Below are positions 1 to 64,000 of a stretch of 64,000 nt of DNA, one piece after another. The stretch covers positions 1-64,000 of the forward strand of contig NZ_JANU01000008.1 in NCBI RefSeq assembly GCF_001044395.1, in the 5' to 3' direction. How positions within the stretch are numbered: position 1 is the first letter of the stretch; every line of letters starts with the position of its first letter. Both the position numbers and the translations under genes were made by a program. The DNA comes from Caenimonas sp. SL110 (GTDB lineage: Bacteria > Pseudomonadota > Gammaproteobacteria > Burkholderiales > Burkholderiaceae_C). Under the pieces are notes generated by a model that ran no database searches, was not told the origin of the DNA, and worked only from the letters and a program-made list of their open reading frames with translations.

Positions 1-30
1 GCGCGATTTGCGGCAGGGGGCCGATTACTT

Positions 31-104
31 CGCTTGATCCGCAATCCATGTATTCAACGGCCGTAGCCGCTTCGCGGTGGATGCCGGATCAAGTCCGGCA
101 TGAC
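31..104. repeat. REP-like palindromic element, copy 1
   Basis: Left arm reads CTTGATCCGCAATCCA and right arm GGATGCCGGATCAAGTCC followed by GGCATGAC. The two arms are imperfect reverse complements and can form a long hairpin. The same arms recur at 2450-2539, 2553-2635 and 7247-7331, always between genes. The left end of this copy has diverged. Confidence 0.75.
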
Positions 105-136
105 GGCGTGTGTTCAACCACCGTCCTGCCCGGCAA

Positions 137-472
137 TCAGTGCAAATCCAGCTTCGCCGTCTGACTCTGTTGCTTGCGATGCGCGATGCTCTTGAACGCA
201 ACGGCGCGTCCCAACAAAACCAGCACGACGATTCCGCTGACCATGCCGGCCGACACCGCATAACCACCTGCCACCACCGGGTCACCAGTGCCTTCGGTGA
301 GCATGTACAGCGTGCTGAGCGCCATCACCAGCATCGCAACCGCCGCGACAAAAAACGCGAGGAAGTCACCCAGCGACACTTTCTGTCCGCAGCGCGCGCA
401 CGACGAAATGTCGCTGAAAAAAAGCTTGGGCACATTGAGCATCGTGGTGCACTGGGGGCAGCGGTAATGCAT
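137..472 (-). CDS. Small zinc-ribbon membrane protein
   Basis: A 111-residue protein of unknown function. Its N-terminus has two CxxC knuckles (C5/C8 and C25/C28), as in zinc-ribbon proteins. Two hydrophobic stretches follow, at about residues 33-60 and 70-92, and are probably membrane helices. The tail is short and basic. It lies 84 nt downstream of psd on the same strand and could be co-transcribed with it. The zinc-ribbon plus two-helix layout is clear. The family is not recognised and the role is open. Confidence 0.75.
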   Translation of the reverse strand: MHYRCPQCTTMLNVPKLFFSDISSCARCGQKVSLGDFLAFFVAAVAMLVMALSTLYMLTEGTGDPVVAGGYAVSAGMVSGIVVLVLLGRAVAFKSIAHRKQQSQTAKLDLH

Positions 473-556
473 GTCGGGAGTTCCTCGCGAGGTGAACCCG
501 TTTTATAGCGAGAAACATGCCCGATGGGAAGCACTCGGCCAGGGGGTGACAGCCCC

Positions 557-1411
557 TCAGGCTGGCGACAGCACCGTCCCCATCGCCTCGCCCAGCCGCA
601 CCGGCCGCGTGGGCGCCCAGTCCTTTTGAAAGGTCACGACGTTCTTCGGGAACAGCATCACCACCGTCGACCCCAACAGAAAGCGCCCCATCTCCGCACC
701 TTTGGCAAGAACAATGTTCTGGTCGTCATAGCGCCAGTCGCGGATGTCGCGCGTGCGCGGCGGATTCACCTGCCCGTGCCAGACCGTCTCAACGCTGCCC
801 ACGATCGTGGCGCCCACCAGCACATTGATGAAGGGCCCGAAAGCCGTGTCGAACACGCACACCACCCGCTCGTTGCGCGCAAACAGGCTGGGCACATGGC
901 GCGCCGTGAGCGGGTTCACCGAGAACAGGTCGCCGGGCACATAAATCATGCGCTTCAGGCGTCCTTCGCAGGGCATGTGGATGCGGTGGTAGTCCTTGGG
1001 CGCGAGGTACAGCGTGGCGAAATGACCGTGGTCGAACTGATGGGCAAGCGCCTGGTCGCCGCCGACCAGCGCGCGCGTCGAATAGCTGTGGCCCTTGGCC
1101 TGGAAAATCTGGTCGTGCTCGATGGGGCCGAACTGGCTGATCGCCGCATCCACCGGACACACCAGCGGCGCATCGGCGATCGGCCGCGCGCCGTCCCGCA
1201 GGGGCCGCGTGAAAAACTCGTTGAAGCTCTTGTAGCTCTCAGGCCGCGGGTCGGCCGCCTCCTGCATGTTCACCTTGTACTTCGCGATGAAGTTGCGAAT
1301 GATCCAGTGCGTCAGCGCACCGCCTTGCATGCCGGCAACCAGCCCCGCAAACTGGGTGAGCAATCGCTTGGGCAGCAGGTACTGGGGCGTGACGGACAGG
1401 CGCGTGGACAT
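557..1411 (-). CDS. psd: Phosphatidylserine decarboxylase proenzyme
   Basis: Converts phosphatidylserine to phosphatidylethanolamine at the inner membrane. This is a pyruvoyl enzyme that cuts itself within an LGST motif. The motif is present near the C-terminus (FLLGSTVVMLFP), and cleavage before its Ser would leave a short alpha chain. Typical earlier blocks are the SFNEFFTRPLRDGARP segment, the VCPVDAAISQFG region and the YLAPKDYHRIHMP His motif. I start at MSTRLS (284 aa, usual family length). The open frame extends upstream to 1546, but that part would run into the divergent nodI start and looks non-homologous. Confidence 0.95.
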   Translation of the reverse strand: MSTRLSVTPQYLLPKRLLTQFAGLVAGMQGGALTHWIIRNFIAKYKVNMQEAADPRPESYKSFNEFFTRPLRDGARPIADAPLVCPVDAAISQFGPIEHDQIFQAKGHSYSTRALVGGDQALAHQFDHGHFATLYLAPKDYHRIHMPCEGRLKRMIYVPGDLFSVNPLTARHVPSLFARNERVVCVFDTAFGPFINVLVGATIVGSVETVWHGQVNPPRTRDIRDWRYDDQNIVLAKGAEMGRFLLGSTVVMLFPKNVVTFQKDWAPTRPVRLGEAMGTVLSPA

Positions 1412-1508
1412 GGGAGGCGGACGCGCGATCAGCGCAGATGAAGAGGACAGGCAGGAGTTTAGGCCCTCTGACACAATGGCGGGCCCGTTTGGCCAGTCCC
1501 TTGAGCCC

Positions 1509-2432
1509 ATGAGCGAACTCCTTTTTGAAGCCCGCAACCTCAGCAAGCGCTACGGCAGCACAACCGTGGTCGATGACCTGTCGTTCGGCATCGCGCCTGG
1601 CGAATGCCTGGGGGTGATCGGCCCCAACGGTGCAGGCAAGACCACGACGATCCGCATGTCGCTGGGCCACACGGTGCCCGATGAAGGCACGGTGAGCGCG
1701 CTGGGCTTTTCGATGCCGCAGGATGCCCTGAAAATCAAGGCGCACCTGGGCGTTGTCACCCAGTTCGACACGCTGGACCCCGATTTTTCCTGCGCAGAGA
1801 ACCTGCTCGTCTATGGCCGCTACTTCGGCATGAAAGACGCGCAGATCCGTGAACGCATCCCGCGCCTGCTGGAGTTCGCTGCGCTGTCGCACAAGGCCGA
1901 TGCCAAACCGGGCGAACTGTCAGGCGGCATGCGCAGGCGACTCAGCCTGGCGCGCGCGCTGGTAAACGACCCCAAGCTGCTCCTGCTCGACGAGCCGACC
2001 ACCGGGCTCGATCCGCAGGCGCGGCACCTCATGTGGGAGCGGCTTCAAGTGCTCTTGCAGCAGGGCAAGTCGATCCTGCTCACCACGCATTTCATGGATG
2101 AGGCCGAGCGGCTGTGCACGCGGCTGCTCGTGCTGGACCATGGCAAGAAGATCGCCGAGGGAAAGCCGCGCGATCTGATCGCCGAGCACCTGGAGCCGGA
2201 TGTTGTCGAAGCCTACGGCATCGGCGCGCTCGACCTGGTGAATTCGCCTTTGAAGTCGCTCGCTGCGCGGGTCGAGGTCAGTGGCGAGACGGTGTTTTTC
2301 TACACGCAGGACGCAAGGGCACTGCTGGAGGCGCTTTCGGCGTATCCGCGCTTGCGCACATTGCACCGCCCGGCCAACCTGGAGGACCTGTTCCTCAAGC
2401 TCACCGGCCGGCAGATCAGGGAGGAAGGATGA
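1509..2432 (+). CDS. nodI: ABC transporter ATP-binding protein, NodI type
   Basis: A 307-residue ATPase of the NodI/DRA exporter family. Walker A is GPNGAGKTTT, the signature is LSGGMRRRLSLARAL and Walker B is LLLLDEPTTGLD, followed by the H-loop LLTTHFMDEAERL. The SVSAL/FGM-type region after Walker A matches NodI rather than generic ABC proteins. The start ATG gives MSELLFEARNLSKRYG; the open frame upstream overlaps the divergent psd promoter region. The permease partner follows at 2647. In rhizobia NodIJ exports lipochitin oligosaccharides. In non-nodulating beta-proteobacteria the substrate is unknown, so the symbol marks the family, not nodulation. Confidence 0.9.
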   Translation: MSELLFEARNLSKRYGSTTVVDDLSFGIAPGECLGVIGPNGAGKTTTIRMSLGHTVPDEGTVSALGFSMPQDALKIKAHLGVVTQFDTLDPDFSCAENLLVYGRYFGMKDAQIRERIPRLLEFAALSHKADAKPGELSGGMRRRLSLARALVNDPKLLLLDEPTTGLDPQARHLMWERLQVLLQQGKSILLTTHFMDEAERLCTRLLVLDHGKKIAEGKPRDLIAEHLEPDVVEAYGIGALDLVNSPLKSLAARVEVSGETVFFYTQDARALLEALSAYPRLRTLHRPANLEDLFLKLTGRQIREEG

Positions 2433-2449
2433 ACTCATTGACCCCGGCT

Positions 2450-2539
2450 GTCATTGCGGACTCGATCCGCAATCCAGAGTGCGACAGATCACGCGCCGTC
2501 GCCGCTGCGCGGTGGATGCCGGATCGAGTCCGGCATGAC
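2450..2539. repeat. REP-like palindromic element, copy 2
   Basis: Begins GTCATTGCGGACTCGATCCGC and ends GGATGCCGGATCGAGTCC plus GGCATGAC, so the two ends pair as an imperfect long hairpin. It lies between nodI and nodJ, directly before copy 3. Confidence 0.85.
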
Positions 2540-2552
2540 AGGTACCGGGGCT

Positions 2553-2635
2553 GTCATTGCGGGCTTGACCCGCAATCCATGACTTCGAGCGGCGCTGCCG
2601 CTTCGCAGTGCACGCCCGTTCGCGCGCGGCATGAC
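2553..2635. repeat. REP-like palindromic element, copy 3
   Basis: Left arm GTCATTGCGGGCTTGACCCGC is intact. The right arm is eroded, keeping only GCGCGCGGCATGAC. Tandem with copy 2 in the 214-nt nodI-nodJ gap, where such hairpins could terminate or stabilise the transcript between the two transporter genes. Confidence 0.7.
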
Positions 2636-2646
2636 AGGGCTTTCGC

Positions 2647-3444
2647 ATGAACCCGTCCATCTGGCGCGCCCCCGACCTCTCCATGCGTTGGTGGCCCGTT
2701 TTCTTGCGCAACCTCCTCGTCTGGAAAAAGCTCGCGATCCCCAGCCTGGTCGGCAACATCGCAGAGCCGCTGATGTGGCTCGTTGCTTTCGGCTACGGCA
2801 TGGGCGCGCTGGTCGGAACGGTGAAAGTAGGTGACACCCCCGTGCCCTACATCCTGTTCCTGGCCAGCGGCTCGATCTGCATGAGCGCGATGAACGCCGC
2901 TTCCTTCGAGGCGCTCTACTCCGCTTTCTCGCGCATGCATGTGCAAAAGACCTGGGACGGCATCATGAACGCGCCCATCAGCCTGGACAACGTCGTCATG
3001 GCCGAGATGCTGTGGGCCGCGTTCAAGTCCCTGTTTACCGTGACGGCGATCCTCGTCGTGATGCTGGCGCTCGGCATCACCCACAGCCCCAAACTGCTCG
3101 CTGCCTGGCCGGTGCTCGGCGCAGCCGGGATCACCTTTGCATGCATCGCGCTCATCTTCAACGCGCTGGCCAAGGGCTACGACTTTTTCACCTACTACTT
3201 CACGCTGTTCCTCACACCGATGATGTTCCTGTCGGGCATCTTCTTTCCCCGTGAGCAATTGCCAGAGGTGGTGCGAATCATCTCGGACTGGCTGCCGCTG
3301 ACCAACGCGGTGGAACTCGTGCGGCCGATGTTCATGGACCAATGGCCGGCGCATCCGGTGCGGCATGCGCTCGTGCTGCTGGTGTACACCGTGGTCGCGT
3401 TCTGGATCGCGCTGGCCCTGACGCGCAAGCGCTTTCGCAGCTGA
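2647..3444 (+). CDS. nodJ: ABC-2 type permease, NodJ type
   Basis: A 265-residue inner-membrane permease and partner of the NodI ATPase upstream. The opening (WRAPDLSMRWWPVFLRNLLVWKK) and the PLMWLVAFGYGMG segment are typical of NodJ. About six hydrophobic stretches follow, and the conserved MMFLSGIFFPREQLPE loop lies before the last helices. It ends with a short basic tail. Separation from nodI by two palindromic repeats is unusual, since these genes normally abut. The exported substrate cannot be read from sequence. Confidence 0.9.
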   Translation: MNPSIWRAPDLSMRWWPVFLRNLLVWKKLAIPSLVGNIAEPLMWLVAFGYGMGALVGTVKVGDTPVPYILFLASGSICMSAMNAASFEALYSAFSRMHVQKTWDGIMNAPISLDNVVMAEMLWAAFKSLFTVTAILVVMLALGITHSPKLLAAWPVLGAAGITFACIALIFNALAKGYDFFTYYFTLFLTPMMFLSGIFFPREQLPEVVRIISDWLPLTNAVELVRPMFMDQWPAHPVRHALVLLVYTVVAFWIALALTRKRFRS

Positions 3445-3449
3445 GCATC

Positions 3450-3953
3450 ATGGCAGCGCCGCAGATTCCCGCAGACGTCGTGGCGCTGATGGCGCGCGGC
3501 ATCTCGGTGATTGCCGCGTCGTGCGATGCGTCCTCGCGGCCATCGATCATGCGGGCGGTGGGCAGCCTGGTCGAAGACGAGGCAAAACCCGGATCGCTGC
3601 GCATCACCATCTTTGTCTCGCGCAGGCAATCGGCGCAGCTGGTGCAGGATGTCTCGGCCAATGGTCACATCGCCGTGGTGTTCAGCGAACCCGCGACGCA
3701 CCGCACGGTGCAGGTCAAGGCCACGAAGGCCAGAGTGCGCAACGCTGCCGCCACCGACGAGCCCGCGCTTGCACGCTATCTGGCCTCGATGGAAATCGAG
3801 ATCGCGCGTGTGGGTTACGGCCCGCACATGACCCGCGCAATGCTCGCGCACCGGCTCGAAGACCTGGTTGCGATCAGCTTCGCGCCCGAACAGGCGTTTG
3901 ACCAGACGCCCGGCCCCAAGGCGGGCGCATCCCTGGATGAGGGCCGCGCATGA
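3450..3953 (+). CDS. Pyridoxamine-phosphate-oxidase-like split-barrel protein
   Basis: A 167-residue protein with the look of the flavin-binding split beta-barrel family: an opening helix (PQIPADVVALMARGISVIAAS), then beta-rich segments such as ITIFVSRRQSAQLVQDVSANGHIAVVFSEP, typical of PNPOx-like proteins. No catalytic assignment is possible. It starts five bases after nodJ and its last four bases (ATGA) overlap the next gene, so translation of the two is probably coupled. The downstream gene carries a second domain of the same type, so the two may work as partners. Confidence 0.75.
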   Translation: MAAPQIPADVVALMARGISVIAASCDASSRPSIMRAVGSLVEDEAKPGSLRITIFVSRRQSAQLVQDVSANGHIAVVFSEPATHRTVQVKATKARVRNAAATDEPALARYLASMEIEIARVGYGPHMTRAMLAHRLEDLVAISFAPEQAFDQTPGPKAGASLDEGRA

Positions 3954-5290
3954 CGTCGACCCAGCTGTTCGACATCCGGCCCTGCCTGGAAGGCGCGATC
4001 CCCGCGGTGATGGCGACCTGCTCTGCCGATGGCACGCCCAACGTCGCCTACATCTCGCAGGTCTACTACGTGGACGAGCGGCATGTGGCGCTGTCGTTCC
4101 AGTTCTTCAACAAGACGCGCCAGAACATACTGGCCAATCCGCGTGCGACGGTGCTGGTGACGCATCCGCGCACGGCCTCGTTCTATCGGCTGCACATTCG
4201 CTACCTTCGCACCGAAAGCCAGGGGCCGCTCTACGAAGGCATGAAAGCGCAACTGGCGGGCATCGCTTCGCACTCGGGCATGGACGGCGTGTTCAGGCTG
4301 CTCGGCTCCGATATCTACCTGGTCGAGCAGGTCGAGGCCGTGGAGGGCGACCCGCTGCCGGCGCCGCCGCCGCGCTCGGGCCTGTTGCAGGCTGTTCGCA
4401 GGTGCAGCGAAAAACTCTCGCGTTGCGCATCGATGGACGACGCACTCAACGCCGTGCTGGGCACGCTGGCCGATGGCGCCGGCGTGCAGCACGCGATGGT
4501 GCTGATGCTCGACAGCCTCACGCAGCGCCTGTACACCGTCGCGAGTGCGGGCTATCCCACGTCGGGTATCGGATCGGAAATCGGCGTGGGCCAGGGCGTG
4601 ATCGGCGTGGCCGCGCGCGAACAGACACCGGTGCGGATCATGCACATGACCAACGCGGCCATCTACAGCCAGGCGATGCGCAGCAGCCTGGAGTCGAACG
4701 TGCCCGACCTCGATGCTGCAACCGAGATTCCATACCCCGGACTCGCGCAACCGCACAGCCAGCTGGCGGTGCCGGTGTTGTCTGCGGGACGGCTGCTGGG
4801 TGTGCTGTTCGTTGAAAGCCCGCTCGACCTGCAGTTCGACTACCAGGACGAAGACATGCTGGTCGCGATTGCCGGGCATCTCGGCGCGGCCATCGACCTG
4901 CTGCAGGTGACCACCGAAACGTCCGAGGCCAGTGCGCCCGCACCAGCCTCGCAATCACACACGCCCGGCGCAGCTTTGCAAGTGCGCCACTTCGCCAGCA
5001 ACGACAGCATCTTCATCGACGACATCTACCTGATCAAAGGCGTGGCCGGCGCGATCTTGTGGAAGCTGCTGCGCGACTACACGCAGACCGGCCGCACCGA
5101 GTTCTCCAACCGCGAACTGCGCCTGGACGCTTCCATCGGCCTGCCGGATGTCAGCGACAACCTCGAAGCGCGGCTGGTGCTACTTCGCAAACGGCTGGCC
5201 GAGTTCGGGAGCGGTATCAGGGTTGAGAAGACGGGGCGGGGGCGGTTTGGGCTGTTGGTGCACAGGGCGATAGTGCTGAAGGATGGATGA
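3950..5290 (+). CDS. PNPOx-like and GAF domain fusion protein
   Basis: A 446-residue multidomain protein. Residues 1-125 form a PNPOx-like split barrel (AIPAVMATCSADGTPNVAYIS opening, then FFNKTRQNILANPRATVLV). Residues 150-315 are a GAF sensory domain (IGVGQGVIGVAAREQTPVRI, then QLAVPVLSAGRLLGVLFVE). After a Pro/Ala-rich linker, about residues 340-446 resemble a winged-helix or adenylate-cyclase-associated segment (GAILWKLLRDYTQTGRTEFSNREL) that could bind DNA or RNA. ATGA overlap with the preceding gene suggests coupled translation. Likely a cytoplasmic redox or ligand sensor; the signal and output are unknown. Confidence 0.75.
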   Translation: MTSTQLFDIRPCLEGAIPAVMATCSADGTPNVAYISQVYYVDERHVALSFQFFNKTRQNILANPRATVLVTHPRTASFYRLHIRYLRTESQGPLYEGMKAQLAGIASHSGMDGVFRLLGSDIYLVEQVEAVEGDPLPAPPPRSGLLQAVRRCSEKLSRCASMDDALNAVLGTLADGAGVQHAMVLMLDSLTQRLYTVASAGYPTSGIGSEIGVGQGVIGVAAREQTPVRIMHMTNAAIYSQAMRSSLESNVPDLDAATEIPYPGLAQPHSQLAVPVLSAGRLLGVLFVESPLDLQFDYQDEDMLVAIAGHLGAAIDLLQVTTETSEASAPAPASQSHTPGAALQVRHFASNDSIFIDDIYLIKGVAGAILWKLLRDYTQTGRTEFSNRELRLDASIGLPDVSDNLEARLVLLRKRLAEFGSGIRVEKTGRGRFGLLVHRAIVLKDG

Positions 5291-5301
5291 AGTCGTTGCG
5301 A

Positions 5302-5328
5302 ATATTTCGATAGTTTCGTATATTTCGA
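5302..5328 (+). promoter_or_regulatory. Putative autoregulatory operator of the toxin-antitoxin pair
   Basis: The 9-mer ATATTTCGA occurs at 5302-5310 and again at 5320-5328, with a related AGTTTCG between them. The stretch is strikingly AT-rich for this GC-rich region and ends three bases before the antitoxin ATG. Repeats in this place usually bind the antitoxin. This also argues against starting the antitoxin at the in-frame ATG at 5283. Confidence 0.5.
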
Positions 5329-5330
5329 CG

Positions 5331-5792
5331 ATGAACCAACAAGTCCTGGACCCTGCCAGCGAAGCTGAAGCCGAAATGGCCGGTGCAGCACGAGCCTGCC
5401 TCGTCGCCGCCCTGGACCACTCGAACGCCAAGCAGATCAAGGTCACCATCGAACTTGACGGCGTCAGCGAAGCACCGGTGCTCACGCTGCCACCGCGCGC
5501 GCTCAGATTTCTTGCCGAAGTCCTGCGGCAAATGGCCAAGCGCGAACCCATGCTGCTGGTGCCGCAAAAGCTGGAACTGACGACGCAAGAAGCTGCAGCG
5601 CTCCTGAACGTCTCACGCCCCTTCGTCATCAAGGAAATACAGGCTGGCCGCATCAAGTGCAGGCTGGTCAATCGGCACCGCCGGATCGAGTTCGAAGAGC
5701 TCATGCGCTACCAGCAAGACCAGAAAAAGCGCTCAGAAGAAGCACTCGAAAAGTTGAGCAGGATTTCCAGCGAGATGGGTGAAGAACTCTGA
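5331..5792 (+). CDS. Antitoxin with excisionase-type HTH domain
   Basis: A 153-residue likely antitoxin. The N-terminal half is acidic and helical. Residues about 80-130 form a MerR/excisionase-like DNA-binding domain: LTTQEAAALLNVSRPFVIKEIQAGRIKCRLVNRHRRI, the usual helix-turn-helix plus wing. The charged C-terminal helix (QQDQKKRSEEALEKLSRIS) could wrap around the toxin. Its stop and the toxin start share one base (TGATG). No clear Shine-Dalgarno precedes the ATG chosen, which was picked because upstream sequence looks like an operator. Confidence 0.85.
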   Translation: MNQQVLDPASEAEAEMAGAARACLVAALDHSNAKQIKVTIELDGVSEAPVLTLPPRALRFLAEVLRQMAKREPMLLVPQKLELTTQEAAALLNVSRPFVIKEIQAGRIKCRLVNRHRRIEFEELMRYQQDQKKRSEEALEKLSRISSEMGEEL

Positions 5793-6367
5793 TGGCGGGA
5801 AGTGCGCGATATACGGCAGTGCTCGATGCCAACGTGTTGTACCCGGCCCTGCTGCGAGATCTCTTGCTAAGCCTTGCGCATGCAGATCTCTACAGCGCCA
5901 AGTGGACGCCACACATCAGGGACGAATGGACCCGTTCGCTATTGAGGGACAGGCCGACGATGACAGAGAAAATTCGAATGGCCGCCTCTGCAATGGAAGA
6001 AGCAATTCCCGACTGCCTCGTCACCGGCTACGAGCACCTCATCGAGGGGCTGACGCTTCCTGATCCGGACGACAGGCATGTACTTGCGGCTGCAATCGCC
6101 GGACATGCAGACGCGATCGTGACCTGGAACGAGAAAGACTTTCCGAACGAAGTCGTCGATGCATTTGGAATCGAACTACAGACTCCGGATGAATTCGTCC
6201 TGAATCAGATCATGTTGCGTGGGGCGGTAGCGCTCTCGGCGATCAAGGCGATGCGTGAGCGCTGGGGCAGACCGCAAGTCACCGCAGTGGCGCTTGTCGA
6301 TCTGCTCGAAAAGAGGGGCCTGCCTCAAACCGCCGCCCACTTGCGCGACGTGGTCACGCTGATTTAA
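5792..6367 (+). CDS. PIN-domain toxin
   Basis: A 191-residue PIN-fold ribonuclease, the probable toxin of the pair. The first acidic residue sits in the strand AVLDANVLYP. Further conserved acids are in the DPDDRHVLAAAI block and in the ADAIVTWNEKDFP strand, which together build the metal site. The C-terminal 55 residues are an extra helical region. One-base overlap with the antitoxin gene supports a single operon. PIN toxins cut specific RNAs; the target here cannot be predicted. Convergent with the hemerythrin-like gene, with only 10 nt between stops. Confidence 0.87.
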   Translation: MAGSARYTAVLDANVLYPALLRDLLLSLAHADLYSAKWTPHIRDEWTRSLLRDRPTMTEKIRMAASAMEEAIPDCLVTGYEHLIEGLTLPDPDDRHVLAAAIAGHADAIVTWNEKDFPNEVVDAFGIELQTPDEFVLNQIMLRGAVALSAIKAMRERWGRPQVTAVALVDLLEKRGLPQTAAHLRDVVTLI

Positions 6368-6377
6368 GTCGCATCAG

Positions 6378-7085
6378 TCAGCGCCCCAGCCCATTCACCA
6401 GCTTCGCCCATTCCCCCTCGGTCAGGTGCGGCCGGATCACATCCAGCGCCGCGCCAAACGCGGGAGCCGGTGCATTCGCGCGCATGTCGGCGAGCATGCC
6501 CACGCGCTCGGCGGGATTCATGAACGGCACCATCCAGCGCAGCACGCCCATCATCTCTTGCGGCGGGATGGATGCCACGAGTGCGCCGTGTACTTGCGCC
6601 AGTTCGGCGTCGGTGTAGCGTGCCCACAGCACGGCGTTGTGCGCGGTCTCTTCGACGTGCATGTGCTGGAAGTTATCGGCGATGAAGAGCGCCAGATTGC
6701 GATACAGGTTCTGCGCGCCCGCTGCACGAAGCTCCTGGGGCGCATTCAGCAAGGCGGTGCAGGCGTCTGCCAGCTGGCCGATGTGGCGTTCGTGGTCCTG
6801 GTGCTCGTGGCCGACCTGCGCCGACGCGCCGGGTGCGCGTGCCTCGATTGCCGTGTGCACGAAATCGTTTTCGTGCTTGAGGTGCGCACGACAGAAATCC
6901 ATCAACTCCAGCACGCGCTGCGTGGTCTGCGCGAGTTCAAGTTCGTCATGGGCATCCATGCGCCCTACAGCCAGCAGCGTGTCGGCCATCAGCGCGCGCA
7001 GTGCCTTGTGGATGCCGGAGTACATATCCAGGCGCGGAGCCTGCGCTGCGGCGACGTGTTGCAGCTCTTTCTGATCGATGTTCAT
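6378..7085 (-). CDS. Hemerythrin-like HHE domain protein
   Basis: A 235-residue four-helix-bundle protein. Iron-binding candidates are spaced as in HHE proteins: His in SGIHKALRALM, then FCRAHLKHENDFVH, HEHQDHERH and HMHVEETAHN. Such cytoplasmic proteins bind a di-iron centre and sense or carry O2 or NO. The start at MNIDQKEL was chosen because a purine-rich AAGAAAC sits just upstream. The frame extends to 7136 without support. A GAACGAAAG-type purine tract and AT-rich sequence (7180-7215) upstream may hold its promoter. Confidence 0.8.
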   Translation of the reverse strand: MNIDQKELQHVAAAQAPRLDMYSGIHKALRALMADTLLAVGRMDAHDELELAQTTQRVLELMDFCRAHLKHENDFVHTAIEARAPGASAQVGHEHQDHERHIGQLADACTALLNAPQELRAAGAQNLYRNLALFIADNFQHMHVEETAHNAVLWARYTDAELAQVHGALVASIPPQEMMGVLRWMVPFMNPAERVGMLADMRANAPAPAFGAALDVIRPHLTEGEWAKLVNGLGR

Positions 7086-7246
7086 TGCAAGTTTCTTTCG
7101 TTCTTCTGGCGCAGCGCACCATGCCCTGCAAACCATGAACGCAAGTCTAGAAATCCGGATCGAAACGCGCCGCTAAGAATTGCTTAAGCAATTGCTAAAG
7201 AAATCTTAAATGGCGACCTGATGGCCATCGCGCTGGCTTTTTGGCT

Positions 7247-7331
7247 GTCATTGCGGACCTGATCCGCAATCCATCTTTGATCAAGCGCAGCTTCCGCTTC
7301 GCGGTGGATGCCGGATCGAGTCCGGCATGAC
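7247..7331. repeat. REP-like palindromic element, copy 4
   Basis: The best preserved copy: GTCATTGCGGACCTGATCCGC at the left, GGATGCCGGATCGAGTCC plus GGCATGAC at the right. It occupies most of the 343-nt gap between the divergent hemerythrin-like gene and tldD. The rest of that gap holds AT-rich sequence near 7180-7215 and a GC hairpin at 7383-7403. Confidence 0.85.
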
Positions 7332-7382
7332 AGCCCGAGAGGGACTGCGGACACGCTCAAACGCCCTGCTGTAAGCTGATGC

Positions 7383-7403
7383 CCCGGCCGCCATCCGGCC
7401 GGG
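7383..7403 (+). other. GC-rich hairpin in tldD leader
   Basis: CCCGGCC and GGCCGGG pair as a 7-bp stem around a 7-nt loop. It ends 25 nt before the tldD-like ATG and just before the GGAG ribosome site at 7420. There is no T-run, so it is not a standard terminator. It could be a leader structure; function is unproven. Confidence 0.35.
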
Positions 7404-7428
7404 TAAATTGATTTGATCGGAGCCAGGC

Positions 7429-8769
7429 ATGACCTACCTTGAAACGCGCCGCCACGAGCTGCGCAAGCGCCGCATCCTTATGGTGGACGGCAACCTCACC
7501 ACCAACTCCCAGACCGTCGAAGCCGGCGCCAGCGCGCGGGTTTATGACAGCGGCTATTGGGGCTTTGCATCCACCAACGACACCAGTCCTGCGGGCATTG
7601 CGCGCATCACCGCGCAGGCCCGGCAAAACGCACAGGCGATGGGCCGGTTCGGTGTGCGCGAGGCACAGCCCATGCCCGGCGGCAGCTACCAAGGCGAACA
7701 CGTTTTCAACGGACGCCCCGCCATCGGCCAGAACGAATGCGTGCAGAAGATGTCGGAGATCACCGCGTTCTGTAAGGCCCGCTATCCAGCACTGAAATCC
7801 ACACGCGTCCTGATGGGCGACGAGCATCACACCAAGCGCCTGACCACCAGCACCGGCAGCGATGTGATGAGCAGCATCCAGCGCGCGCTTTGCTATGTCA
7901 TCTTCACCGCAGAAGGTGCCGACGGCGCACCGGTGGAGCTGATGGAGGTATTCAGCTGCAAGGGCAGCCTGGCCGACCTTGACCTGTCACCTGCCACGAT
8001 CACACCTATCCTGGACAAGCTCAATGAACACGTGCAGGCCAAGTGCAACGCCGTGCCCGCGCGCGGCGGCGCGCAGACCGTCGTGATGGCACCCGAGCTC
8101 GCGGGCATGCTCGCGCACGAAGCAATGGGCCATCCGTGCGAAGCCGACCTCGTGCTCGGCGGCGCAGTCACCGCCAACCTGGTTGGCCAGCGTGTGGCCA
8201 GCGACCTCGTCACCATGATCGACGTGGCGCACACCTTCAACGGCCAAGAGGTGATGATCCCCGTCTATGCCGACGACGAGGGCACACCGTCGCGCGATGC
8301 GGTCCTGATCCACAACGGCATCCTCACCGAGTTCATGAACAGCCGCGAAACAGCAGCACGCATGGGCAAACCCACGACCGGCAGCGCACGCGCGTACTCG
8401 CCGTCGGACGAGCCGCTCATTCGCATGCGCAACACCGTCATCGTGCCGGGGCAGTCGAAGTTCGAAGACATGATCGCGGGCGTCGAAGACGGCTACCTGC
8501 TCATGAAGACCGCCAACGGCCAGGCCGACTCGACCACCGAGTTCATGTTCGGCATCACGCTCGCCTACGAAATCAAAAACGGCAAGGTCGGCCCCGCAGT
8601 GAAAGACACCACGCTCTCGGGCTCGGCCATCAAGGTGCTGCAAAGCGTCGATGCCGTGTCGGATGACCTCAGCTGGAACTGCAGCGGCTACTGCGGCAAG
8701 AAGCAACCGATGGTCGTGTCGATGGGCGGCCCCGCCCTTCGCGCCCGCGCACACCTGGGAGGCGAATGA
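7429..8769 (+). CDS. TldD/PmbA family metallopeptidase, catalytic type
   Basis: A 446-residue zinc peptidase of the TldD family. The HEAMGH box at residues 230-235 supplies the HExxxH metal site, and the CSGYCGKKQP segment near the C-terminus carries the conserved Cys region. In E. coli TldD/TldE mature peptides such as microcin B17 and degrade unfolded peptides. Here the partner lacking the metal motif follows immediately with an overlapping start, as expected for the heterodimer. A GGAG ribosome site precedes the ATG. The sequence is divergent from enteric TldD, so I do not assign the symbol. Confidence 0.9.
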   Translation: MTYLETRRHELRKRRILMVDGNLTTNSQTVEAGASARVYDSGYWGFASTNDTSPAGIARITAQARQNAQAMGRFGVREAQPMPGGSYQGEHVFNGRPAIGQNECVQKMSEITAFCKARYPALKSTRVLMGDEHHTKRLTTSTGSDVMSSIQRALCYVIFTAEGADGAPVELMEVFSCKGSLADLDLSPATITPILDKLNEHVQAKCNAVPARGGAQTVVMAPELAGMLAHEAMGHPCEADLVLGGAVTANLVGQRVASDLVTMIDVAHTFNGQEVMIPVYADDEGTPSRDAVLIHNGILTEFMNSRETAARMGKPTTGSARAYSPSDEPLIRMRNTVIVPGQSKFEDMIAGVEDGYLLMKTANGQADSTTEFMFGITLAYEIKNGKVGPAVKDTTLSGSAIKVLQSVDAVSDDLSWNCSGYCGKKQPMVVSMGGPALRARAHLGGE

Positions 8770-10052
8770 TGGAAGCCACACTCAAGAACGCAGCCCAGAC
8801 CGCGCTGGAGCTGATGCGCAGCGCGGGCTTCGAGCATGCGCAAGTCACGGCGGCCCACACGCAGCTTGACGAATTGAACGTCGCGCACAACGAGCCGAGC
8901 CTGCTTCGCAGCGCCGAGTCGCACAAGCTCAGCCTGATGGGCATCGTCGAAGGCCGCGTTGCGAGCACCGAGATGGCCGACCTCAGTGCCGATGCGATGC
9001 GTGAACGCATCGCGGGCCTCTATGCCGATGCGAAGTCTGCGCCGCAGGACGATGCCAACGCCGTCTCCAGCAATCAGCGCGCACGCATCGTGCAGGGACC
9101 GCAGGAAGCAGACCGCGACCTGATGGCAGGCAAGATGGCCGAGCTGCTCGCCTTCAGGGCCACCGAGACGCCCAAGATGATGATCGACGAAGGCGATGCC
9201 AAGCACACGCTCAGGCGCTGGCACACGCTCACCACCGGCGGCAGCGATTTGTCCGGCAGCGTGGGTTGCTATTCGCTGGGTGCGTTCGGCACGGCGCGCG
9301 ACGGCAATCAATCGAGCTCGTTCAACTACACCGGCGGCGACACCAACGACCTGGGCAGCGCGCCCGCGCAAGATCAGTTCGGCATGGGACAGATGCTGCG
9401 CGACACCGAGCGGCAGATCCACACGCAACCGGCAGGCGGCAAGTTTGTGGGCGACGTGGTGCTCACGCCCAATGCCGTGGCATCGCTACTCTCATGGCTG
9501 CAAGGGCAACTGTCGGACACGCAACTCATCTCGGGCAGTTCGCTCTATCGCGATAGCGTCGGACAGATCATCGCCTCGCCTCTGCTCACCGTGCGCAGCC
9601 GCTTCGACTCACCCGGCGTGGCCGCGATGTCGGGTGACGGCTTCGTCACGCCGGCCGTCACGCTGGTGGACAAGGGGCGATTGCTCGCGCTCACGCCTAC
9701 GCTCTACGGCAGCCGCAAGACCGGCCTGAAACACGTGCCCGTGGCCGGTGGCGGCTGGGTAGTGGAAAGCGGTGCGACGCCATTGGCCGAGATGGTCGGT
9801 GGGGTGAAGCGTGGCGCGCTCGTCGGTCGGCTTTCCATGGGTTCGCCCGCAGCCAACGGCAACTTCTCGGGCGTCATCAAGAACAGCTTTCTCATCGAAG
9901 GCGGTGAGCTGGGCACGGCGCTTTCCGAAGTCATGATCGCGGGCAACATGGCGCAGATGCTCAAGGACATCGTTGCCGTCAGCCAAGAGGTCATCGACAG
10001 CGGCTCGCTCAGCCTGCCGTGGCTTCGCATCAACAACCTGCATTTCTCGTGA
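8766..10052 (+). CDS. TldD/PmbA family protein, TldE-like partner
   Basis: A 428-residue PmbA/TldE-like subunit. It has the family's overall fold signals (AESHKLSLMGIVEGRVAST at the N-terminus, GNFSGVIKNSFLIEGGELG and VMIAGNMAQMLKDI near the end) but no HExxxH, as in the non-catalytic half of TldD/TldE. The start overlaps the upstream stop by four bases, with two possible ATGs at 8766 and 8769. Probably forms a cytoplasmic heterodimeric peptidase with the upstream protein. The downstream crotonase gene is also overlapped. Confidence 0.88.
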   Translation: MMEATLKNAAQTALELMRSAGFEHAQVTAAHTQLDELNVAHNEPSLLRSAESHKLSLMGIVEGRVASTEMADLSADAMRERIAGLYADAKSAPQDDANAVSSNQRARIVQGPQEADRDLMAGKMAELLAFRATETPKMMIDEGDAKHTLRRWHTLTTGGSDLSGSVGCYSLGAFGTARDGNQSSSFNYTGGDTNDLGSAPAQDQFGMGQMLRDTERQIHTQPAGGKFVGDVVLTPNAVASLLSWLQGQLSDTQLISGSSLYRDSVGQIIASPLLTVRSRFDSPGVAAMSGDGFVTPAVTLVDKGRLLALTPTLYGSRKTGLKHVPVAGGGWVVESGATPLAEMVGGVKRGALVGRLSMGSPAANGNFSGVIKNSFLIEGGELGTALSEVMIAGNMAQMLKDIVAVSQEVIDSGSLSLPWLRINNLHFS

Positions 10053-10867
10053 ACGCGCCCACCACCACCGACGTGCCCGCCGAAGGCACGATCACCGTGG
10101 AGCGGCGCGGCCCGCTCCTGCTGATCGGCATCAACCGCCCTGCCAAGTACAACGGCTTCACGCCGCGCATGTTCCGCGAGCTTGGCCAGGCCTACACGCT
10201 GCTCGACGACGATGCGCAGCTGCGCGTCGGTGTGCTGCACGCATTTGGCAAACACTTCACGGCGGGACTGGACCTGCCGACCATCGCACCGCTGATGCAA
10301 CGCGGCGAGAAGGCCATTCCACTGGGCCTGGTCGAGCCCACCGACCTGGGCACACCGGGTTACCGGCGTCGCACCAAGCCGATGGTGGTGGCGGTCAAGG
10401 GCATCACCTACACGCTGGGCATCGAGCTGATGCTGGCGGCTGACATCGTGATCGCTGCCGATGATTGCCGCTTCTCGCAGCTGGAGGTCAAGCGCGGGAT
10501 CATGGCAACCGGCGGCGCGACGCTGCGCATGGCCGAGCGCGCCGGGTTGGGCAATGCACTGCTGCACCTGCTGACAGGCGATGAGTTCGGGAGTGCAGAG
10601 GCACTGCGGCTGAACTTCGTGCAGAAGGTCGTTGCTGCCGGGCAAGAGCTCGATGAGGCCCTTCGCATCGCGCAGGCGATCGCCGACCAGGCACCGCTGG
10701 CTGTGGTTGCGACGCGGCTCAATGCGCTCAAAGCGGTGGAGCAAGGGCCGCTCGCGGCGATGGAAGAGTTCATCGATGTGCAGGCGCGGCTTGCCAATAG
10801 CGAGGATGCAAAAGAAGGCGTGCGTTCTTTTGTGGAGCGCAGGGCGGCGCGGTTCGAGGGCAGGTGA
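10049..10867 (+). CDS. Enoyl-CoA hydratase/isomerase family protein
   Basis: A 272-residue crotonase-fold enzyme. Seen are the GINRPAKYNGFTPRMFREL opening, the oxyanion region HAFGKHFTAGLDLPT and the VAVKGITYTLGIELMLAADIVIA block. These enzymes act on acyl-CoA thioesters; the exact reaction is not clear and one oxyanion region is atypical (GKHFTAGLD). I start at the GTG whose GTGA overlaps the TldE-like stop; another GTG lies 30 nt upstream inside that gene. Coupling to the peptidase pair is odd because the roles seem unrelated. Confidence 0.85.
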   Translation: MNAPTTTDVPAEGTITVERRGPLLLIGINRPAKYNGFTPRMFRELGQAYTLLDDDAQLRVGVLHAFGKHFTAGLDLPTIAPLMQRGEKAIPLGLVEPTDLGTPGYRRRTKPMVVAVKGITYTLGIELMLAADIVIAADDCRFSQLEVKRGIMATGGATLRMAERAGLGNALLHLLTGDEFGSAEALRLNFVQKVVAAGQELDEALRIAQAIADQAPLAVVATRLNALKAVEQGPLAAMEEFIDVQARLANSEDAKEGVRSFVERRAARFEGR

Positions 10868-10992
10868 GGCGCTAGCGGGTGGCGGCCCCGCAAAGGTCTG
10901 GTTGCAAGGGGTTTGAAGGTGCGGGCGGAACCCACGGGTTGGTGCAGTTACTGAATTGCCAGTTGCCATCCACACCCAAGAAAGCGCCCCTC

Positions 10993-11598
10993 ATGACCTC
11001 CGCCCGTTCAGCCAGTGTTCCCCGTTTCGTATCGCCCACCAACCCCGCTTCGAATTCGTCCAGCCCATCTGCGCATCCCACGTCCTCGCCCAGCGACGCA
11101 GCCGAAGCTGATCACCTGACCTTCCATGTTCGCCCTCAGCAAGAAATAGAGCCGCTTCTGCTCGGGATTTTCGGAGACCGCGCCAGTTCTATCGAGTACG
11201 AGGCACGCCAGCACGCGGCGCGTACCGCCAGTCGCCGGTCTTGCCTGGTCGCCGCAGTGCAAGCCGGTTGCAATCGCGCCACCCGGATCTGTCGCAAGAT
11301 GAGTCGCGAAGACCTCTTGCTTGCCGAGGCGGACGCGATTCAGAAGCGCTACGACAGGGCTTCCTGCCAGCTCAGGCAAGCCCGCGAGTCCCTGGACGCC
11401 AACTCCTGCGCGGCACTGGCGCTGGACGAGCGCTTGAAGCTGCAGGACGCGCTGGTAGAACGGGGTTTGTGCGCATCGCGGATGGCCCATTTGCGGTTGA
11501 TGTGCAGCGTGGCGGGCATGCCCGAAGACAAGACCCCGTTTCTTCGGATCGACCTTGTGCATCGCACCGAGCTGGAGGTGCAGGGCCTGCTTCGCTAG
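10993..11598 (+). CDS. Unknown Ser-rich protein, effector-like leader
   Basis: A 201-residue protein I do not recognise. The first 40 residues are Ser/Pro/Thr-rich and look disordered (SARSASVPRFVSPTNPAS onward), resembling N-termini of type III secreted proteins. The remainder is helical and charged with several Cys residues and a predicted long helix around SREDLLLAEADAIQKRY. No signal peptide or membrane segment. It is followed directly by a perfect terminator, so it is the last gene of its transcript. The 125 nt upstream of the ATG show no gene. Effector role is only a guess. Confidence 0.6.
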   Translation: MTSARSASVPRFVSPTNPASNSSSPSAHPTSSPSDAAEADHLTFHVRPQQEIEPLLLGIFGDRASSIEYEARQHAARTASRRSCLVAAVQAGCNRATRICRKMSREDLLLAEADAIQKRYDRASCQLRQARESLDANSCAALALDERLKLQDALVERGLCASRMAHLRLMCSVAGMPEDKTPFLRIDLVHRTELEVQGLLR

Positions 11599-11623
11599 TC
11601 GCCCCACTAAACGCCCAGACTTC

Positions 11624-11649
11624 AAAAACGACACTTTTGTGTCGTTTTT
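11624..11649 (+). terminator. Rho-independent terminator
   Basis: AAAAACGACAC pairs perfectly over 11 bp with GTGTCGTTTTT around a TTTT loop, and the 3' arm itself supplies the T-run. It lies 26 nt after the stop of the Ser-rich gene and isolates that gene from the sulfotransferase operon. Because the stem starts with A5 it can also act in the other direction. Confidence 0.9.
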
Positions 11650-11720
11650 CTTACTCATCATTGAATTGATATGAGTACTCAGGTAGTCTCTGCATACTTT
11701 TGGCTTCATAGCCCATACCA

Positions 11721-13883
11721 ATGCATTCGACCTGTGACCCTTCCGATGTGTTGGCGCCGTCCCTCCGGACCTCCAAAGCGCCGCCAGTCCAGCAAACCCC
11801 GCCCCTTGTCTTCATCCTGAGTTCTGTCCGATCGGGCTCGACTTTGCTCAAGTCGATGCTCGATTCGCATTCCCGAATCTTTGCACCGGCGGAGCTGCAT
11901 CTGCTGCCATTCGATCACCTGGGGGATGCACAAAAACAGCTCAACGGCACGGTGCTCGGCCGTGGATTGGAAGAAGCCGCAGTCAGGCTGGTTGGCGAGG
12001 CGACGGCAGCGCAGATCGTCGCATCGTTTCACGCGAATAAAACCCCGGTGCCGCAGATCTACCAGTGGCTGCAAGCACAACTGGAAGGCCGCTACCTCGT
12101 CGACAAGTCGCCGTCGTACCTGGGCAATCCGCGCATCCTGCAAAGAGCGGAAACCGTGTCCGGGTCAAAGCCGCTCTACATCTTCCTGACGCGCCATCCC
12201 TTCGACGTATTCGACTCATTCATCAACAACGGGTTCGACCGCCTGATGCGCATCCTGCGCCTGAACTATGAGCGGATCCGCAAACAGGCGCAGCCCGGCC
12301 TTTCGGACTGGGTGATTCCCTATCACCCCTCGCCAGAAAATCGCTGCAAGACATCTCTTGAAATTGCGCAGGCAACTTATGCCAATGCCAACCGGACGGC
12401 CCTGGAATTTCTGCAGACCATTCCAGCCGACCGTCAGGTGACTCTGACCTATGAAAACCTGGTGCACGCGCCCCGGGCAGAGCTGGAAAAAATCTGCCGC
12501 CTGCTGAAGATCGATTTTGAAAGCGCAATGCTTTCACCCTACGCGGGAACACTGCCGCAAGAAACAGTGGTCGATCCCAAGTTCTACCTGCACCAGGAAG
12601 TCACCACCGGGCGTGCCATGAAATGGCAAGAGCGGGCGGACGCCTGGCTGGATGAGACCTACTCGGCCGAGACGGTCAAGGTGGCATCGGACATGGGCTA
12701 TGACCTTTCGCGCGCTGCCTCACGCATGCCACTGACGCCTGCTCAAGCGGTGTTCCTTAAATCGAATGGCGCGGCCGCGCACTTCTGCCTGGTCATGACA
12801 ACCACGCGGCAGGGCGAAGCCGGGCTTGTAGAGAAGCTGCGCACGCGCCTGCCGGCGCTATTGCAGGCCTTTCCCGGCCTGCGTCATTGCCTGGTGCAGC
12901 ACGAAGGACGCTGGTCGCAAAAGTGCGTGCCCTTGCGCAGCTTTGCGCTGCCGCTGCTTCACGAAACCTTCGAGTCAGGCGCGGCCGGTCAACAGGCTTT
13001 CGCCGAACGCGTGAGCGCGCTGGAGCAAGGCATGCGCCTTGACCAGGCCCCGCTGTTTCGCGTGCTGATCGGCCAATTTGGCGACAGCGACTATCGCATC
13101 GCCTATGTGTTTCATCACTTGCTGGCCGACGGCAAGGCGCTGCTGGCTTTCCACGAGGCGCTGTGGTCTGAAGCTGCCTTGCCTGCGCAATCGCCGATGG
13201 ACTACACCACCGACATGCAGCGCCTGCGCAAGAACTATCCACTGGCGCAGGCCAGGGCCGCACTCGAAAACCTGATCGCGCCATGTTCGCCCTTGCCGGT
13301 ACACGAAACAAGCGAGCGCTGCGTCATCACACGCCACGTCGCCTACCCCGGCGACAAGCGCTATCGCTTTCATGAGTGCGCCCTGGCACTGGAGCAGGCC
13401 TATCGCGCGATCTACCCGCAGGATTGCGCTGTCATTGCCCATCGCGTTCATCGCAGGCGAATCGACAACCAGCACGACTACACGGGTCTGGTGGCCTGGC
13501 TGGCTGGCGATGTGCCGGTGGCCTGCGCTGCACAGGCGAGCGTTGCCGAGCACAGCCGCCGCATGAAACGCGAGATGAAAGACTGGACGGCGTTGTCGCT
13601 GGCCTACGACTGGCTGTATCTGGATGACCAGTTGCCCTCGCTCAACCAGCGCGTGCGGCTGCGCCTGAACTACTTTCCGGTCCCCGATGGCGACCTGCAC
13701 GATACGCAGATCGACCTGCACCAGTCGGGCGCGATGACCGATGACTACCAGATCGACTTCATCGTGCGCGACCACCAGACGCGCGCCGAAATCATCGTGC
13801 GCTTCCTGCAGCCCGCCGTGGCGCGGACCGAAGCACACGACCTGCTTGAACACTGGGCGCTTGCCCTGGAAGGAATGCACTGA
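11721..13883 (+). CDS. Sulfotransferase-condensation domain fusion
   Basis: A 720-residue two-domain protein. Residues about 27-330 are a PAPS-dependent sulfotransferase, with the 5'-phosphosulfate loop SVRSGSTLL at 35-43 and the 3'-phosphate site in LTRHPFDVFDSF. Residues about 345-720 are a nonribosomal-peptide condensation-type domain: opening MPLTPAQAVFLKSN, catalytic HHLLADG at 465-471 (HHxxxDG) and the later DYTGLVAWLAGDVPV segment. No adenylation or carrier domain is present. It could sulfate and acylate one scaffold. First gene of a four-gene coupled operon; its stop overlaps the next start (TGATG). Substrate unknown. Confidence 0.85.
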   Translation: MHSTCDPSDVLAPSLRTSKAPPVQQTPPLVFILSSVRSGSTLLKSMLDSHSRIFAPAELHLLPFDHLGDAQKQLNGTVLGRGLEEAAVRLVGEATAAQIVASFHANKTPVPQIYQWLQAQLEGRYLVDKSPSYLGNPRILQRAETVSGSKPLYIFLTRHPFDVFDSFINNGFDRLMRILRLNYERIRKQAQPGLSDWVIPYHPSPENRCKTSLEIAQATYANANRTALEFLQTIPADRQVTLTYENLVHAPRAELEKICRLLKIDFESAMLSPYAGTLPQETVVDPKFYLHQEVTTGRAMKWQERADAWLDETYSAETVKVASDMGYDLSRAASRMPLTPAQAVFLKSNGAAAHFCLVMTTTRQGEAGLVEKLRTRLPALLQAFPGLRHCLVQHEGRWSQKCVPLRSFALPLLHETFESGAAGQQAFAERVSALEQGMRLDQAPLFRVLIGQFGDSDYRIAYVFHHLLADGKALLAFHEALWSEAALPAQSPMDYTTDMQRLRKNYPLAQARAALENLIAPCSPLPVHETSERCVITRHVAYPGDKRYRFHECALALEQAYRAIYPQDCAVIAHRVHRRRIDNQHDYTGLVAWLAGDVPVACAAQASVAEHSRRMKREMKDWTALSLAYDWLYLDDQLPSLNQRVRLRLNYFPVPDGDLHDTQIDLHQSGAMTDDYQIDFIVRDHQTRAEIIVRFLQPAVARTEAHDLLEHWALALEGMH

Positions 13884-14965
13884 TGCGCGACCCCATCTAC
13901 CATCCATTTGCGGGCGTCACCTTCGCGCAGTGGTGGTCCATCCTGGCCCAGAACGGACTGCGGATTCACGACGCAAAAAAGTTTGCCTGGCTCACGGCCA
14001 AGAGCATCCGCAACTCTTTCGAAGCAGCCAGTGAAGCCCGGCAATACGGAGCGCAAATCGGGGCGCACCCGATCGCGCAGCCGCCCATCTTCATCGTGGG
14101 CCATTGGCGCAGCGGAACCACGCACCTGGAAAACATCCTGTGCCAGGACCCGGCGTTCGGCTATCTCAATGTCATCCAGTCGATCTATCCCTATTCGTTT
14201 CTGACGCGAGGCGATGCCTACGCAGGGCGCTTTGTGCAGACTAAGCGCTACATGGACAACGTCGCGTTGGCCGCAAAGTCGCCTTCCGAAGAAGAAGTGG
14301 CGCTCGCGGTACTGGCACCCGGCAGCTTCTGGCACGGCTACTACTTCCCCAAGAAGATGGATGACTACTTTGACCGCTATGTGCTGTTCAAGGGCATCGC
14401 AGACCACGAATTGACCGGCTGGAAAAATGCCTATGACTACCTGCTGCGCAAACTGTCGTTCGCGCAGCAGGGCAAGCCATTGCTATTGAAGAACCCGCCC
14501 AACACCAGCCGCATTTCGGTGTTGAAGGCGATGTTTCCCGGTGCGAAGTTTGTTCATATCCATCGCAACCCTTATGAGGTGTTCGTCTCACGCATGGCGC
14601 AGTTCAACAAGGCTGTGCTCAAGAAGGCGCTGCAGCCGATCACGCGCGACGAATGGCACGCGCGCACCCTGCGCTATTACGTGGACATGATGGATGCGCA
14701 CCTTGAGCAGCGCAAAGACCTGCCGGACCATCAGTACGTTGAAGTGTCTTTTGATGAACTGCGCCGCGCGCCGCTGGCCACCATCGAAAAGATCTACAGC
14801 CAGCTTCAGATTGAAAGCTTCGGCACGGCCCAAGCCCCCATCAAGGCCTACCTGCAAACCCTGGGCTCGTACGAGCAGAACCAGTACCAGATGGACACGG
14901 CGCTCACCGACCTGATCTATCAGCACTGGCACCGGACGATCGACATGTGGGACTACAAGACATGA
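13883..14965 (+). CDS. Sulfotransferase family protein
   Basis: A 360-residue PAPS-dependent sulfotransferase, unfused. The 5'-phosphosulfate loop is GHWRSGTTHL (residues 73-82) and the 3'-phosphate region is VHIHRNPYEVFVSRM. It aligns in plan with longer Sulfotransf_3-type proteins that have an N-terminal helical extension. It shares one base with the upstream fusion gene and four (ATGA) with the downstream oxygenase gene. Two separate sulfotransferases in one operon suggest either two sulfation steps or one sulfated intermediate passed on. No signal peptide, so cytoplasmic. Confidence 0.9.
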   Translation: MRDPIYHPFAGVTFAQWWSILAQNGLRIHDAKKFAWLTAKSIRNSFEAASEARQYGAQIGAHPIAQPPIFIVGHWRSGTTHLENILCQDPAFGYLNVIQSIYPYSFLTRGDAYAGRFVQTKRYMDNVALAAKSPSEEEVALAVLAPGSFWHGYYFPKKMDDYFDRYVLFKGIADHELTGWKNAYDYLLRKLSFAQQGKPLLLKNPPNTSRISVLKAMFPGAKFVHIHRNPYEVFVSRMAQFNKAVLKKALQPITRDEWHARTLRYYVDMMDAHLEQRKDLPDHQYVEVSFDELRRAPLATIEKIYSQLQIESFGTAQAPIKAYLQTLGSYEQNQYQMDTALTDLIYQHWHRTIDMWDYKT

Positions 14966-15849
14966 TTTTTCCTGAAACCTTTGGTGCGTTGGTCACACCT
15001 GAAACCAGCACCCTCGACCCCGCCACCTTGCAAGAGCAACTGCTCCACAAAAAAGCTTTGCTTTTTCGGGGCTTTGGGTTTTCTCCTGAGAGCTTTTGCG
15101 AGTTTTCGGAAACCCTGGGCGATGGCTTCATGGACTACCAGGGCGGTGCGTTCGAGCGCAAGGCGATCAACAAGAATCCCACGCTGCTGTCAGTGACCGG
15201 CGAAGGCCAGAGCTTTGCGGTGCCGTTTCACGGCGAGATGTACTACCGGCGACACAAGCCGGAACTGCTGTGGTTCTACTGCGCGGTCGCCCCTGCGCTC
15301 GGTGGTGAGACCACCCTGTGCGACGGCGCCGAGTTCTTCGCCCGGCTGTCCAGCCAGACGCAGCATCTGTTCCTGAAACGCCGCATCGCCTACATCCGCA
15401 GCTACAGCCCGCAGCAGTGGCCCCTGATTTATCAGACCAGCGACCAGAACGAGGTTCGCGCCGTGTGCGACCGCAACGGCCTGCAATGCCACATCGATGC
15501 AGCAGGACAGCTGCAGACACGTTACGAAACCTCGGCAGTCGTTCATGACGCCAGCGGCCGTGCGATGTTCATCAACAACGTGCTGCCCATCCTGACGCAA
15601 GAACGCCTGTGGCAGCTTCAAAACAACCGCGTGCGCCTGGCACCCGATGAACCCATCTCCGACGCGGTGTTCCAGGAACTGATGGACGTTTCCAGAGCGC
15701 TGCAAGTGGCGATCCCCTGGCAGGCAGGCGATGTGGTGCTCGTGGACAACCGGCGCCTGATGCACGGACGCCGCGAGATCAAGGACCTCAACAGAAAAGT
15801 GCTGGTTCGCATGTCGAATTGCAAACAGCTGCAACCCGCTGAAGCGTGA
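14962..15849 (+). CDS. TauD/TfdA-like Fe(II)/2-oxoglutarate dioxygenase
   Basis: A 295-residue non-haem iron oxygenase of the TauD/SyrP type. The iron ligands are visible as H90 and E92 in PFHGEMYY and H268 in RRLMHGRRE, with the 2-oxoglutarate-binding Arg in the NRKVLVRM strand. Conserved ALLFRGFGF near the N-terminus and PALGGETTLCDG also fit. Such enzymes in biosynthetic clusters hydroxylate carrier-bound or free amino acids; TauD itself releases sulfite from sulfonates. ATGA overlap with the upstream sulfotransferase and GTGA overlap with the next gene. Substrate unknown. Confidence 0.9.
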   Translation: MIFPETFGALVTPETSTLDPATLQEQLLHKKALLFRGFGFSPESFCEFSETLGDGFMDYQGGAFERKAINKNPTLLSVTGEGQSFAVPFHGEMYYRRHKPELLWFYCAVAPALGGETTLCDGAEFFARLSSQTQHLFLKRRIAYIRSYSPQQWPLIYQTSDQNEVRAVCDRNGLQCHIDAAGQLQTRYETSAVVHDASGRAMFINNVLPILTQERLWQLQNNRVRLAPDEPISDAVFQELMDVSRALQVAIPWQAGDVVLVDNRRLMHGRREIKDLNRKVLVRMSNCKQLQPAEA

Positions 15850-17189
15850 CCAATCAAATGCTTGAGAGAACTGCCATGTGGGCCAACCGCCACGGTGATG
15901 TATTGAATTCAGATTACCTTGATTGCGGGGCGGGTCCGCACGTCGACTTGCAGTGGCGCGCGCTCAAGAACATTCCAGCGGCAACAGTGGCTTGCTACAA
16001 CGCAACCGGACACATCTTTGTTTCCACCCTGAATGCACCCACAGAGGATGCGGGATGCCTGTGGTGTTTGAACGAGGACGGGCACGTGCTCTGGCACACC
16101 GGAACACGGGTGCGGGCCAGCCTGACATCTCCCGCCGTGACGCAAGCCGGCAGTGTGGTCGTCGCAGATGGCGCGCATCTTTTCCATTGGGCGGTGAGCG
16201 GCGAGTTGCTGTGGCAGGTTCCGTTTGCGCATGAGACGGCGGGCGTGATGATTGCGCCGCAGGGACAGATCGTTGTGCTGGGTATCGATGGTTGCCTGGC
16301 GGTGTTCGATGCCGGGCAAGGCACACAGCTCCATGCACTTCGTCTTGAAAGCGTGCCGATGGCGCAAGGCGTGTGGCACTCGCACATGCGCGGCCGCGCG
16401 GGCGAGGGCATGCGGGCGCGACTGCAGCAACGCGGGGTCGATGCGTCTTACGTGGACACGGGCATACGGCGTTTTCTGGGGATCGGCGTGGCGGCAAAGA
16501 ATGTGCCTGCACTGCATCCGCACAGCGGCCGCATCTTCATCGCGGCAGCTGGCGAAACAGCCGACAGCGGCATCCTGTACGGCATCGACCTGCTGAATCT
16601 GGAGCGTGCATTCAAGGTGTCGATGGGACCCGGATGCGACACCAGCCCGGCGCTGTCTTTCGACCTGAGCCAGGTCTTTTGCGCGGATCAGGGCGGATGC
16701 ATCACCTCGCACGCCACGGACGACGGGCGGGTGTTGTGGTCAACACCCTTGCCCGGAACCTCGTCTGCATCGCCGAACCCGACTCCCGATGGCCGACTCT
16801 ATATTTCGATCAAATCGGATGTCGTCTGTTTGTCGGCGACAGGTGAAGTTTTGTGGACGTCGGAGTTGAAGAAGCAGACCGGCGCTGATGTGCAGATCAA
16901 CTCGGTGTTGTGCGTGAACCGGCAGTTCATTTATTGCGTGGCTGCTTTGGGGCAGGCGTCAGCGGACCGTGGATTTGTGCCCGCTGCGCATGCCCTGCTA
17001 TCGCTCGATCGATTGACCGGGCAGATCGTTTCGCGCACAGCGTTGGCGCATGAGAGTGTGTGCACCCTTTCGATGTGGCCGGATGGAAGCGTGCTCGTGC
17101 CGAGCAAGCCGTTTTTGTATGAGGCGCGAGATCCTGAGTTTTTTGGGTTGGCGAAATATCGGGTCAGGCCGGGCGGCGCATTGTCCTGA
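15846..17189 (+). CDS. PQQ-type beta-propeller protein
   Basis: A 447-residue protein built of WD/PQQ-like blades: repeated units such as GCLWCLNEDGHVLWHTG, AVSGELLWQVP and DGRVLWSTPLPGTSSASPNPTPDGRLYIS. This is the BamB/alcohol-dehydrogenase type of propeller, but there is no signal peptide or lipobox, so it is probably cytoplasmic. Propellers of this kind usually hold proteins together; one also occurs in the eukaryotic aminoadipate-adenylating enzyme AASDH. Starts with a GTG whose GTGA overlaps the oxygenase stop. Possible scaffold or enzyme of the sulfation pathway; not proven. Confidence 0.82.
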   Translation: MTNQMLERTAMWANRHGDVLNSDYLDCGAGPHVDLQWRALKNIPAATVACYNATGHIFVSTLNAPTEDAGCLWCLNEDGHVLWHTGTRVRASLTSPAVTQAGSVVVADGAHLFHWAVSGELLWQVPFAHETAGVMIAPQGQIVVLGIDGCLAVFDAGQGTQLHALRLESVPMAQGVWHSHMRGRAGEGMRARLQQRGVDASYVDTGIRRFLGIGVAAKNVPALHPHSGRIFIAAAGETADSGILYGIDLLNLERAFKVSMGPGCDTSPALSFDLSQVFCADQGGCITSHATDDGRVLWSTPLPGTSSASPNPTPDGRLYISIKSDVVCLSATGEVLWTSELKKQTGADVQINSVLCVNRQFIYCVAALGQASADRGFVPAAHALLSLDRLTGQIVSRTALAHESVCTLSMWPDGSVLVPSKPFLYEARDPEFFGLAKYRVRPGGALS

Positions 17190-17209
17190 CGCCAGCCCGA
17201 CGAAGAACT

Positions 17210-17485
17210 GTGGCCCCCGTCTCTCCGGGAGAGATGCTGGATAAGGAATTCCTGAAGCCGCTGGGCTTGACGAAGTACCGCTTGGCCAACGACATTGGAG
17301 TGCCCGCGCAGCGCATTGGCGACATCGTCGCGGGCAAGCGCGCCATCACCGCCGACACTGACTTGCGGCTGTGCCGTTACTTTGGATTGAGCGACGGCTG
17401 GTGGATTCGCGGCCAGGCTAACTACGACACCGCCATCGCGCGCGCGGCGATGGGCGAGACCCTGGCTCGCATCCCGCGTTGCTAA
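17210..17485 (+). CDS. Orphan HigA-type antitoxin
   Basis: A 91-residue XRE-family protein of the HigA/VapA group. It begins PVSPGEMLDKEFLKPLGLTKYRLANDIGVPAQRI and continues IVAGKRAITADTDLRLCRYFGLSDGWW, the usual opening and DNA-binding helix-turn-helix. In normal higBA operons the RelE-like toxin HigB lies directly upstream. Here the upstream gene is the propeller protein 20 nt away, so the toxin gene is missing. Start is a GTG at 17210. A degenerate piece of the same gene is found at 21948-22050. Confidence 0.85.
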   Translation: MAPVSPGEMLDKEFLKPLGLTKYRLANDIGVPAQRIGDIVAGKRAITADTDLRLCRYFGLSDGWWIRGQANYDTAIARAAMGETLARIPRC

Positions 17486-17681
17486 TTGCTGGCTGCTTGA
17501 AAAGCACGTAACGCCCGCAGCGAGGATGCATCGGATCAGGCGACATCGTGCACGGCAAGGCTGCCACGGCAATCAGCAGTTCTCCGAACGCATCTGTGCG
17601 GGCAACGGCGTTACCTGATTTCTCAAATTCGCCTGCTGAACCAACCGGAAGCATGCTGCTGACGGCACTACATGCTCCGCC
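17486..17681. other. Intergenic region after higA
   Basis: About 196 nt between the orphan HigA gene and the convergent repeat-protein stop. I see no gene with recognisable content, no clean terminator and no REP element. Short open frames here do not resemble known proteins. Confidence 0.5.
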
Positions 17682-20408
17682 TCATGTGAGTGCTAGCGAT
17701 GGAGCGTTCCTAAACTTCACATTCACTGAAAGGCCCGCCAAGCCATCAATAAAAGCTTTCAAAGCATCGGCTTGCGCCGCCTTCTCCGCAACGGTGGCGG
17801 CCTCGCGATGTGCCAAGGTCTTTGGCACGATTTCGGCGATCTGTTGCGGGCTCAGGCCTGCTCCGCTCAGGCCTTCCATGAATGCGGTCACTGTCGCCAC
17901 GTGCCCGCCGTACAGCGCATAGTACAAGCCGGAATTACCGTCGGACTTTCTCGCGGCGACAATTTCGGTGACCTGTTGCGGGCTCAGGCCTGCTCCGCCC
18001 AGTCCATTCATCAACGCTTTTACCGTGGCGGCGTGCCCACGCCGCAGTGCTGAGTACATGCCGGGGTACCCGCCAGAACCCTTGGCGGTAACTATGTCGA
18101 AAATCTCCTGCGGATTGAGGCCGCCACTCTTCACGCTATTCATCACCGCACTCACCGCAGCACTGTCGCCTCTTTTCAGCGCACCCCTGAGGGTGCGCCC
18201 CCAGTCGGAGACGCTGACCGCCACGCTGTCGTCGATCCGTTGCTTCGTGTTCACTGGCGTCCCTGCGACGACGATTTCCACGATTTCGTGTTCACTGAAC
18301 CCAAGATTCTCCAAACCGTTCGTGAACGCAGTCGCTGCATCCGTGTGCCCTTTCTCCAGTGCCAGATGCAGGCCGGAGTCCCCATTCGAGTTCTTGGCAG
18401 CGACGATCTCAGCAATCCGTCTCGAGCGAAGACCCGCTCCGGCCAAGCCGCTCATGAATGCCGTCACTGTGGCTGCGTGTCCCTGGTCGAGTGCAAAGTT
18501 CAAGCCCGGGGTCCGGTCAGAACCCTTCGCATCAAAAAGTTCGGCGATCTTTTGCGGGCGCAGGCCTGCGCCCTTCACGCCGTCCATGTAAGCAGTCACG
18601 GTAGCTGCGTGCCCATTGCAAAGCAAAACGCAAAAGCCGCGCGTTCCATCCCGACTCTTGGCGGCTACGATTTCGGCGATCTGGTCCGGGTTGAGGTCCG
18701 CCCCTATCAAGCCGCTTATGAAAGCCGTCACTGCTGCTTTGTGCCCGAAATACAGTGCGTAGTAGAGGCCGGGACTCCCTTGACGATCCTTGGCGGAGAC
18801 AATCTCGACGGTCTGCTGCCGGCTGAGGCCGCTACGCTTAAGGCCGTCCATGAACGCCGTCACCGCAGCGGCGTGCCCGTCCTGCAGCGCCATGTACAAG
18901 CCCGGAGTCCCGTCAGCATCCTTGGCAGCGACGATTTCGGCGATCCGATGCGTGCCTAGCCCGGCACTCAGTAAGCGGTTCATGACTGCACTCACCGCAG
19001 TCGCGTTGCCATCAACAAGCGCGGCGTAAAGATCGGCCTTTAGATCCGAGCCCTCACCGGTCCTGCTGCCGTCGATCTGTGGCTGCGTGATGTGCTTTGC
19101 TGGCCCCTGCTTCGCCTCATGGGTCGATGCGAAACTCTTCACTGGCACTTGGGCCCCTGTGAGTTCGGCGATCGTCCCGGAGTCCAACCCAAGCCCGCCA
19201 AGACCCCTCGTGAAGGCCGCCACCGCAGCGGTGTGCCCGTTCTTCAGCGCCAGTTGCACGCCATGTTCGTGCTCAGGGTCCTTGACCGCAACCAGCTCTG
19301 TGATCTGTTGTTGGCTCAGGCCCAGGTGCTGGAGTCCGCTCAGGTACGCACCCACCGATTCGCTCTGTCCCTGGGCCAACGCAAAGTGCAGCCCCGACAC
19401 GCCATCCGAGTCAAGGGCTGAAACAGCATGGGCAATCTGTGCCGCGTTGAGGCCCAGGTCCTTCACGATGTTCATGAATGCGGCCACCGTGTCTGGATAG
19501 CCGTCTTGCAGCGCAAAGAACAGGCCCGAGTCGCCGTCGGAGCTTTTGGGGGTCACGAGTTCGGCGATCTGGTGCGGGCGCAGGCCCAGGCCTTTCAAGC
19601 GGCTGATGTATGCAACCACCGTCTCCGTCTGTCCGTCCTGCATCGCAAAGTACAGGCCCGGATCACCGTCGGAGTTCCTGGCAGCAAGGAGCCGGTGCAA
19701 CTGCTGGGGGCTCAGGCCCTGGTCCGCCAGCGCGTCCATGAACGCTGCTACTGCGGCGGTGCGACCGTGCTGCAACGCGAAATACAAGCCGGGTGTGCCG
19801 TTGGCGTTTCTGGCCGTAGCGGCGCAAGCGAAGTCCTGGGGGTTGGGACAGGCCTTCTTCAAGCCATTCATCAAGGCAGCGACGTCCGCCGCGCGCCCCT
19901 GCTCCAGGGCGCTGAATAGCTGCGCGGGCTTGTCAGCCGCATCGCCTGCGGCTGACACTTCCGGTACGGCCACGGCATTTGCTTCTTTTGATGGTGGCAG
20001 CTTCATTTCTGCTGCGGGAACATGAATGGAAACGGGTGGCGTCGGTGGGGCCTGGTGATCGATCACCGTGACACCTACTTCACGCAACGCATTCGTAAGT
20101 ACGCGCCTGACGGGTTCGCTCAGATGCGCAGCCAGCTCAAGAGCGCGTGCTTCATCGGTACACATCGGTGCCAGGCGGTCCCGTTCGCGACGCAAGGCCG
20201 TCAATTCTTCGTGCTGCAAGCCGCGAGCAGGAAAACGCTCCTTCAGCTTCACGTCGTCGCCAATTGCCTGATTGACGTCATTGATAAAGAGTTGCTGGCG
20301 CACGCCTGCGTTTGGGTTGGCGTTCGGCCGTGCAGCCACGGTGTTGAAGGCCGCGGCCTTTCCTTGGGAAGAGGTCGGCGACAGCCGGGCGCTGGAAGTT
20401 GATTGCAT
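17682..20408 (-). CDS. Giant ankyrin-like 44-residue repeat protein A
   Basis: A 908-residue protein. The N-terminus is Ser/Thr-rich (QSTSSARLSPTSSQGK). Residues about 40-130 form a helical module shared with the two neighbours (FINDVNQAIGDD, then RERDRLAPMCTDEARALEL and HLSEPVRRVLTNAL). From about residue 165 on there are some 15 units of 44 residues, in three blocks of 6, 6 and 3. Each unit reads roughly GTPGLYFALQDGHAAAVTAFMDGL, then GLSPQQIAEIVAAK, so it looks ankyrin-like with an extra helix. Blocks 2 and 3 open with a cap (DLKADLYAALVDG). No enzyme motif. Possible secreted effector; only the repeat architecture is certain. Confidence 0.8.
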   Translation of the reverse strand: MQSTSSARLSPTSSQGKAAAFNTVAARPNANPNAGVRQQLFINDVNQAIGDDVKLKERFPARGLQHEELTALRRERDRLAPMCTDEARALELAAHLSEPVRRVLTNALREVGVTVIDHQAPPTPPVSIHVPAAEMKLPPSKEANAVAVPEVSAAGDAADKPAQLFSALEQGRAADVAALMNGLKKACPNPQDFACAATARNANGTPGLYFALQHGRTAAVAAFMDALADQGLSPQQLHRLLAARNSDGDPGLYFAMQDGQTETVVAYISRLKGLGLRPHQIAELVTPKSSDGDSGLFFALQDGYPDTVAAFMNIVKDLGLNAAQIAHAVSALDSDGVSGLHFALAQGQSESVGAYLSGLQHLGLSQQQITELVAVKDPEHEHGVQLALKNGHTAAVAAFTRGLGGLGLDSGTIAELTGAQVPVKSFASTHEAKQGPAKHITQPQIDGSRTGEGSDLKADLYAALVDGNATAVSAVMNRLLSAGLGTHRIAEIVAAKDADGTPGLYMALQDGHAAAVTAFMDGLKRSGLSRQQTVEIVSAKDRQGSPGLYYALYFGHKAAVTAFISGLIGADLNPDQIAEIVAAKSRDGTRGFCVLLCNGHAATVTAYMDGVKGAGLRPQKIAELFDAKGSDRTPGLNFALDQGHAATVTAFMSGLAGAGLRSRRIAEIVAAKNSNGDSGLHLALEKGHTDAATAFTNGLENLGFSEHEIVEIVVAGTPVNTKQRIDDSVAVSVSDWGRTLRGALKRGDSAAVSAVMNSVKSGGLNPQEIFDIVTAKGSGGYPGMYSALRRGHAATVKALMNGLGGAGLSPQQVTEIVAARKSDGNSGLYYALYGGHVATVTAFMEGLSGAGLSPQQIAEIVPKTLAHREAATVAEKAAQADALKAFIDGLAGLSVNVKFRNAPSLALT

Positions 20409-20429
20409 GGTTAAAGATCGTTCTTGCAG
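20409..20429 (-). promoter_or_regulatory. Conserved leader box before repeat protein A
   Basis: Reads CTGCAAGAACGATCTTTAAC on the coding strand directly before the ATG. The same box precedes the other two paralogues at 21872-21892 and 25147-25167. It has no good Shine-Dalgarno core, so it may be another translation or export signal, or just a copied leader. Confidence 0.5.
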
Positions 20430-20437
20430 TAGGTTTT

Positions 20438-21871
20438 TTATTGAGAGACGGCGTCGACAGTCGTCGGCTGAATATGCCGGCGCAGTTCTGCGATGTGCTT
20501 GCCCAGCGGCTCTTCGATTCTTGCCAGTTGGGCGGGCGTGATGAGGTGCTGCCGTTGCAGCCATGTCAAGCCCAGCCCGTAGGCCTCCAGGGCCTCGATT
20601 CGCGCTGTTTTTGAGGCGCCCGTATGGCTGGCCGATGGACCCGGCAACGGCACGTCGACGATGTTGATGATGTGCGACTTGCTGAGGCCTGCGCCCTGCA
20701 GGCCGTCCATGAAGGCCTTCACTGCGGCGGGGCGCCCCTCAGCCAGCGCGCAATACAGGCCAGACGCATCGTCAGCGCCCCTGGCAGCGACGATGTCGGC
20801 GATCTGTTTCGAGCTGAGGCCGAGTTTGCTCAGACTGTCCATGAAGGCGGTCACCACAGCGGCTTTGCCTGCATACATCGCGAAATACAAACCAGGTGCA
20901 TGGTTCGCGTCCCGGGCAGCGACGATGTCGGCGATCTGTTTCGAGTTAAGGCCAATTTTCACAAGGCCGTCCATGAATGCCGTCACTGCACCTGCGCTGC
21001 CGAATTTCATCGCAAAGGACAAGCCAGGAATTCCGTCGGCATCCTTGGCGGCGAGGAGATCGGCCACCTGCTCCCGGCCCAGACCGGCTCCTCGCAGGCT
21101 TTCCATCAACCCTTTGGCGGTGTGCGCTTCGATCAAGGCCATGAAGGCGTTGACGATGGGGCCTTGTCCTTCAATGAGCGCCCAGCACAAGTTGGAGGTT
21201 CCGTCGGGGCTACGGGCTGCGACGATGTCAGCGACATGTTGCGCGCCGAGGCCTGCGCCCTTCAGGCCGTCCATGAACGCCATCACCGCGCCGGTGTGGC
21301 CCGCGTACAGCGCACGCTGAAGGCCGGAGCGGCCCTTGTGGTCTGTGGCAAGCACGAGGTTCACGAACCGGTCCGGGTGGCCGTTGCATACCTGCTTCAA
21401 GCTGCGCATGGCCGCACTCACCACCGCGCCGTCGTTACCCCGCAGCGCGTCGTAGAGATCGTTCGACAACGCTGCGTCGCTACCGACTACATGGGACGCT
21501 ACCGGCACGGCCTGGTAATCGGCGACCGTGAAACCGGCCGCTTGAAGCGCGCCCGTGACCAGACGCCTGACGGGCTCGCTGAGATGCTCGGACAGGACAA
21601 GGGCGGCGGCTTGATCGGTACACATCGGCGCTACGCGGTCCCGTTCGCGGTGCAAGGCGGTCAACTCTTCATGCGCAAGGACGTGCGAGGCATCGTGCGC
21701 TTTGAGCGTTGCATCGTCTCCAATGGCCTGGTTGATGTTGTCGATGAAGAGTTGCTGGCGCACGCCTTCGGTTGCGTTCGCATGCGCATAGGGCGGTGCC
21801 GCTGCGGTGTTGAAGGTGATGGTTTTCGGGGAAGCGGTCGGGGACAGACGGACGCTGGAAGTTGAGTGCAT
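20438..21871 (-). CDS. Ankyrin-like 44-residue repeat protein B
   Basis: A 477-residue paralogue of its neighbours, 29 nt upstream of protein A. It has the same Ser-rich leader (HSTSSVRLSPTASPK), the same N-terminal module (LFIDNINQAIGDDATLK, then HLSEPVRRLVTGAL) and six repeat units, one expanded by a second helix pair (ALIEGQGPIVNAFMALIEAH, then GLMESLRGAGLG). The C-terminal 60 residues are different: a helical tail with QRQHLITPAQLARIEEPLGKHIAELRRHI. Start MHSTSSV is chosen because it aligns with protein A and follows the shared leader box. Confidence 0.8.
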   Translation of the reverse strand: MHSTSSVRLSPTASPKTITFNTAAAPPYAHANATEGVRQQLFIDNINQAIGDDATLKAHDASHVLAHEELTALHRERDRVAPMCTDQAAALVLSEHLSEPVRRLVTGALQAAGFTVADYQAVPVASHVVGSDAALSNDLYDALRGNDGAVVSAAMRSLKQVCNGHPDRFVNLVLATDHKGRSGLQRALYAGHTGAVMAFMDGLKGAGLGAQHVADIVAARSPDGTSNLCWALIEGQGPIVNAFMALIEAHTAKGLMESLRGAGLGREQVADLLAAKDADGIPGLSFAMKFGSAGAVTAFMDGLVKIGLNSKQIADIVAARDANHAPGLYFAMYAGKAAVVTAFMDSLSKLGLSSKQIADIVAARGADDASGLYCALAEGRPAAVKAFMDGLQGAGLSKSHIINIVDVPLPGPSASHTGASKTARIEALEAYGLGLTWLQRQHLITPAQLARIEEPLGKHIAELRRHIQPTTVDAVSQ

Positions 21872-21892
21872 GGTGAAAGATCGTTCTTGCAG
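21872..21892 (-). promoter_or_regulatory. Conserved leader box before repeat protein B
   Basis: Reads CTGCAAGAACGATCTTTCAC on the coding strand right before the ATG; one base differs from the copy before protein A. Sequence upstream (CACCCGCACGAGCGGCTC) also resembles that before protein C, so the duplicated unit included promoter DNA. Confidence 0.5.
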
Positions 21893-21947
21893 GAGCCGCT
21901 CGTGCGGGTGAGAGGGGGTGAGACGTGCCGCCGGTGCTGCAGCCGGG

Positions 21948-22050
21948 CGGCGGGAAAGCGCAACATCACTGCTGACACTGACTTGCGGCTGTGCCGGTAG
22001 GTCGAAGCGAGCGACGTCTGGTGGCTTCGCGGCCAGGCCAGCTACGGGTT
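21948..22050 (+). pseudogene. Relic fragment of a higA-type antitoxin gene
   Basis: The bases GCTGACACTGACTTGCGGCT and GTGCCG match the orphan HigA gene near 17350, and the translated string KRNITADTDLRLCR then meets a stop, resuming as SDVWWLRGQASY. The similarity runs about 100 nt. It therefore derives from a second higA copy, and lies between repeat proteins B and C. Confidence 0.75.
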
Positions 22051-22074
22051 CCCTGCCCCGCGCCGACAAGACGC

Positions 22075-25000
22075 TCAGCTGCGCAGTTCTGCGATCCGCC
22101 TTGAAGTTGCCTCTGCGATCAGATTGATCTGTACGCCGGCGTAAAGCCCCCTGCTACGGCGATGCGTGGAGAGCAAACCCTGCTTGAAGGCCTCCAAGGT
22201 ATGTGCCAGCCTCATTCTCTGCATAAAGTCGCCCGACACGCCCGGCAACTCCACACGCACGATTTTCAAGATATCCAGGTCGAGCTCGGCATCTTTCAGG
22301 CCTTCCATAAATGCTGTCACTACAGGTGCGTCTCCATGACGAAGCGCCACGGACAAGCCCAGGTTCCCGTCGGAATCCTTGGCAGCAAGGATTTCGGCGA
22401 CCTGCTCCTCGCTCAGGTCTAATCGTCTCAGGCCTTCCATGAACGCCGTCACTGCTGCTGCTCGTCCGCTTTGCAGCGCAAATTGCAACCCAGGAATTCC
22501 GTCAGACGTCTTGGCGGAAACGATTTCAGCAACTTGCAGTGCGCTGAGGCCCGCTCGGCTCAGGCCTTCCATGAACGCCGTCACTGCTGCTGCGTGCGCC
22601 TCCTGGAGCGCAAGCACCAAGCCAGGGTTCCCACCGAAACTCTTGGCGGCGACGATTTCTGCAACTTGCTGCGGGCTGAGGCCTGCTCCCCTTAGGCCTT
22701 CCATGAACGCCGTCACTGCTGCTGCGTGTCCTAAGAGAAGCGCCGCATACAAGCCAGGGTTCCCATCGGAACCATTCGCAGTCACGATTTGGGCAACTTG
22801 GCGCGGGCTGAGGCCGACTGCTCTCAGGCCGTCCATGAACGCTGTCACTGCTGCTGCCTGTCCTTGTTGAAGCGCCACCCGCAAACCGGGGGTCCCATCA
22901 GAATCTTTGGCAGCCACGATTTCGCCAACTTGCTGCGGGTGAAGACCTGCTCCTCTCAGGCCTTCCATGAACGCCGTCACTGCTGCTGCGTGGCCTTCTT
23001 GCAGCGCGAAGAACAGGCCAGGGTGCCCATTGGAATCTTTGGCGGCAACGACTTCGGCAACTTGCTGCGCGCTGAGGCCTGCTCCTCTCAGGCCTTCCAT
23101 GAACGCCGTCACTGTTGCTGCGTGTCCGTCCTGGAGCGCAAAGAACAAGCCAGGGGTCCCGTCAGACTTCTTGACAGCCACGACCACGATGTCGGCAACT
23201 TGCTGCGGGCTCAAGCCTACTCGTCTGAGGCCTTCCAGGAACGCCGTCACTGCTGCTGCTTGTCCGTTTTGCAGCGCAATGTACAAGCCAGGGGTCCCAT
23301 CAAAAAGTTTGGCGGCGACGATTTCGGCAACTTGCTGCGGGCTCAGTCCGGCTCCTCTGAGGCCTTCCATGTACGCCGTCACTGCAGCGGCGTGTCCCTC
23401 AGTCAGCGCAGAGTACAGGCAAGGGTCTCCGGCAGAATTCTTAGCTGCGACGATTTCGGCAACTTGCTGCGCACTGAGCCGTGCTGCTCTCAGGCCTTCC
23501 ATGAACGCTGTCACTACAGCAGCGCGTCCACTACTCAGCGCAGTGCACAAGACAGAGTCCCCATCAGAGTCTTTAACGGCGACGATGTCGGCAACTTGCT
23601 GCGGGTTGAGGCCTGCTCTGCTCAGGCCTTCCATGAACGCCGTCACTGCTGCCGTGTGATCGTTCACAAGCGCGATGGGCCAACCCGCGGTCCCGTCAGA
23701 CCTCCTGGCAGTCACGATTTCGGCAACTTGCTGCGCGCTGAGGCCCGTTCCCCTCAGGCCCTCCATGAACGCCGTCACTGCAGCCGAACGCCCGTTGGAA
23801 AGCGCCAAATACAAGCTAGGCCTCCCACGGGAATCCTTGGCGGCCACGATGTCGGCAACTTGCTGCGAGCTGAGACCTGCTCCCCTTAGGCCTTCCATGA
23901 ACGCCGTTACTGCAGCTGCGTGCCCGTCATTCAGCGCAAAGCACAAGCCAGTGCCCCCGTCAGGCCGCTTGGCGGCGACGATGTCGGCGACTTGATCCAG
24001 GCTGAGGCTTGCTCCTCTCAGACCGTCCATGAACGCCGTCACTGCAGTTGGGTGCCCGCCCCCCACCGCCCAGTACAAACCAGGTTTCCCCGCAGCATCT
24101 TTAGCCCCGAGGACTTCGGCGACTTGCTCCGCGCTAAGACCTGCTCCCTTCAGCCTGGCCATGATCGCGCTCACCACAACGCCGTCGCCATCTTTCAGCG
24201 CCACGTAAAGGTCGGCCCTTAAATCCCTGCCCTTGCGCGCCTTACTGTCGTCGATCTGTTGCTGCGTGATGCAAGGGCCTGCTCCAAAGAGCGCCGCGTC
24301 CACTATATCTGCAGGCTGCTGCGGCTCCGCCGCTCGCGCAGCCTCAACCGCTGCAAGCGCGTATGCCAGCTCCGGCCCATCCTTGCTCTCCGCGACCCGT
24401 GGCAGCACTGGCAATGCCGCCACGTTCGCGCGGCACGTCAAACCCAGCCGCGCCAACTGAGTCACGATCTCAGCCGACAGGTCCACCGTTACGGTGGTGG
24501 CGCCTTCCATCACCGCATCCACCACCGCGTCCTTCGCCCGGCTGGCCGCGCGATAGCTGTCCCGGCCTTCCGTGAGTGCCTGCTTGCAGTGGCGGCTCAG
24601 CACGTCTTCAATCTCTGGCAGATGCAGTTGCGGATTCACGCTGGCAGCAGGCACTGCCACCGGGTTGACGGGAACAGCGGGTAGATGACTCATCTCAGGT
24701 CCGACCACGTCGTCCTCATCCTCGTCATCTGGCGGCGGCTTCTTCATCTCCGCTGCGCGAACATGAACGGATACCGGCGGCGCCTCTTGCTGTGCCTGGC
24801 GATCGACGACGGTGAGGCCCAACCGGCGAAGCGCCTGCGTGATGACGCGCCTGACGGGTTCGCTCAGATGAGGTGCCAAGTCCAGGGTGCCAGTTGTATC
24901 AGCGCACATGGGCGCCAAGCGGTCCCGTTCGCGAAGCAAGGCCATCAGGTCTTCATGCGCCAGACCTTGGGAGGGGTACCGCTCTCTGAGCCGGGCATCG

Positions 25001-25146
25001 TCTCCAATCGCCTGATTGATGCCGTCGATGAAGAGTTGCCGCACATCCGGGCCGTCCGTCGTGCCCGGTTGTGCCGCCGGGATATTGGATGCGTTGAATT
25101 GGTAGGCAGAGCGCAGGGGCAACTGTGCGCTGGAAGCTGGGGTCAT
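22075..25146 (-). CDS. Giant ankyrin-like 44-residue repeat protein C
   Basis: A 1,023-residue paralogue and the first gene of the three on this strand. It has the shared N-terminal module (LFIDGINQAIGDDARLR, then HLSEPVRRVITQAL), then a unique helical insert near residues 185-290. From about residue 310 there are 15 nearly uniform repeat units with a DNA period of 132 bp; one unit carries an extra codon (IVVVAVKKSD). Unit consensus: GLSPQQVAEIVAAKDSDG followed by TPGLYFALQDGHAAAVTAF and MEGLRGA. The most variable positions are around DSD, YF and QD, as on an ankyrin binding face. Uniformity implies recent repeat amplification or gene conversion. No known catalytic motif. Confidence 0.82.
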   Translation of the reverse strand: MTPASSAQLPLRSAYQFNASNIPAAQPGTTDGPDVRQLFIDGINQAIGDDARLRERYPSQGLAHEDLMALLRERDRLAPMCADTTGTLDLAPHLSEPVRRVITQALRRLGLTVVDRQAQQEAPPVSVHVRAAEMKKPPPDDEDEDDVVGPEMSHLPAVPVNPVAVPAASVNPQLHLPEIEDVLSRHCKQALTEGRDSYRAASRAKDAVVDAVMEGATTVTVDLSAEIVTQLARLGLTCRANVAALPVLPRVAESKDGPELAYALAAVEAARAAEPQQPADIVDAALFGAGPCITQQQIDDSKARKGRDLRADLYVALKDGDGVVVSAIMARLKGAGLSAEQVAEVLGAKDAAGKPGLYWAVGGGHPTAVTAFMDGLRGASLSLDQVADIVAAKRPDGGTGLCFALNDGHAAAVTAFMEGLRGAGLSSQQVADIVAAKDSRGRPSLYLALSNGRSAAVTAFMEGLRGTGLSAQQVAEIVTARRSDGTAGWPIALVNDHTAAVTAFMEGLSRAGLNPQQVADIVAVKDSDGDSVLCTALSSGRAAVVTAFMEGLRAARLSAQQVAEIVAAKNSAGDPCLYSALTEGHAAAVTAYMEGLRGAGLSPQQVAEIVAAKLFDGTPGLYIALQNGQAAAVTAFLEGLRRVGLSPQQVADIVVVAVKKSDGTPGLFFALQDGHAATVTAFMEGLRGAGLSAQQVAEVVAAKDSNGHPGLFFALQEGHAAAVTAFMEGLRGAGLHPQQVGEIVAAKDSDGTPGLRVALQQGQAAAVTAFMDGLRAVGLSPRQVAQIVTANGSDGNPGLYAALLLGHAAAVTAFMEGLRGAGLSPQQVAEIVAAKSFGGNPGLVLALQEAHAAAVTAFMEGLSRAGLSALQVAEIVSAKTSDGIPGLQFALQSGRAAAVTAFMEGLRRLDLSEEQVAEILAAKDSDGNLGLSVALRHGDAPVVTAFMEGLKDAELDLDILKIVRVELPGVSGDFMQRMRLAHTLEAFKQGLLSTHRRSRGLYAGVQINLIAEATSRRIAELRS
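22287..24170 (-). repeat. Tandem 132-bp coding repeats
   Basis: The bases GGCCTTCCATGAACGCCGTC recur at near-exact 132-nt spacing (for example near 22431, 22563, 22695 and 22959) across repeat protein C. Units encode 44 residues each and are more alike at DNA level than those of proteins A and B, so copy number may change by recombination. Confidence 0.85.
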
Positions 25147-25167
25147 GGTGAAAGATCGCTCTTGCAG
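25147..25167 (-). promoter_or_regulatory. Conserved leader box before repeat protein C
   Basis: Reads CTGCAAGAGCGATCTTTCAC on the coding strand directly before the ATG, differing at one or two bases from the other two copies. The remaining 256 nt up to the next gene hold no recognisable gene. Confidence 0.5.
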
Positions 25168-25423
25168 TGGCCGCTCGCGCGGCTGAGAGGTTGGGTACCC
25201 CGCCGTTACTGCAAGCGGGCCGGTAAAGCGTGCCGATCATATTTGAAAACCAATGGATTACTCATGGACGTCGCTGACGCCATAGTTCCCAGAGGTGTGC
25301 AACCCATCTACTTCCGAGCGGTACTAGGTTAGTTGCTACGGTTTAATCTCTGCGTTTAGAAGTTATTGACATGCTCCCAATTGCCGTACCGGCTGAATTG
25401 AACAATTCATAGCCAGCCACACC
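25168..25423. other. Boundary between repeat genes and AT-richer immunity block
   Basis: No gene is visible in these 256 nt. Base composition shifts from GC-rich to clearly AT-richer near 25230-25250. A short stretch around 25200-25235 vaguely resembles the higA relic. No insertion-sequence ends or target duplications were recognised. Confidence 0.4.
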
Positions 25424-25795
25424 TCAAGGCAAATGTTGATAAAACTCGCGGTTCTCCCAGTCATCGCTGTAGGCCGCAATCACCTTTTCAGACGGCGCAC
25501 CCGTTGCAATGGCATCAGGCATAGCTAGGAGCTGTGCATCCATCCATTGGCGAACATTCGGCCACCGAAGCCTGTGCATCAGGTAGGCAATCGGCTCATC
25601 ACTCACTTTGTGATCTCTGAAGAGAGTTATCAACAAATCTTCGAACTGAGGCTGTAGTTGTGGAGCACTCGCCATGAGTGCAAGAACGCGCAAATAATTT
25701 GGCTCGGCCAGTTCGAATGAGAAATCTGTATTCAGCACATTCTCTGCGCGCAGCAACTCGTCTCTTACTTGTGTGATCAATTCAGCGGAATCCAT
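25424..25795 (-). CDS. Unknown small acidic protein, likely immunity protein
   Basis: A 123-residue protein of unknown family, acidic and helical (DSAELITQVRDELLRAENVL opening, EPIAYLMHRLRWPNVRQWMD in the middle). GGGGAGGAAG immediately before the ATG is a strong ribosome site and fixes the start. It sits at the far end of a row of small, same-strand genes behind an RHS toxin, two of which are barstar-like, so an immunity role is likely by position. Base composition is lower in GC than surrounding core genes. Confidence 0.65.
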   Translation of the reverse strand: MDSAELITQVRDELLRAENVLNTDFSFELAEPNYLRVLALMASAPQLQPQFEDLLITLFRDHKVSDEPIAYLMHRLRWPNVRQWMDAQLLAMPDAIATGAPSEKVIAAYSDDWENREFYQHLP

Positions 25796-25883
25796 CTTCC
25801 TCCCCTTGTCATTACACGTGCAAAGGGATCGCGAGATGGTCCAAGCCCGCAGGCGCTCAAGGGGCTCAGTAATCGGTTTAGAT

Positions 25884-26276
25884 TCATCTCGAAGTGGCCC
25901 CCACGAGATCCAGAATCCTGTCCCTATCAGCATCTCTGAACACAGCGACTATCTCGTGCGGCTCATCGGTTCGCCAGTCAGCAATCGCGTCTCGCAAAAC
26001 TTCGAGGTACACGGTCAGCTCCGCGTCCGGCAATCTGGGCAGATCGCTATGGACAATGCATATCTCTCTCTCGGCAATCCATGCTAAATCTCGCAAGCAA
26101 TCGAAAAGCGCGTTCCAGTTATTTCCGAAGTAATCGGGAAATTTAAGCTCCTCGGCCAAAGCCTTGAGAAGCTCCTGCGCCGACTGGATGCCGGACGGCA
26201 AAGTTGCGATCAATCTTCCATCCGAAGGGACAGGTGTCGAAGCCGGCATAAAAATGAAGTTTCGTAGGATCTGCAT
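25884..26276 (-). CDS. Barstar-family protein (RNase inhibitor / immunity)
   Basis: A 130-residue barstar-like protein. The hallmark is KFPDYFGNNWNALFDCLRDL at about residues 45-64, the segment that in barstar packs against the barnase active site. Strand LIATLPSGIQSAQELLKAL precedes it. Proteins of this family bind and block barnase-type ribonucleases. No matching barnase toxin is left nearby, so it is an orphan immunity gene. The start could also be the internal ATG at residue 10 (MPASTPVP); neither has a strong ribosome site. Confidence 0.85.
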   Translation of the reverse strand: MQILRNFIFMPASTPVPSDGRLIATLPSGIQSAQELLKALAEELKFPDYFGNNWNALFDCLRDLAWIAEREICIVHSDLPRLPDAELTVYLEVLRDAIADWRTDEPHEIVAVFRDADRDRILDLVGATSR

Positions 26277-26491
26277 TCGTCCGCTGATTCAAACTGAGGC
26301 CTGCAGAGGCAGGCTTGTAAAACATCTCTCCTCTGCGCCAGTCGTCCAGTCTGAACGCACGCTCGTTGGACGCGCTACATGGCTTGACATCACGCCTGAT
26401 CGCGATCAACCCGCCCTTGGCTCCAGTTTCGGCAGCGAAAGACCCGATGGCGGTCACCTCGCGTGCGCCAGTCGCAGTTCTCTCAACTAAC

Positions 26492-26815
26492 CTACAAACC
26501 TAACGCGAGCAATCTATCAAGTGTTCCTCGGACCTCGTCTAATGGCATGGCAACGTACCGCGCCAACTCGCTTTCGTGCCCGTGCGGATAGCCGAGAAGA
26601 TTGTTGAGTGAGCCGACAACTGCACAGCCAACGTCATCCTCAGACATCGCCCCAGCGGGCCACTCATTCAGAACGGCGCGAACCAATCCACGGTTCACTC
26701 CGAAGAGAGCTTCGAATTCCCACTCTGGAAAGAACGGCCCGTCAACCGCCGCCTGGAGACATTGCTTGACAGTCTCGATGTCGGCTTGCGACAGCGTTTG
26801 ACTTAAATTGAACAT
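26492..26815 (-). CDS. Unknown small protein, likely immunity protein
   Basis: A 107-residue protein. It opens MFNLSQTLSQADIETVKQCL and continues with FFPEWEFEALFGVNRGLVRAVL and LNNLLGYPHGHESELARY. Acidic and helical, with no signal peptide. The pattern resembles small conserved proteins that accompany polymorphic toxins, but I do not recognise the family. Same strand as the neighbouring barstar-like genes. The 215 nt between it and the upstream-coordinate barstar gene contain only an unassigned open frame. Confidence 0.65.
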   Translation of the reverse strand: MFNLSQTLSQADIETVKQCLQAAVDGPFFPEWEFEALFGVNRGLVRAVLNEWPAGAMSEDDVGCAVVGSLNNLLGYPHGHESELARYVAMPLDEVRGTLDRLLALGL

Positions 26816-26848
26816 TGAGATTTCCGGATTTCGCTCAGGTCATGCCTA

Positions 26849-27148
26849 TTACGGCGAAATGATCACGGTCGCCCTAGTGGGAAACCGCTTCGCGGCGTCA
26901 ATGAATGTGTCCCGGAGAACTTCAGCGCTTTGCCCGAATCGCGCGCGACTTGAGTTAAACGAGGCCCAAGTCACCTCTACCGACTGCTGCGAATACAGCA
27001 GGTCTGTCAGGCTGTCCCAAAGTGCGTCCGCGTTGCCACCGTAGTAGTCGGGAAAATTGAGTCGCTCTTGGATCCAGCGATGAAGTTCATCGATTGAATC
27101 AAATCTATCGCCGTCGATCGCCAGGAGGATAGGTTTATCAGTCATCAT
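26849..27148 (-). CDS. Barstar-family protein, second copy
   Basis: A 99-residue barstar-like protein with the hallmark LNFPDYYGGNADALWDSLTDLL near residues 30-51 and the usual leading strand PILLAIDGDRFDSIDELHRW. Shorter than the other copy and quite different in sequence, so the two probably block different barnase-type toxins. A GAAG purine tract supports starting at the ATG at 27148; a GTG at 27166 is also possible and would leave only a 6-nt gap to the preceding gene. Confidence 0.85.
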   Translation of the reverse strand: MMTDKPILLAIDGDRFDSIDELHRWIQERLNFPDYYGGNADALWDSLTDLLYSQQSVEVTWASFNSSRARFGQSAEVLRDTFIDAAKRFPTRATVIISP

Positions 27149-27172
27149 TTCACTTCGACCAGCCACGTCGTA

Positions 27173-27505
27173 CTACCCCGATCGACCTTCGTTGGCTGTG
27201 TCGATGCCTTGATGACACATTTCATCAGCCACCTCGACCAAGTGGTCAATGACTAAGATGGTCTCGGCTTTGTATACCTGGTTCCACTTATCAAGCCACT
27301 CCTTGGGGCGACCGTCTGCCTCCCAGTCCGCCAACGCGGTCGCGTTCACGATTTCCAACTCAAACCATGCGGCTCTGTAGTTTCTAAGAGCCACTGTGTC
27401 AGTGCAATCGGAGAACAAGTGCTCCGTGAATCTGGTGAAGTCTGCAACCGCAAAGATGCTGTCGCTCGCCGAGTTTGCAATTCGATGTAGTTCCTGCAAG
27501 TTCAT
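27173..27505 (-). CDS. Unknown small protein, likely immunity protein
   Basis: A 110-residue acidic helical protein (NLQELHRIANSASDSIFAVA, then ALADWEADGRPKEWLDKWNQ). A good ribosome site, GGGAGG, precedes the ATG. Its start is one base from the stop of a relic open frame that looks like a toxin C-terminus (27507-27692), which is exactly the order toxin then immunity. It therefore probably protects against that lost toxin. Family not recognised. Confidence 0.65.
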   Translation of the reverse strand: MNLQELHRIANSASDSIFAVADFTRFTEHLFSDCTDTVALRNYRAAWFELEIVNATALADWEADGRPKEWLDKWNQVYKAETILVIDHLVEVADEMCHQGIDTANEGRSG

Positions 27506-27506
27506 A

Positions 27507-27692
27507 TCACCTCCCTCCGTGCATGACGGTAATCACTTTACCTTGAGCATTGAGTACCACGGTTACATTGTTAATTGGATCGAAGTGGACGCTTGTTCCG
27601 AAACGCGACGCAGTTGCTGTGAGTAGCTCACCGACTTTTCGGTGCGGGTGCAATTGAGGCGATCGCACCGTCCGGAAACGGCAAAACCTTCG
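27507..27692 (-). pseudogene. Relic of a toxin C-terminus
   Basis: A 61-codon open frame with no start codon. The last 41 residues look protein-like (ELLTATASRFGTSVHFDPI, then NNVTVVLNAQGKVITVMHGG) and have the strand-rich ending seen in RHS/CdiA toxin tips. It ends one base before the downstream immunity-type ATG. Upstream an in-frame stop cuts it off. I read it as the remains of a displaced toxin cassette. Confidence 0.45.
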
Positions 27693-27790
27693 TCATGCGG
27701 ATCAAGTTTGACAATGACGAGACGAAGGACATTCATGGTCCGGGCGGCGTCATTCGTCCCGAAGGGATGGCGAGCATCTGATGGTCGACA

Positions 27791-28822
27791 CTATGTGTCC
27801 AACATGTCCCAGTCATCCCCAAGTGCCCAGCGTAGTGCGGACAGCTTGCCGTTAATCATTCCCCACTCAAAGTCGTCCCAAGGGCCGATGTTTCCCATTC
27901 CGAGTTGACGTTCCGTTCTCACACGCGCAGCGACAGCCCGCCTCCAAACGGTGTCAATTGTGGTGTTCTGATAGTCCTTGTTGCGCTCCCACTCTTGCGG
28001 ACTAACGATCCTGTGTTCCCCTCTCTTGATTCGGTGGTCAACGTTCAGGTGCCTGTTGTACCAAACCTGTCTCCAGAGCAGTTCAAGTGCATCCTGAATC
28101 TCTTTTAGTCCGCGCGGTTCTTCATTGAACGTGTACTCCCACAGGAGTTGTCGCGTGACGTTGGGAGCAACGCGGTTCACTAGGTCACCGAGCTGTATGA
28201 AGTAAAGCGACTTGATCTTCGTGAAGCTGGACGCGAGATCGGGATGAGGAAGCTTTTGATTGTTGTGGGCGCTGAAGTCGTTCTTGTTGTGCGTAACGAA
28301 TGCGAACCGCTCGCGCGCACCACCGCGCTCGACGCACATTCTGTAGGTCTCAATGATGATTGCGTCTGCTATCGAATTCTTGTTCTCGTGGTGACATGGC
28401 CCTTGCCGCTGGAGCGCCCTCTCGGCAGCTCGCATCTTCGCTTCACTTGCTGTCTCAAGAACCCCCGCTCGATCAAGAATCTTTGCGATGGAATCCAACG
28501 TTGCTGCGGCTGCGCCACCTATCAATGGCAGCTTGTGGTTCACGTCATCCAGCTGAGTCAAGAGCTGCTTCTTCGCTACGGAGTCAGTGCCGACCTTTTT
28601 GATCGCCTCTTTAACCTGCTGAAAGTGGGTTGCAAGGCCTTTGGCGCTTGTCTTTTCGATGCGTTCTCTGTTCTTGTGAAACTCGTCGTGGACAACTCGC
28701 GGCACGATGAGTTTCAGCGCACCGTTGTCGATGAAATCTTCCAAAACGCGCAGCAAGGGAGCCTGCTTGCTGTCAGCAGCTAGATCGAGCCAAACGCTAG
28801 TGTCGATCAGTACATGGAACAT
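27791..28822 (-). CDS. PIN-domain protein (VapC-like, long form)
   Basis: A 343-residue protein with an N-terminal PIN-type nuclease fold. The first acidic strand is HVLIDTSVWLDLAADS, a helical insertion covers about residues 60-130, and the second acidic cluster is KNSIADAIIIETYRMC with the strand FAFVTHNKNDFSAH. The C-terminal 120 residues are a separate helical region of unknown role. No antitoxin lies beside it. The start has a perfect AGGAGG ribosome site. Long stand-alone PIN proteins of this kind often occur in defence islands; activity here is inferred only. Confidence 0.8.
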   Translation of the reverse strand: MFHVLIDTSVWLDLAADSKQAPLLRVLEDFIDNGALKLIVPRVVHDEFHKNRERIEKTSAKGLATHFQQVKEAIKKVGTDSVAKKQLLTQLDDVNHKLPLIGGAAAATLDSIAKILDRAGVLETASEAKMRAAERALQRQGPCHHENKNSIADAIIIETYRMCVERGGARERFAFVTHNKNDFSAHNNQKLPHPDLASSFTKIKSLYFIQLGDLVNRVAPNVTRQLLWEYTFNEEPRGLKEIQDALELLWRQVWYNRHLNVDHRIKRGEHRIVSPQEWERNKDYQNTTIDTVWRRAVAARVRTERQLGMGNIGPWDDFEWGMINGKLSALRWALGDDWDMLDT

Positions 28823-28888
28823 GAAGGCCTCCTGAGGGGAATGCTAACCCGCGTCTGATACCCTTCCATTTCCGCACAGGAGGGGACC
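28823..28888. promoter_or_regulatory. Divergent intergenic region
   Basis: Sixty-six nucleotides between two divergent genes. It holds both ribosome sites (AGGAGG on the minus strand, AGGAGGGG on the plus strand) and must contain both promoters. I could not place reliable -35/-10 boxes. Confidence 0.45.
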
Positions 28889-29281
28889 ATGCACGTAACA
28901 CCTTTCAGAGCCTCGACCAAGTATGCAGACTTCAAGGGCACGTCCAGCATGGACGAAAGCGACAAGACCGGCCCGCGAGAGTTCTTAAAGTCCAAGGACC
29001 TTCTGCCAGAGGGCGAGTTCCTGCTTGGAATCGACGTTGACACCATGGAGCTACACGGCAAATACAAAGATCCTCTCTCGGTCACGTTCTATTTTGCGCA
29101 GCCCGGCGACCACGACAACGTGAAAGCAATGATCGAGGCCAGCAAAGGGCCGATCATGGTCCGTAGGGTTCAAGTGGACATCGAACTTACAGAATTCATG
29201 GCAATGTTCAAGCGCTTCTCCGTGGCTTTCTCGTCGCACGGCATGCTTGAAGGCCACGAAATCACGTACTTGGACTACTGA
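28889..29281 (+). CDS. Unknown 130-residue protein
   Basis: Unrecognised. The sequence has an alternating strand-helix pattern (GEFLLGIDVDTMELHGKY, SVTFYFAQPGDHDNVKAMIEA, FMAMFKRFSVAFSSHGMLEG) and no signal or membrane segment. A very strong AGGAGGGG ribosome site lies four to five bases before the ATG. It is on the strand opposite to the immunity genes. Its stop shares one base with the ATG of a broken lipoprotein gene, so the two once formed an operon. Confidence 0.65.
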   Translation: MHVTPFRASTKYADFKGTSSMDESDKTGPREFLKSKDLLPEGEFLLGIDVDTMELHGKYKDPLSVTFYFAQPGDHDNVKAMIEASKGPIMVRRVQVDIELTEFMAMFKRFSVAFSSHGMLEGHEITYLDY

Positions 29282-29465
29282 TGCTTCGCCTCGCGTTCTT
29301 GTTTGGCGCGGTGCCCCCCGTGGCTGCGGTGGAAGCATCGAGCCCTACACGCTGTACCGCAACAGCGTCATGGACGCGAACATGCGCAGCCACGTAGGCT
29401 CATTCGACGGAGCGGACGGCGACAAGTACAACAACGAAAACTGCAACGTTGCAGCAAACCTGTTT
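29281..29465 (+). pseudogene. Frameshifted, truncated small lipoprotein gene
   Basis: Starts MLRLAFLFGAV, a signal-peptide-like opening. A shift in the CCCCCC run near 29312 then moves the good frame by one base, after which it reads RGCGGSIEPYTLYRNSVMDA and continues ADGDKYNNENCNVAANLF. The GC after the shift would be the lipid-attachment site. The YRNS...NCxxAxxLF pattern is found in a widespread small conserved protein of proteobacteria. The homologous part stops at 29465 without the usual C-terminus, so the gene is both shifted and cut. Confidence 0.6.
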
Positions 29466-29519
29466 CCCCCCGTTCTGCTCAGCCGCGATGCGGTTGTGCG
29501 ATTGCTAACGCGCCGGTGC

Positions 29520-29969
29520 CTATACCCCCGACCGCCTGACAAGCATGTAGGCCGTCTGACGAGCCTTCTGGGGCATCGCTTTATTGATGCTGAAGCTTCT
29601 AAGTTCCGACTCCAATTTATCGACGGGAGCCTCGTTTGCACCGAGCCATTCAAGCGCTCTTTGGGGCCAGTATCCTGAGAATGACGTGTGAAACACGACC
29701 TTCAAGACCATTTCGAGAGGAAATGTTTCTGCAGCTTCTGCCAAGGTCGGAGTCAAGCCTTTCAGAAAGCTATAAAACTTGCGGGGATCCGCCTCAAGAA
29801 CAGGGATCGCGAGGATACAAGTTTGCTCATTATTGAGTGGGCTGACTTTTCCCAAGGACTCTACTTGCCACTCATGGCGATCATTGATGCCGAGTCGCCG
29901 GCCATCCATTTCAACCAGCCACACATAGGGCTTAGAAACGTGGGGAGGAACCATAAAAGAAATTTGCAT
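29520..29969 (-). CDS. Unknown protein, likely immunity protein
   Basis: A 149-residue protein without a recognised family. It opens MQISFMVPPHVSKPYVWLVE and ends with a helical basic tail (INKAMPQKARQTAYMLVRR). The start at 29969 is preferred over 29981 because GGAG lies six bases before it. It is next to the CdiI-like gene and on the same strand, in an AT-richer block, so an immunity function is likely from context only. Confidence 0.6.
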   Translation of the reverse strand: MQISFMVPPHVSKPYVWLVEMDGRRLGINDRHEWQVESLGKVSPLNNEQTCILAIPVLEADPRKFYSFLKGLTPTLAEAAETFPLEMVLKVVFHTSFSGYWPQRALEWLGANEAPVDKLESELRSFSINKAMPQKARQTAYMLVRRSGV

Positions 29970-30139
29970 TACCAACTCCATGACCCGTGAATGACCGTGC
30001 CGCCAATTCGACCACTAAACCACTGTGGAACTGAGTCCGAATCTCAGCGGTCCAGTTCTGTCCGAAGTGGCCGCTATTTTCGGTGGTGATGAACGGACAG
30101 GTTGTCTGCGGCGCCCGTCTCCGGATTGCCTGAACAGCA
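29970..30139 (-). other. Possible toxin remnant between immunity genes
   Basis: One minus-strand frame contains a protein-like run (TENSGHFGQNWTAEIRTQF, then HSGLVVELAARSFTGHG) lying just before the downstream immunity gene and running on into it. It has no start of its own. It may be the C-terminal end of a displaced toxin cassette. Confidence 0.35.
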
Positions 30140-30442
30140 TCAATCCTTGGCACGTAGAAATTCAGCCAAGCGCGTACGGATCTGATCCAGCCATTGTCGA
30201 TAGCTAACCCCTTCACACGCTGGATCAAAGGAGTTTCCCAAGGCAGAAAGCGTCCTCGGGATTTCTTCATCGCTCTGCTGCAATACCACTGCGAGTTCAG
30301 CCTGAACCTTTGGAACATCTTCCAAGGGCCATTCGGAAAGGTACCGATCAAGCACCCCGACCGAGGATGTGGCGTCGTCCGCCCAATCCTGATGAAAATA
30401 TCCACCAATCAGCTCTTCAAGATTTGGAAACGTCGTGCTCAT
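30140..30442 (-). CDS. CdiI-like immunity protein (cognate to RHS tip)
   Basis: A 100-residue protein of the contact-dependent-inhibition immunity type. The hallmark is the opening FPNLEELIGGYFHQDWADD, followed by acidic helices (VGVLDRYLSEWPLEDVPKVQ). Its ATG overlaps the stop of the giant RHS gene by four bases (ATGA), the classic position of a cognate immunity gene. It should bind and neutralise the RNase A-like C-terminal toxin of that protein. Confidence 0.88.
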   Translation of the reverse strand: MSTTFPNLEELIGGYFHQDWADDATSSVGVLDRYLSEWPLEDVPKVQAELAVVLQQSDEEIPRTLSALGNSFDPACEGVSYRQWLDQIRTRLAEFLRAKD

Positions 30443-33400
30443 GGTGTGGGAAATCCGGTGTGAATTCGATAGCCAGTTTGCAGATTAACGTCCCGGCGAA
30501 GAATCAATCGCAAGCTACTTAAATCTACCGCTGCGGACTCTCCCCGAAGGGCGGCAATTCCTACGGATTCGGAAAGCGAATAGCTTAGCCTGATCTGCGG
30601 CCTGTTGCTAAGCAGCCATGCGGCTATTTCTGCTTGCTGTGCTTGGAGTGCCGCACTTGCTGCTGATTCGGCTATCGATCGGCTATAGAACGATGACGCC
30701 GCGTCAATGCCGGGTTCGCTGGCTAAGCGGTTAAACAACTGGGCCTCCGTCTGCCCAACATGCTTCAGCAACAGATGCCCACCAGCCGCCTCATGCGCGG
30801 CGAGCCCACCGCCCGGCACGATCGGACTGAAAGCCAGACCTTCTGCAGCTTCGCCACCAAGCTTGAATCCGGTGCTGCCCATAATGCCCGCAACACCCGC
30901 TTTAGCGAACGCAAACTCGCCCAGCGACACGGCAGTTAAACCGATGGTGCCCACTCCCCGCATCCCATACATAGCCGACGTGAAATAGTCGCCCTCGCCG
31001 TAGGCTTGCCCCGCTGCGCGGAGGTCACCCGCGCCCGTCAATCCGTCATAGACCAATCCCAGTCCGGACCGCACAGTTCCGCCGAGGGAGTATGAGAAGG
31101 GCTTGTCTCCTTCCAGCACGCTCCAGTCCGTACCGCTGCTTTGGAAGCCTCGCGCGAAATTGATCGAGGCATCGTCGTCGCGGTTCTCTCCGCCAGGCTC
31201 AAGCACGATTTCGACACGGTACGTTCCATCGGCTTGGCGCAATGAATCGACGGACCCGGGATCGTTGGCCAGGCGCAGCATGCGCGCGATGTTTTCGTCA
31301 CGATCACCTCCGGCTACAACATCGGCAGGGTAGGTCACGTCGCTACCGGCCTGGCTGTATGCGTTCACCGCATTGACGAATGCAAGGGTTTGCGCGTTCG
31401 CGTCGATGGGTGTCATCGTGTCCGGCAGCGAAGTCCCCGCCGCACTGCTAAAACCATCACTGGCCCGATCCCCCTGATTCGTGTAGCTCGAATTGGTCGG
31501 GTCGTCGATGATGTCTCGTACGGCGAGCTCGGTCGGCGGCGGCTGGCCCTGCGCGAAGTTGTCGCCGTTGTAGTAGATGACCGTATGGCCTGTGGTCACA
31601 GAGAACGTGTCCTGCCCCGTCGGGTTGTACGTGTTCTCAGCGACATTCGGCAGGTCGGAACCGTAGTCCCCCTGGGGAAGGCTGTCTGTGTCCTGCCCGC
31701 CTCCCCACTCCCCCATGTTCGCCTCAATCGCCGCATCAACCCCCGCGAAGTCGCCCATGTCGAAGCTCCCCCCGCCATCCATCGTCGTCGTGGAGTAAGA
31801 CTGCTCGAACGCCAGCGGTCCCGTTGGATTGCTGGGCGACCACAACCCCTGCACCGCCGTCACCCCATTGCGCACCCGCGTCGCAGGTCTCGTATCCCCC
31901 ACCATCGTGCCCGCCTCGTAGGGTGCGAAGTCGTGCTCGCCATTGCCCGATGTCACCACGGTCGGGATCGTGATCGTCTGGCCCACGCGCAGATCCGCAT
32001 CACCGCGCACCCCGTTCGCCTTTGCAATCTGCGCCCACTTTCTCGCGTCGCCGTACGCGCTTTGCGCCAATCCTCTCAACGTGTCGCCGGTTCTCACCGT
32101 GTAGGTGCCCGGTGTCGCTCCCGGATACGTCGCCGAGATCGTGCGGTAGCCCAGCGCGAAGTCGGCGATGTCATTGTTGAAGGTCGGCGTGATGTTCTTG
32201 CCCGTTGCCTGTACATCGACCATCGCCGAGCCGTAGCTGCCCAGCACTTCGCTGTTGATGATCAGTTGGCGCTTGATGTGGTCGCCCTGCACGGTCGCCA
32301 CCGTCATGCCCGCTGCGTCGTTGATGTACTTGCGGTCCATCGCGCTTTGCGCGCGGTCGCTGATCCAGATCAGCTGGCCGTTGGCGTCGTAGCCGCTTGC
32401 CGTCGCGTTGCTCGATGCGCCGCTGGCTGTGACTTGAGACAGCCGGTAGCCTTCCAACTCCACGAAGCTGTTGGTGTAGGTGGTGGTCTGCGGTGTGGCT
32501 GCCGTGTCGTCGATGTAGCGGTACACCTTCAGGTTGCCTGCGCTGTCGTACGCATCGAACACCACGCGGTGGTGATTGATGTCTCCGCCTTGCGCGTTGG
32601 TGGCGAGGGTTTGCTGCTCTTGCAGCTGGCCGCGGTTGTTGTACTGGTTGAGGGTGCGTTCGCCCGTGCCCGGTCTTGCTGCTGCCAGGTAGGCGGCGGA
32701 CAGGTTCTCTGCACCGCCAGAGAGCACCACGCGTCCGGCTGCGTCGTACAGGCGGCGGTCGACCTGCATGCCGTCTCGCTCGACCGAGATCAGGTGGTTG
32801 TTGCCGTCGTAGCGGTAGTTCTCCTTGACCAGGCCCGCGTTCGATGTGTAGGCGCTGGAGTATCCGGTGACCAGGTTGTTGGTCTTGTCGTAGGCCAGCG
32901 TGCCGGAGGGGTTCACGACCTTCACGCCGTAATAACTGTCGCTCGTACGGTTGCCGTTCTTGTCGTAGGTCAGGGTGTGGCCCTGGTCGATTCCTATGGT
33001 GCCCGCTGCATCGATCGCATCCACCGCCAGTTGCCGGTTCATCGCGTCGTAGGTGAAGTAGCGGTCCGCGTCGTTGCTGTATTCATCCAGGCCATAGGTG
33101 TTGATGACGTGCGTGGTCACGCGCGTGCGGTTGCCTGCCGCGTCGTACCACATGTTCACCGCCGCCCGGCTGTCGCCGACCCAGCGCAGGCGGCCCAGGT
33201 TGTCATAGCCCATGTGGTTGTCTTGCAGCACGATGCCGTTTTGCACCAGCTCCTCGCTGATTTTCTGGCCGCCCAGGTTGTAGGTGTAGGTGGTGGTCTT
33301 GGTGTTGGCGACCAGCGTCGAGGGGTTGCCTGCGGTGGGCTGTGTGCGTACCTGCGCGCTGTCCACGATCTTGAGCAACTGGCCTGCTGCGTCGTAGCTG

Positions 33401-36400
33401 TAGGCCAGGTTTTGGCCCCGGGTGTTGGTCTGGGTCTTGAGTTGCCCGGCCTTGTCGTAGCTGTAGGTGTAGCTGGCCCCGCCGATGTCGGTGTGGCCCA
33501 CGCCGGTGCCTGCGGCGTACCGCCCGAAGGCGTCGTAGGTCCAGGTGGCGAGCTTGTTGCCCGAGTCCTGTTCGGCTGCGACGCGGTTGTGCGTGTCGTA
33601 GGTGTTGAGGGTTTTGTTGCCGTCGGCCAGCGTGGTGCTGGTGACGTTGCCGCGCAGGTCGTAGCCGTATTGGATCGTTTCGCCGGCTGCGTTGGTCTGG
33701 CTGGTCTTGCGGCCCGCCGCGTCCCAGGTGGTGCTTTCCGATAACGTGGCCCTGTCTGTTCGCGCGTCCAGCGTGAGGGTGTCGCCGCTGCGCGTGACGC
33801 CATACACCGAGTAGCTCGCGCCTTGCGCCTGTGTGTGCGTGACCCGGGTCTGGTGGCCCGCCTTGTCGTACGCGAAGCTGTCGGTGTTGCCTTCGGCGTC
33901 GACTGTGACCGTGCGCTGGTTGAACACGTCGTATTTGTTGGTGACCACGCCGCCGTCGGCGTGTATCTCTTCGATCAGGTTGCCCTGCGTGTCGTAGCGC
34001 CAGCGGTTGACGTTCTGGTTCGCGTCCTTGACCAGGACCCGGCGGCCCATCTTGTCGTAGCCGTATTGCGTGATGAGGCTGCCCGGGCGCGTCTGGGTGA
34101 GTGCCCGGTTGTTGGCGTCGTAGGTGTAGCGGGTGGTCCAGTCCCAGCCGCTCGCGTCGTTGGTGCCTGCCGGGTCCGTCGTGCTCAGCAGGTTGCCCCA
34201 ACGGTCGTAGGTTCGGTTAGTCACCGGCCTGAGCGCGATGGTGCCGCCTTCGGCGCTGGTCGCGGTTGCGAGCGAGCCGGTGGCAATCACCTTGGCCGTG
34301 CCACCGACGGGCGTTGCGCTGACCTTGTAGTTGTAGCGCGCCGGATCGAACGCGCGCAGGTCGATCTGGTAGCGGTCGCCGAATTCGTTCCACGGCATCA
34401 CCGCGCCCGGTGTGCCTGGCACGATCGAATACCACTGGGGCACTGCGGCCTGCGTGTCCCATAACTGCACGTCGGTAATCACGGCTTCTGCCTGCCGCTG
34501 CACTTCGATCACCTTGCCGGTGTAAGCCGGGGGCTGCCGCAGGTTGCGCGCGGCCACCTCGACCCACAAGCCGTTGATGTCTTTCTTGAACACCGTCACG
34601 CTGTCCACGTGCGCGATGCTTCCGGTCTTGCCGTCGCCTTCGGGTGGCTCTACCGTCAGCGTGACACCGGCAGCAGCGTCTTGCGATGAATACATGTTCA
34701 TCGCCGATGTGGGTGCGCCTTCGGCGTAGATGGGCGCGCCGTTGGCATCGGTGCCGGTGATGGTGCCCGGTGTGTAGTTGACGACGACCTTCACGTCGCC
34801 GTTGCCCAGGTTGGTGAGCGAGCTCCATTGCAGCGACACCGTGCTCACGCCCCATGTCCATCGCGATGTGGTGCTGTCCCATGTAGCGGCGCCCGCCGTG
34901 TACGAGCTGGCAACGTCGGTGCTGCGCACTGCGACATCGCTGTAGTCCGCGGATCGCTGCGCCTGTGTCTCCACGAGCACGCGGCCCAGTGCATCACGGC
35001 GATAGTCTTCGCGTCGCAGGTTGGTGTCGGCCACGGCCAGTGCTGCGGTGTAGGTCGCCCCGCTCAAGTCTTGCGTTCCGGCGCTCGTGAGTTGCGCGGT
35101 GCGCCGGCCCAGCTGGTCGTACAGGTAGATCTTGTACACACCGTCGCCCGCGTTCGTGCGCCAGAGCCTTCCTGCCTGGTCGTAGTCGTTGATCTCTTCG
35201 ACCACACCGTTGGTGCCGCGACTGGTGACCTCGCCGAATGCGTTCCAGCTCGTGTCTGTCGCCACGACGCCCGCCGCGCCCTGCGTCACAGTGACGATGG
35301 AGCCCCCCGATACCTTGCTGCTGCTGGCCGGTTCGATGAGCCGCGTCATGCGGCCCAGCGCGTCGTAGGCATACGCCCTGAAGATCGTGCTGGTGCTGGC
35401 ACCCGAGCCCAGCGACACCCATTCCTTGGCGATGTGTCCCCACACGTCGAATGACGCGTTGCGATAGGTGCCGTTGGCGTCCAGCGTGTAGGTCGCGTGG
35501 TCATGCGAGTCGTAGACCGCATAGCTGATGCGATCGTTCGCTGCGTCCACGATGGCCGTGGGGCTGCTTCCGGCAACGGACGACGCGCCCTTTGCGTACT
35601 GCGTTTGCACCACTGCGTTGCCGTATGCATCGCGGTCTATGGTGGTGAGCGGAACGATCGTGGTGCCGCCCGTCTCACCTGCACGGGCGGGCTGCGCAAT
35701 CGCCACCACCCGGCTGAGTGCGTCGTACCAGGTGTAGGTGGTGCCTTCGGCGGTTGTGGTGGATACCGCGTTGCCGATCGCGTCGTAGGTGTAGGTGGTG
35801 CTGACATTGCCCACCGTCCCCAAGACGCCCGTGTCCTGGTTCGTCCAGGCCACGTTCATGCGTGTCTCGCCTGTCTTGCGATTGAGCGCGTCCCAGGTGT
35901 AGGTGGTGACGCGGTCGTTCACGGTGTCGGCAACCGGTGCGGGTTGCGCCGCCTGGGTGGCGCCGGTCACCGCCTTGGCAAACTCCTTGCGGCTGGCCAG
36001 GTTGCCCACGCCGTCATAGGTCCAGGTCGTGAGAAAGCCCCCCTTGTCCACGCTGGCGCTCAAGCGGCCCGCCTTGTCGAAGTAGCGAAACTCGTCGTAA
36101 GTGCTGCCTGCCTTGTTGCGGGTTCCAGAGATTTGCGTGACTTCGCCGAACGCGTTGTAGTAGCGCCTGGTCATGCTCGATCCGGTGTAGTACTGCGAGG
36201 CGGGGGCGGTCGGGGCGGCGAGCGGATCGAACGTATAGCGCGCGTGTTCTTCGACGATGTCCACCCGGCCCAGCTTGTCGTAGCTGGTCAGGGTGGTGCG
36301 GTCGCGGGTGCTGGAGACCACGGGCGCGAACGAGGTCGGCAATTGGGTCGGCGTGCCAATCACAGTGACTGCCGTCGCGTAACGGGTCTGCCCGGTGGCC

Positions 36401-39400
36401 TCGCCGAAGCTGTTGTACTTGTAGCCGGTGACGTATCGCATGGCATCGACTTCGTACTGCACCCGGCCCAGCTGGTCATAGGTCCGGTAAGAGATCCTGT
36501 CGCCGACATCCTTGCTGCCGGTGGCGTTGCCCAGTGCGTCGTACCAGGTCTCGGTGGTGAGTACCCGGGTGCTCTCGGAGCGCACCGCTGTTGCGCCCTG
36601 TCCGTTGGTTGCGAGCGCCGCATCGAGTTCAAAGCTGTACACGCCCACGGGTGGCAACGAGGTGCGGATTCGCCTGCCGAGCGCATCGTAGTCATAGGTC
36701 GTGAGCCGCGCATCGACGCGGCCTGCGCCTTCGTTGAATGAGATCAGGCGTCCCTGCCCGTCGTAGGCATAGGCGTTGGACAGGACCGTCGGCGCTGCGG
36801 TGTACACACCTCCCGCGAAGGTAGCGATGCGCGCCTCTGGCAACCGTTCTTCACGCAGGCGTCCTGCGGCGTCATAGGTGTAGGTCCAGTTGGCCCCCAG
36901 CTTGTTCTTGAAGCCGATCTTGTTACCCGCGCCATCCCAGGTGTAGCTCTCCACCCCGCCTGCCGCGTCGGTCACGCTCGCCAGCTTGCCCGAGCCGTGA
37001 TAGCTGTAGGTGGTGATGCGATCGGTCGTGGTGGGGCTCTTGCCCTTGGTGATGACCACGCGGCCGAGTCCGTCGTAGAGCGATTCGACGGTGTGGCTGG
37101 TGCTGTCCGTGCTGCTCCTGCGCCGGTTCGCGCCGTCGAAGGTTTGCGTTACGGTTCTGTCGGCAGTGGACGAGAGCGCGAGCTTTGCCTTGATCTGCGC
37201 GACGGTTGCAGTCGTGCTCAGTGCAGTGAGGTTCGTGTTGGTGATGAGGTTGGCGTATTGCAGGGTGCTGGCGACATTGCCAGCGCCGTCATAGACGTTC
37301 TCTGTGACCGCGCCCCTGGCGTCGACGGTCAGTACCAGCCGGTTCGCCGCGTCGTACGCCATCCGCGTGATGCGGTCGTTGGCATGGCTGACCGGCGTGA
37401 AGCTTGCGACCGGTGCATTCAATACCGGCTTGGCCGATGCCAGCGTGTTGTACCGGATCTGCTGCGTGAGGTTGGAGTTCTTGTCGTACACCAGCCCCGT
37501 CACCGTGCCGAGCGAGTCGATAGCAAAGGTCTGGCGTCCCAGCGCGTCGTACACGAAGTTGGTGATTCGGTCGCGGCCAGGTGATGCAGGCATCGACGTG
37601 ACGGACGAGCCCGGCGTCACCGCCGTGGCGTACTGCACGAGTTGGGTGACGTGGCCATCGCGGTCATAGATGCGGCGCGTGACACCGCCCACGCCATTGA
37701 CGACCCAGGCGAGGCGGTTGTCGCTGTCGTATGCATAGGTGGTGATGGTGTCGTTGGCAGACGGCTCTGGAATCAAGGCGTTTTGGCCGTCGAATGAGGA
37801 CCCGTCCACCGTGTGGGTGTATTCGGTGCGCTTGATGACATTGCCACTGGCGTCGTACTGCTGCGTGACGACTGCGCCTTCGCCGTTGATGGTGTAGGTG
37901 GCGCGGCCCAACGCGTCGTACAAGGTGCGGACCCTGAGGTCGCTGGAGTCGGCCACCGGCGTCACGAGCGTGCCCGGCGTCCATCCGGCAAGGCGCGTCA
38001 CGTAGGTGCGATGCTCGACCATGTTGCCTGCGGCGTCCCACCAGAATCGCTGCGCATCGCCAACGCCGTTGACGGTTGCGGTGAGCCTTCCGGCCATGTC
38101 GTACGAACGATAGACAACCAGGTCACTGCTGTCGGGCGTGAGCTTGGCCATCAGCTGGTCGGTCGTGGTCGCCGCGCTCACTCCGGTGACGGACTTTGCA
38201 TAGCGACGCGACTGCACGAGGCGGCCAGCCGCGTCGTACTTGCTGTACTCCACGTCGCCTGCGCCATTGACCGAATAGATCGGCTCGCCGAAGGCGTCGT
38301 AGAAGAAATATGTCGTGTTGCCCTTCGCATCCTTGACCGACTGCACCTGCCCGTCCCGGAGGTACTTGTAGTCCAGGCGAATGTCCTTGCCCGCGACCTT
38401 GATCGCCGCAACAGCCGTGGTCAGTGTGGTGGTGACGAGGCCACCTGCGAGGCCGGTGGTGCTGATGGCTGCCTGGTAGCGGATGTCGGCAAGCCGGTTG
38501 TCCAGCGCGTCGTAGTCGGCCTGACTGACGCCGCCTTGCGCGTCCACCGTGTAGGTGAGGCGGCTTTCCTTGTCGTAGAAGTAGAGCGTCTTGTTGCCGA
38601 GCGCATCGGTGCGGCTGATGCGCCTGCCTGCGAGGTCGTAGGCATAGGAGACCCCGTTGGCTTGCCAGACGGCGTCGATCTGGGTCTGGGTCATGCCCAC
38701 GGTGATTTTGGCGAAGCCCTCCGCGGTGAGTTCTCGTGTCACACGTCCGAGCTCGTCGTAACGTCTTGCGAGCGAGGTCTTTGCCGAGGCGAGCCCCACC
38801 GAGGTCACGGTCTGCGTCCGGTTGCCGTAGAGGTCGTACGTGTGATTGGTGATGACGCCGAGCGCGTCGACTTCGGTGATGCTGCGGCCCAGGTCGTCGT
38901 AGCCACGCGATGTGATCTGGTCTTGCCCTGGCGTGCTCGCGGGGCGTACCGAGTCGATTGACGAGGCGCTCGTGTAGGCTGCCGTCACTGTCTTTGCGTA
39001 GCGCGTCGTACCGGTCTGTCGGCCCATCAGGTCATAGGTGAACTCGGTGAGTGCGCCGCGTGCGGCTATGGTTGCGGTGATCTGCCCCTTGCCATCGCGC
39101 AGGTGTGTGATGACCTCATCGCCACTACCCGAGGTGACGCCCGAGGTCACGCCCGAAAGCAAAGTTGCGAACGTGCCGGTCGCGCGAGCACCCGCATTGG
39201 TCTGCACTGCATAGCGCCGGGTCTGCGCAAGTTGCCCCGCCGCGTCGTAGATGAACTGCTGCAGAAAACCCGCGCCGTCGAGCGTGCCGATGAGCAGCTT
39301 GTCGGCGTCGTAGAAGTTGCGCGTGACCCGGTCATTGGCAAGGTCGGTCGGCAGCAGAATGGAAGCGGGCGATGGCGAGTTGCCAAGCGCGGTCATCTGC

Positions 39401-41631
39401 GCAGCGGTCAGCCGTGTTGCGTATTGCAGGGTCTTGACCAGCAGCGATGCGCCGTCGTAGCTGTACTCGGTGACCGCGCCCTCGGCATTGACTTCTTTAG
39501 CCAGGCGACCGGAGGCGTCATACGATTTCCACGAGCTCTTGTCAGTGGCCGGCGCCGGCGTCGGGCGGATGGCCGAGACCGGCGGCTTGAGCGCATTGCC
39601 CAGGCCATCGACAAGCATTGCAAGCGCAACCGGCGTCGTGTACTTGATCGTCCGCGACAGGCGATCGTCCGGGTCGTAGACGTACTCGGTCAGGGTTGCG
39701 TCGCCATCGACTTCGCCCGCGAGACGCCCTTGCCCGTCGTACAGCACGAATGTGCGAACACCCGTGGCGTCCGTGCGCATCACCAGCCGGTTGGCCGCGT
39801 CGTACGCATAGCGTGTCGTGCCCATGTCCGCTTGCGAAGGCGCGCTGTTCTGCACGCCCAGCAGGTTGCCGGCGCGGTCGTAGCTGTTGGTGGTGACAAG
39901 GCCATTTGCCAGCGTGACCGTGGTCTTGAGCCCCGTGTCGTCGTAACTGGTCAGCGTGATCTGGTTGAGCGTGTCGACCCGCTTGTATTCGCGCCCCAGG
40001 CCGTCGTAGAAAAAGTTCGTCTCTACCGTGCCCGACCCCAGGGCTGCGGGCTGGATCACTTTTGCGAGCTGGCCGTTGGCGTAGTAGATGTAGCTGGTCG
40101 TTGTCTTTCCGGTCGCATTGCCCAGGTGCGCCGAAGTCGAGCCTACGCTCGTGTAGGTCGTGGACGCCTTGAGCTGGCCACGCGCGTCGTAGCTCATGTC
40201 CGTGCGGTTGACGCTGCCTGCGGGCTGCGCGGCTGTCCATGCAGCCAGTGCCGCCTCAGTCAAGGTGCCGGAATAAGTGCTGGTGTCGTAGGTCAGCACA
40301 GCGCTTCGCTGGCCGACTGCATCGTATTGATATTCGGTGACCCTGCCCTGGGCGGTCACTGCAAAGCGCAACTGGGTGGGACGGCTCGCGTTGTAGAGGT
40401 ACTTGCTGGTTGCCGGCTCGCCCGGTGTTGTGCCGGCGACGCGATACACCGTTTCCGTGTCGATGGTGTTGTTGGCGTTGTAGGTGCGCGCAGTCTTGTT
40501 GTTGGCCGAGTCAGTCGTCGACACCAGATTGCCACCGACATAGCCAAAGACAGTGACCTGCCCTGCGCCGTCGGTGGCTGTCTGCACATCGCCCGTCGAG
40601 TTGTAGGTGAAGCTGCGATCGACCGCGCCGCCGATGCTGACCTGGCCGAGTTGGCCCTGGGCGTCGTAAGTCAGGACGGTGGCGACGCCGGCAGGGTCGG
40701 TGATCGTCGTCTGCGTGGCTGCGTCGTACGAGATCGTTGTGGTGCGGTTGAGCGCGTCGGTGATGGCGGTCAACCGTCCCTGCGCGTCATAAGCGAACGT
40801 GACCGACGAGGTGTCGCTCTGCGTGATGCTGCGCAGGCGGGTGCTGGTGCCATCGTAGGTGTAGCTGGTGGTGTAGGTCTGCGCGTCGGCGGTGCTGTTG
40901 TCGGCAGGCGTGAGGTCAACGGTGACCTTGGTCAGGCGGCGATCCGGTGTGCTGGTGTCGTACTCGTACTGCACGCGCCGTGTGGTTGGACCGGCGGCAA
41001 CCGACGTCCGGATGTCGGTCAGGTCACCGGCTGCGCTCCATGTGTAGGTGAGTGTTTCACCATTGGCACCGGTCACCGTCTGCAGCCGATTGGCGGCATC
41101 GTAGCCATAGCTGACCGTGTTTGCGTCGGCATCGGATGCGCTGACCAGTCTGCCGGTTGCGTCGTATCGCTCGATGGCACCGGTGGCCCCGTCGGTCCAG
41201 ACATAGAGGCCCGCCGCCAGCTTCACCGAGTCAAACGCGCCCGCGCCGGCCGTCGTTGAATACCGCGCATTGGCGCTGTCCCATGTGTAGAGGGCCTGCG
41301 CCGCGTCCGCATCGGTGCGGGTGAGCGTGCCCGCGCCCCAGGTTGAAGGCGGGGCGATGCGCTCGCGCATGGCGCCCACGGCCCACGCATCCACCTTGCC
41401 CCCGACCATCTTTGCCTGGCTGTTGTAGGTGCGTACGGCGGTCAAGTCCAGGCCACGCGCCGCCAGATAGTCGTCCTGGTCCTGGACGATCAGGTTGCCG
41501 TTGGAGGCGTTGACATACACCTGCTCCCCGTTGCGGCCTGTGCGCGAATTGCCTTGCGAGCCATCCCGGCCGAGGGTTGCAAGCGAAGTGAGCGACAACC
41601 CGAGTGAGTTGCCTGTAACGACTGCTGCCAT
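30439..41631 (-). CDS. Giant RHS/YD-repeat protein with LysM and RNase A-like toxin tip
   Basis: A 3,730-residue polymorphic toxin. Most of it is YD repeats (YDALGR, YDAAGR, YTYDAAG types) that build the RHS cocoon. A LysM domain (TVRTGDTLRGLAQSAYGDARKW) lies near residues 3175-3230, then a hydrophobic Gly-rich stretch, and the last about 120 residues are an RNase A-like toxin of the CdiA-CT kind: GGHLLLKHVGQTEAQLFNRL, SSFYSRSIAESAASAAL, and ending LILRRDVNLQTGYRIHTGFP. No signal peptide, PAAR or VgrG is seen, so the export route is unclear. Start at MAAVVTGN has an AGGGA-type ribosome site. Confidence 0.92.
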   Translation of the reverse strand: MAAVVTGNSLGLSLTSLATLGRDGSQGNSRTGRNGEQVYVNASNGNLIVQDQDDYLAARGLDLTAVRTYNSQAKMVGGKVDAWAVGAMRERIAPPSTWGAGTLTRTDADAAQALYTWDSANARYSTTAGAGAFDSVKLAAGLYVWTDGATGAIERYDATGRLVSASDADANTVSYGYDAANRLQTVTGANGETLTYTWSAAGDLTDIRTSVAAGPTTRRVQYEYDTSTPDRRLTKVTVDLTPADNSTADAQTYTTSYTYDGTSTRLRSITQSDTSSVTFAYDAQGRLTAITDALNRTTTISYDAATQTTITDPAGVATVLTYDAQGQLGQVSIGGAVDRSFTYNSTGDVQTATDGAGQVTVFGYVGGNLVSTTDSANNKTARTYNANNTIDTETVYRVAGTTPGEPATSKYLYNASRPTQLRFAVTAQGRVTEYQYDAVGQRSAVLTYDTSTYSGTLTEAALAAWTAAQPAGSVNRTDMSYDARGQLKASTTYTSVGSTSAHLGNATGKTTTSYIYYANGQLAKVIQPAALGSGTVETNFFYDGLGREYKRVDTLNQITLTSYDDTGLKTTVTLANGLVTTNSYDRAGNLLGVQNSAPSQADMGTTRYAYDAANRLVMRTDATGVRTFVLYDGQGRLAGEVDGDATLTEYVYDPDDRLSRTIKYTTPVALAMLVDGLGNALKPPVSAIRPTPAPATDKSSWKSYDASGRLAKEVNAEGAVTEYSYDGASLLVKTLQYATRLTAAQMTALGNSPSPASILLPTDLANDRVTRNFYDADKLLIGTLDGAGFLQQFIYDAAGQLAQTRRYAVQTNAGARATGTFATLLSGVTSGVTSGSGDEVITHLRDGKGQITATIAARGALTEFTYDLMGRQTGTTRYAKTVTAAYTSASSIDSVRPASTPGQDQITSRGYDDLGRSITEVDALGVITNHTYDLYGNRTQTVTSVGLASAKTSLARRYDELGRVTRELTAEGFAKITVGMTQTQIDAVWQANGVSYAYDLAGRRISRTDALGNKTLYFYDKESRLTYTVDAQGGVSQADYDALDNRLADIRYQAAISTTGLAGGLVTTTLTTAVAAIKVAGKDIRLDYKYLRDGQVQSVKDAKGNTTYFFYDAFGEPIYSVNGAGDVEYSKYDAAGRLVQSRRYAKSVTGVSAATTTDQLMAKLTPDSSDLVVYRSYDMAGRLTATVNGVGDAQRFWWDAAGNMVEHRTYVTRLAGWTPGTLVTPVADSSDLRVRTLYDALGRATYTINGEGAVVTQQYDASGNVIKRTEYTHTVDGSSFDGQNALIPEPSANDTITTYAYDSDNRLAWVVNGVGGVTRRIYDRDGHVTQLVQYATAVTPGSSVTSMPASPGRDRITNFVYDALGRQTFAIDSLGTVTGLVYDKNSNLTQQIRYNTLASAKPVLNAPVASFTPVSHANDRITRMAYDAANRLVLTVDARGAVTENVYDGAGNVASTLQYANLITNTNLTALSTTATVAQIKAKLALSSTADRTVTQTFDGANRRRSSTDSTSHTVESLYDGLGRVVITKGKSPTTTDRITTYSYHGSGKLASVTDAAGGVESYTWDGAGNKIGFKNKLGANWTYTYDAAGRLREERLPEARIATFAGGVYTAAPTVLSNAYAYDGQGRLISFNEGAGRVDARLTTYDYDALGRRIRTSLPPVGVYSFELDAALATNGQGATAVRSESTRVLTTETWYDALGNATGSKDVGDRISYRTYDQLGRVQYEVDAMRYVTGYKYNSFGEATGQTRYATAVTVIGTPTQLPTSFAPVVSSTRDRTTLTSYDKLGRVDIVEEHARYTFDPLAAPTAPASQYYTGSSMTRRYYNAFGEVTQISGTRNKAGSTYDEFRYFDKAGRLSASVDKGGFLTTWTYDGVGNLASRKEFAKAVTGATQAAQPAPVADTVNDRVTTYTWDALNRKTGETRMNVAWTNQDTGVLGTVGNVSTTYTYDAIGNAVSTTTAEGTTYTWYDALSRVVAIAQPARAGETGGTTIVPLTTIDRDAYGNAVVQTQYAKGASSVAGSSPTAIVDAANDRISYAVYDSHDHATYTLDANGTYRNASFDVWGHIAKEWVSLGSGASTSTIFRAYAYDALGRMTRLIEPASSSKVSGGSIVTVTQGAAGVVATDTSWNAFGEVTSRGTNGVVEEINDYDQAGRLWRTNAGDGVYKIYLYDQLGRRTAQLTSAGTQDLSGATYTAALAVADTNLRREDYRRDALGRVLVETQAQRSADYSDVAVRSTDVASSYTAGAATWDSTTSRWTWGVSTVSLQWSSLTNLGNGDVKVVVNYTPGTITGTDANGAPIYAEGAPTSAMNMYSSQDAAAGVTLTVEPPEGDGKTGSIAHVDSVTVFKKDINGLWVEVAARNLRQPPAYTGKVIEVQRQAEAVITDVQLWDTQAAVPQWYSIVPGTPGAVMPWNEFGDRYQIDLRAFDPARYNYKVSATPVGGTAKVIATGSLATATSAEGGTIALRPVTNRTYDRWGNLLSTTDPAGTNDASGWDWTTRYTYDANNRALTQTRPGSLITQYGYDKMGRRVLVKDANQNVNRWRYDTQGNLIEEIHADGGVVTNKYDVFNQRTVTVDAEGNTDSFAYDKAGHQTRVTHTQAQGASYSVYGVTRSGDTLTLDARTDRATLSESTTWDAAGRKTSQTNAAGETIQYGYDLRGNVTSTTLADGNKTLNTYDTHNRVAAEQDSGNKLATWTYDAFGRYAAGTGVGHTDIGGASYTYSYDKAGQLKTQTNTRGQNLAYSYDAAGQLLKIVDSAQVRTQPTAGNPSTLVANTKTTTYTYNLGGQKISEELVQNGIVLQDNHMGYDNLGRLRWVGDSRAAVNMWYDAAGNRTRVTTHVINTYGLDEYSNDADRYFTYDAMNRQLAVDAIDAAGTIGIDQGHTLTYDKNGNRTSDSYYGVKVVNPSGTLAYDKTNNLVTGYSSAYTSNAGLVKENYRYDGNNHLISVERDGMQVDRRLYDAAGRVVLSGGAENLSAAYLAAARPGTGERTLNQYNNRGQLQEQQTLATNAQGGDINHHRVVFDAYDSAGNLKVYRYIDDTAATPQTTTYTNSFVELEGYRLSQVTASGASSNATASGYDANGQLIWISDRAQSAMDRKYINDAAGMTVATVQGDHIKRQLIINSEVLGSYGSAMVDVQATGKNITPTFNNDIADFALGYRTISATYPGATPGTYTVRTGDTLRGLAQSAYGDARKWAQIAKANGVRGDADLRVGQTITIPTVVTSGNGEHDFAPYEAGTMVGDTRPATRVRNGVTAVQGLWSPSNPTGPLAFEQSYSTTTMDGGGSFDMGDFAGVDAAIEANMGEWGGGQDTDSLPQGDYGSDLPNVAENTYNPTGQDTFSVTTGHTVIYYNGDNFAQGQPPPTELAVRDIIDDPTNSSYTNQGDRASDGFSSAAGTSLPDTMTPIDANAQTLAFVNAVNAYSQAGSDVTYPADVVAGGDRDENIARMLRLANDPGSVDSLRQADGTYRVEIVLEPGGENRDDDASINFARGFQSSGTDWSVLEGDKPFSYSLGGTVRSGLGLVYDGLTGAGDLRAAGQAYGEGDYFTSAMYGMRGVGTIGLTAVSLGEFAFAKAGVAGIMGSTGFKLGGEAAEGLAFSPIVPGGGLAAHEAAGGHLLLKHVGQTEAQLFNRLASEPGIDAASSFYSRSIAESAASAALQAQQAEIAAWLLSNRPQIRLSYSLSESVGIAALRGESAAVDLSSLRLILRRDVNLQTGYRIHTGFPTP

Positions 41632-41898
41632 GTGGTTCGGTCCCTGTTCCTGATAAGTTTTGGTGAGCGGCGAGGGCAATCAGTCCCTCTCTTCATACTT
41701 ATCGGCAGCAAATCGAACCTGTTTAGGCGCCATGCGCCATTTTTTGAAAAAAGCCTTGCAGTCCTTCGCCTACGCATGACGGCGCTTTGTCCTACGCCCA
41801 CTACGGGGGTTTTCCCCAGTTTGCGGCCCCCATAGGCCCTAGGATGGGCCTTACCGGCTTTCCTTTGGAGCCGACAGCTACCAGGTCCCAGATCCATC
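41632..41898. promoter_or_regulatory. Divergent promoter region of RHS gene and glucan synthase operon
   Basis: About 267 nt without a supported gene. It includes a 5-bp stem GGCGC-CAT-GCGCC at 41726-41738 followed by ATTTTTTG, then a T6-G-A6 palindrome, which may be a weak terminator or a bend. A GGGGGTTTTCCCC motif lies near 41812. No convincing -35/-10 pair was identified. Confidence 0.4.
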
Positions 41899-42126
41899 AT
41901 GAATTCGCCGAAACATGGCCGCGATTTGTCGGCGCTCGCCACCGACGCTGTTTCCTACACCACGTCTTCGCTGGCAAGGCACATGAACGAGTGCAAGCGT
42001 GCGCAGAGCCGCTGGTTCGGGATGCAGGCCAAGGCCGAGCTGGCCCACACACTGGTTTCTTCCCGTCTCGTGACCTGCGGCGCGTTGGTGGCTGTTGGCT
42101 GCCTTGCGCTGATCGCCATTGCCTGA
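41899..42126 (+). CDS. Small single-helix membrane protein
   Basis: A 75-residue protein: a polar N-terminal half (NSPKHGRDLSALATDAVSYT, then ARHMNECKRAQSRW) followed by one strong hydrophobic helix at the end (VTCGALVAVGCLALIAIA). Its last eight bases overlap the TTG start of the glucan synthase gene, so the two are probably translated together. There is no clear Shine-Dalgarno. It may be a small partner of the membrane-bound synthase. Confidence 0.5.
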   Translation: MNSPKHGRDLSALATDAVSYTTSSLARHMNECKRAQSRWFGMQAKAELAHTLVSSRLVTCGALVAVGCLALIAIA

Positions 42127-45100
42127 AGGTGCAGGCGCAACAGCGCGCCTGCGCAACCTCAGCCCCTACGCCCGCGAATTTCTCAGCGCACCCGCAGAGT
42201 TTTGCGAACCGGCCGTGCGGGCCGAGCTGTTCGGGCGTCACCGTTTTGAAGAGCATGGCCGCAGCCTTGCGCAAGCACAGCCTGTATTGAAAGACGGCGC
42301 CGGTGGAGGCGCTTCGTTCTTTCCGCGCGTGGACGCGAACATCGCCGCCCTTCGCAGGGCGTACGACTATGTGGCAAGCACGGCCAAGACCGGCCACTAC
42401 GTCACGCCTGCAGCTGAATGGCTGCTCGACAACTTTCACCTGGTCGAAGCACAGCTGCTGCAGATTCGCGAGGGCCTGCCGCGCCGCTATTACCAGAGCT
42501 TGCCCAAGCTCGCGGTCGAGCACCTGAAGGGCTTGCCGCGCGTCTATGGCATCTGCTGGGCTTATGTTGCGCACACCGACAGCGTCTTTAACGGCGAACT
42601 CTTCGGCGCCTACATCCAGGCCTACCAGGAGGTCAGCGAACTGCGCCTGTCGGAGCTGTGGGCGCTGCCCACCACGCTGCGTGTCGTCCTGCTGGAGAAC
42701 CTGCGCCGCTCGGCCGACAGCATCGCCCACAGCAAGGTCGCGCGCGAACTCGCGCATGCGGTGTGGGACCAGGCTTCAGAATGGAACGAGCCGGAGCTTG
42801 AAGGCCTGTTGACAGCGATGGAGCAGCGCCACATCCAGCGCGCGTTTCTCACCCAGCTCTGGCAGCGCCTGCCGCCGGACGCGCCGCCCGACCAGCCCCT
42901 GGTGCGATGGCTCAATCGTCATTGCCCCGATGGCGCCGCGCTGGTTGCCGAGAGCCATGCGTCACAGGTGAACGCCAACCTCACGGTGAGCAACATCATC
43001 ACGATGCTGCGCCTGATCGGGCAGGTCGACTGGGTGCGCACCATCGAGCCGCTCAGCCATTCGCTGCGCGAGTTGTCGCGCATTCCCAGCTACGCCGACG
43101 AGAGTGATGTCACGCGCACGCAGCTCACCCACGCGATGGAGCGGCTGGCCAAACGCAGCGGCCGCACCGAGCGTGAAGTCGCCGAGCGCGTCGTCACCGC
43201 CGTGAATGCGGCTCGCGATGTAGGCGTCAGCGACCCTGCTGTGCAGACGGCCGGCTGGCACCTGTTCGGCCCGGGGCGCGCCGAGCTCGAACAACAACTG
43301 GGTGTGACCGGATCGCTGCGAGCCGCCTGGCGTGGCCCGGGCAGGCTCACCTGGTATCTCTTTGCCATCGGCGCGGCGACGGCGCTGGTTCACTGGCTCG
43401 CAGCACATCACGTCAGGCAGGAAGACGCACTGGTGTGGGTGGCCCTGGCGCTTTTGCTGTTCCCGGCCTCGGAGGCGGCGGGCTCGCTGGTTCACAGGCT
43501 GCTGGCCGAGTCGCTCAAGATCCATGTGCTGGCCCGGCTGGCGTTTCCGGACGGAATCCCGCAGGCGCATCGAACACTGGTGGTGATGCCGTCGATGCTC
43601 GGCTCTGCGGCATCGATACGCGCGCTCGCTGCACGCCTGGAACTGCACTACCTGGCCAACCGCGAAGACCATGCGCAGTTTGCGTTGCTCACCGATGGGT
43701 CCGACGCGCCGCAGGCAAGCGGCCCCGGTGACGCGCAGCAGCTCGCGCTTGCAGTCAGCGAAGTGGCCAGGCTCAATGCGCGCCATCCGGCGGCTGCGGG
43801 GCAAGCGCCCCGATTCCTGGTGCTGCATCGCCCGCGGACCTGGAGCGAAACGCAGCAAACCTGGATGGGCTGGGAGCGCAAGCGCGGCAAGCTCGAACAA
43901 CTGATACGCGGCCTTGCGACTGGCGACTTCAGTGGATTCGCTCCCCTGGACGCCGCCTTCGCGCTCAACCCGGGCATCCGCTATGTCGTGACACTCGACA
44001 GCGACACGGGCCTGCCGGTCGGAACGCTGCGCGAGCTCGTGTCCATCGCCGCCCATCCGCTGAACGCGCCTCGCCTGGATGCGATCAAGTCGCGCGTGAT
44101 CGAAGGCCACGCCATCTTGCAGCCGCGCATCGTCACGCCCCTGCCGGACCACGCCGAGCGCACGCCCTATCACCTGCTCTTTGCGGGCCGGTGCGGCATC
44201 GACCCGTACAGCTCGGGCACGTCCGACGTGTACCAGGATCTCTTTGGCACCGGCTCTTTCATCGGCAAGGGCCTGCTCGATGTTCACGCGCTTCATGCCG
44301 TGCTCGATGCGCGCGTGCCGCAAGGGTCGATCCTGAGCCACGACCTGTTTGAAGGCACGGTGGCGCGATGCGCCTACGTCAGCGATGTGGCGTTGATCGA
44401 AGATCACCCCAGCCATGTCGGCGTGGCCGCGTCGCGCATCCATCGCTGGATTCGCGGCGACTGGCAACTGCTGCCGCTCATGGCCCGCACCCGGCTCTAT
44501 GGCATCGATGCGCTGGGCTTCTGGAAGATGGCCGACAACCTGCGCCGTTCGCTGGTGGCGCCGACTGCTGTGGCGCTGGTGGCACTGGCGGTGTTTGGTC
44601 ATGCCTTGCCGCTTTCGACCGTGTTGGTCGTGACCCTGGCGGCGTTGCTGGCCGGCCCCTTGATGGGCGCATCGGCGGGCCTGATCCCGACCCGGCGCGG
44701 CATTGTCTGGCGGCACTTTTTTCGGGTGGGTCTGGTCGAACTTGCCAAGGCGCTGGGCGCTGCGGCATGGCAATTCAGCCAGCTCGCGGCGAGTGCGCGC
44801 CTGAACGCCGATGCGGTCTTGCGTGCACTGTGGCGAATGACCGTCTCACGTCGCCAACTGCTCGAATGGACCACTGCCGAACAGGCACAGGCAGCGGCGC
44901 GGCTGGAGTTCCACGCGTTCCTGAAGCAGGAGCGCTGGACCAGCCTTGCCTGCGTGGTTGCGGCATTGGCAGCGATGAACAGCGCCTACCCGGTTGCAGG
45001 ACCGCTGTTGTTCGGCCTGTGGGCGCTGGCACCCCTGGGCGCGTGGTGGGCGAGCCGTGCGCAACCGGCCAGAGCGCCGCTTGCAGAAGATGACCAACGC

Positions 45101-48100
45101 TTCCTGCTGGAGCTGGGACGCGACACCTGGACCTTCTTCGAGCGCTGCGTCACCGCAGAAGAAAATCACCTGCCACCCGACAACCTGCAGATGGTGCCGG
45201 AGCCGACGATCGCGTCTCGCACATCGCCGACCAACATCGGGCTGTATCTCACGTCTGCGTGTTGTGCGCGCGTGTTCGGCTGGATCAGCACCCGTGAGCT
45301 GGCCGAGCGGCTTGCACGCACGCTCACGACCATCGAAAGCCTGCCCAAACACGACGGTCACCTCTACAACTGGTACGACACCCGCAGCCTTGCGGTGCTG
45401 CAACCGGCGTATGTCTCCACGGTCGATAGCGGCAACCTCGCGGGCTTGCTCATCACCGTGGCGCAAGCCCTGCGCGCCGTCAGGGCCGACGATGGCGGCA
45501 GCGCCTACGACGGCGAGCTGGAGAGCCTTGCGCGCCGCTGCGATGCGCTGGCCGATGCGATGAACTTCCGCCCGCTCTACAACGCTCGCAGGCACCTGTT
45601 CCACATCGGCCTTCGCGTCGAGGAAAACGAACTCGACGCCGGTTACTACGACCTGCTGGCTTCCGAGTCGCGCCTGACAAGCCTGCTGGCGATTGCCAAG
45701 GGCGACGTGCCGCGCCAGCACTGGGGCGCGCTGGGCCGGCCGTTTCTCACCGTGGGGCTGCTGCCGGGCCTGCGGTCCTGGTCGGGCTCGATGTTCGAAT
45801 ACCTGATGCCGTCACTGGTGATGCCCGAGCCCGAACAGGGCCTGCTGAGCGTCTCGGCGCGCGCTGCCGTGCGCGAGCACCAGGCTTTCGGGGACGCCAA
45901 TGGATTGCCCTGGGGCATCTCCGAATCGGCTTACTTTGCGCAGGACCATTCGCTGGCCTACCAATACGGCCCGTTCGGCGCGCCGCGGCTTGCCTTGCGA
46001 CGCACGCCGCCCACCGACCGCGTGATCGCGCCGTATGCCACGCTGATGGCTGCGATGTTCGAGCCTGAAAGCGCCGTCGCCAATCTGCGCGAACTCGAAA
46101 AGCTCGGCGGCCGCGGTGAGTTGGGCATGTACGAGGCCATCGACTTCACCACGCAGCGCCAGGTCAAGGAAGGCGGCCACATGGTGGTGCAGACCTTCAT
46201 GGCCCATCACCACGGCATGTCTATCGTCGCGCTGTGCAACCTGCTGTGCGACCAGGCGCCGCGCCGGTGGTTTGCATCCTGCGCGCAGGTGCGCGCGCAC
46301 GAATCGCTGCTGCACGAGAACACGCCAAGGCAAGTGGCGCAGACACCCGATCCACGACCGCTGCCGCTGGCCCTTGCCGATGTGCGAACCGATGCGGTTC
46401 GCAGGCGTGAAGTCAGTGCGGTGACCGAACTTCACACACCCACGCAACTGCTGTCCAACGGCAAGTACAGCCTGATGCTGCGCGCCAATGGCGCGGGCGC
46501 GGCGAGGTGCAAGGGACAGGCCATCACGCGCTGGCGCGACGACCTGGCGCGCGATCCCCACGGCACGTTCTTCTATGTGCGTGAGCTGGACGGTGGGCAG
46601 CTGCCACCCTCATCACTCACACCGCTCACACCGCTCACATCGCTCACATCGCTCACGTCCACGCCCGCTCCCGGTGCGGGGTGGCGGTATCGCACGCGAT
46701 TGCTGTCGGACCACGTCGAATACGAAGCGCGCAGCGCCACGCTGGCCAGCAGCATGACCGTGCTGGTCAGTCCCGAAGACGACACCGAAGTGCGCACGCT
46801 GGTGCTGACCAATCTCGGGCGCGAAGAGCTGCACCTCGAAGTGTTGACCTATGGCGAGGCGGTGCTCGCACCGCAGCGCGCCGACGAAGCGCACCCCGCG
46901 TTCTCGGGCATGTTCGTTCAGGCCAGCTGGAACCCGCAGTCGCGTGCATTGAGCCTGTGGCGGCGTCCGCGACTGGAGGGTGACTCGGTGATGGCCATCG
47001 CGCACGTACTGGCCCTGGTCGATGCCGAAGTCGATTCGGTCGGCTGCATGGCGGACAGGCGTCTGTTTGTCGGCCGCAATCGCGATCTGTCGCAGCCCGA
47101 AGTGACCGGCACGCCGTGGACGGCCGAAGGCCCGGTCGATACCGGACTGGACCCCATCGCCAGCATCCGGTTGACACTGCGCATCGCGCCGGGCGCAGTC
47201 GCGCGCCTGTGCTTCCTCACGCTGGCCGGCCCCAGCCTGGAAGACCTCGAACCACGCATCGACCGGTACTTGCAGCCCACGCAGGTGCAGCGCGCCATGC
47301 GCACCGCGTCCACGCTGGCGCAAGTGCGATTGCGCGACCTGGATATCGCACCCGACGTGATGAGTGCCCTGCAGGACATGACCACCGCTCTGGCCTACGC
47401 CGCGCCGCGGCCGAGCCGTGAAACCGGTCTGGTCGACCAGCGCGTGCTGTGGCGCCTGGGCATCTCGGGCGACAAGCCCATCGTGCTGGTGCGCATTCAC
47501 CTGGCCAACGGCCTGCCGCTGGTGGACAGCCTGTTGCGCGCGCAATCGTGGTGGCAATTCGGCGGCCAGGGCGTGGACCTGGTGGTGCTCAACGGCGAGC
47601 CCAACGCGTACCTGATGCCACTGCAGCGCGACATCACTGCGCTGCGCGACCGGCTGGCCGACAAGACACAACACAGCGTCGGCCCGTACAACCCGGGTGC
47701 TGTTTTCCTGTTGCGCGACCAGGACATTTCCGGCGCAGAAAAAGCCACGCTCACCGCATTGGCGCGATTTGTTTTCAGCGCCGACGGCAGGCCGCTTGAA
47801 GTACAAGTCGCCACGTGGCTTGACGCGTGGGCGACGCAGGTGGCGGCAGCCCCGGCGCCGGTGCCGGCACCGGGGCGGCCAGCGCGCAAGTTGCCTGCAA
47901 CGATTGACCGCGATGCCCAACCGGTGAGCGGAACCTTCGATGCGGCCAGCGGAGAATTCGTATTCGATCTGGCAGCCGGCCAGCGAACACCGCGCCCCTG
48001 GGTGAATGTCATCTCCAATCCATCGTTCGGTTTCCAGGTCTCCGAGGTCGGCAGCGGTTTCACCTGGTCGGGCAACAGCCGGTTGCACCAGGTCACACCG

Positions 48101-50281
48101 TGGTCGAACGACCCCGTGCGCGATACATCCAGCACGCACTGGTTGCTGGAAGATCGCGAAAGCGGCGAACGCCTGGCATTGACCAGCGGTCAGGGCCAGG
48201 CGGGCCCTGCGTGGCACCGCGTCAGGCACGGCCAGGGCTATACGGTGATCACTGCGCAGCTGGACGGACTCGCAACAGAGCTCACCTTCTTTGCCTCGCT
48301 CGATCATCCCGTGCAGATGGTGCGGCTTCGCATCTCCAACACCAGCACGACCACGCGCCGCCTGCGAGCGCTTGCCTGCGCCGAGTGGGAACTGGGCGAC
48401 GGACTCACGCAACGGCGCACGATTCACACCTGGCGCGATGAAGCTGCGCCAGTACTCTACGCACAGCAAAGAGAGCAACGCGCCGGCTTTGGCGGGGGCA
48501 CGGCGTTCCTGGCTGTGTCAGGTGACCGGCCTGTGCAGTGGACATGCGACCGCACAGAACTGTTCGATGCGGCCGGACGCCTTGCCGTACCGGCGCAGCT
48601 GATGCAGCGCAGCGGCATCGTCGATCCGGCAGCCGCCATCGCACGCGACATCGACCTGGCGCTCGGCCAACAGACCGAGATGACATTCGTCATCGGCCAC
48701 ACGCCAGACGCAGCCAGTGCAAGATCACTCGCGCTGGACTGGCGCAATCGCGAAGCCGAACGCGAGCTGGGCAAAGTGAAATCCTGGTGGTCCGGCCTGC
48801 TGGAAACCGTGCAGGTCTCCACCCCCGATCCGCTCTTTGACGCGATGGTCAATCGCTGGCTGCTGTACCAGACCGTGACCTGCCGCCTGTGGTCCAGGGC
48901 GGGCTTCTACCAGGCCGGCGGCGCCTTCGGCTATCGCGACCAGTTGCAGGACTCGATGGCGCTCGCGTGGGCCGACCCCGCCCGGCTGCGCTCGCAGATC
49001 CTGCTCAATGCATCGCGGCAATTTCCGGAGGGCGACGTGCAGCACTGGTGGCATGCGCCGGGCGGCGAAGGTGTGCGAACGCATTTCTCCGACGACCTGT
49101 TGTGGTTGCCGTTTGCCGCCGCGCACTACCTGGAGACGACCGGCGATGCATCCCTGCTCGAGGAGAGCGTGGAGTTCATCGACGGCCCGCCGATTCCGCC
49201 CGGCGCTGAAGACGCCTACTACGCACCTTCGGCCAGCGGCCAGTTCGCCACGCTGTTCGAGCACGCTGCGCGAACCATCGACAAGAGCCTGGCGACCGGG
49301 CCGCACGGCCTGCCGCTGATGGGCACCGGCGACTGGAACGACGGCATGAATCGCGTCGGCCATGCGGGCCGGGGCGAGTCGGTGTGGCTGGGCTGGTTCC
49401 TGTGTTCAGTGGTGGAAAAATTTGCGCCGATTGCACGCGCGCGCGGCGAAGCTGATCGCGCGCAAAAGTGGGAAGACGCTCGCCAGGGATGGATCACTGC
49501 CCTGCATGCCGACGGCTGGGATGGGCAGTGGTTCCGCCGCGCCTTCTTCGACAACGGCGCGCCACTGGGCTCGGCGGCCAACGAAGAATGCCGCATCGAC
49601 CTGATCGCGCAAGCCTGGTCGGTGCTCTCGGGTGCGTCCACCCCCGAGTTCACAGGCCAGGCGATGGCATCGATGGACCGCGAGTTGCTGGACAGGGATG
49701 CCGGGCTGCTGCACCTGCTGCATCCACCGCTGCAACACTCGGCCAACAACCCCGGCTATATCCAGGCCTACCCCCCGGGCGTACGCGAGAACGGCGGCCA
49801 GTATTCGCACGCTGCGGTGTGGGCGCTGATGGCGCAGGCGCTGCATGGCGATGTTGAAGGCGCGTGGCGCAGCTTCGCATGGCTGAGTCCCGCGCATCGA
49901 AGCACCCATGAATCGCAAGCCGCGGTGTACGAGCTGGAGCCGTACGTGATGCCCGGCGATATCTACGGCTCACCGCCCTACACCGGGCGCGGTGGCTGGA
50001 GCTGGTACACGGGCTCGGCCGCGTGGCTCTACCGCGCCGCGACCGAGACGCTTCTGGGCATCACGGTGGAGGCGGGGCGCATCTCGGTTGCGCCACGCGT
50101 TCCGGCCGCGTGGGACCGTTTCGATGTGCAGTTGAATCTGGGCGGGCGCAAGTTGCGCGTCATGTGGCGAAGGCGCGCAACTCCCGAAGAATCGCGTACT
50201 GCGCACCTCACCGTGCGTGCCGGCGAGTGGCTGGATCTGCACGAAATTGCGCAAGAGGCGTTGATCGTGGTGACGGGTTGA
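42119..50281 (+). CDS. ndvB: Cyclic beta-1,2-glucan synthase
   Basis: A 2,720-residue inner-membrane synthase of the NdvB/ChvB family that makes periplasmic cyclic beta-1,2-glucans from UDP-glucose. Domains in order: N-terminal helical region; membrane helices near residues 410-455; family-84 glycosyltransferase with DSD at 627-629 and HRWIRGDW from residue 775; further membrane helices to about 980; linker with a short repeat; sugar-binding domains; and C-terminal GH94 phosphorylase-like domain with GTGDWNDGMNRVG (D2408 the likely acid) that sets ring size. The start is a TTG; no ATG near the N-terminus is in frame. The gene overlaps the small membrane protein. Important for osmoadaptation and host interaction in relatives. 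Confidence 0.95.
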   Translation: MPEGAGATARLRNLSPYAREFLSAPAEFCEPAVRAELFGRHRFEEHGRSLAQAQPVLKDGAGGGASFFPRVDANIAALRRAYDYVASTAKTGHYVTPAAEWLLDNFHLVEAQLLQIREGLPRRYYQSLPKLAVEHLKGLPRVYGICWAYVAHTDSVFNGELFGAYIQAYQEVSELRLSELWALPTTLRVVLLENLRRSADSIAHSKVARELAHAVWDQASEWNEPELEGLLTAMEQRHIQRAFLTQLWQRLPPDAPPDQPLVRWLNRHCPDGAALVAESHASQVNANLTVSNIITMLRLIGQVDWVRTIEPLSHSLRELSRIPSYADESDVTRTQLTHAMERLAKRSGRTEREVAERVVTAVNAARDVGVSDPAVQTAGWHLFGPGRAELEQQLGVTGSLRAAWRGPGRLTWYLFAIGAATALVHWLAAHHVRQEDALVWVALALLLFPASEAAGSLVHRLLAESLKIHVLARLAFPDGIPQAHRTLVVMPSMLGSAASIRALAARLELHYLANREDHAQFALLTDGSDAPQASGPGDAQQLALAVSEVARLNARHPAAAGQAPRFLVLHRPRTWSETQQTWMGWERKRGKLEQLIRGLATGDFSGFAPLDAAFALNPGIRYVVTLDSDTGLPVGTLRELVSIAAHPLNAPRLDAIKSRVIEGHAILQPRIVTPLPDHAERTPYHLLFAGRCGIDPYSSGTSDVYQDLFGTGSFIGKGLLDVHALHAVLDARVPQGSILSHDLFEGTVARCAYVSDVALIEDHPSHVGVAASRIHRWIRGDWQLLPLMARTRLYGIDALGFWKMADNLRRSLVAPTAVALVALAVFGHALPLSTVLVVTLAALLAGPLMGASAGLIPTRRGIVWRHFFRVGLVELAKALGAAAWQFSQLAASARLNADAVLRALWRMTVSRRQLLEWTTAEQAQAAARLEFHAFLKQERWTSLACVVAALAAMNSAYPVAGPLLFGLWALAPLGAWWASRAQPARAPLAEDDQRFLLELGRDTWTFFERCVTAEENHLPPDNLQMVPEPTIASRTSPTNIGLYLTSACCARVFGWISTRELAERLARTLTTIESLPKHDGHLYNWYDTRSLAVLQPAYVSTVDSGNLAGLLITVAQALRAVRADDGGSAYDGELESLARRCDALADAMNFRPLYNARRHLFHIGLRVEENELDAGYYDLLASESRLTSLLAIAKGDVPRQHWGALGRPFLTVGLLPGLRSWSGSMFEYLMPSLVMPEPEQGLLSVSARAAVREHQAFGDANGLPWGISESAYFAQDHSLAYQYGPFGAPRLALRRTPPTDRVIAPYATLMAAMFEPESAVANLRELEKLGGRGELGMYEAIDFTTQRQVKEGGHMVVQTFMAHHHGMSIVALCNLLCDQAPRRWFASCAQVRAHESLLHENTPRQVAQTPDPRPLPLALADVRTDAVRRREVSAVTELHTPTQLLSNGKYSLMLRANGAGAARCKGQAITRWRDDLARDPHGTFFYVRELDGGQLPPSSLTPLTPLTSLTSLTSTPAPGAGWRYRTRLLSDHVEYEARSATLASSMTVLVSPEDDTEVRTLVLTNLGREELHLEVLTYGEAVLAPQRADEAHPAFSGMFVQASWNPQSRALSLWRRPRLEGDSVMAIAHVLALVDAEVDSVGCMADRRLFVGRNRDLSQPEVTGTPWTAEGPVDTGLDPIASIRLTLRIAPGAVARLCFLTLAGPSLEDLEPRIDRYLQPTQVQRAMRTASTLAQVRLRDLDIAPDVMSALQDMTTALAYAAPRPSRETGLVDQRVLWRLGISGDKPIVLVRIHLANGLPLVDSLLRAQSWWQFGGQGVDLVVLNGEPNAYLMPLQRDITALRDRLADKTQHSVGPYNPGAVFLLRDQDISGAEKATLTALARFVFSADGRPLEVQVATWLDAWATQVAAAPAPVPAPGRPARKLPATIDRDAQPVSGTFDAASGEFVFDLAAGQRTPRPWVNVISNPSFGFQVSEVGSGFTWSGNSRLHQVTPWSNDPVRDTSSTHWLLEDRESGERLALTSGQGQAGPAWHRVRHGQGYTVITAQLDGLATELTFFASLDHPVQMVRLRISNTSTTTRRLRALACAEWELGDGLTQRRTIHTWRDEAAPVLYAQQREQRAGFGGGTAFLAVSGDRPVQWTCDRTELFDAAGRLAVPAQLMQRSGIVDPAAAIARDIDLALGQQTEMTFVIGHTPDAASARSLALDWRNREAERELGKVKSWWSGLLETVQVSTPDPLFDAMVNRWLLYQTVTCRLWSRAGFYQAGGAFGYRDQLQDSMALAWADPARLRSQILLNASRQFPEGDVQHWWHAPGGEGVRTHFSDDLLWLPFAAAHYLETTGDASLLEESVEFIDGPPIPPGAEDAYYAPSASGQFATLFEHAARTIDKSLATGPHGLPLMGTGDWNDGMNRVGHAGRGESVWLGWFLCSVVEKFAPIARARGEADRAQKWEDARQGWITALHADGWDGQWFRRAFFDNGAPLGSAANEECRIDLIAQAWSVLSGASTPEFTGQAMASMDRELLDRDAGLLHLLHPPLQHSANNPGYIQAYPPGVRENGGQYSHAAVWALMAQALHGDVEGAWRSFAWLSPAHRSTHESQAAVYELEPYVMPGDIYGSPPYTGRGGWSWYTGSAAWLYRAATETLLGITVEAGRISVAPRVPAAWDRFDVQLNLGGRKLRVMWRRRATPEESRTAHLTVRAGEWLDLHEIAQEALIVVTG
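46616..46660 (+). repeat. Five 9-bp tandem repeats inside ndvB
   Basis: Units CTCACACCG, CTCACACCG, CTCACATCG, CTCACATCG and CTCACGTCC encode LTP, LTP, LTS, LTS, LTS in a linker of the glucan synthase. The unit length keeps frame, so copy-number change would alter only linker length. Confidence 0.85.
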
Positions 50282-50296
50282 ACCGCATCGGTCATA

Positions 50297-51805
50297 TCAA
50301 TTTTGCGAAGAGGACGGCAACCAGATCGTCACTCGCACCGCATTGGTTCGAACGGCCTCCTGCCACGCGGGATGCATGTTCAGTCGCTGCCTCTGCCCGT
50401 CCAGAAACTGCTGGGTCACCCGCGACCCCAGGAAGGGTTTGGTGAGCTCTCTTGTGGCGGGCTCTTTCACCCCAGCTGCAAATCCGGCGTCAAGCAGGCC
50501 GGCCTGCGCCAGCAGGGGCAAATAGCTGATCGGCAAAGCACGATCTGCCGTGATATCGACGACCCGGCAACCATCGGCACTAAGGTAAATCGACATGCCA
50601 TCCTCGAAGCCGGCGATGGTCACATCGATGCGCTTGTGAGCCGAATCGAACTTTGCGCGGGCGTGGGCTGCGCCGAAATCAATCCATGCTTCGTCGCCCT
50701 CGTCGACATGACGCAGCAGCGCCGCCGATGCCAGGACATCTTGCAGCGGCGCATGGATCCGCTCAACCAGCCTGCGGGGCCGGACAGGCAGCAGCGAAAG
50801 AGGCCGCTCGACATCGCGGTCGTCCTGGTGCTGCGCCACTCGCCGGGCCGGCGTGGGCACCGAGAAAGACGTCGCCGGCATGACGACCGGCCCCGCATGT
50901 TTCAGGGCCCAGGCATGGAACGATTCGAGCTCGATTTCACTGTGCTGCAGAAAAGCCAGCAGCGAGTGGAGGGATGGCAACTCATCACCTGTTGGCTGCG
51001 GGCAGCCCGGGCGATGGCCAAAACCCTGGTGAAGGATGCCACGCAGCCGTTCCAGGTCCGGCCAGAGCAGTACCTGGACCCGGGGCTCGCCGGCCTTGCG
51101 CGTGTAGGAATTGTTGACCAAGAGCATCGCAATGCCACTGGGCAGCTCTTTTATCCAACCGTGCCGATGGGGACCACGCGCCGACAGTTCGTAAACAGGA
51201 ATCCCCGAAGGCGTGGTGAAGGACTTCAGCGCGTTCAACACCTCGTCCGAAGTCAGGGCCTGCGACGGGTCTGCAGGTAACTCAGGCTTCATGGGTACCA
51301 CCACCGGCTTGGCCCTGAGCCTCAACGAGGAGGCCAATCCCCCTACCGGTATCTCGCTGCGTTCAAGAAAGTCGACCAGCGCTTCAGTTGAAGGGGGGTG
51401 GTTTGCAAACATGCGTAGACAGGCCTCGTATTTGCGCAGTTCCTTGTGCAAGCCCAACCTGAACACGTTTTCGTCAGGCCAATACAGGTGCTGGAGGCAT
51501 GGACCATCCCTGCGGCTCGCGTCCAGATTGAGAGTGACCAGATCGACTCCCCCTGTATCGCGAAACTTGACGAAACCGTCATGCGTATCGTCATCGACGC
51601 CCAGCTCGACAGCCCGCAAGGCTCCACGGGCCTTCAAAGCATGGAAGACAACAGCGGCCTGCTCGATCTCAAACGACCGGCGTTTTTGCGCCCCCATCTC
51701 CTGCGCGTGAAGATGAGCCACTGTGAGCCGGGAATGCGCAGACGCAGGATGGCGGCGCGCGCGGCGGGAAGATGCACTGGATGCGGACGCGGTTGTAGAT
51801 CGCAT
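50297..51805 (-). CDS. Unknown two-module protein, paralogue 1
   Basis: A 502-residue protein with a Ser/Arg-rich, probably disordered start. Two related modules follow: the first about residues 75-155 (FVKFRDTGGVDLVTLNLDAS, then HLYWPDENVFRLGLHKELRK) and the second about 210-290 (GWIKELPSGIAMLLVNNSYT, then LLWPDLERLRGILHQGF). The C-terminal domain, about 345-450, is shared with the neighbour (RLVERIHAPLQDVLASAALL, then AHKRIDVTIAG). No enzyme motif is visible. It lies 42 nt downstream of its paralogue and is probably co-transcribed. Family not recognised; may be a secreted effector. Confidence 0.72.
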   Translation of the reverse strand: MRSTTASASSASSRRARRHPASAHSRLTVAHLHAQEMGAQKRRSFEIEQAAVVFHALKARGALRAVELGVDDDTHDGFVKFRDTGGVDLVTLNLDASRRDGPCLQHLYWPDENVFRLGLHKELRKYEACLRMFANHPPSTEALVDFLERSEIPVGGLASSLRLRAKPVVVPMKPELPADPSQALTSDEVLNALKSFTTPSGIPVYELSARGPHRHGWIKELPSGIAMLLVNNSYTRKAGEPRVQVLLWPDLERLRGILHQGFGHRPGCPQPTGDELPSLHSLLAFLQHSEIELESFHAWALKHAGPVVMPATSFSVPTPARRVAQHQDDRDVERPLSLLPVRPRRLVERIHAPLQDVLASAALLRHVDEGDEAWIDFGAAHARAKFDSAHKRIDVTIAGFEDGMSIYLSADGCRVVDITADRALPISYLPLLAQAGLLDAGFAAGVKEPATRELTKPFLGSRVTQQFLDGQRQRLNMHPAWQEAVRTNAVRVTIWLPSSSQN

Positions 51806-51847
51806 GGTTTTGAAAAGAGAAAGAGAGAAATGAGATAGCCGCGCGAG

Positions 51848-53359
51848 CTAGTCGTGCAGGTGCGCGGTAATGAGGGTGTTTCCGCTGGTGTCGTCCCAGA
51901 CAAATTCGTGTCTTTGGCCGGCATGAATTCGCAGCACCGACAAATCGTCTTGTGAGACTCGCCCGGGCGCTGCTGTCTCTGCCCGCACGGTCAGTCGTGT
52001 GGAAGGCGCCGGCGCGGCATTGGCGACGAAAGCCTGCTTGAGCAAGCCAAGATCCGCCAGCGCGGCCAGGTCCGGGAACTTCACCTGCGGATGTGCCGTG
52101 ATGGCAATCACGTGCTCGCGCCAGTGGTCGAGCCAGATGGAGACCGCGTCGGTCAACCGGCCCACATCCACGCAAATTCTCATGTGCGCGGGCTCGTAGG
52201 TCGCACGTACCTCGCTCTCGCCCAGGCAGACCCAGCCCTCGCTCGCAAGCTCGATCTGGTCCAGCAGCACCTGCGGGCCAATGACCTGCTCCACAGGGAT
52301 GCGAATGTTTTCCACAAGTCGATGCGGATCGACAACGCACCGGCTCATACGGCGGGCAGCATCGCCCAGGATGGTTGTATCCAGCGGCAAAGCCTGCGCC
52401 CGCGGCTCGGGCGGGGTGACCATCTCGACCAAGCCGGCGGTCCGGGCCGCGCGGCACCAGCGAACGAACGAGCTCAACTCGACTGATCTGGAAACCTGTT
52501 CCAGCGAGGTGTACAGGTGCGGCAACTGCCCGCCCAGCAGCGGCGGGCGAAGATTGGACTTGCGCAGGGCCAGGTACGACTCGGCCCGAAATGTCTCTGC
52601 GCAAGGCCAGCAAAAATGCTCCATCAAAGGCTGGTCGGGCAGGCGCGTGTCGCTGCTGTTCACCCAGACGAATTCAACGCCGCCTTCACCGTTCGCCTTG
52701 ATCCAGCCTCTGGAACCCGGATCATCAGACCTGAGTGCAAAGGCCCGATGCCGGCCCTCGTTCTTGAAGGCGTCCAGCATCAGCAGCGCCTGTTGCACGG
52801 CGTCGGGTGCGCGGTTGCAGGCTTCAGGCTCCAGTGCCGCGCCCGATCTGTGGGCTGTTGGCCTTTGCGAAAGCGCACGCGCGACCGCCTGGACGGGGGT
52901 ATGGTTTGACTGGAGGTATTCCAGCAAGGTCTCGGTCGCCGGAATGTGCGGGGAGATCATCGACGGGCAGTCGTAGTTGAAGACCACGCTCTCAAATAGC
53001 AGCTGCGCGACCTGGAATTCCTTTTCCCAAAAACCATGCTCCAGGATCGGCTGCGAAGCGGCTCGATTCTCTCGCGCGTCCAGGGACACCAGTTCGACAC
53101 CGCCCAGGTCGCAGATCGCAATAAAGCCCCTGATTCCTTCTTGCGGGCCGTCCAGATCGAACGCCAGGCGGCCGGGTCGGGCCCGCAGCGCATCGTAGGA
53201 CGCCAGCGCCTGAAGCACCTCGGGGTCTTGCACGGAAGCGCGTCGCACAAGGGGTGTATCGACCTGGACGTCATGGCCTGCCACGGTCGGGGGAACGTCG
53301 GGTTCCTGCAAGGGGGTAGCAGCGAAAGAGGATGTGCGGGAAGAAATTGCGGGTTGCAT
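51848..53359 (-). CDS. Unknown two-module protein, paralogue 2
   Basis: A 503-residue paralogue of the next gene. Ser/Thr-rich start (QPAISSRTSSFAATPLQEPD), then module one (GFIAICDLGGVELVSLDARE, then EHGFWEKEFQVAQLLFESVV), module two (GWIKANGEGGVEFVWVNSSD, then EHFCWPCAETFRAESYLALR) and the shared C-terminal domain (RLVENIRIPVEQVIGPQVLL, then AHMRICVDVGRLTDAVSIWL). A short unique tail ends it (RIHAGQRHEFVWDD). MQPAISS is chosen as start; the frame continues to 53488 but would overlap the divergent ligand gene region. Likely first gene of the pair's operon. Confidence 0.72.
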   Translation of the reverse strand: MQPAISSRTSSFAATPLQEPDVPPTVAGHDVQVDTPLVRRASVQDPEVLQALASYDALRARPGRLAFDLDGPQEGIRGFIAICDLGGVELVSLDARENRAASQPILEHGFWEKEFQVAQLLFESVVFNYDCPSMISPHIPATETLLEYLQSNHTPVQAVARALSQRPTAHRSGAALEPEACNRAPDAVQQALLMLDAFKNEGRHRAFALRSDDPGSRGWIKANGEGGVEFVWVNSSDTRLPDQPLMEHFCWPCAETFRAESYLALRKSNLRPPLLGGQLPHLYTSLEQVSRSVELSSFVRWCRAARTAGLVEMVTPPEPRAQALPLDTTILGDAARRMSRCVVDPHRLVENIRIPVEQVIGPQVLLDQIELASEGWVCLGESEVRATYEPAHMRICVDVGRLTDAVSIWLDHWREHVIAITAHPQVKFPDLAALADLGLLKQAFVANAAPAPSTRLTVRAETAAPGRVSQDDLSVLRIHAGQRHEFVWDDTSGNTLITAHLHD

Positions 53360-53475
53360 GTGGCCGGCGTTGGATGGTGGGTGGGTTGGCGCAGTGAGTG
53401 ACGCAGGGGGGCCCTGCGGTTCCGGACCCCAGCCGCAGGTCTTGCGTCCGGCACGCTCGGCTAAGATTCCGCCCG

Positions 53476-55311
53476 ATGAATGAAGCACCCGATTCGCAGG
53501 ACGACTGCATACGCCTCGCAGAGCGATGGGTCATCGTGCGCGGTCATGCGCACGGCCTGCGCGGGCCGGTGATGGTCGGCACGCTTGCGTGGCCGGCAAA
53601 GGCTCGCTGGAACACCGAGGCGCTGGCGGCGCTGCTTCGACAGACCGGCGGGCTTGAACCCGAAGAGGTGCAGCAGCTGCTGGCCAATGGACTGGACATC
53701 GCAGCCTTTCTGGCCCTGGTCCCCGCGCTGGAGCGGGCTGCGTTTTCTCCTGTGAGCCACAACGGTGTGCAGATTGCGCCCGCACTCGCGCAAGCAGGCG
53801 CAACGCAGCACTCCCTGGCCTTGCAGAGCTTTCAGCCCCGCTTCACGCAAGCCGTTCTCGAGTGGCTCGTGACCACGATCAATCTGTGCCGGCCCGCGGT
53901 GTCCGACGGGCAACGCGTCGAACTTGCCAGGTCCGCCCAGGCACGCCTGGACGAGGCCCGCAGCGCCTTCCAGAACAAGATGAAGTCATGGGGCATCAAC
54001 TGGGCACGCATCGCGCGCGCCTGCGACGAGATGGACCTGCCCCTGCAATTGCTGCCGCGCGGATACATGAACGTGGGCTCCGGCCCCAACGCGCGCCTGT
54101 TCAAGAGCACGCTCACCGAGACCACGCTCGCGCTGGCATCCGGTCTGGCCCGGTCGAAGTCCCTGACCGCTTCGGTGCTGGCGCTGCACGGCCTGCCGGT
54201 TCCCGCCCACCAGATGGTCGCGAGCGAACAGGAGGCCGTCGCAGCGGCGCACGCGCTCGGTTTTCCGGTGGTGGTCAAGCCCGATGACCGCGATGGCGGC
54301 ATGGGCGTGTATGCGGGGTTGGAGACCGATGAACAGGTGCGCCAGTTCTACGCGCAGGCGGCTGCGATCTCGCCCAAGGTGCTGGTCGAGACGCACATCC
54401 AGGGCCAGGACTTTCGCATCACGGTGGACAACGGCAAGGTCGTCAAGGCGATCGGCAGGACACCCGGCGGTGTGCTGGGCGATGGGCGCCAGAGCGTCGA
54501 GGAACTGATAGAGGCTTTGGCAGCGGCCAAGCCCGCATTGCGCGGCAACAACACGATCGTGAGCCTGGACGATGAAGCACGCGAGCTTCTAGCCGAACGC
54601 GGCATGACCAGCCAGAGCGTTCCCGCTGCCGGTGACTACATCGTGCTCAGGCGCCGCGCGAACATGTCCACCGGCGGCACCAGCCGCGATGTGAGGGGCG
54701 AACTTCACCCGGACAACGCGCGCCTGTCGATACGGGCTGCACAGGCCCTGCGGCTGGACCTGGCAGGCATCGACCTCATCATCCCCGACGTGTCGGTCTC
54801 GTGGATGGATTGCAAGGCTGCGATCTGCGAGGTGAATTCACAGCCGCAGATCAGCACCGAGTTTGCGCCGCGCGTCTATCACGACCTGTTGGCCCGATTG
54901 GTGCCTGAGCCTCGTCGCATGCGCGCGGTGCTGCTGCTCAACGCAACGGGCGACGCGCACTGCGATGCAAGCGTCATCGAGACGGCCGCGCAGTTGACTG
55001 AGCGTGGCGAGCGCGTCATCTCGGTGCGCAGCGACGGCACCTGGCTCGCGCACGAGCGCTTCGCCCCGCCCGGCCGCACGCCCTTCGCCGCAGCGATGGC
55101 CGCCGAGCTCGAGCCCGACGCAACAGCGGTGGTGGTGGCACTGGCTCCGCGCGAGGTGTTGCAGCAGGGCCTGCCGTGGCTGCACGTCGACCAGGTCCGC
55201 GTCGTGCGGGGAGCCAATCCGCATGACGCTTCGGATGCGCAGACGCTCAGGCGATGCCTGGACATGGTTGCACCCCACGCCGTGTCGGTCGAAGACAAGG
55301 CCGTGCAGTGA
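53476..55311 (+). CDS. Cyanophycin-synthetase-like ATP-grasp ligase
   Basis: A 611-residue ligase. Residues about 1-230 correspond to the N-terminal region of cyanophycin synthetase, ending in GYMNVGSGPNARLFKSTLTE. The ATP-grasp core follows: KSLTASVLALHGLPVPAHQM, GFPVVVKPDDRDGGMGVY, GQDFRITVDNGKVVKAIGRT, ANMSTGGTSRDV, LHPDNARLS and LDLAGIDLI. The usual C-terminal Mur-ligase half of cyanophycin synthetase is absent; about 150 different residues end the protein. ATP-grasp enzymes form amide or peptide bonds through acyl-phosphates. The stop overlaps the next gene by four bases. Product unknown. Confidence 0.87.
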   Translation: MNEAPDSQDDCIRLAERWVIVRGHAHGLRGPVMVGTLAWPAKARWNTEALAALLRQTGGLEPEEVQQLLANGLDIAAFLALVPALERAAFSPVSHNGVQIAPALAQAGATQHSLALQSFQPRFTQAVLEWLVTTINLCRPAVSDGQRVELARSAQARLDEARSAFQNKMKSWGINWARIARACDEMDLPLQLLPRGYMNVGSGPNARLFKSTLTETTLALASGLARSKSLTASVLALHGLPVPAHQMVASEQEAVAAAHALGFPVVVKPDDRDGGMGVYAGLETDEQVRQFYAQAAAISPKVLVETHIQGQDFRITVDNGKVVKAIGRTPGGVLGDGRQSVEELIEALAAAKPALRGNNTIVSLDDEARELLAERGMTSQSVPAAGDYIVLRRRANMSTGGTSRDVRGELHPDNARLSIRAAQALRLDLAGIDLIIPDVSVSWMDCKAAICEVNSQPQISTEFAPRVYHDLLARLVPEPRRMRAVLLLNATGDAHCDASVIETAAQLTERGERVISVRSDGTWLAHERFAPPGRTPFAAAMAAELEPDATAVVVALAPREVLQQGLPWLHVDQVRVVRGANPHDASDAQTLRRCLDMVAPHAVSVEDKAVQ

Positions 55312-56276
55312 TCGCACCGGCCATTGCACTGACCTCTTACTACAACCCGTTTCACGGAGAGCGGCGACGCCGCAACTACCATGTGTTTCGCGAGAACCTC
55401 GGTGTGCCGCTCGTCACAGTTGAATGGTCGCGAGACGGCCGGTTCGACCTGGCGCATGACGACGCCGACATCATGGTTCGCGTGACAGGCGGCGATCTGA
55501 TGTGGCAAAAAGAGCGCCTGCTCAATGTCGGGCTCGCACGCATTCGCAACGATGGCCTCGCCCGCGACGTGGCCATCGTGGACGCCGATGTTGTGTTCGA
55601 ACGCGCCGACTGGATGCAGCAGGTTTCTGCGGCACTGGATGCCTGTCCCCTGGTCAATTGCCACACGCACACCAACTACCTGCCCGAACTGCCGTTTGCA
55701 ATGCGCAGCCGCGCGCAGCTGCTGGGCGTCGCCCCGGAGCGCCAGGTCGAGTCGCTCGGCTTTGCGCTCGCGCAAGGCAAGCCCCTGTTTGCGACAGACG
55801 CTGCAACCGCGCTGGCGCAGTCGGTGCGGGGTGTCCCGCCATCGTCAGGTGGGGCCGGCATCGCCAGCGCTGTGCGGCTGGATGACCTGCCCGACTTCGA
55901 GTGTTACGACGGCAACATCGTCGGTGGTGGAGACTTGCTGATGGCAGCCGCTGCCATCGGCATGTTGCAGGCGCTGTTTGCTACGCGACCCTATTCAGCA
56001 GCGCATCAGTGCGACGCAGCCGCGTGGGCTGCGCGCTGCCTGCCTGCCGGCAAGGACAGGCAACGCCTGGGCTTTGCAGACAACCGCGCGATGCATCTGT
56101 GGCACGGCGAGATGGAGGGTCGGCAATATGGGGAACGCACGAAGATCCTGGCGCCTCGCGGCTACGACCCTGCCAGGGATATCGATCGCAGCGGGAACGC
56201 GCTGCGCTTCATGCAATGCGCCGGGGACCTGAAAGATGCGGTGGGCAATTACCTGCGCTCACGCAACGATTGCTGA
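55308..56276 (+). CDS. Glycosyltransferase-like protein, coupled to ATP-grasp ligase
   Basis: A 322-residue protein. It starts at a GTG (GTGA overlap) as IAPAIALTSYYNPFHGERRR. A Rossmann-like nucleotide region includes the DADVVFE motif (DxD-like, residues about 85-91), as in GT-A glycosyltransferases. GGGDLLMAAAAIGM and the WHGEMEGRQYGER segment recall bacterial galactosyl- or polysaccharide-modifying transferases. No signal peptide. Coupling with the ligase suggests they build one amide-bearing glycan or sugar-peptide. The fold call is tentative. Confidence 0.7.
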   Translation: MIAPAIALTSYYNPFHGERRRRNYHVFRENLGVPLVTVEWSRDGRFDLAHDDADIMVRVTGGDLMWQKERLLNVGLARIRNDGLARDVAIVDADVVFERADWMQQVSAALDACPLVNCHTHTNYLPELPFAMRSRAQLLGVAPERQVESLGFALAQGKPLFATDAATALAQSVRGVPPSSGGAGIASAVRLDDLPDFECYDGNIVGGGDLLMAAAAIGMLQALFATRPYSAAHQCDAAAWAARCLPAGKDRQRLGFADNRAMHLWHGEMEGRQYGERTKILAPRGYDPARDIDRSGNALRFMQCAGDLKDAVGNYLRSRNDC

Positions 56277-56304
56277 ACATCGCCTCTGGGCGGCCCCACC
56301 CGTT

Positions 56305-57144
56305 TCACGCCATGCGCAGCAGCCGCGCCGATTCTTCCAGCCGCGCATCCTCGATCTCGCGCAGCACCCCCGACAAGTCGACGGAGCCCGCAACCGGTTC
56401 GTAGCGGCCGGTGAGCGCGGTGTCGGGTGCCAGCATGCCGCTCGCGTACAACGCCCAGATCTCGGGTCCGTATTTCGTGGCGAGCAAGTCCGGCGCAAAC
56501 CGGCCGAAGTAGGTGCGCAGGTTGTCGACATCGCGCATCAGCATGCGTGCTGCGTGGTTGTTGCCGGCGGCATCGACCGCTTGCGGCAAATCGATGATCA
56601 CCGGCCCGTCGGCGGCCAGCAGGACATTGAATTCCGACAGGTCGCCGTGGATCACACCCGCGCACAGCATGAGCACCACTTCACCGATCAATGACGCGTG
56701 GTGCCTGCGGGCCTCGTCCTCGGTGAAGCTCAGGTCATTGAGCCGCGCCGCAGCGTCGCCATCTGCATCGACCACCAGTTCCATCAACAGCACGCCCTCA
56801 TGGAAGTTGATGGGCCTGGGCACGCGCACGCCCGCGGCGGCAAGCCGGTACAGCGCATCGACCTCGGCGCTTTGCCATGCGGCTTCCTGTTGCTGGCGCC
56901 CGTAGTTGGTGCGCTTGGCCATCGCGCGCGCCTGCCGGCTGTTTCGCACCTTGCGGTTCTCGGTGTAATCGACGGCCTGGCGGAAGCTGCGGTTGTTAGC
57001 TTCCTTGTAGATCTTGGCGGCGCAGGTTTCTTCGCCGCAACGCACGACATACACATCGGCTTCCTTGCCGCTCTTGAGCTGCCGCACAACGCTGTCGATG
57101 AGGCCTTCGGCCAGGAGGTTTTGCAGGCGGGCGGGTGCTTTCAT
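56305..57144 (-). CDS. RIO1-family serine protein kinase
   Basis: A 279-residue RIO-type kinase. Lys44 lies in the ATP site (AAKIYKE), the catalytic loop is HGDLSEFN at 166-173 with D168, and the metal site is IDLPQ at 184-188 with D185. The N-terminus SGKEADVYVV is the RIO-type phosphate loop in place of a normal Gly-rich loop. RIO kinases in bacteria are less common than in archaea and eukaryotes; substrates are unknown. It is a separate gene on the strand opposite to the ligase gene. Confidence 0.9.
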   Translation of the reverse strand: MKAPARLQNLLAEGLIDSVVRQLKSGKEADVYVVRCGEETCAAKIYKEANNRSFRQAVDYTENRKVRNSRQARAMAKRTNYGRQQQEAAWQSAEVDALYRLAAAGVRVPRPINFHEGVLLMELVVDADGDAAARLNDLSFTEDEARRHHASLIGEVVLMLCAGVIHGDLSEFNVLLAADGPVIIDLPQAVDAAGNNHAARMLMRDVDNLRTYFGRFAPDLLATKYGPEIWALYASGMLAPDTALTGRYEPVAGSVDLSGVLREIEDARLEESARLLRMA

Positions 57145-57190
57145 GGGCCGATTGTGGCGGTTCGCTCGCGTGCAGCGAGGCGCCCTGCGG

Positions 57191-58108
57191 TCAGCCGGCC
57201 CGGAATGCCTTGACCAGTGGGTCCAGCGCGGCCTGCGTCAGCGGCTTGTTGACCACGCCGAGGATGCGCACATCGCAAGCGGCGGCCTGCTGCATGACAA
57301 CGCCCATCTGGCTCACGCTCAGGGCGCTGTTCAGGATGACGGCCACCGGGCTGCCGCACGCAGCAAGCCGTTTGAGCAGCTCGCTGCCATCCATGTCCGG
57401 CATCGACAGGTCGAGCACCAGGATGTCCACGGGCCTCGCGCCATTGATCTGCTCCAGGGCCTTTGCACCGTCCTCGACACCGACGACAGACGCCGCATCG
57501 GCGCGGCGCAAGAGCTTCATGATGAGATCGCGCTGGAAGTCATGGTCTTCAGCCACGACAAAGTGCAATCCCGTGCATGACTTCGCGTGCAGGTCGACGT
57601 GCGCGACTGCCGCACGGGCAGCCTCAACGCCATCGGGGAAAGCGCCCAGGTACGCATCCAGGGCTGCGGACTCCCGGTCGTAGAACGCCATGGCTTCACG
57701 CAAATTGGCCGTGCTCTGCGCGCGTCCTGCGAGCGAAAGCAGGGAACACGCTTCTGCAAGGCCCGTCGCACCCAGCATCAGGCAGCCGCCCTTGATGCGG
57801 TGCGCCAGCAGTGCCATCTGGGTGAAATCGGCGGCGGCAAAGGCCAGGTGCAGGCTGCGCGTGTCCAGCACATTCGCACGGCGAAAGTCGTCGATGATCT
57901 CTTCGCCTGCCCGCTGGCTGCCTTGCGCGATGGCCGCAAGCCGTTCATGGTCGATCAACTCGTTCCCCTTGAACTCTTCTCCGACCGAGGGGACGACCGG
58001 CGCACTCGAAAAAGCATCGAGGGTATTGCGTGGTGACGAAGGGCCGGCCCAACAGTCGAGTCGGCCCTTGCACCCGTCTGAGTCTATCGCGCGCAAGGTG
58101 AACCGCAA
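57191..58108 (-). CDS. HPt-receiver phosphorelay protein
   Basis: A 305-residue two-domain signalling protein without an output domain. The HPt domain has His103 in LLAHRIKGGCLMLG, and the receiver has Asp233 in ILVLDLSMPDMDG and Lys288 in VVNKPLT. It may pass phosphate between the divergent hybrid kinase and other proteins. The start is uncertain: the longest frame begins with a TTG at 58108, and no ATG or GTG is suitably placed. The first 40 residues may be untranslated. Confidence 0.85.
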   Translation of the reverse strand: MRFTLRAIDSDGCKGRLDCWAGPSSPRNTLDAFSSAPVVPSVGEEFKGNELIDHERLAAIAQGSQRAGEEIIDDFRRANVLDTRSLHLAFAAADFTQMALLAHRIKGGCLMLGATGLAEACSLLSLAGRAQSTANLREAMAFYDRESAALDAYLGAFPDGVEAARAAVAHVDLHAKSCTGLHFVVAEDHDFQRDLIMKLLRRADAASVVGVEDGAKALEQINGARPVDILVLDLSMPDMDGSELLKRLAACGSPVAVILNSALSVSQMGVVMQQAAACDVRILGVVNKPLTQAALDPLVKAFRAG

Positions 58109-58273
58109 GGTGGATTACCCGCTTCTTCCTCGCTTCTTTGCTTGTCCGGGCCGGGAGCAACTCATCCATCAAGTGCACCTGTTTCCGTGTGATCGCGGCT
58201 CTGTTCGCCACCGTACGGACACAGCAGCCTGCTCCTTGCAAGATGAACGGATTCACTTGCAAGGAAACCCTGG

Positions 58274-61711
<3,438 letters not shown>

Positions 61712-62515
61712 AGTTGTCGCGGCCGCTTCGGTTCTGTGCCTTGAACAGCTCTTCCAGTTCAGCGCGCAGCGACTCGCTGCGGCCTTCCTTTTCGGCTGCG
61801 TCGAATGCATTCATCGTCGGGCCGTAATAGCGGCGGAACGCATCGACGAATTCGGACGGTGTTCCGTTGAAGTTGAAGGTGTAGGTCTGCCTGGCGCACT
61901 TGATCTTGTCAGCAGGGACACCGGCCGCGCCAAACCGCTCGATGACGTTGCCTTCGACGCCCCAGGTCATCGGGCTCACGAAACCTTCGGGCGGCGGCGG
62001 CGAATAGGAAGAGCTGATCTTCAGGATCTGCGCGACCAGCGTCGGGTCCCCGGGAATCCAGTTCCCCATCGCGATGCGCCCGCCCGGCTTCGTCACACGC
62101 ACCATCTCTTTGGCGACGTCGAGCGGCCGGGGCGCGAACATCGCGCCAAAGATGCTGACCACGCGATCGAAGGACTTGTCTGCGATACCTGCGAGCTTGC
62201 TGGCATCGCCTTGCTGGAAGCTGCAGTTGGCCAGGCCCTGCTCCTGCGCGCGCTTGTTGCCGGCGGCGACCAGGTTGCGCGAAATATCGACGCCCAGCAC
62301 CGTGGCACCTGCGAGCGCGGCGGGTATCGCGGTCGTTCCATCGCCGCAGCCCAGATCAAGCACCTGGTGGCCGCTGGTAATGCCCAGCGACTTGACCAAG
62401 GCCTCGCCGCTCTCGCGCATGGCGGCGGCGATCCGCGTGAAGTCGCCCTTTTCCCAGAGCGCCTGGTTGGGGTTGGCGACGGGGGTGGATGATGAAGCGG
62501 AAGTGGTTTGAACTG

Positions 62516-63121
62516 TCATGGGTTTGCTCCTTGGTGAATGTTGTCCGGGATCACGGGCGCATCGAACTCGACCACGACGGGCACGGCCGATCGCAAGGTT
62601 TGCAGCACGACGCAAGACCGCTCGGCTGCGCGCAAGAGCTGGCGCAGCCGTTGCGGATGGGTGTCGGGTGCCGCACGCAATCGTACGGACACCTCGAAAG
62701 ATTGGAAAGCCACCGGCACGAGCGGATCGCCCAGCGTTCCGCGCACATCCACATGGCCCCGCGCGGTCACGCCCAGCTGCAAGAGCCGCACGCCCAGCAC
62801 CGAGGCCACCATGCGCAGGCTGGACTCCTGGCATGCCGCCAGTGCGGCGCACAGCAGGTCGCCGGGTACAGGGGCCTCGTGGGTGCCACCGATCGCGTGA
62901 TGGACGCCATAGTCCAGGTGTGAAACCGCGTGGCTGCCCAGGTGCACGCGCCCGAGCATCGGGTTGGCAAGATCGCCTTCGCCGCCTGTCCACGCGAGGT
63001 CCGTCACGACGGCGCTGGCGGGGTCGCTTCGATAGGCTGCGCGCAGCGGTGCCTGGCGCGAACGCACATCCGGGCCGGCCTGAACGTCGGGATTTGCGAG
63101 CGGATGCTGTTGTGTGTTCAT
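62516..63121 (-). CDS. OsmC family protein, redox-type
   Basis: A 201-residue OsmC-fold protein. Typical blocks are VHLGSHAVSHLDYGVHHAIGG, VPGDLLCAALAACQESSLRM with the conserved Cys, and SFEVSVRLRAAPDTHPQRL. Family members reduce organic hydroperoxides with paired Cys residues. Start at MNTQQHPL; upstream frame continues to 63286 without support. The stop overlaps the methyltransferase start (ATGA), so the two form an operon. Divergent from a second OsmC gene 202 nt away. Confidence 0.85.
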   Translation of the reverse strand: MNTQQHPLANPDVQAGPDVRSRQAPLRAAYRSDPASAVVTDLAWTGGEGDLANPMLGRVHLGSHAVSHLDYGVHHAIGGTHEAPVPGDLLCAALAACQESSLRMVASVLGVRLLQLGVTARGHVDVRGTLGDPLVPVAFQSFEVSVRLRAAPDTHPQRLRQLLRAAERSCVVLQTLRSAVPVVVEFDAPVIPDNIHQGANP

Positions 63122-63323
63122 GGCCTGCAGTATTGGCCGCCAGGGCTCAATTTGCCTTTCCCGAAACTCCGGCTCTCTTGTCTGGAACTCGGTTTCTGTC
63201 AGCACCCACGGGCACCGTGCACCGGGGCTCTGTATTTCTTGTCCGAAGCTCCGGGGCCTGTCGACGAGGCAGCTGCAAATGTCCACAATGGCCCAACCTC
63301 ACTGCGATGAAATCTGGAGCCTC

Positions 63324-63857
63324 ATGAACACGCAAGCAAACATCCGCGAATCACTCATTCGGGCGCGCGAGACGCTCGAGCGAAAACCGTCGGCGGCATT
63401 GAAGGAAGATTCCGTGGCCGTCGCCGTCTGGAGCGGAAACCTCTCGACACAGTTGCAACACCCGTCGGTAACGCAACTCTCCACCGAGATGCCCACCACT
63501 CTGGGAGGTGCAGGCGGCGCGGCGCCGGGGTGGTACTTCCGGGCAGGGGTGGCTTCGTGCATGGTGACCAGCATCGCGATGGAAGCCGCGGTGCAGGGCA
63601 TCGCGCTCACGCGGCTGGAAGTGCAGGCCCACAGCGAATCCGACGCGCGTGGAATGCTGGGCACCGAGGGCGTCCTGGCGGGTCCGCTTCGCTTCTGGCT
63701 GAAGGTCGCCATCGAATCGCCGGGCACGTCCGAAGCCCAGTTGCGGGCGCTGGTCGCGCTGGCTGCATCGCGTTCGCCCTTGAGCCAGGGACTGCAACGC
63801 GGCCTGCCCATCGAACTCGAGGTCGATCTGCAGCCCCAGGCAGCGCCAGTCGCCTGA
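63324..63857 (+). CDS. OsmC family protein, second copy
   Basis: A 177-residue OsmC-fold protein distinct from its divergent neighbour. The Cys region is PGWYFRAGVASCMVTSIAME, and LTRLEVQAHSESDARGMLG follows. GGAG precedes the ATG at MNTQANIR. Its stop shares one base with the AraC-type gene that follows, so regulator and enzyme are probably co-expressed. The 202 nt between the two OsmC genes hold both promoters, and no strong operator pattern was recognised. Confidence 0.85.
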   Translation: MNTQANIRESLIRARETLERKPSAALKEDSVAVAVWSGNLSTQLQHPSVTQLSTEMPTTLGGAGGAAPGWYFRAGVASCMVTSIAMEAAVQGIALTRLEVQAHSESDARGMLGTEGVLAGPLRFWLKVAIESPGTSEAQLRALVALAASRSPLSQGLQRGLPIELEVDLQPQAAPVA

Positions 63858-64000
63858 TGGACGCACTGTCCGAAGTGCTTCGCGTGGTGCGCCTGAACAG
63901 CGCGGTGTTCTACAACGCGAGGTTCAGCGCGCCGTGGTGCTTTTCTGCGCCTGCTGCATCCGCCGTGATGAACACGCTGCAGCCGGGTGCCGAGCGGCTC
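63857..64000 (+). CDS. AraC-family transcriptional regulator, cut by window end
   Basis: Only the first 48 residues are present: MDALSEVLRVVRLNSAVFYN and FSAPWCFSAP. This opening matches the cupin-type sensor domain of AraC regulators next to OsmC or oxidoreductase genes. The DNA-binding half lies beyond the window. One-base overlap with the OsmC gene suggests it regulates that operon. Confidence 0.75.
   Translation, partial: MDALSEVLRVVRLNSAVFYNARFSAPWCFSAPAASAVMNTLQPGAERL

What the first reader, a model, noticed from the sequence alone, without database searches (positions are those of the whole stretch)
11721..17189. Sulfotransferase-condensation fusion in a coupled four-gene operon
A sulfotransferase is fused to a full-length condensation-type domain with HHxxxDG intact, followed by a second sulfotransferase, a TauD-like oxygenase and a PQQ-type propeller, all with overlapping starts. 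No adenylation or carrier domain is nearby. This layout suggests a small sulfated, acylated or hydroxylated metabolite or a modification pathway that I cannot match to a described one. Motifs are seen; the pathway is inferred.
Basis: partly seen in the sequence, partly recalled or inferred. Interest (0 to 1): 0.8.

Follow-up and report, generated by a model that had tools for sequence, protein, structure and literature searches.

The report
Sulfotransferase–condensation operon outside an NRPS cluster
A bacterium related to Caenimonas carries four coupled genes, led by an unusual enzyme that joins a sulfate-adding domain to a half-recognisable condensation domain, as a small cassette that recurs at another place in one relative's genome and probably makes a sulfated small molecule.

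Summary
The four genes are real and translationally coupled. Two corrections: only the N-lobe of the condensation (C) half is recognisable by sequence, and carrier/adenylation domains, absent among the 34 window ORFs scanned, occur elsewhere in this genome. The sulfotransferase (ST) half belongs with the CurM/Ols STs, which sulfate hydroxyacyl groups on assembly lines. ST-then-C order is known: I found C-A-PCP-ST-C-A-PCP-TE in a genome of the same order, and a review describes PCP-ST before the next module in AerB. The window protein is thus an ST–C unit without its carrier, paired with a second ST, an HxE-type TauD oxygenase and a propeller. Of about 60 genus genomes searched, only this one and Caenimonas koreensis carry it (76–88% protein identity); there it sits at another locus, again facing an OspD3-like repeat gene, a family found in the same two of 59. 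C. koreensis shows no other NRPS-type C domain, so the module probably serves no dedicated NRPS. Best reading: hydroxylation, sulfation and condensation of an ACP- or CoA-bound acyl group; substrate and product unknown. New variant of a known kind.

The parts
11652..11720 (+). Conserved upstream segment of the operon; contains CTCTGCATACTTTTGGCT at 11688-11705
   Evidence: DNA homology with C. koreensis begins at 11652; the 18-mer is identical in both, chance expectation 0.02 in the window with up to 3 mismatches
11721..13883 (+). STC: sulfotransferase (res. ~24-330, CurM/Ols type) fused to a condensation-type half (res. ~332-720; HHLLADG; only the N-lobe recognisable)
13883..14965 (+). Second, distinct sulfotransferase (Sulfotransfer_3)
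   Evidence: 84% identical in C. koreensis; weak PDB relatives 2z6v, 2zq5
14947..15849 (+). TauD-family Fe(II)/2-oxoglutarate oxygenase with HxE...H; start probably ATG 14962
15846..17189 (+). PQQ_2/BamB-like beta-propeller, no obvious signal peptide by eye; the start shared with C. koreensis is ATG 15876
17682..20408 (-). Repeat protein 1 (ankyrin-like repeats), convergent with the operon; the ORF extends upstream to 20564
20438..21871 (-). Repeat protein 2; ATG at 21871, the ORF extends upstream to 22069
22075..25146 (-). Repeat protein 3 (44-aa repeats); its C. koreensis homolog matches Shigella OspD3 repeats
10877..53989 (.). Stretch without a match at the collinear locus of C. koreensis: island carrying the cassette and other genes
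   Evidence: collinearity stops at window 10876 and resumes at 53990

Best explanation
The operon is a carrier-in-trans tailoring and coupling module. TauD hydroxylates an acyl or aminoacyl group held as a thioester (inferred from its HxE type and from relatives annotated within NRPS genes). The CurM/Ols-type ST domain of STC sulfates a hydroxyl on that thioester (by homology). The fused C-type domain then transfers the sulfated acyl group to an amine or alcohol acceptor through HHxxxDG chemistry (inferred), taking the place that TE holds in CurM/Ols and that the next C domain holds in ST-containing NRPSs. The second ST adds another sulfate or acts on the acceptor (inferred). The propeller, probably cytosolic, is a binding or scaffold partner (weak inference). 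The thioester carrier is supplied in trans, most likely the housekeeping ACP or CoA: an ACP-sized frame is the one carrier type seen in both carrying genomes.
For: The ST half hits 4gox ('Polyketide synthase', 3.3e-51; that this is the Ols ST is recalled) and 4gbm (CurM ST, 2.6e-48); DxxFxxH and RHP are kept in the eight aligned STs. Ols/CurM ST transfers sulfonate from PAPS to a beta-hydroxyacyl substrate (PMC3903477, passages). ST directly precedes C in one NRPS frame of the same order (L039), and in suomilide/varlaxin AerB PCP-ST precedes the next module (PMC10143770, passages). TauD keeps HxE and distal H/R in four sequences, and some of its relatives on plasmids are annotated within NRPS genes. 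The operon is kept whole, with an identical upstream 18-mer, in two genomes at non-orthologous loci. C. koreensis has one other C-domain match, below the cut-off, which I read as a WS/DGAT-type acyltransferase, and two carrier matches.
Against: The C-lobe (~240 aa) is not recognisable, so acyl-transfer competence is unproven. The carrier search had an E limit of 0.001 and could miss a divergent carrier. This genome does have NRPS pieces elsewhere. The substrate, the role of ST2 and the role of the propeller are not constrained by any test. The ST's nearest kin serve elimination, which speaks for the first rival.
Confidence: 0.4

Rival explanations
1. Sulfate as a leaving group: TauD installs a hydroxyl, ST activates it as a sulfate ester, and the C-type domain catalyses elimination or ring closure (alkene, dehydroamino acid, aziridine or lactam) rather than leaving the sulfate in the product.
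For: The closest solved relatives of the ST (CurM/Ols) serve to activate a beta-hydroxyl for decarboxylation and desulfation. The ST groups with a cyanobacterial PKS ST rather than the NRPS STs. A paper titled for aziridine formation via sulfate elimination appears in a reference list (paper itself not seen).
Against: No TE, the decarboxylating partner, is in the operon. The tree support is moderate (82/89). In AerB the ST step is described as sulfation of the glycerate residue.
Confidence: 0.2
2. Ordinary detached tailoring set for an NRPS elsewhere in the genome (the pieces on contigs C33, C41 and C15, which may be one lipopeptide line).
For: Those NRPS pieces exist in the window's genome; TauD enzymes and STs are common tailoring enzymes (recalled).
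Against: C. koreensis has the operon but no NRPS-type C domain beyond it; no NRPS gene was found among the ORFs scanned near the operon in either genome.
Confidence: 0.15
3. The C half is a degenerate, non-catalytic carrier-docking or dimerising domain and only the ST is active.
For: The C-lobe is unrecognisable, and only the N-lobe with HHxxxDG is clear.
Against: HHxxxDG and long C-lobe stretches are kept between the two orthologs, 76% identical in this half; with only two orthologs this is weak evidence.
Confidence: 0.15
4. The operon and the repeat proteins form one host-interaction unit: the metabolite acts on the same eukaryotic host (for example a protist) that receives the OspD3-like repeat proteins through type III secretion.
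For: Repeat genes occur in 2 of 59 genus genomes, the same two with the operon, convergent beside it in both. OspD3-like repeats. A T3SS secretin over the cut-off in 2 of 2.
Against: Linkage may be hitchhiking on an island. The T3SS was not examined in genomes lacking the operon. Secretion is untested.
Confidence: 0.1

Closest known systems
CurM and Ols polyketide synthases (ACP-ST-TE)
   Same: The ST half is clearly homologous over most of its length, with shared RSGST, RHP and DxxFxxH motifs (CurM/Ols letters).
   Different: There the ST works with an in-cis ACP and a following TE; here no carrier and no TE, and a C-type half follows. The window ST also has 17-29 extra residues after the RHP helix compared with the six non-orthologous STs aligned.
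ST-containing NRPSs: AerB of suomilide/varlaxin (FkbH, PCP, ST, then a second module) and the unnamed G1105 line (TubC_N-C-A-PCP-ST-C-A-PCP-TE)
   Same: ST immediately before a C domain or the next module, in the same order of chemistry.
   Different: Those keep carriers and loading/adenylation domains in cis; the C half here is far from their C domains (17.6 bits summed over two C domains of G1105, best single 11.4).
A-PCP-ST // TubC_N-C-PCP-TE two-protein lines (G054, G1127)
   Same: ST upstream of C; G054 is in the same genus.
   Different: ST and C are on separate proteins with a TubC_N docking domain; carriers present in both.
Stand-alone HHxxxDG acyltransferases (PapA, WS/DGAT; class recalled, one WS/DGAT-type read)
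   Same: C-type fold with the HHxxxDG motif acting without an NRPS (recalled).
   Different: Not fused to an ST; no specific similarity found here.

Membership tests
CurM/Ols-type sulfotransferase | Homology to the ST domains of known structure along the domain | tested here: met
   4gox 3.3e-51, 4gbm 2.6e-48, two aligned stretches each
CurM/Ols-type sulfotransferase | In-cis ACP before it and TE after it | tested here: not met
   STC is ST + C-type half only; so not filed as a CurM-type chain terminator
CurM/Ols-type sulfotransferase | PAPS-dependent sulfation of a carrier-bound hydroxyacyl | not testable with these tools
   needs enzyme assay
NRPS condensation domain | HHxxxDG in an N-lobe homologous to C domains | tested here: met
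   Pfam 1.6e-10; 33.7 bits against best of 1784 scored shuffles 7.7
NRPS condensation domain | Homologous C-lobe completing the two-lobed fold | tested here: inconclusive
   -1.6 bits, 617 of 1456 scored shuffles as good; fold predictions unusable
NRPS gene cluster | A and PCP domains in the same cluster | tested here: not met
   none in the 34 window ORFs scanned or the 10 ORFs scanned around the operon in C. koreensis
TauD-family 2-oxoglutarate oxygenase | HxD/E...H iron triad and 2-oxoglutarate-binding Arg | tested here: met
   HGE, distal H and R conserved in four sequences; Pfam 8.5e-38. Which Arg binds 2-oxoglutarate is recalled
PQQ-dependent quinoprotein | Signal peptide and PQQ-binding dehydrogenase domain | tested here: inconclusive
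   no signal peptide seen by eye in the translation (no predictor run); over Pfam's PQQ_2 cut-off but below the cut-offs of all four NCBIfam models matched
OspD3-like T3SS effector (repeat proteins) | OspD3-like repeats | tested here: met
   27% identity, E about 1e-17, query 207-486 of 549 (made with the C. koreensis protein)
OspD3-like T3SS effector (repeat proteins) | The non-repeat part of OspD3 | tested here: inconclusive
   in the 20 rows listed of 164 only the repeat stretch matches; no such domain in the family scans of the repeat proteins; not filed as OspD3
OspD3-like T3SS effector (repeat proteins) | Injection by a type III secretion system | not testable with these tools
   a secretin is present in 2 of 2 genomes; secretion needs an experiment

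The most novel reading that the evidence does not exclude
STC is a two-step catalyst in which a carrier-bound hydroxyl is sulfated and the divergent C-type half uses the sulfate as leaving group for ring closure or elimination on housekeeping ACP, making a reactive metabolite that is inherited together with candidate T3SS effectors as one anti-eukaryote cassette.
Probability: 0.08. Interest if true: 0.85.

Novelty: new variant of a known kind. Interest (0 to 1): 0.5.

Why it matters
If STC works in trans on ACP or CoA thioesters, it would be a compact, portable ST–C catalyst outside an assembly line, useful for asking what follows carrier-bound sulfation when no thioesterase is present. Caenimonas koreensis DSM 17982, a named strain with the whole cassette and no NRPS-type C domain detected apart from it, makes this testable by one deletion and comparative metabolomics. 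The recurring link to OspD3-like repeat genes also gives a lead on what the cassette is for.

Tried and rejected
Chance ORFs or an assembly artefact: rejected, because the operon is kept in a second assembly at another locus.

An excised piece of the ST-containing NRPSs of the same order: considered, not supported. The ST scores higher against a Calothrix PKS ST (148.2 bits) and an ST ORF of G853 (139.7; Pfam found no carrier domain in it) than against the STs of adenylation-carrying proteins (120.2, 115.5, 107.5 and 86.0), and the C half barely matches their C domains. The grouping with Calothrix has only moderate support (82/89).

TldD/TldE plus crotonase upstream (7429-10867) as part of the pathway: rejected. 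They belong to the backbone at the collinear locus of C. koreensis, on another contig than the operon there.

C-half relatives in the class: 7 of 369 genomes matched at 1e-6; apart from the window itself the matches cover at most profile positions 7-185 of 393, in frames of 1515 to 10887 aa. Plasmid search with the propeller: no match in 72,556 records. With STC: 3 records, ST half only. TauD and ST2 relatives on plasmids: five neighbourhoods opened, four with annotation; a tblastn of the separate domains against all five found only the TauD or the ST2 that had brought each in.

NCBIfam gave STC only weak matches far below cut-off (nodulation protein NoeE, 22.7 of 500 bits; an NRPS/PKS model, 17.9 of 4090); not pursued.

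Structure predictions of STC and of its C half failed (pLDDT 33.6 and 32.6), so no fold search was made.

Limits: in the phylum, family and order searches at most two candidates per genome were scored, five in the class search, about eleven, so weaker or partial relatives may be missed. In the genus searches all or nearly all candidates were scored. The genome-contig scan used two peptide patterns only.
Full report
Observation. The window holds four same-strand ORFs at 11721-13883, 13883-14965, 14947-15849 and 15846-17189. The junctions CTGATG, ATGA and GTGA show overlap; the likely starts of the third and fourth genes are ATG 14962 and, by comparison with C. koreensis, ATG 15876. Pfam gives Sulfotransfer_3 plus Condensation, Sulfotransfer_3, TauD, and PQQ_2.

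The C half. Pfam's Condensation match covers residues 335-479. Against a profile of six C domains taken from fetched NRPS loci, the N-lobe scores 33.7 bits and the C. koreensis ortholog 37.5, with no scored shuffle above 7.7 (1784 of 2000 shuffles got a score). The C-lobe scores -1.6 (617 of 1456 scored shuffles do as well) and the ortholog -2.1 (1028 of 1456). Profile-profile comparison aligns 140 of 393 columns at 96.4% probability. PDB hits to the C half lie in its N-lobe part and are mostly named as NRPS proteins, best E 5.4e-5. Across 369 class genomes, 7 matched at E 1e-6; apart from the window the matches lie in the N-lobe part. 'Full-length' is thus a guess from length. Two AlphaFold jobs with two-row alignments failed (pLDDT 33.6 and 32.6).

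The ST half. Its solved relatives are 4gox ('Polyketide synthase', 3.3e-51; recalled to be the Ols ST) and 4gbm (CurM ST, 2.6e-48). In published work the CurM/Ols STs transfer sulfonate from PAPS to a beta-hydroxyacyl substrate, which activates it for TE-catalysed hydrolysis, decarboxylation and desulfation to a terminal alkene (PMC3903477, passages; also PMC6274090 on haliamide, passages). An alignment of eight STs keeps RSGST, RHP and DxxFxxH. Which residue is the catalytic base is recalled, not read (the structural paper was not held). A tree of the eight places the window ST beside a Calothrix PKS ST with 82/89 support.

ST before C is known. In G1105 (same order) one frame of 2853 aa gives TubC_N-C-A-PCP-ST-C-A-PCP-TE (the second copies of A and PCP are placed from the count of stretches). 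In G054 (same genus) and G1127 (same order) A-PCP-ST is followed by TubC_N-C-PCP-TE on the next frame. A review describes AerB of suomilide and varlaxin as a first module with FkbH, PCP and ST followed by a second module that adds isoleucine (PMC10143770, passages). What is unusual in the window is that ST and C share one protein with neither carrier nor adenylation domain, and that the C half is far from the C domains of those lines (best 17.6 bits summed).

Distribution. STC full length: 2 of 99 relatives, of which 59 are of the genus (the window's genome and G012; a third match, G054, is ST only). Propeller: 2 of 60 genus genomes. STC in a phylum sample: 1 of 398, the window itself. Family sample: 2 of 399, the window and one ST-only match. 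Order sample: 3 of 399, the window and two ST-only matches. The genome-contig scan names G012's contig as Caenimonas koreensis DSM 17982 (equal contig length, 393,039). Identities between the two operons are 79-80, 84, 76 and 87-88%. DNA homology runs from window 11652 to 17167 at 80% and includes 69 bases upstream, with an identical 18-mer.

Context. The collinear C. koreensis locus matches window 7429-10876 (TldD, TldE, crotonase) and resumes at window 53990-56270, with about 1.5 kb between. The stretch between is thus an island here relative to that genome (whether its other genes lie elsewhere in C. koreensis was not tested). The cassette sits on another contig in C. koreensis, between a CCG-domain gene with a family-less ORF beside it and a glyoxalase-domain gene. 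In both genomes the operon faces repeat-protein genes: three in the window, one in C. koreensis. This family matched 2 of 59 genus genomes, the same two; a further weak copy lies at G000:C25:34417-35034. Its repeats resemble those of Shigella OspD3 (27%, E about 1e-17; 164 plasmid records, 124 Shigella and 40 Escherichia). Both genomes hold a type III secretin over the cut-off, and none of 14 control genomes does; genus members without the operon were not examined for it. GC at third positions is 0.70-0.78 in the operon and 0.66-0.75 in the repeat genes, against 0.80-0.88 in six upstream genes and 0.80-0.81 in the RHS and GH94 genes of the island; in C. koreensis the contrast is weaker (0.72-0.82 in the operon against 0.72-0.83 in eight neighbours).

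Carriers. PP-binding matches at E 0.001: 5 in the window's genome, 2 in C. koreensis. Those of C. koreensis are an ACP-sized frame and an AMP-binding/PP/aminotransferase protein. Its C-domain matches are STC and one protein, below the cut-off, that I read as WS/DGAT from its sequence. The window's genome has an AMP-binding protein (FAAL-like, my reading), a desaturase and a C domain ending at a contig end, a PP-C-A contig and a PP-TE contig start; that these form one lipopeptide line is inferred. No NRPS-type C domain of that kind was found in C. koreensis, so this line is unlikely to be the operon's fixed partner. The carrier type seen in both genomes is the ACP-sized frame; CoA cannot be excluded.

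Mechanism. Shown: gene order, families, motif conservation, joint conservation. Inferred: TauD hydroxylates a thioester-held acyl group; ST sulfates it; the C-type half transfers it to an acceptor; the second ST sulfates once more or acts on the acceptor; the propeller assists. The main rival is that sulfate leaves, giving elimination or ring closure. The evidence does not separate these well: ST ancestry favours the leaving-group reading, the known ST-before-C lines favour a kept sulfate.

Novelty. Papers holding sulfotransferase, condensation domain, TauD and beta-propeller together: 0. Two further searches listed no ST–C didomain in the titles and abstract openings shown; the texts were not read apart from the passages named above. 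I rate it a new variant of a known kind. Interest 0.5: rare, conserved as a unit and testable in a named strain, but built of known parts, with substrate unknown and half of the C domain unverified.

Noticed in passing
17682-25146 (-) and L004:4624-6273: Tandem family of repeat proteins (44-aa ankyrin-like repeats) whose C. koreensis member matches Shigella OspD3 repeats; polar N-termini; in 2 of 59 genus genomes. Each of the three window genes is preceded by CTGCAAGARCGATCTTTMACCATG.
   Followed up: partly
G000:C5:287213-288724 and G012:C38:111034-112545: Type III secretion secretin over the curated cut-off in both operon-bearing genomes.
   Followed up: partly
30439-41679 (-): 3746-aa RHS-repeat protein with LysM and a C-terminal CdiA-type RNase A domain: a candidate polymorphic toxin.
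   Followed up: no
G000:C33:161.7-166.4 kb, C41:1-3139, C15:1-1018: AMP-binding protein, fatty acid desaturase, C, A, PP and TE domains at contig ends: probably a fragmented lipopeptide NRPS in the window's genome.
   Followed up: partly
L019:4952-14644: Agrobacterium vitis plasmid with EctB, an A-PCP-ST-TE protein, CysND and a transporter: a CurM-like ST-TE on an amino-acid-type line.
   Followed up: no
10993-11598 (+): ORF without any family match, Ser/Pro-rich start, at the left edge of the island; no match at the collinear C. koreensis locus.
   Followed up: no
42119-50281 (+): 2720-aa GH94/glycoamylase protein, probably a cyclic beta-glucan synthase, inside the island.
   Followed up: no
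26001-30000: Low-GC stretch (54%) with a PIN_12 gene at 27791-28822 (-), inside the island.
   Followed up: no
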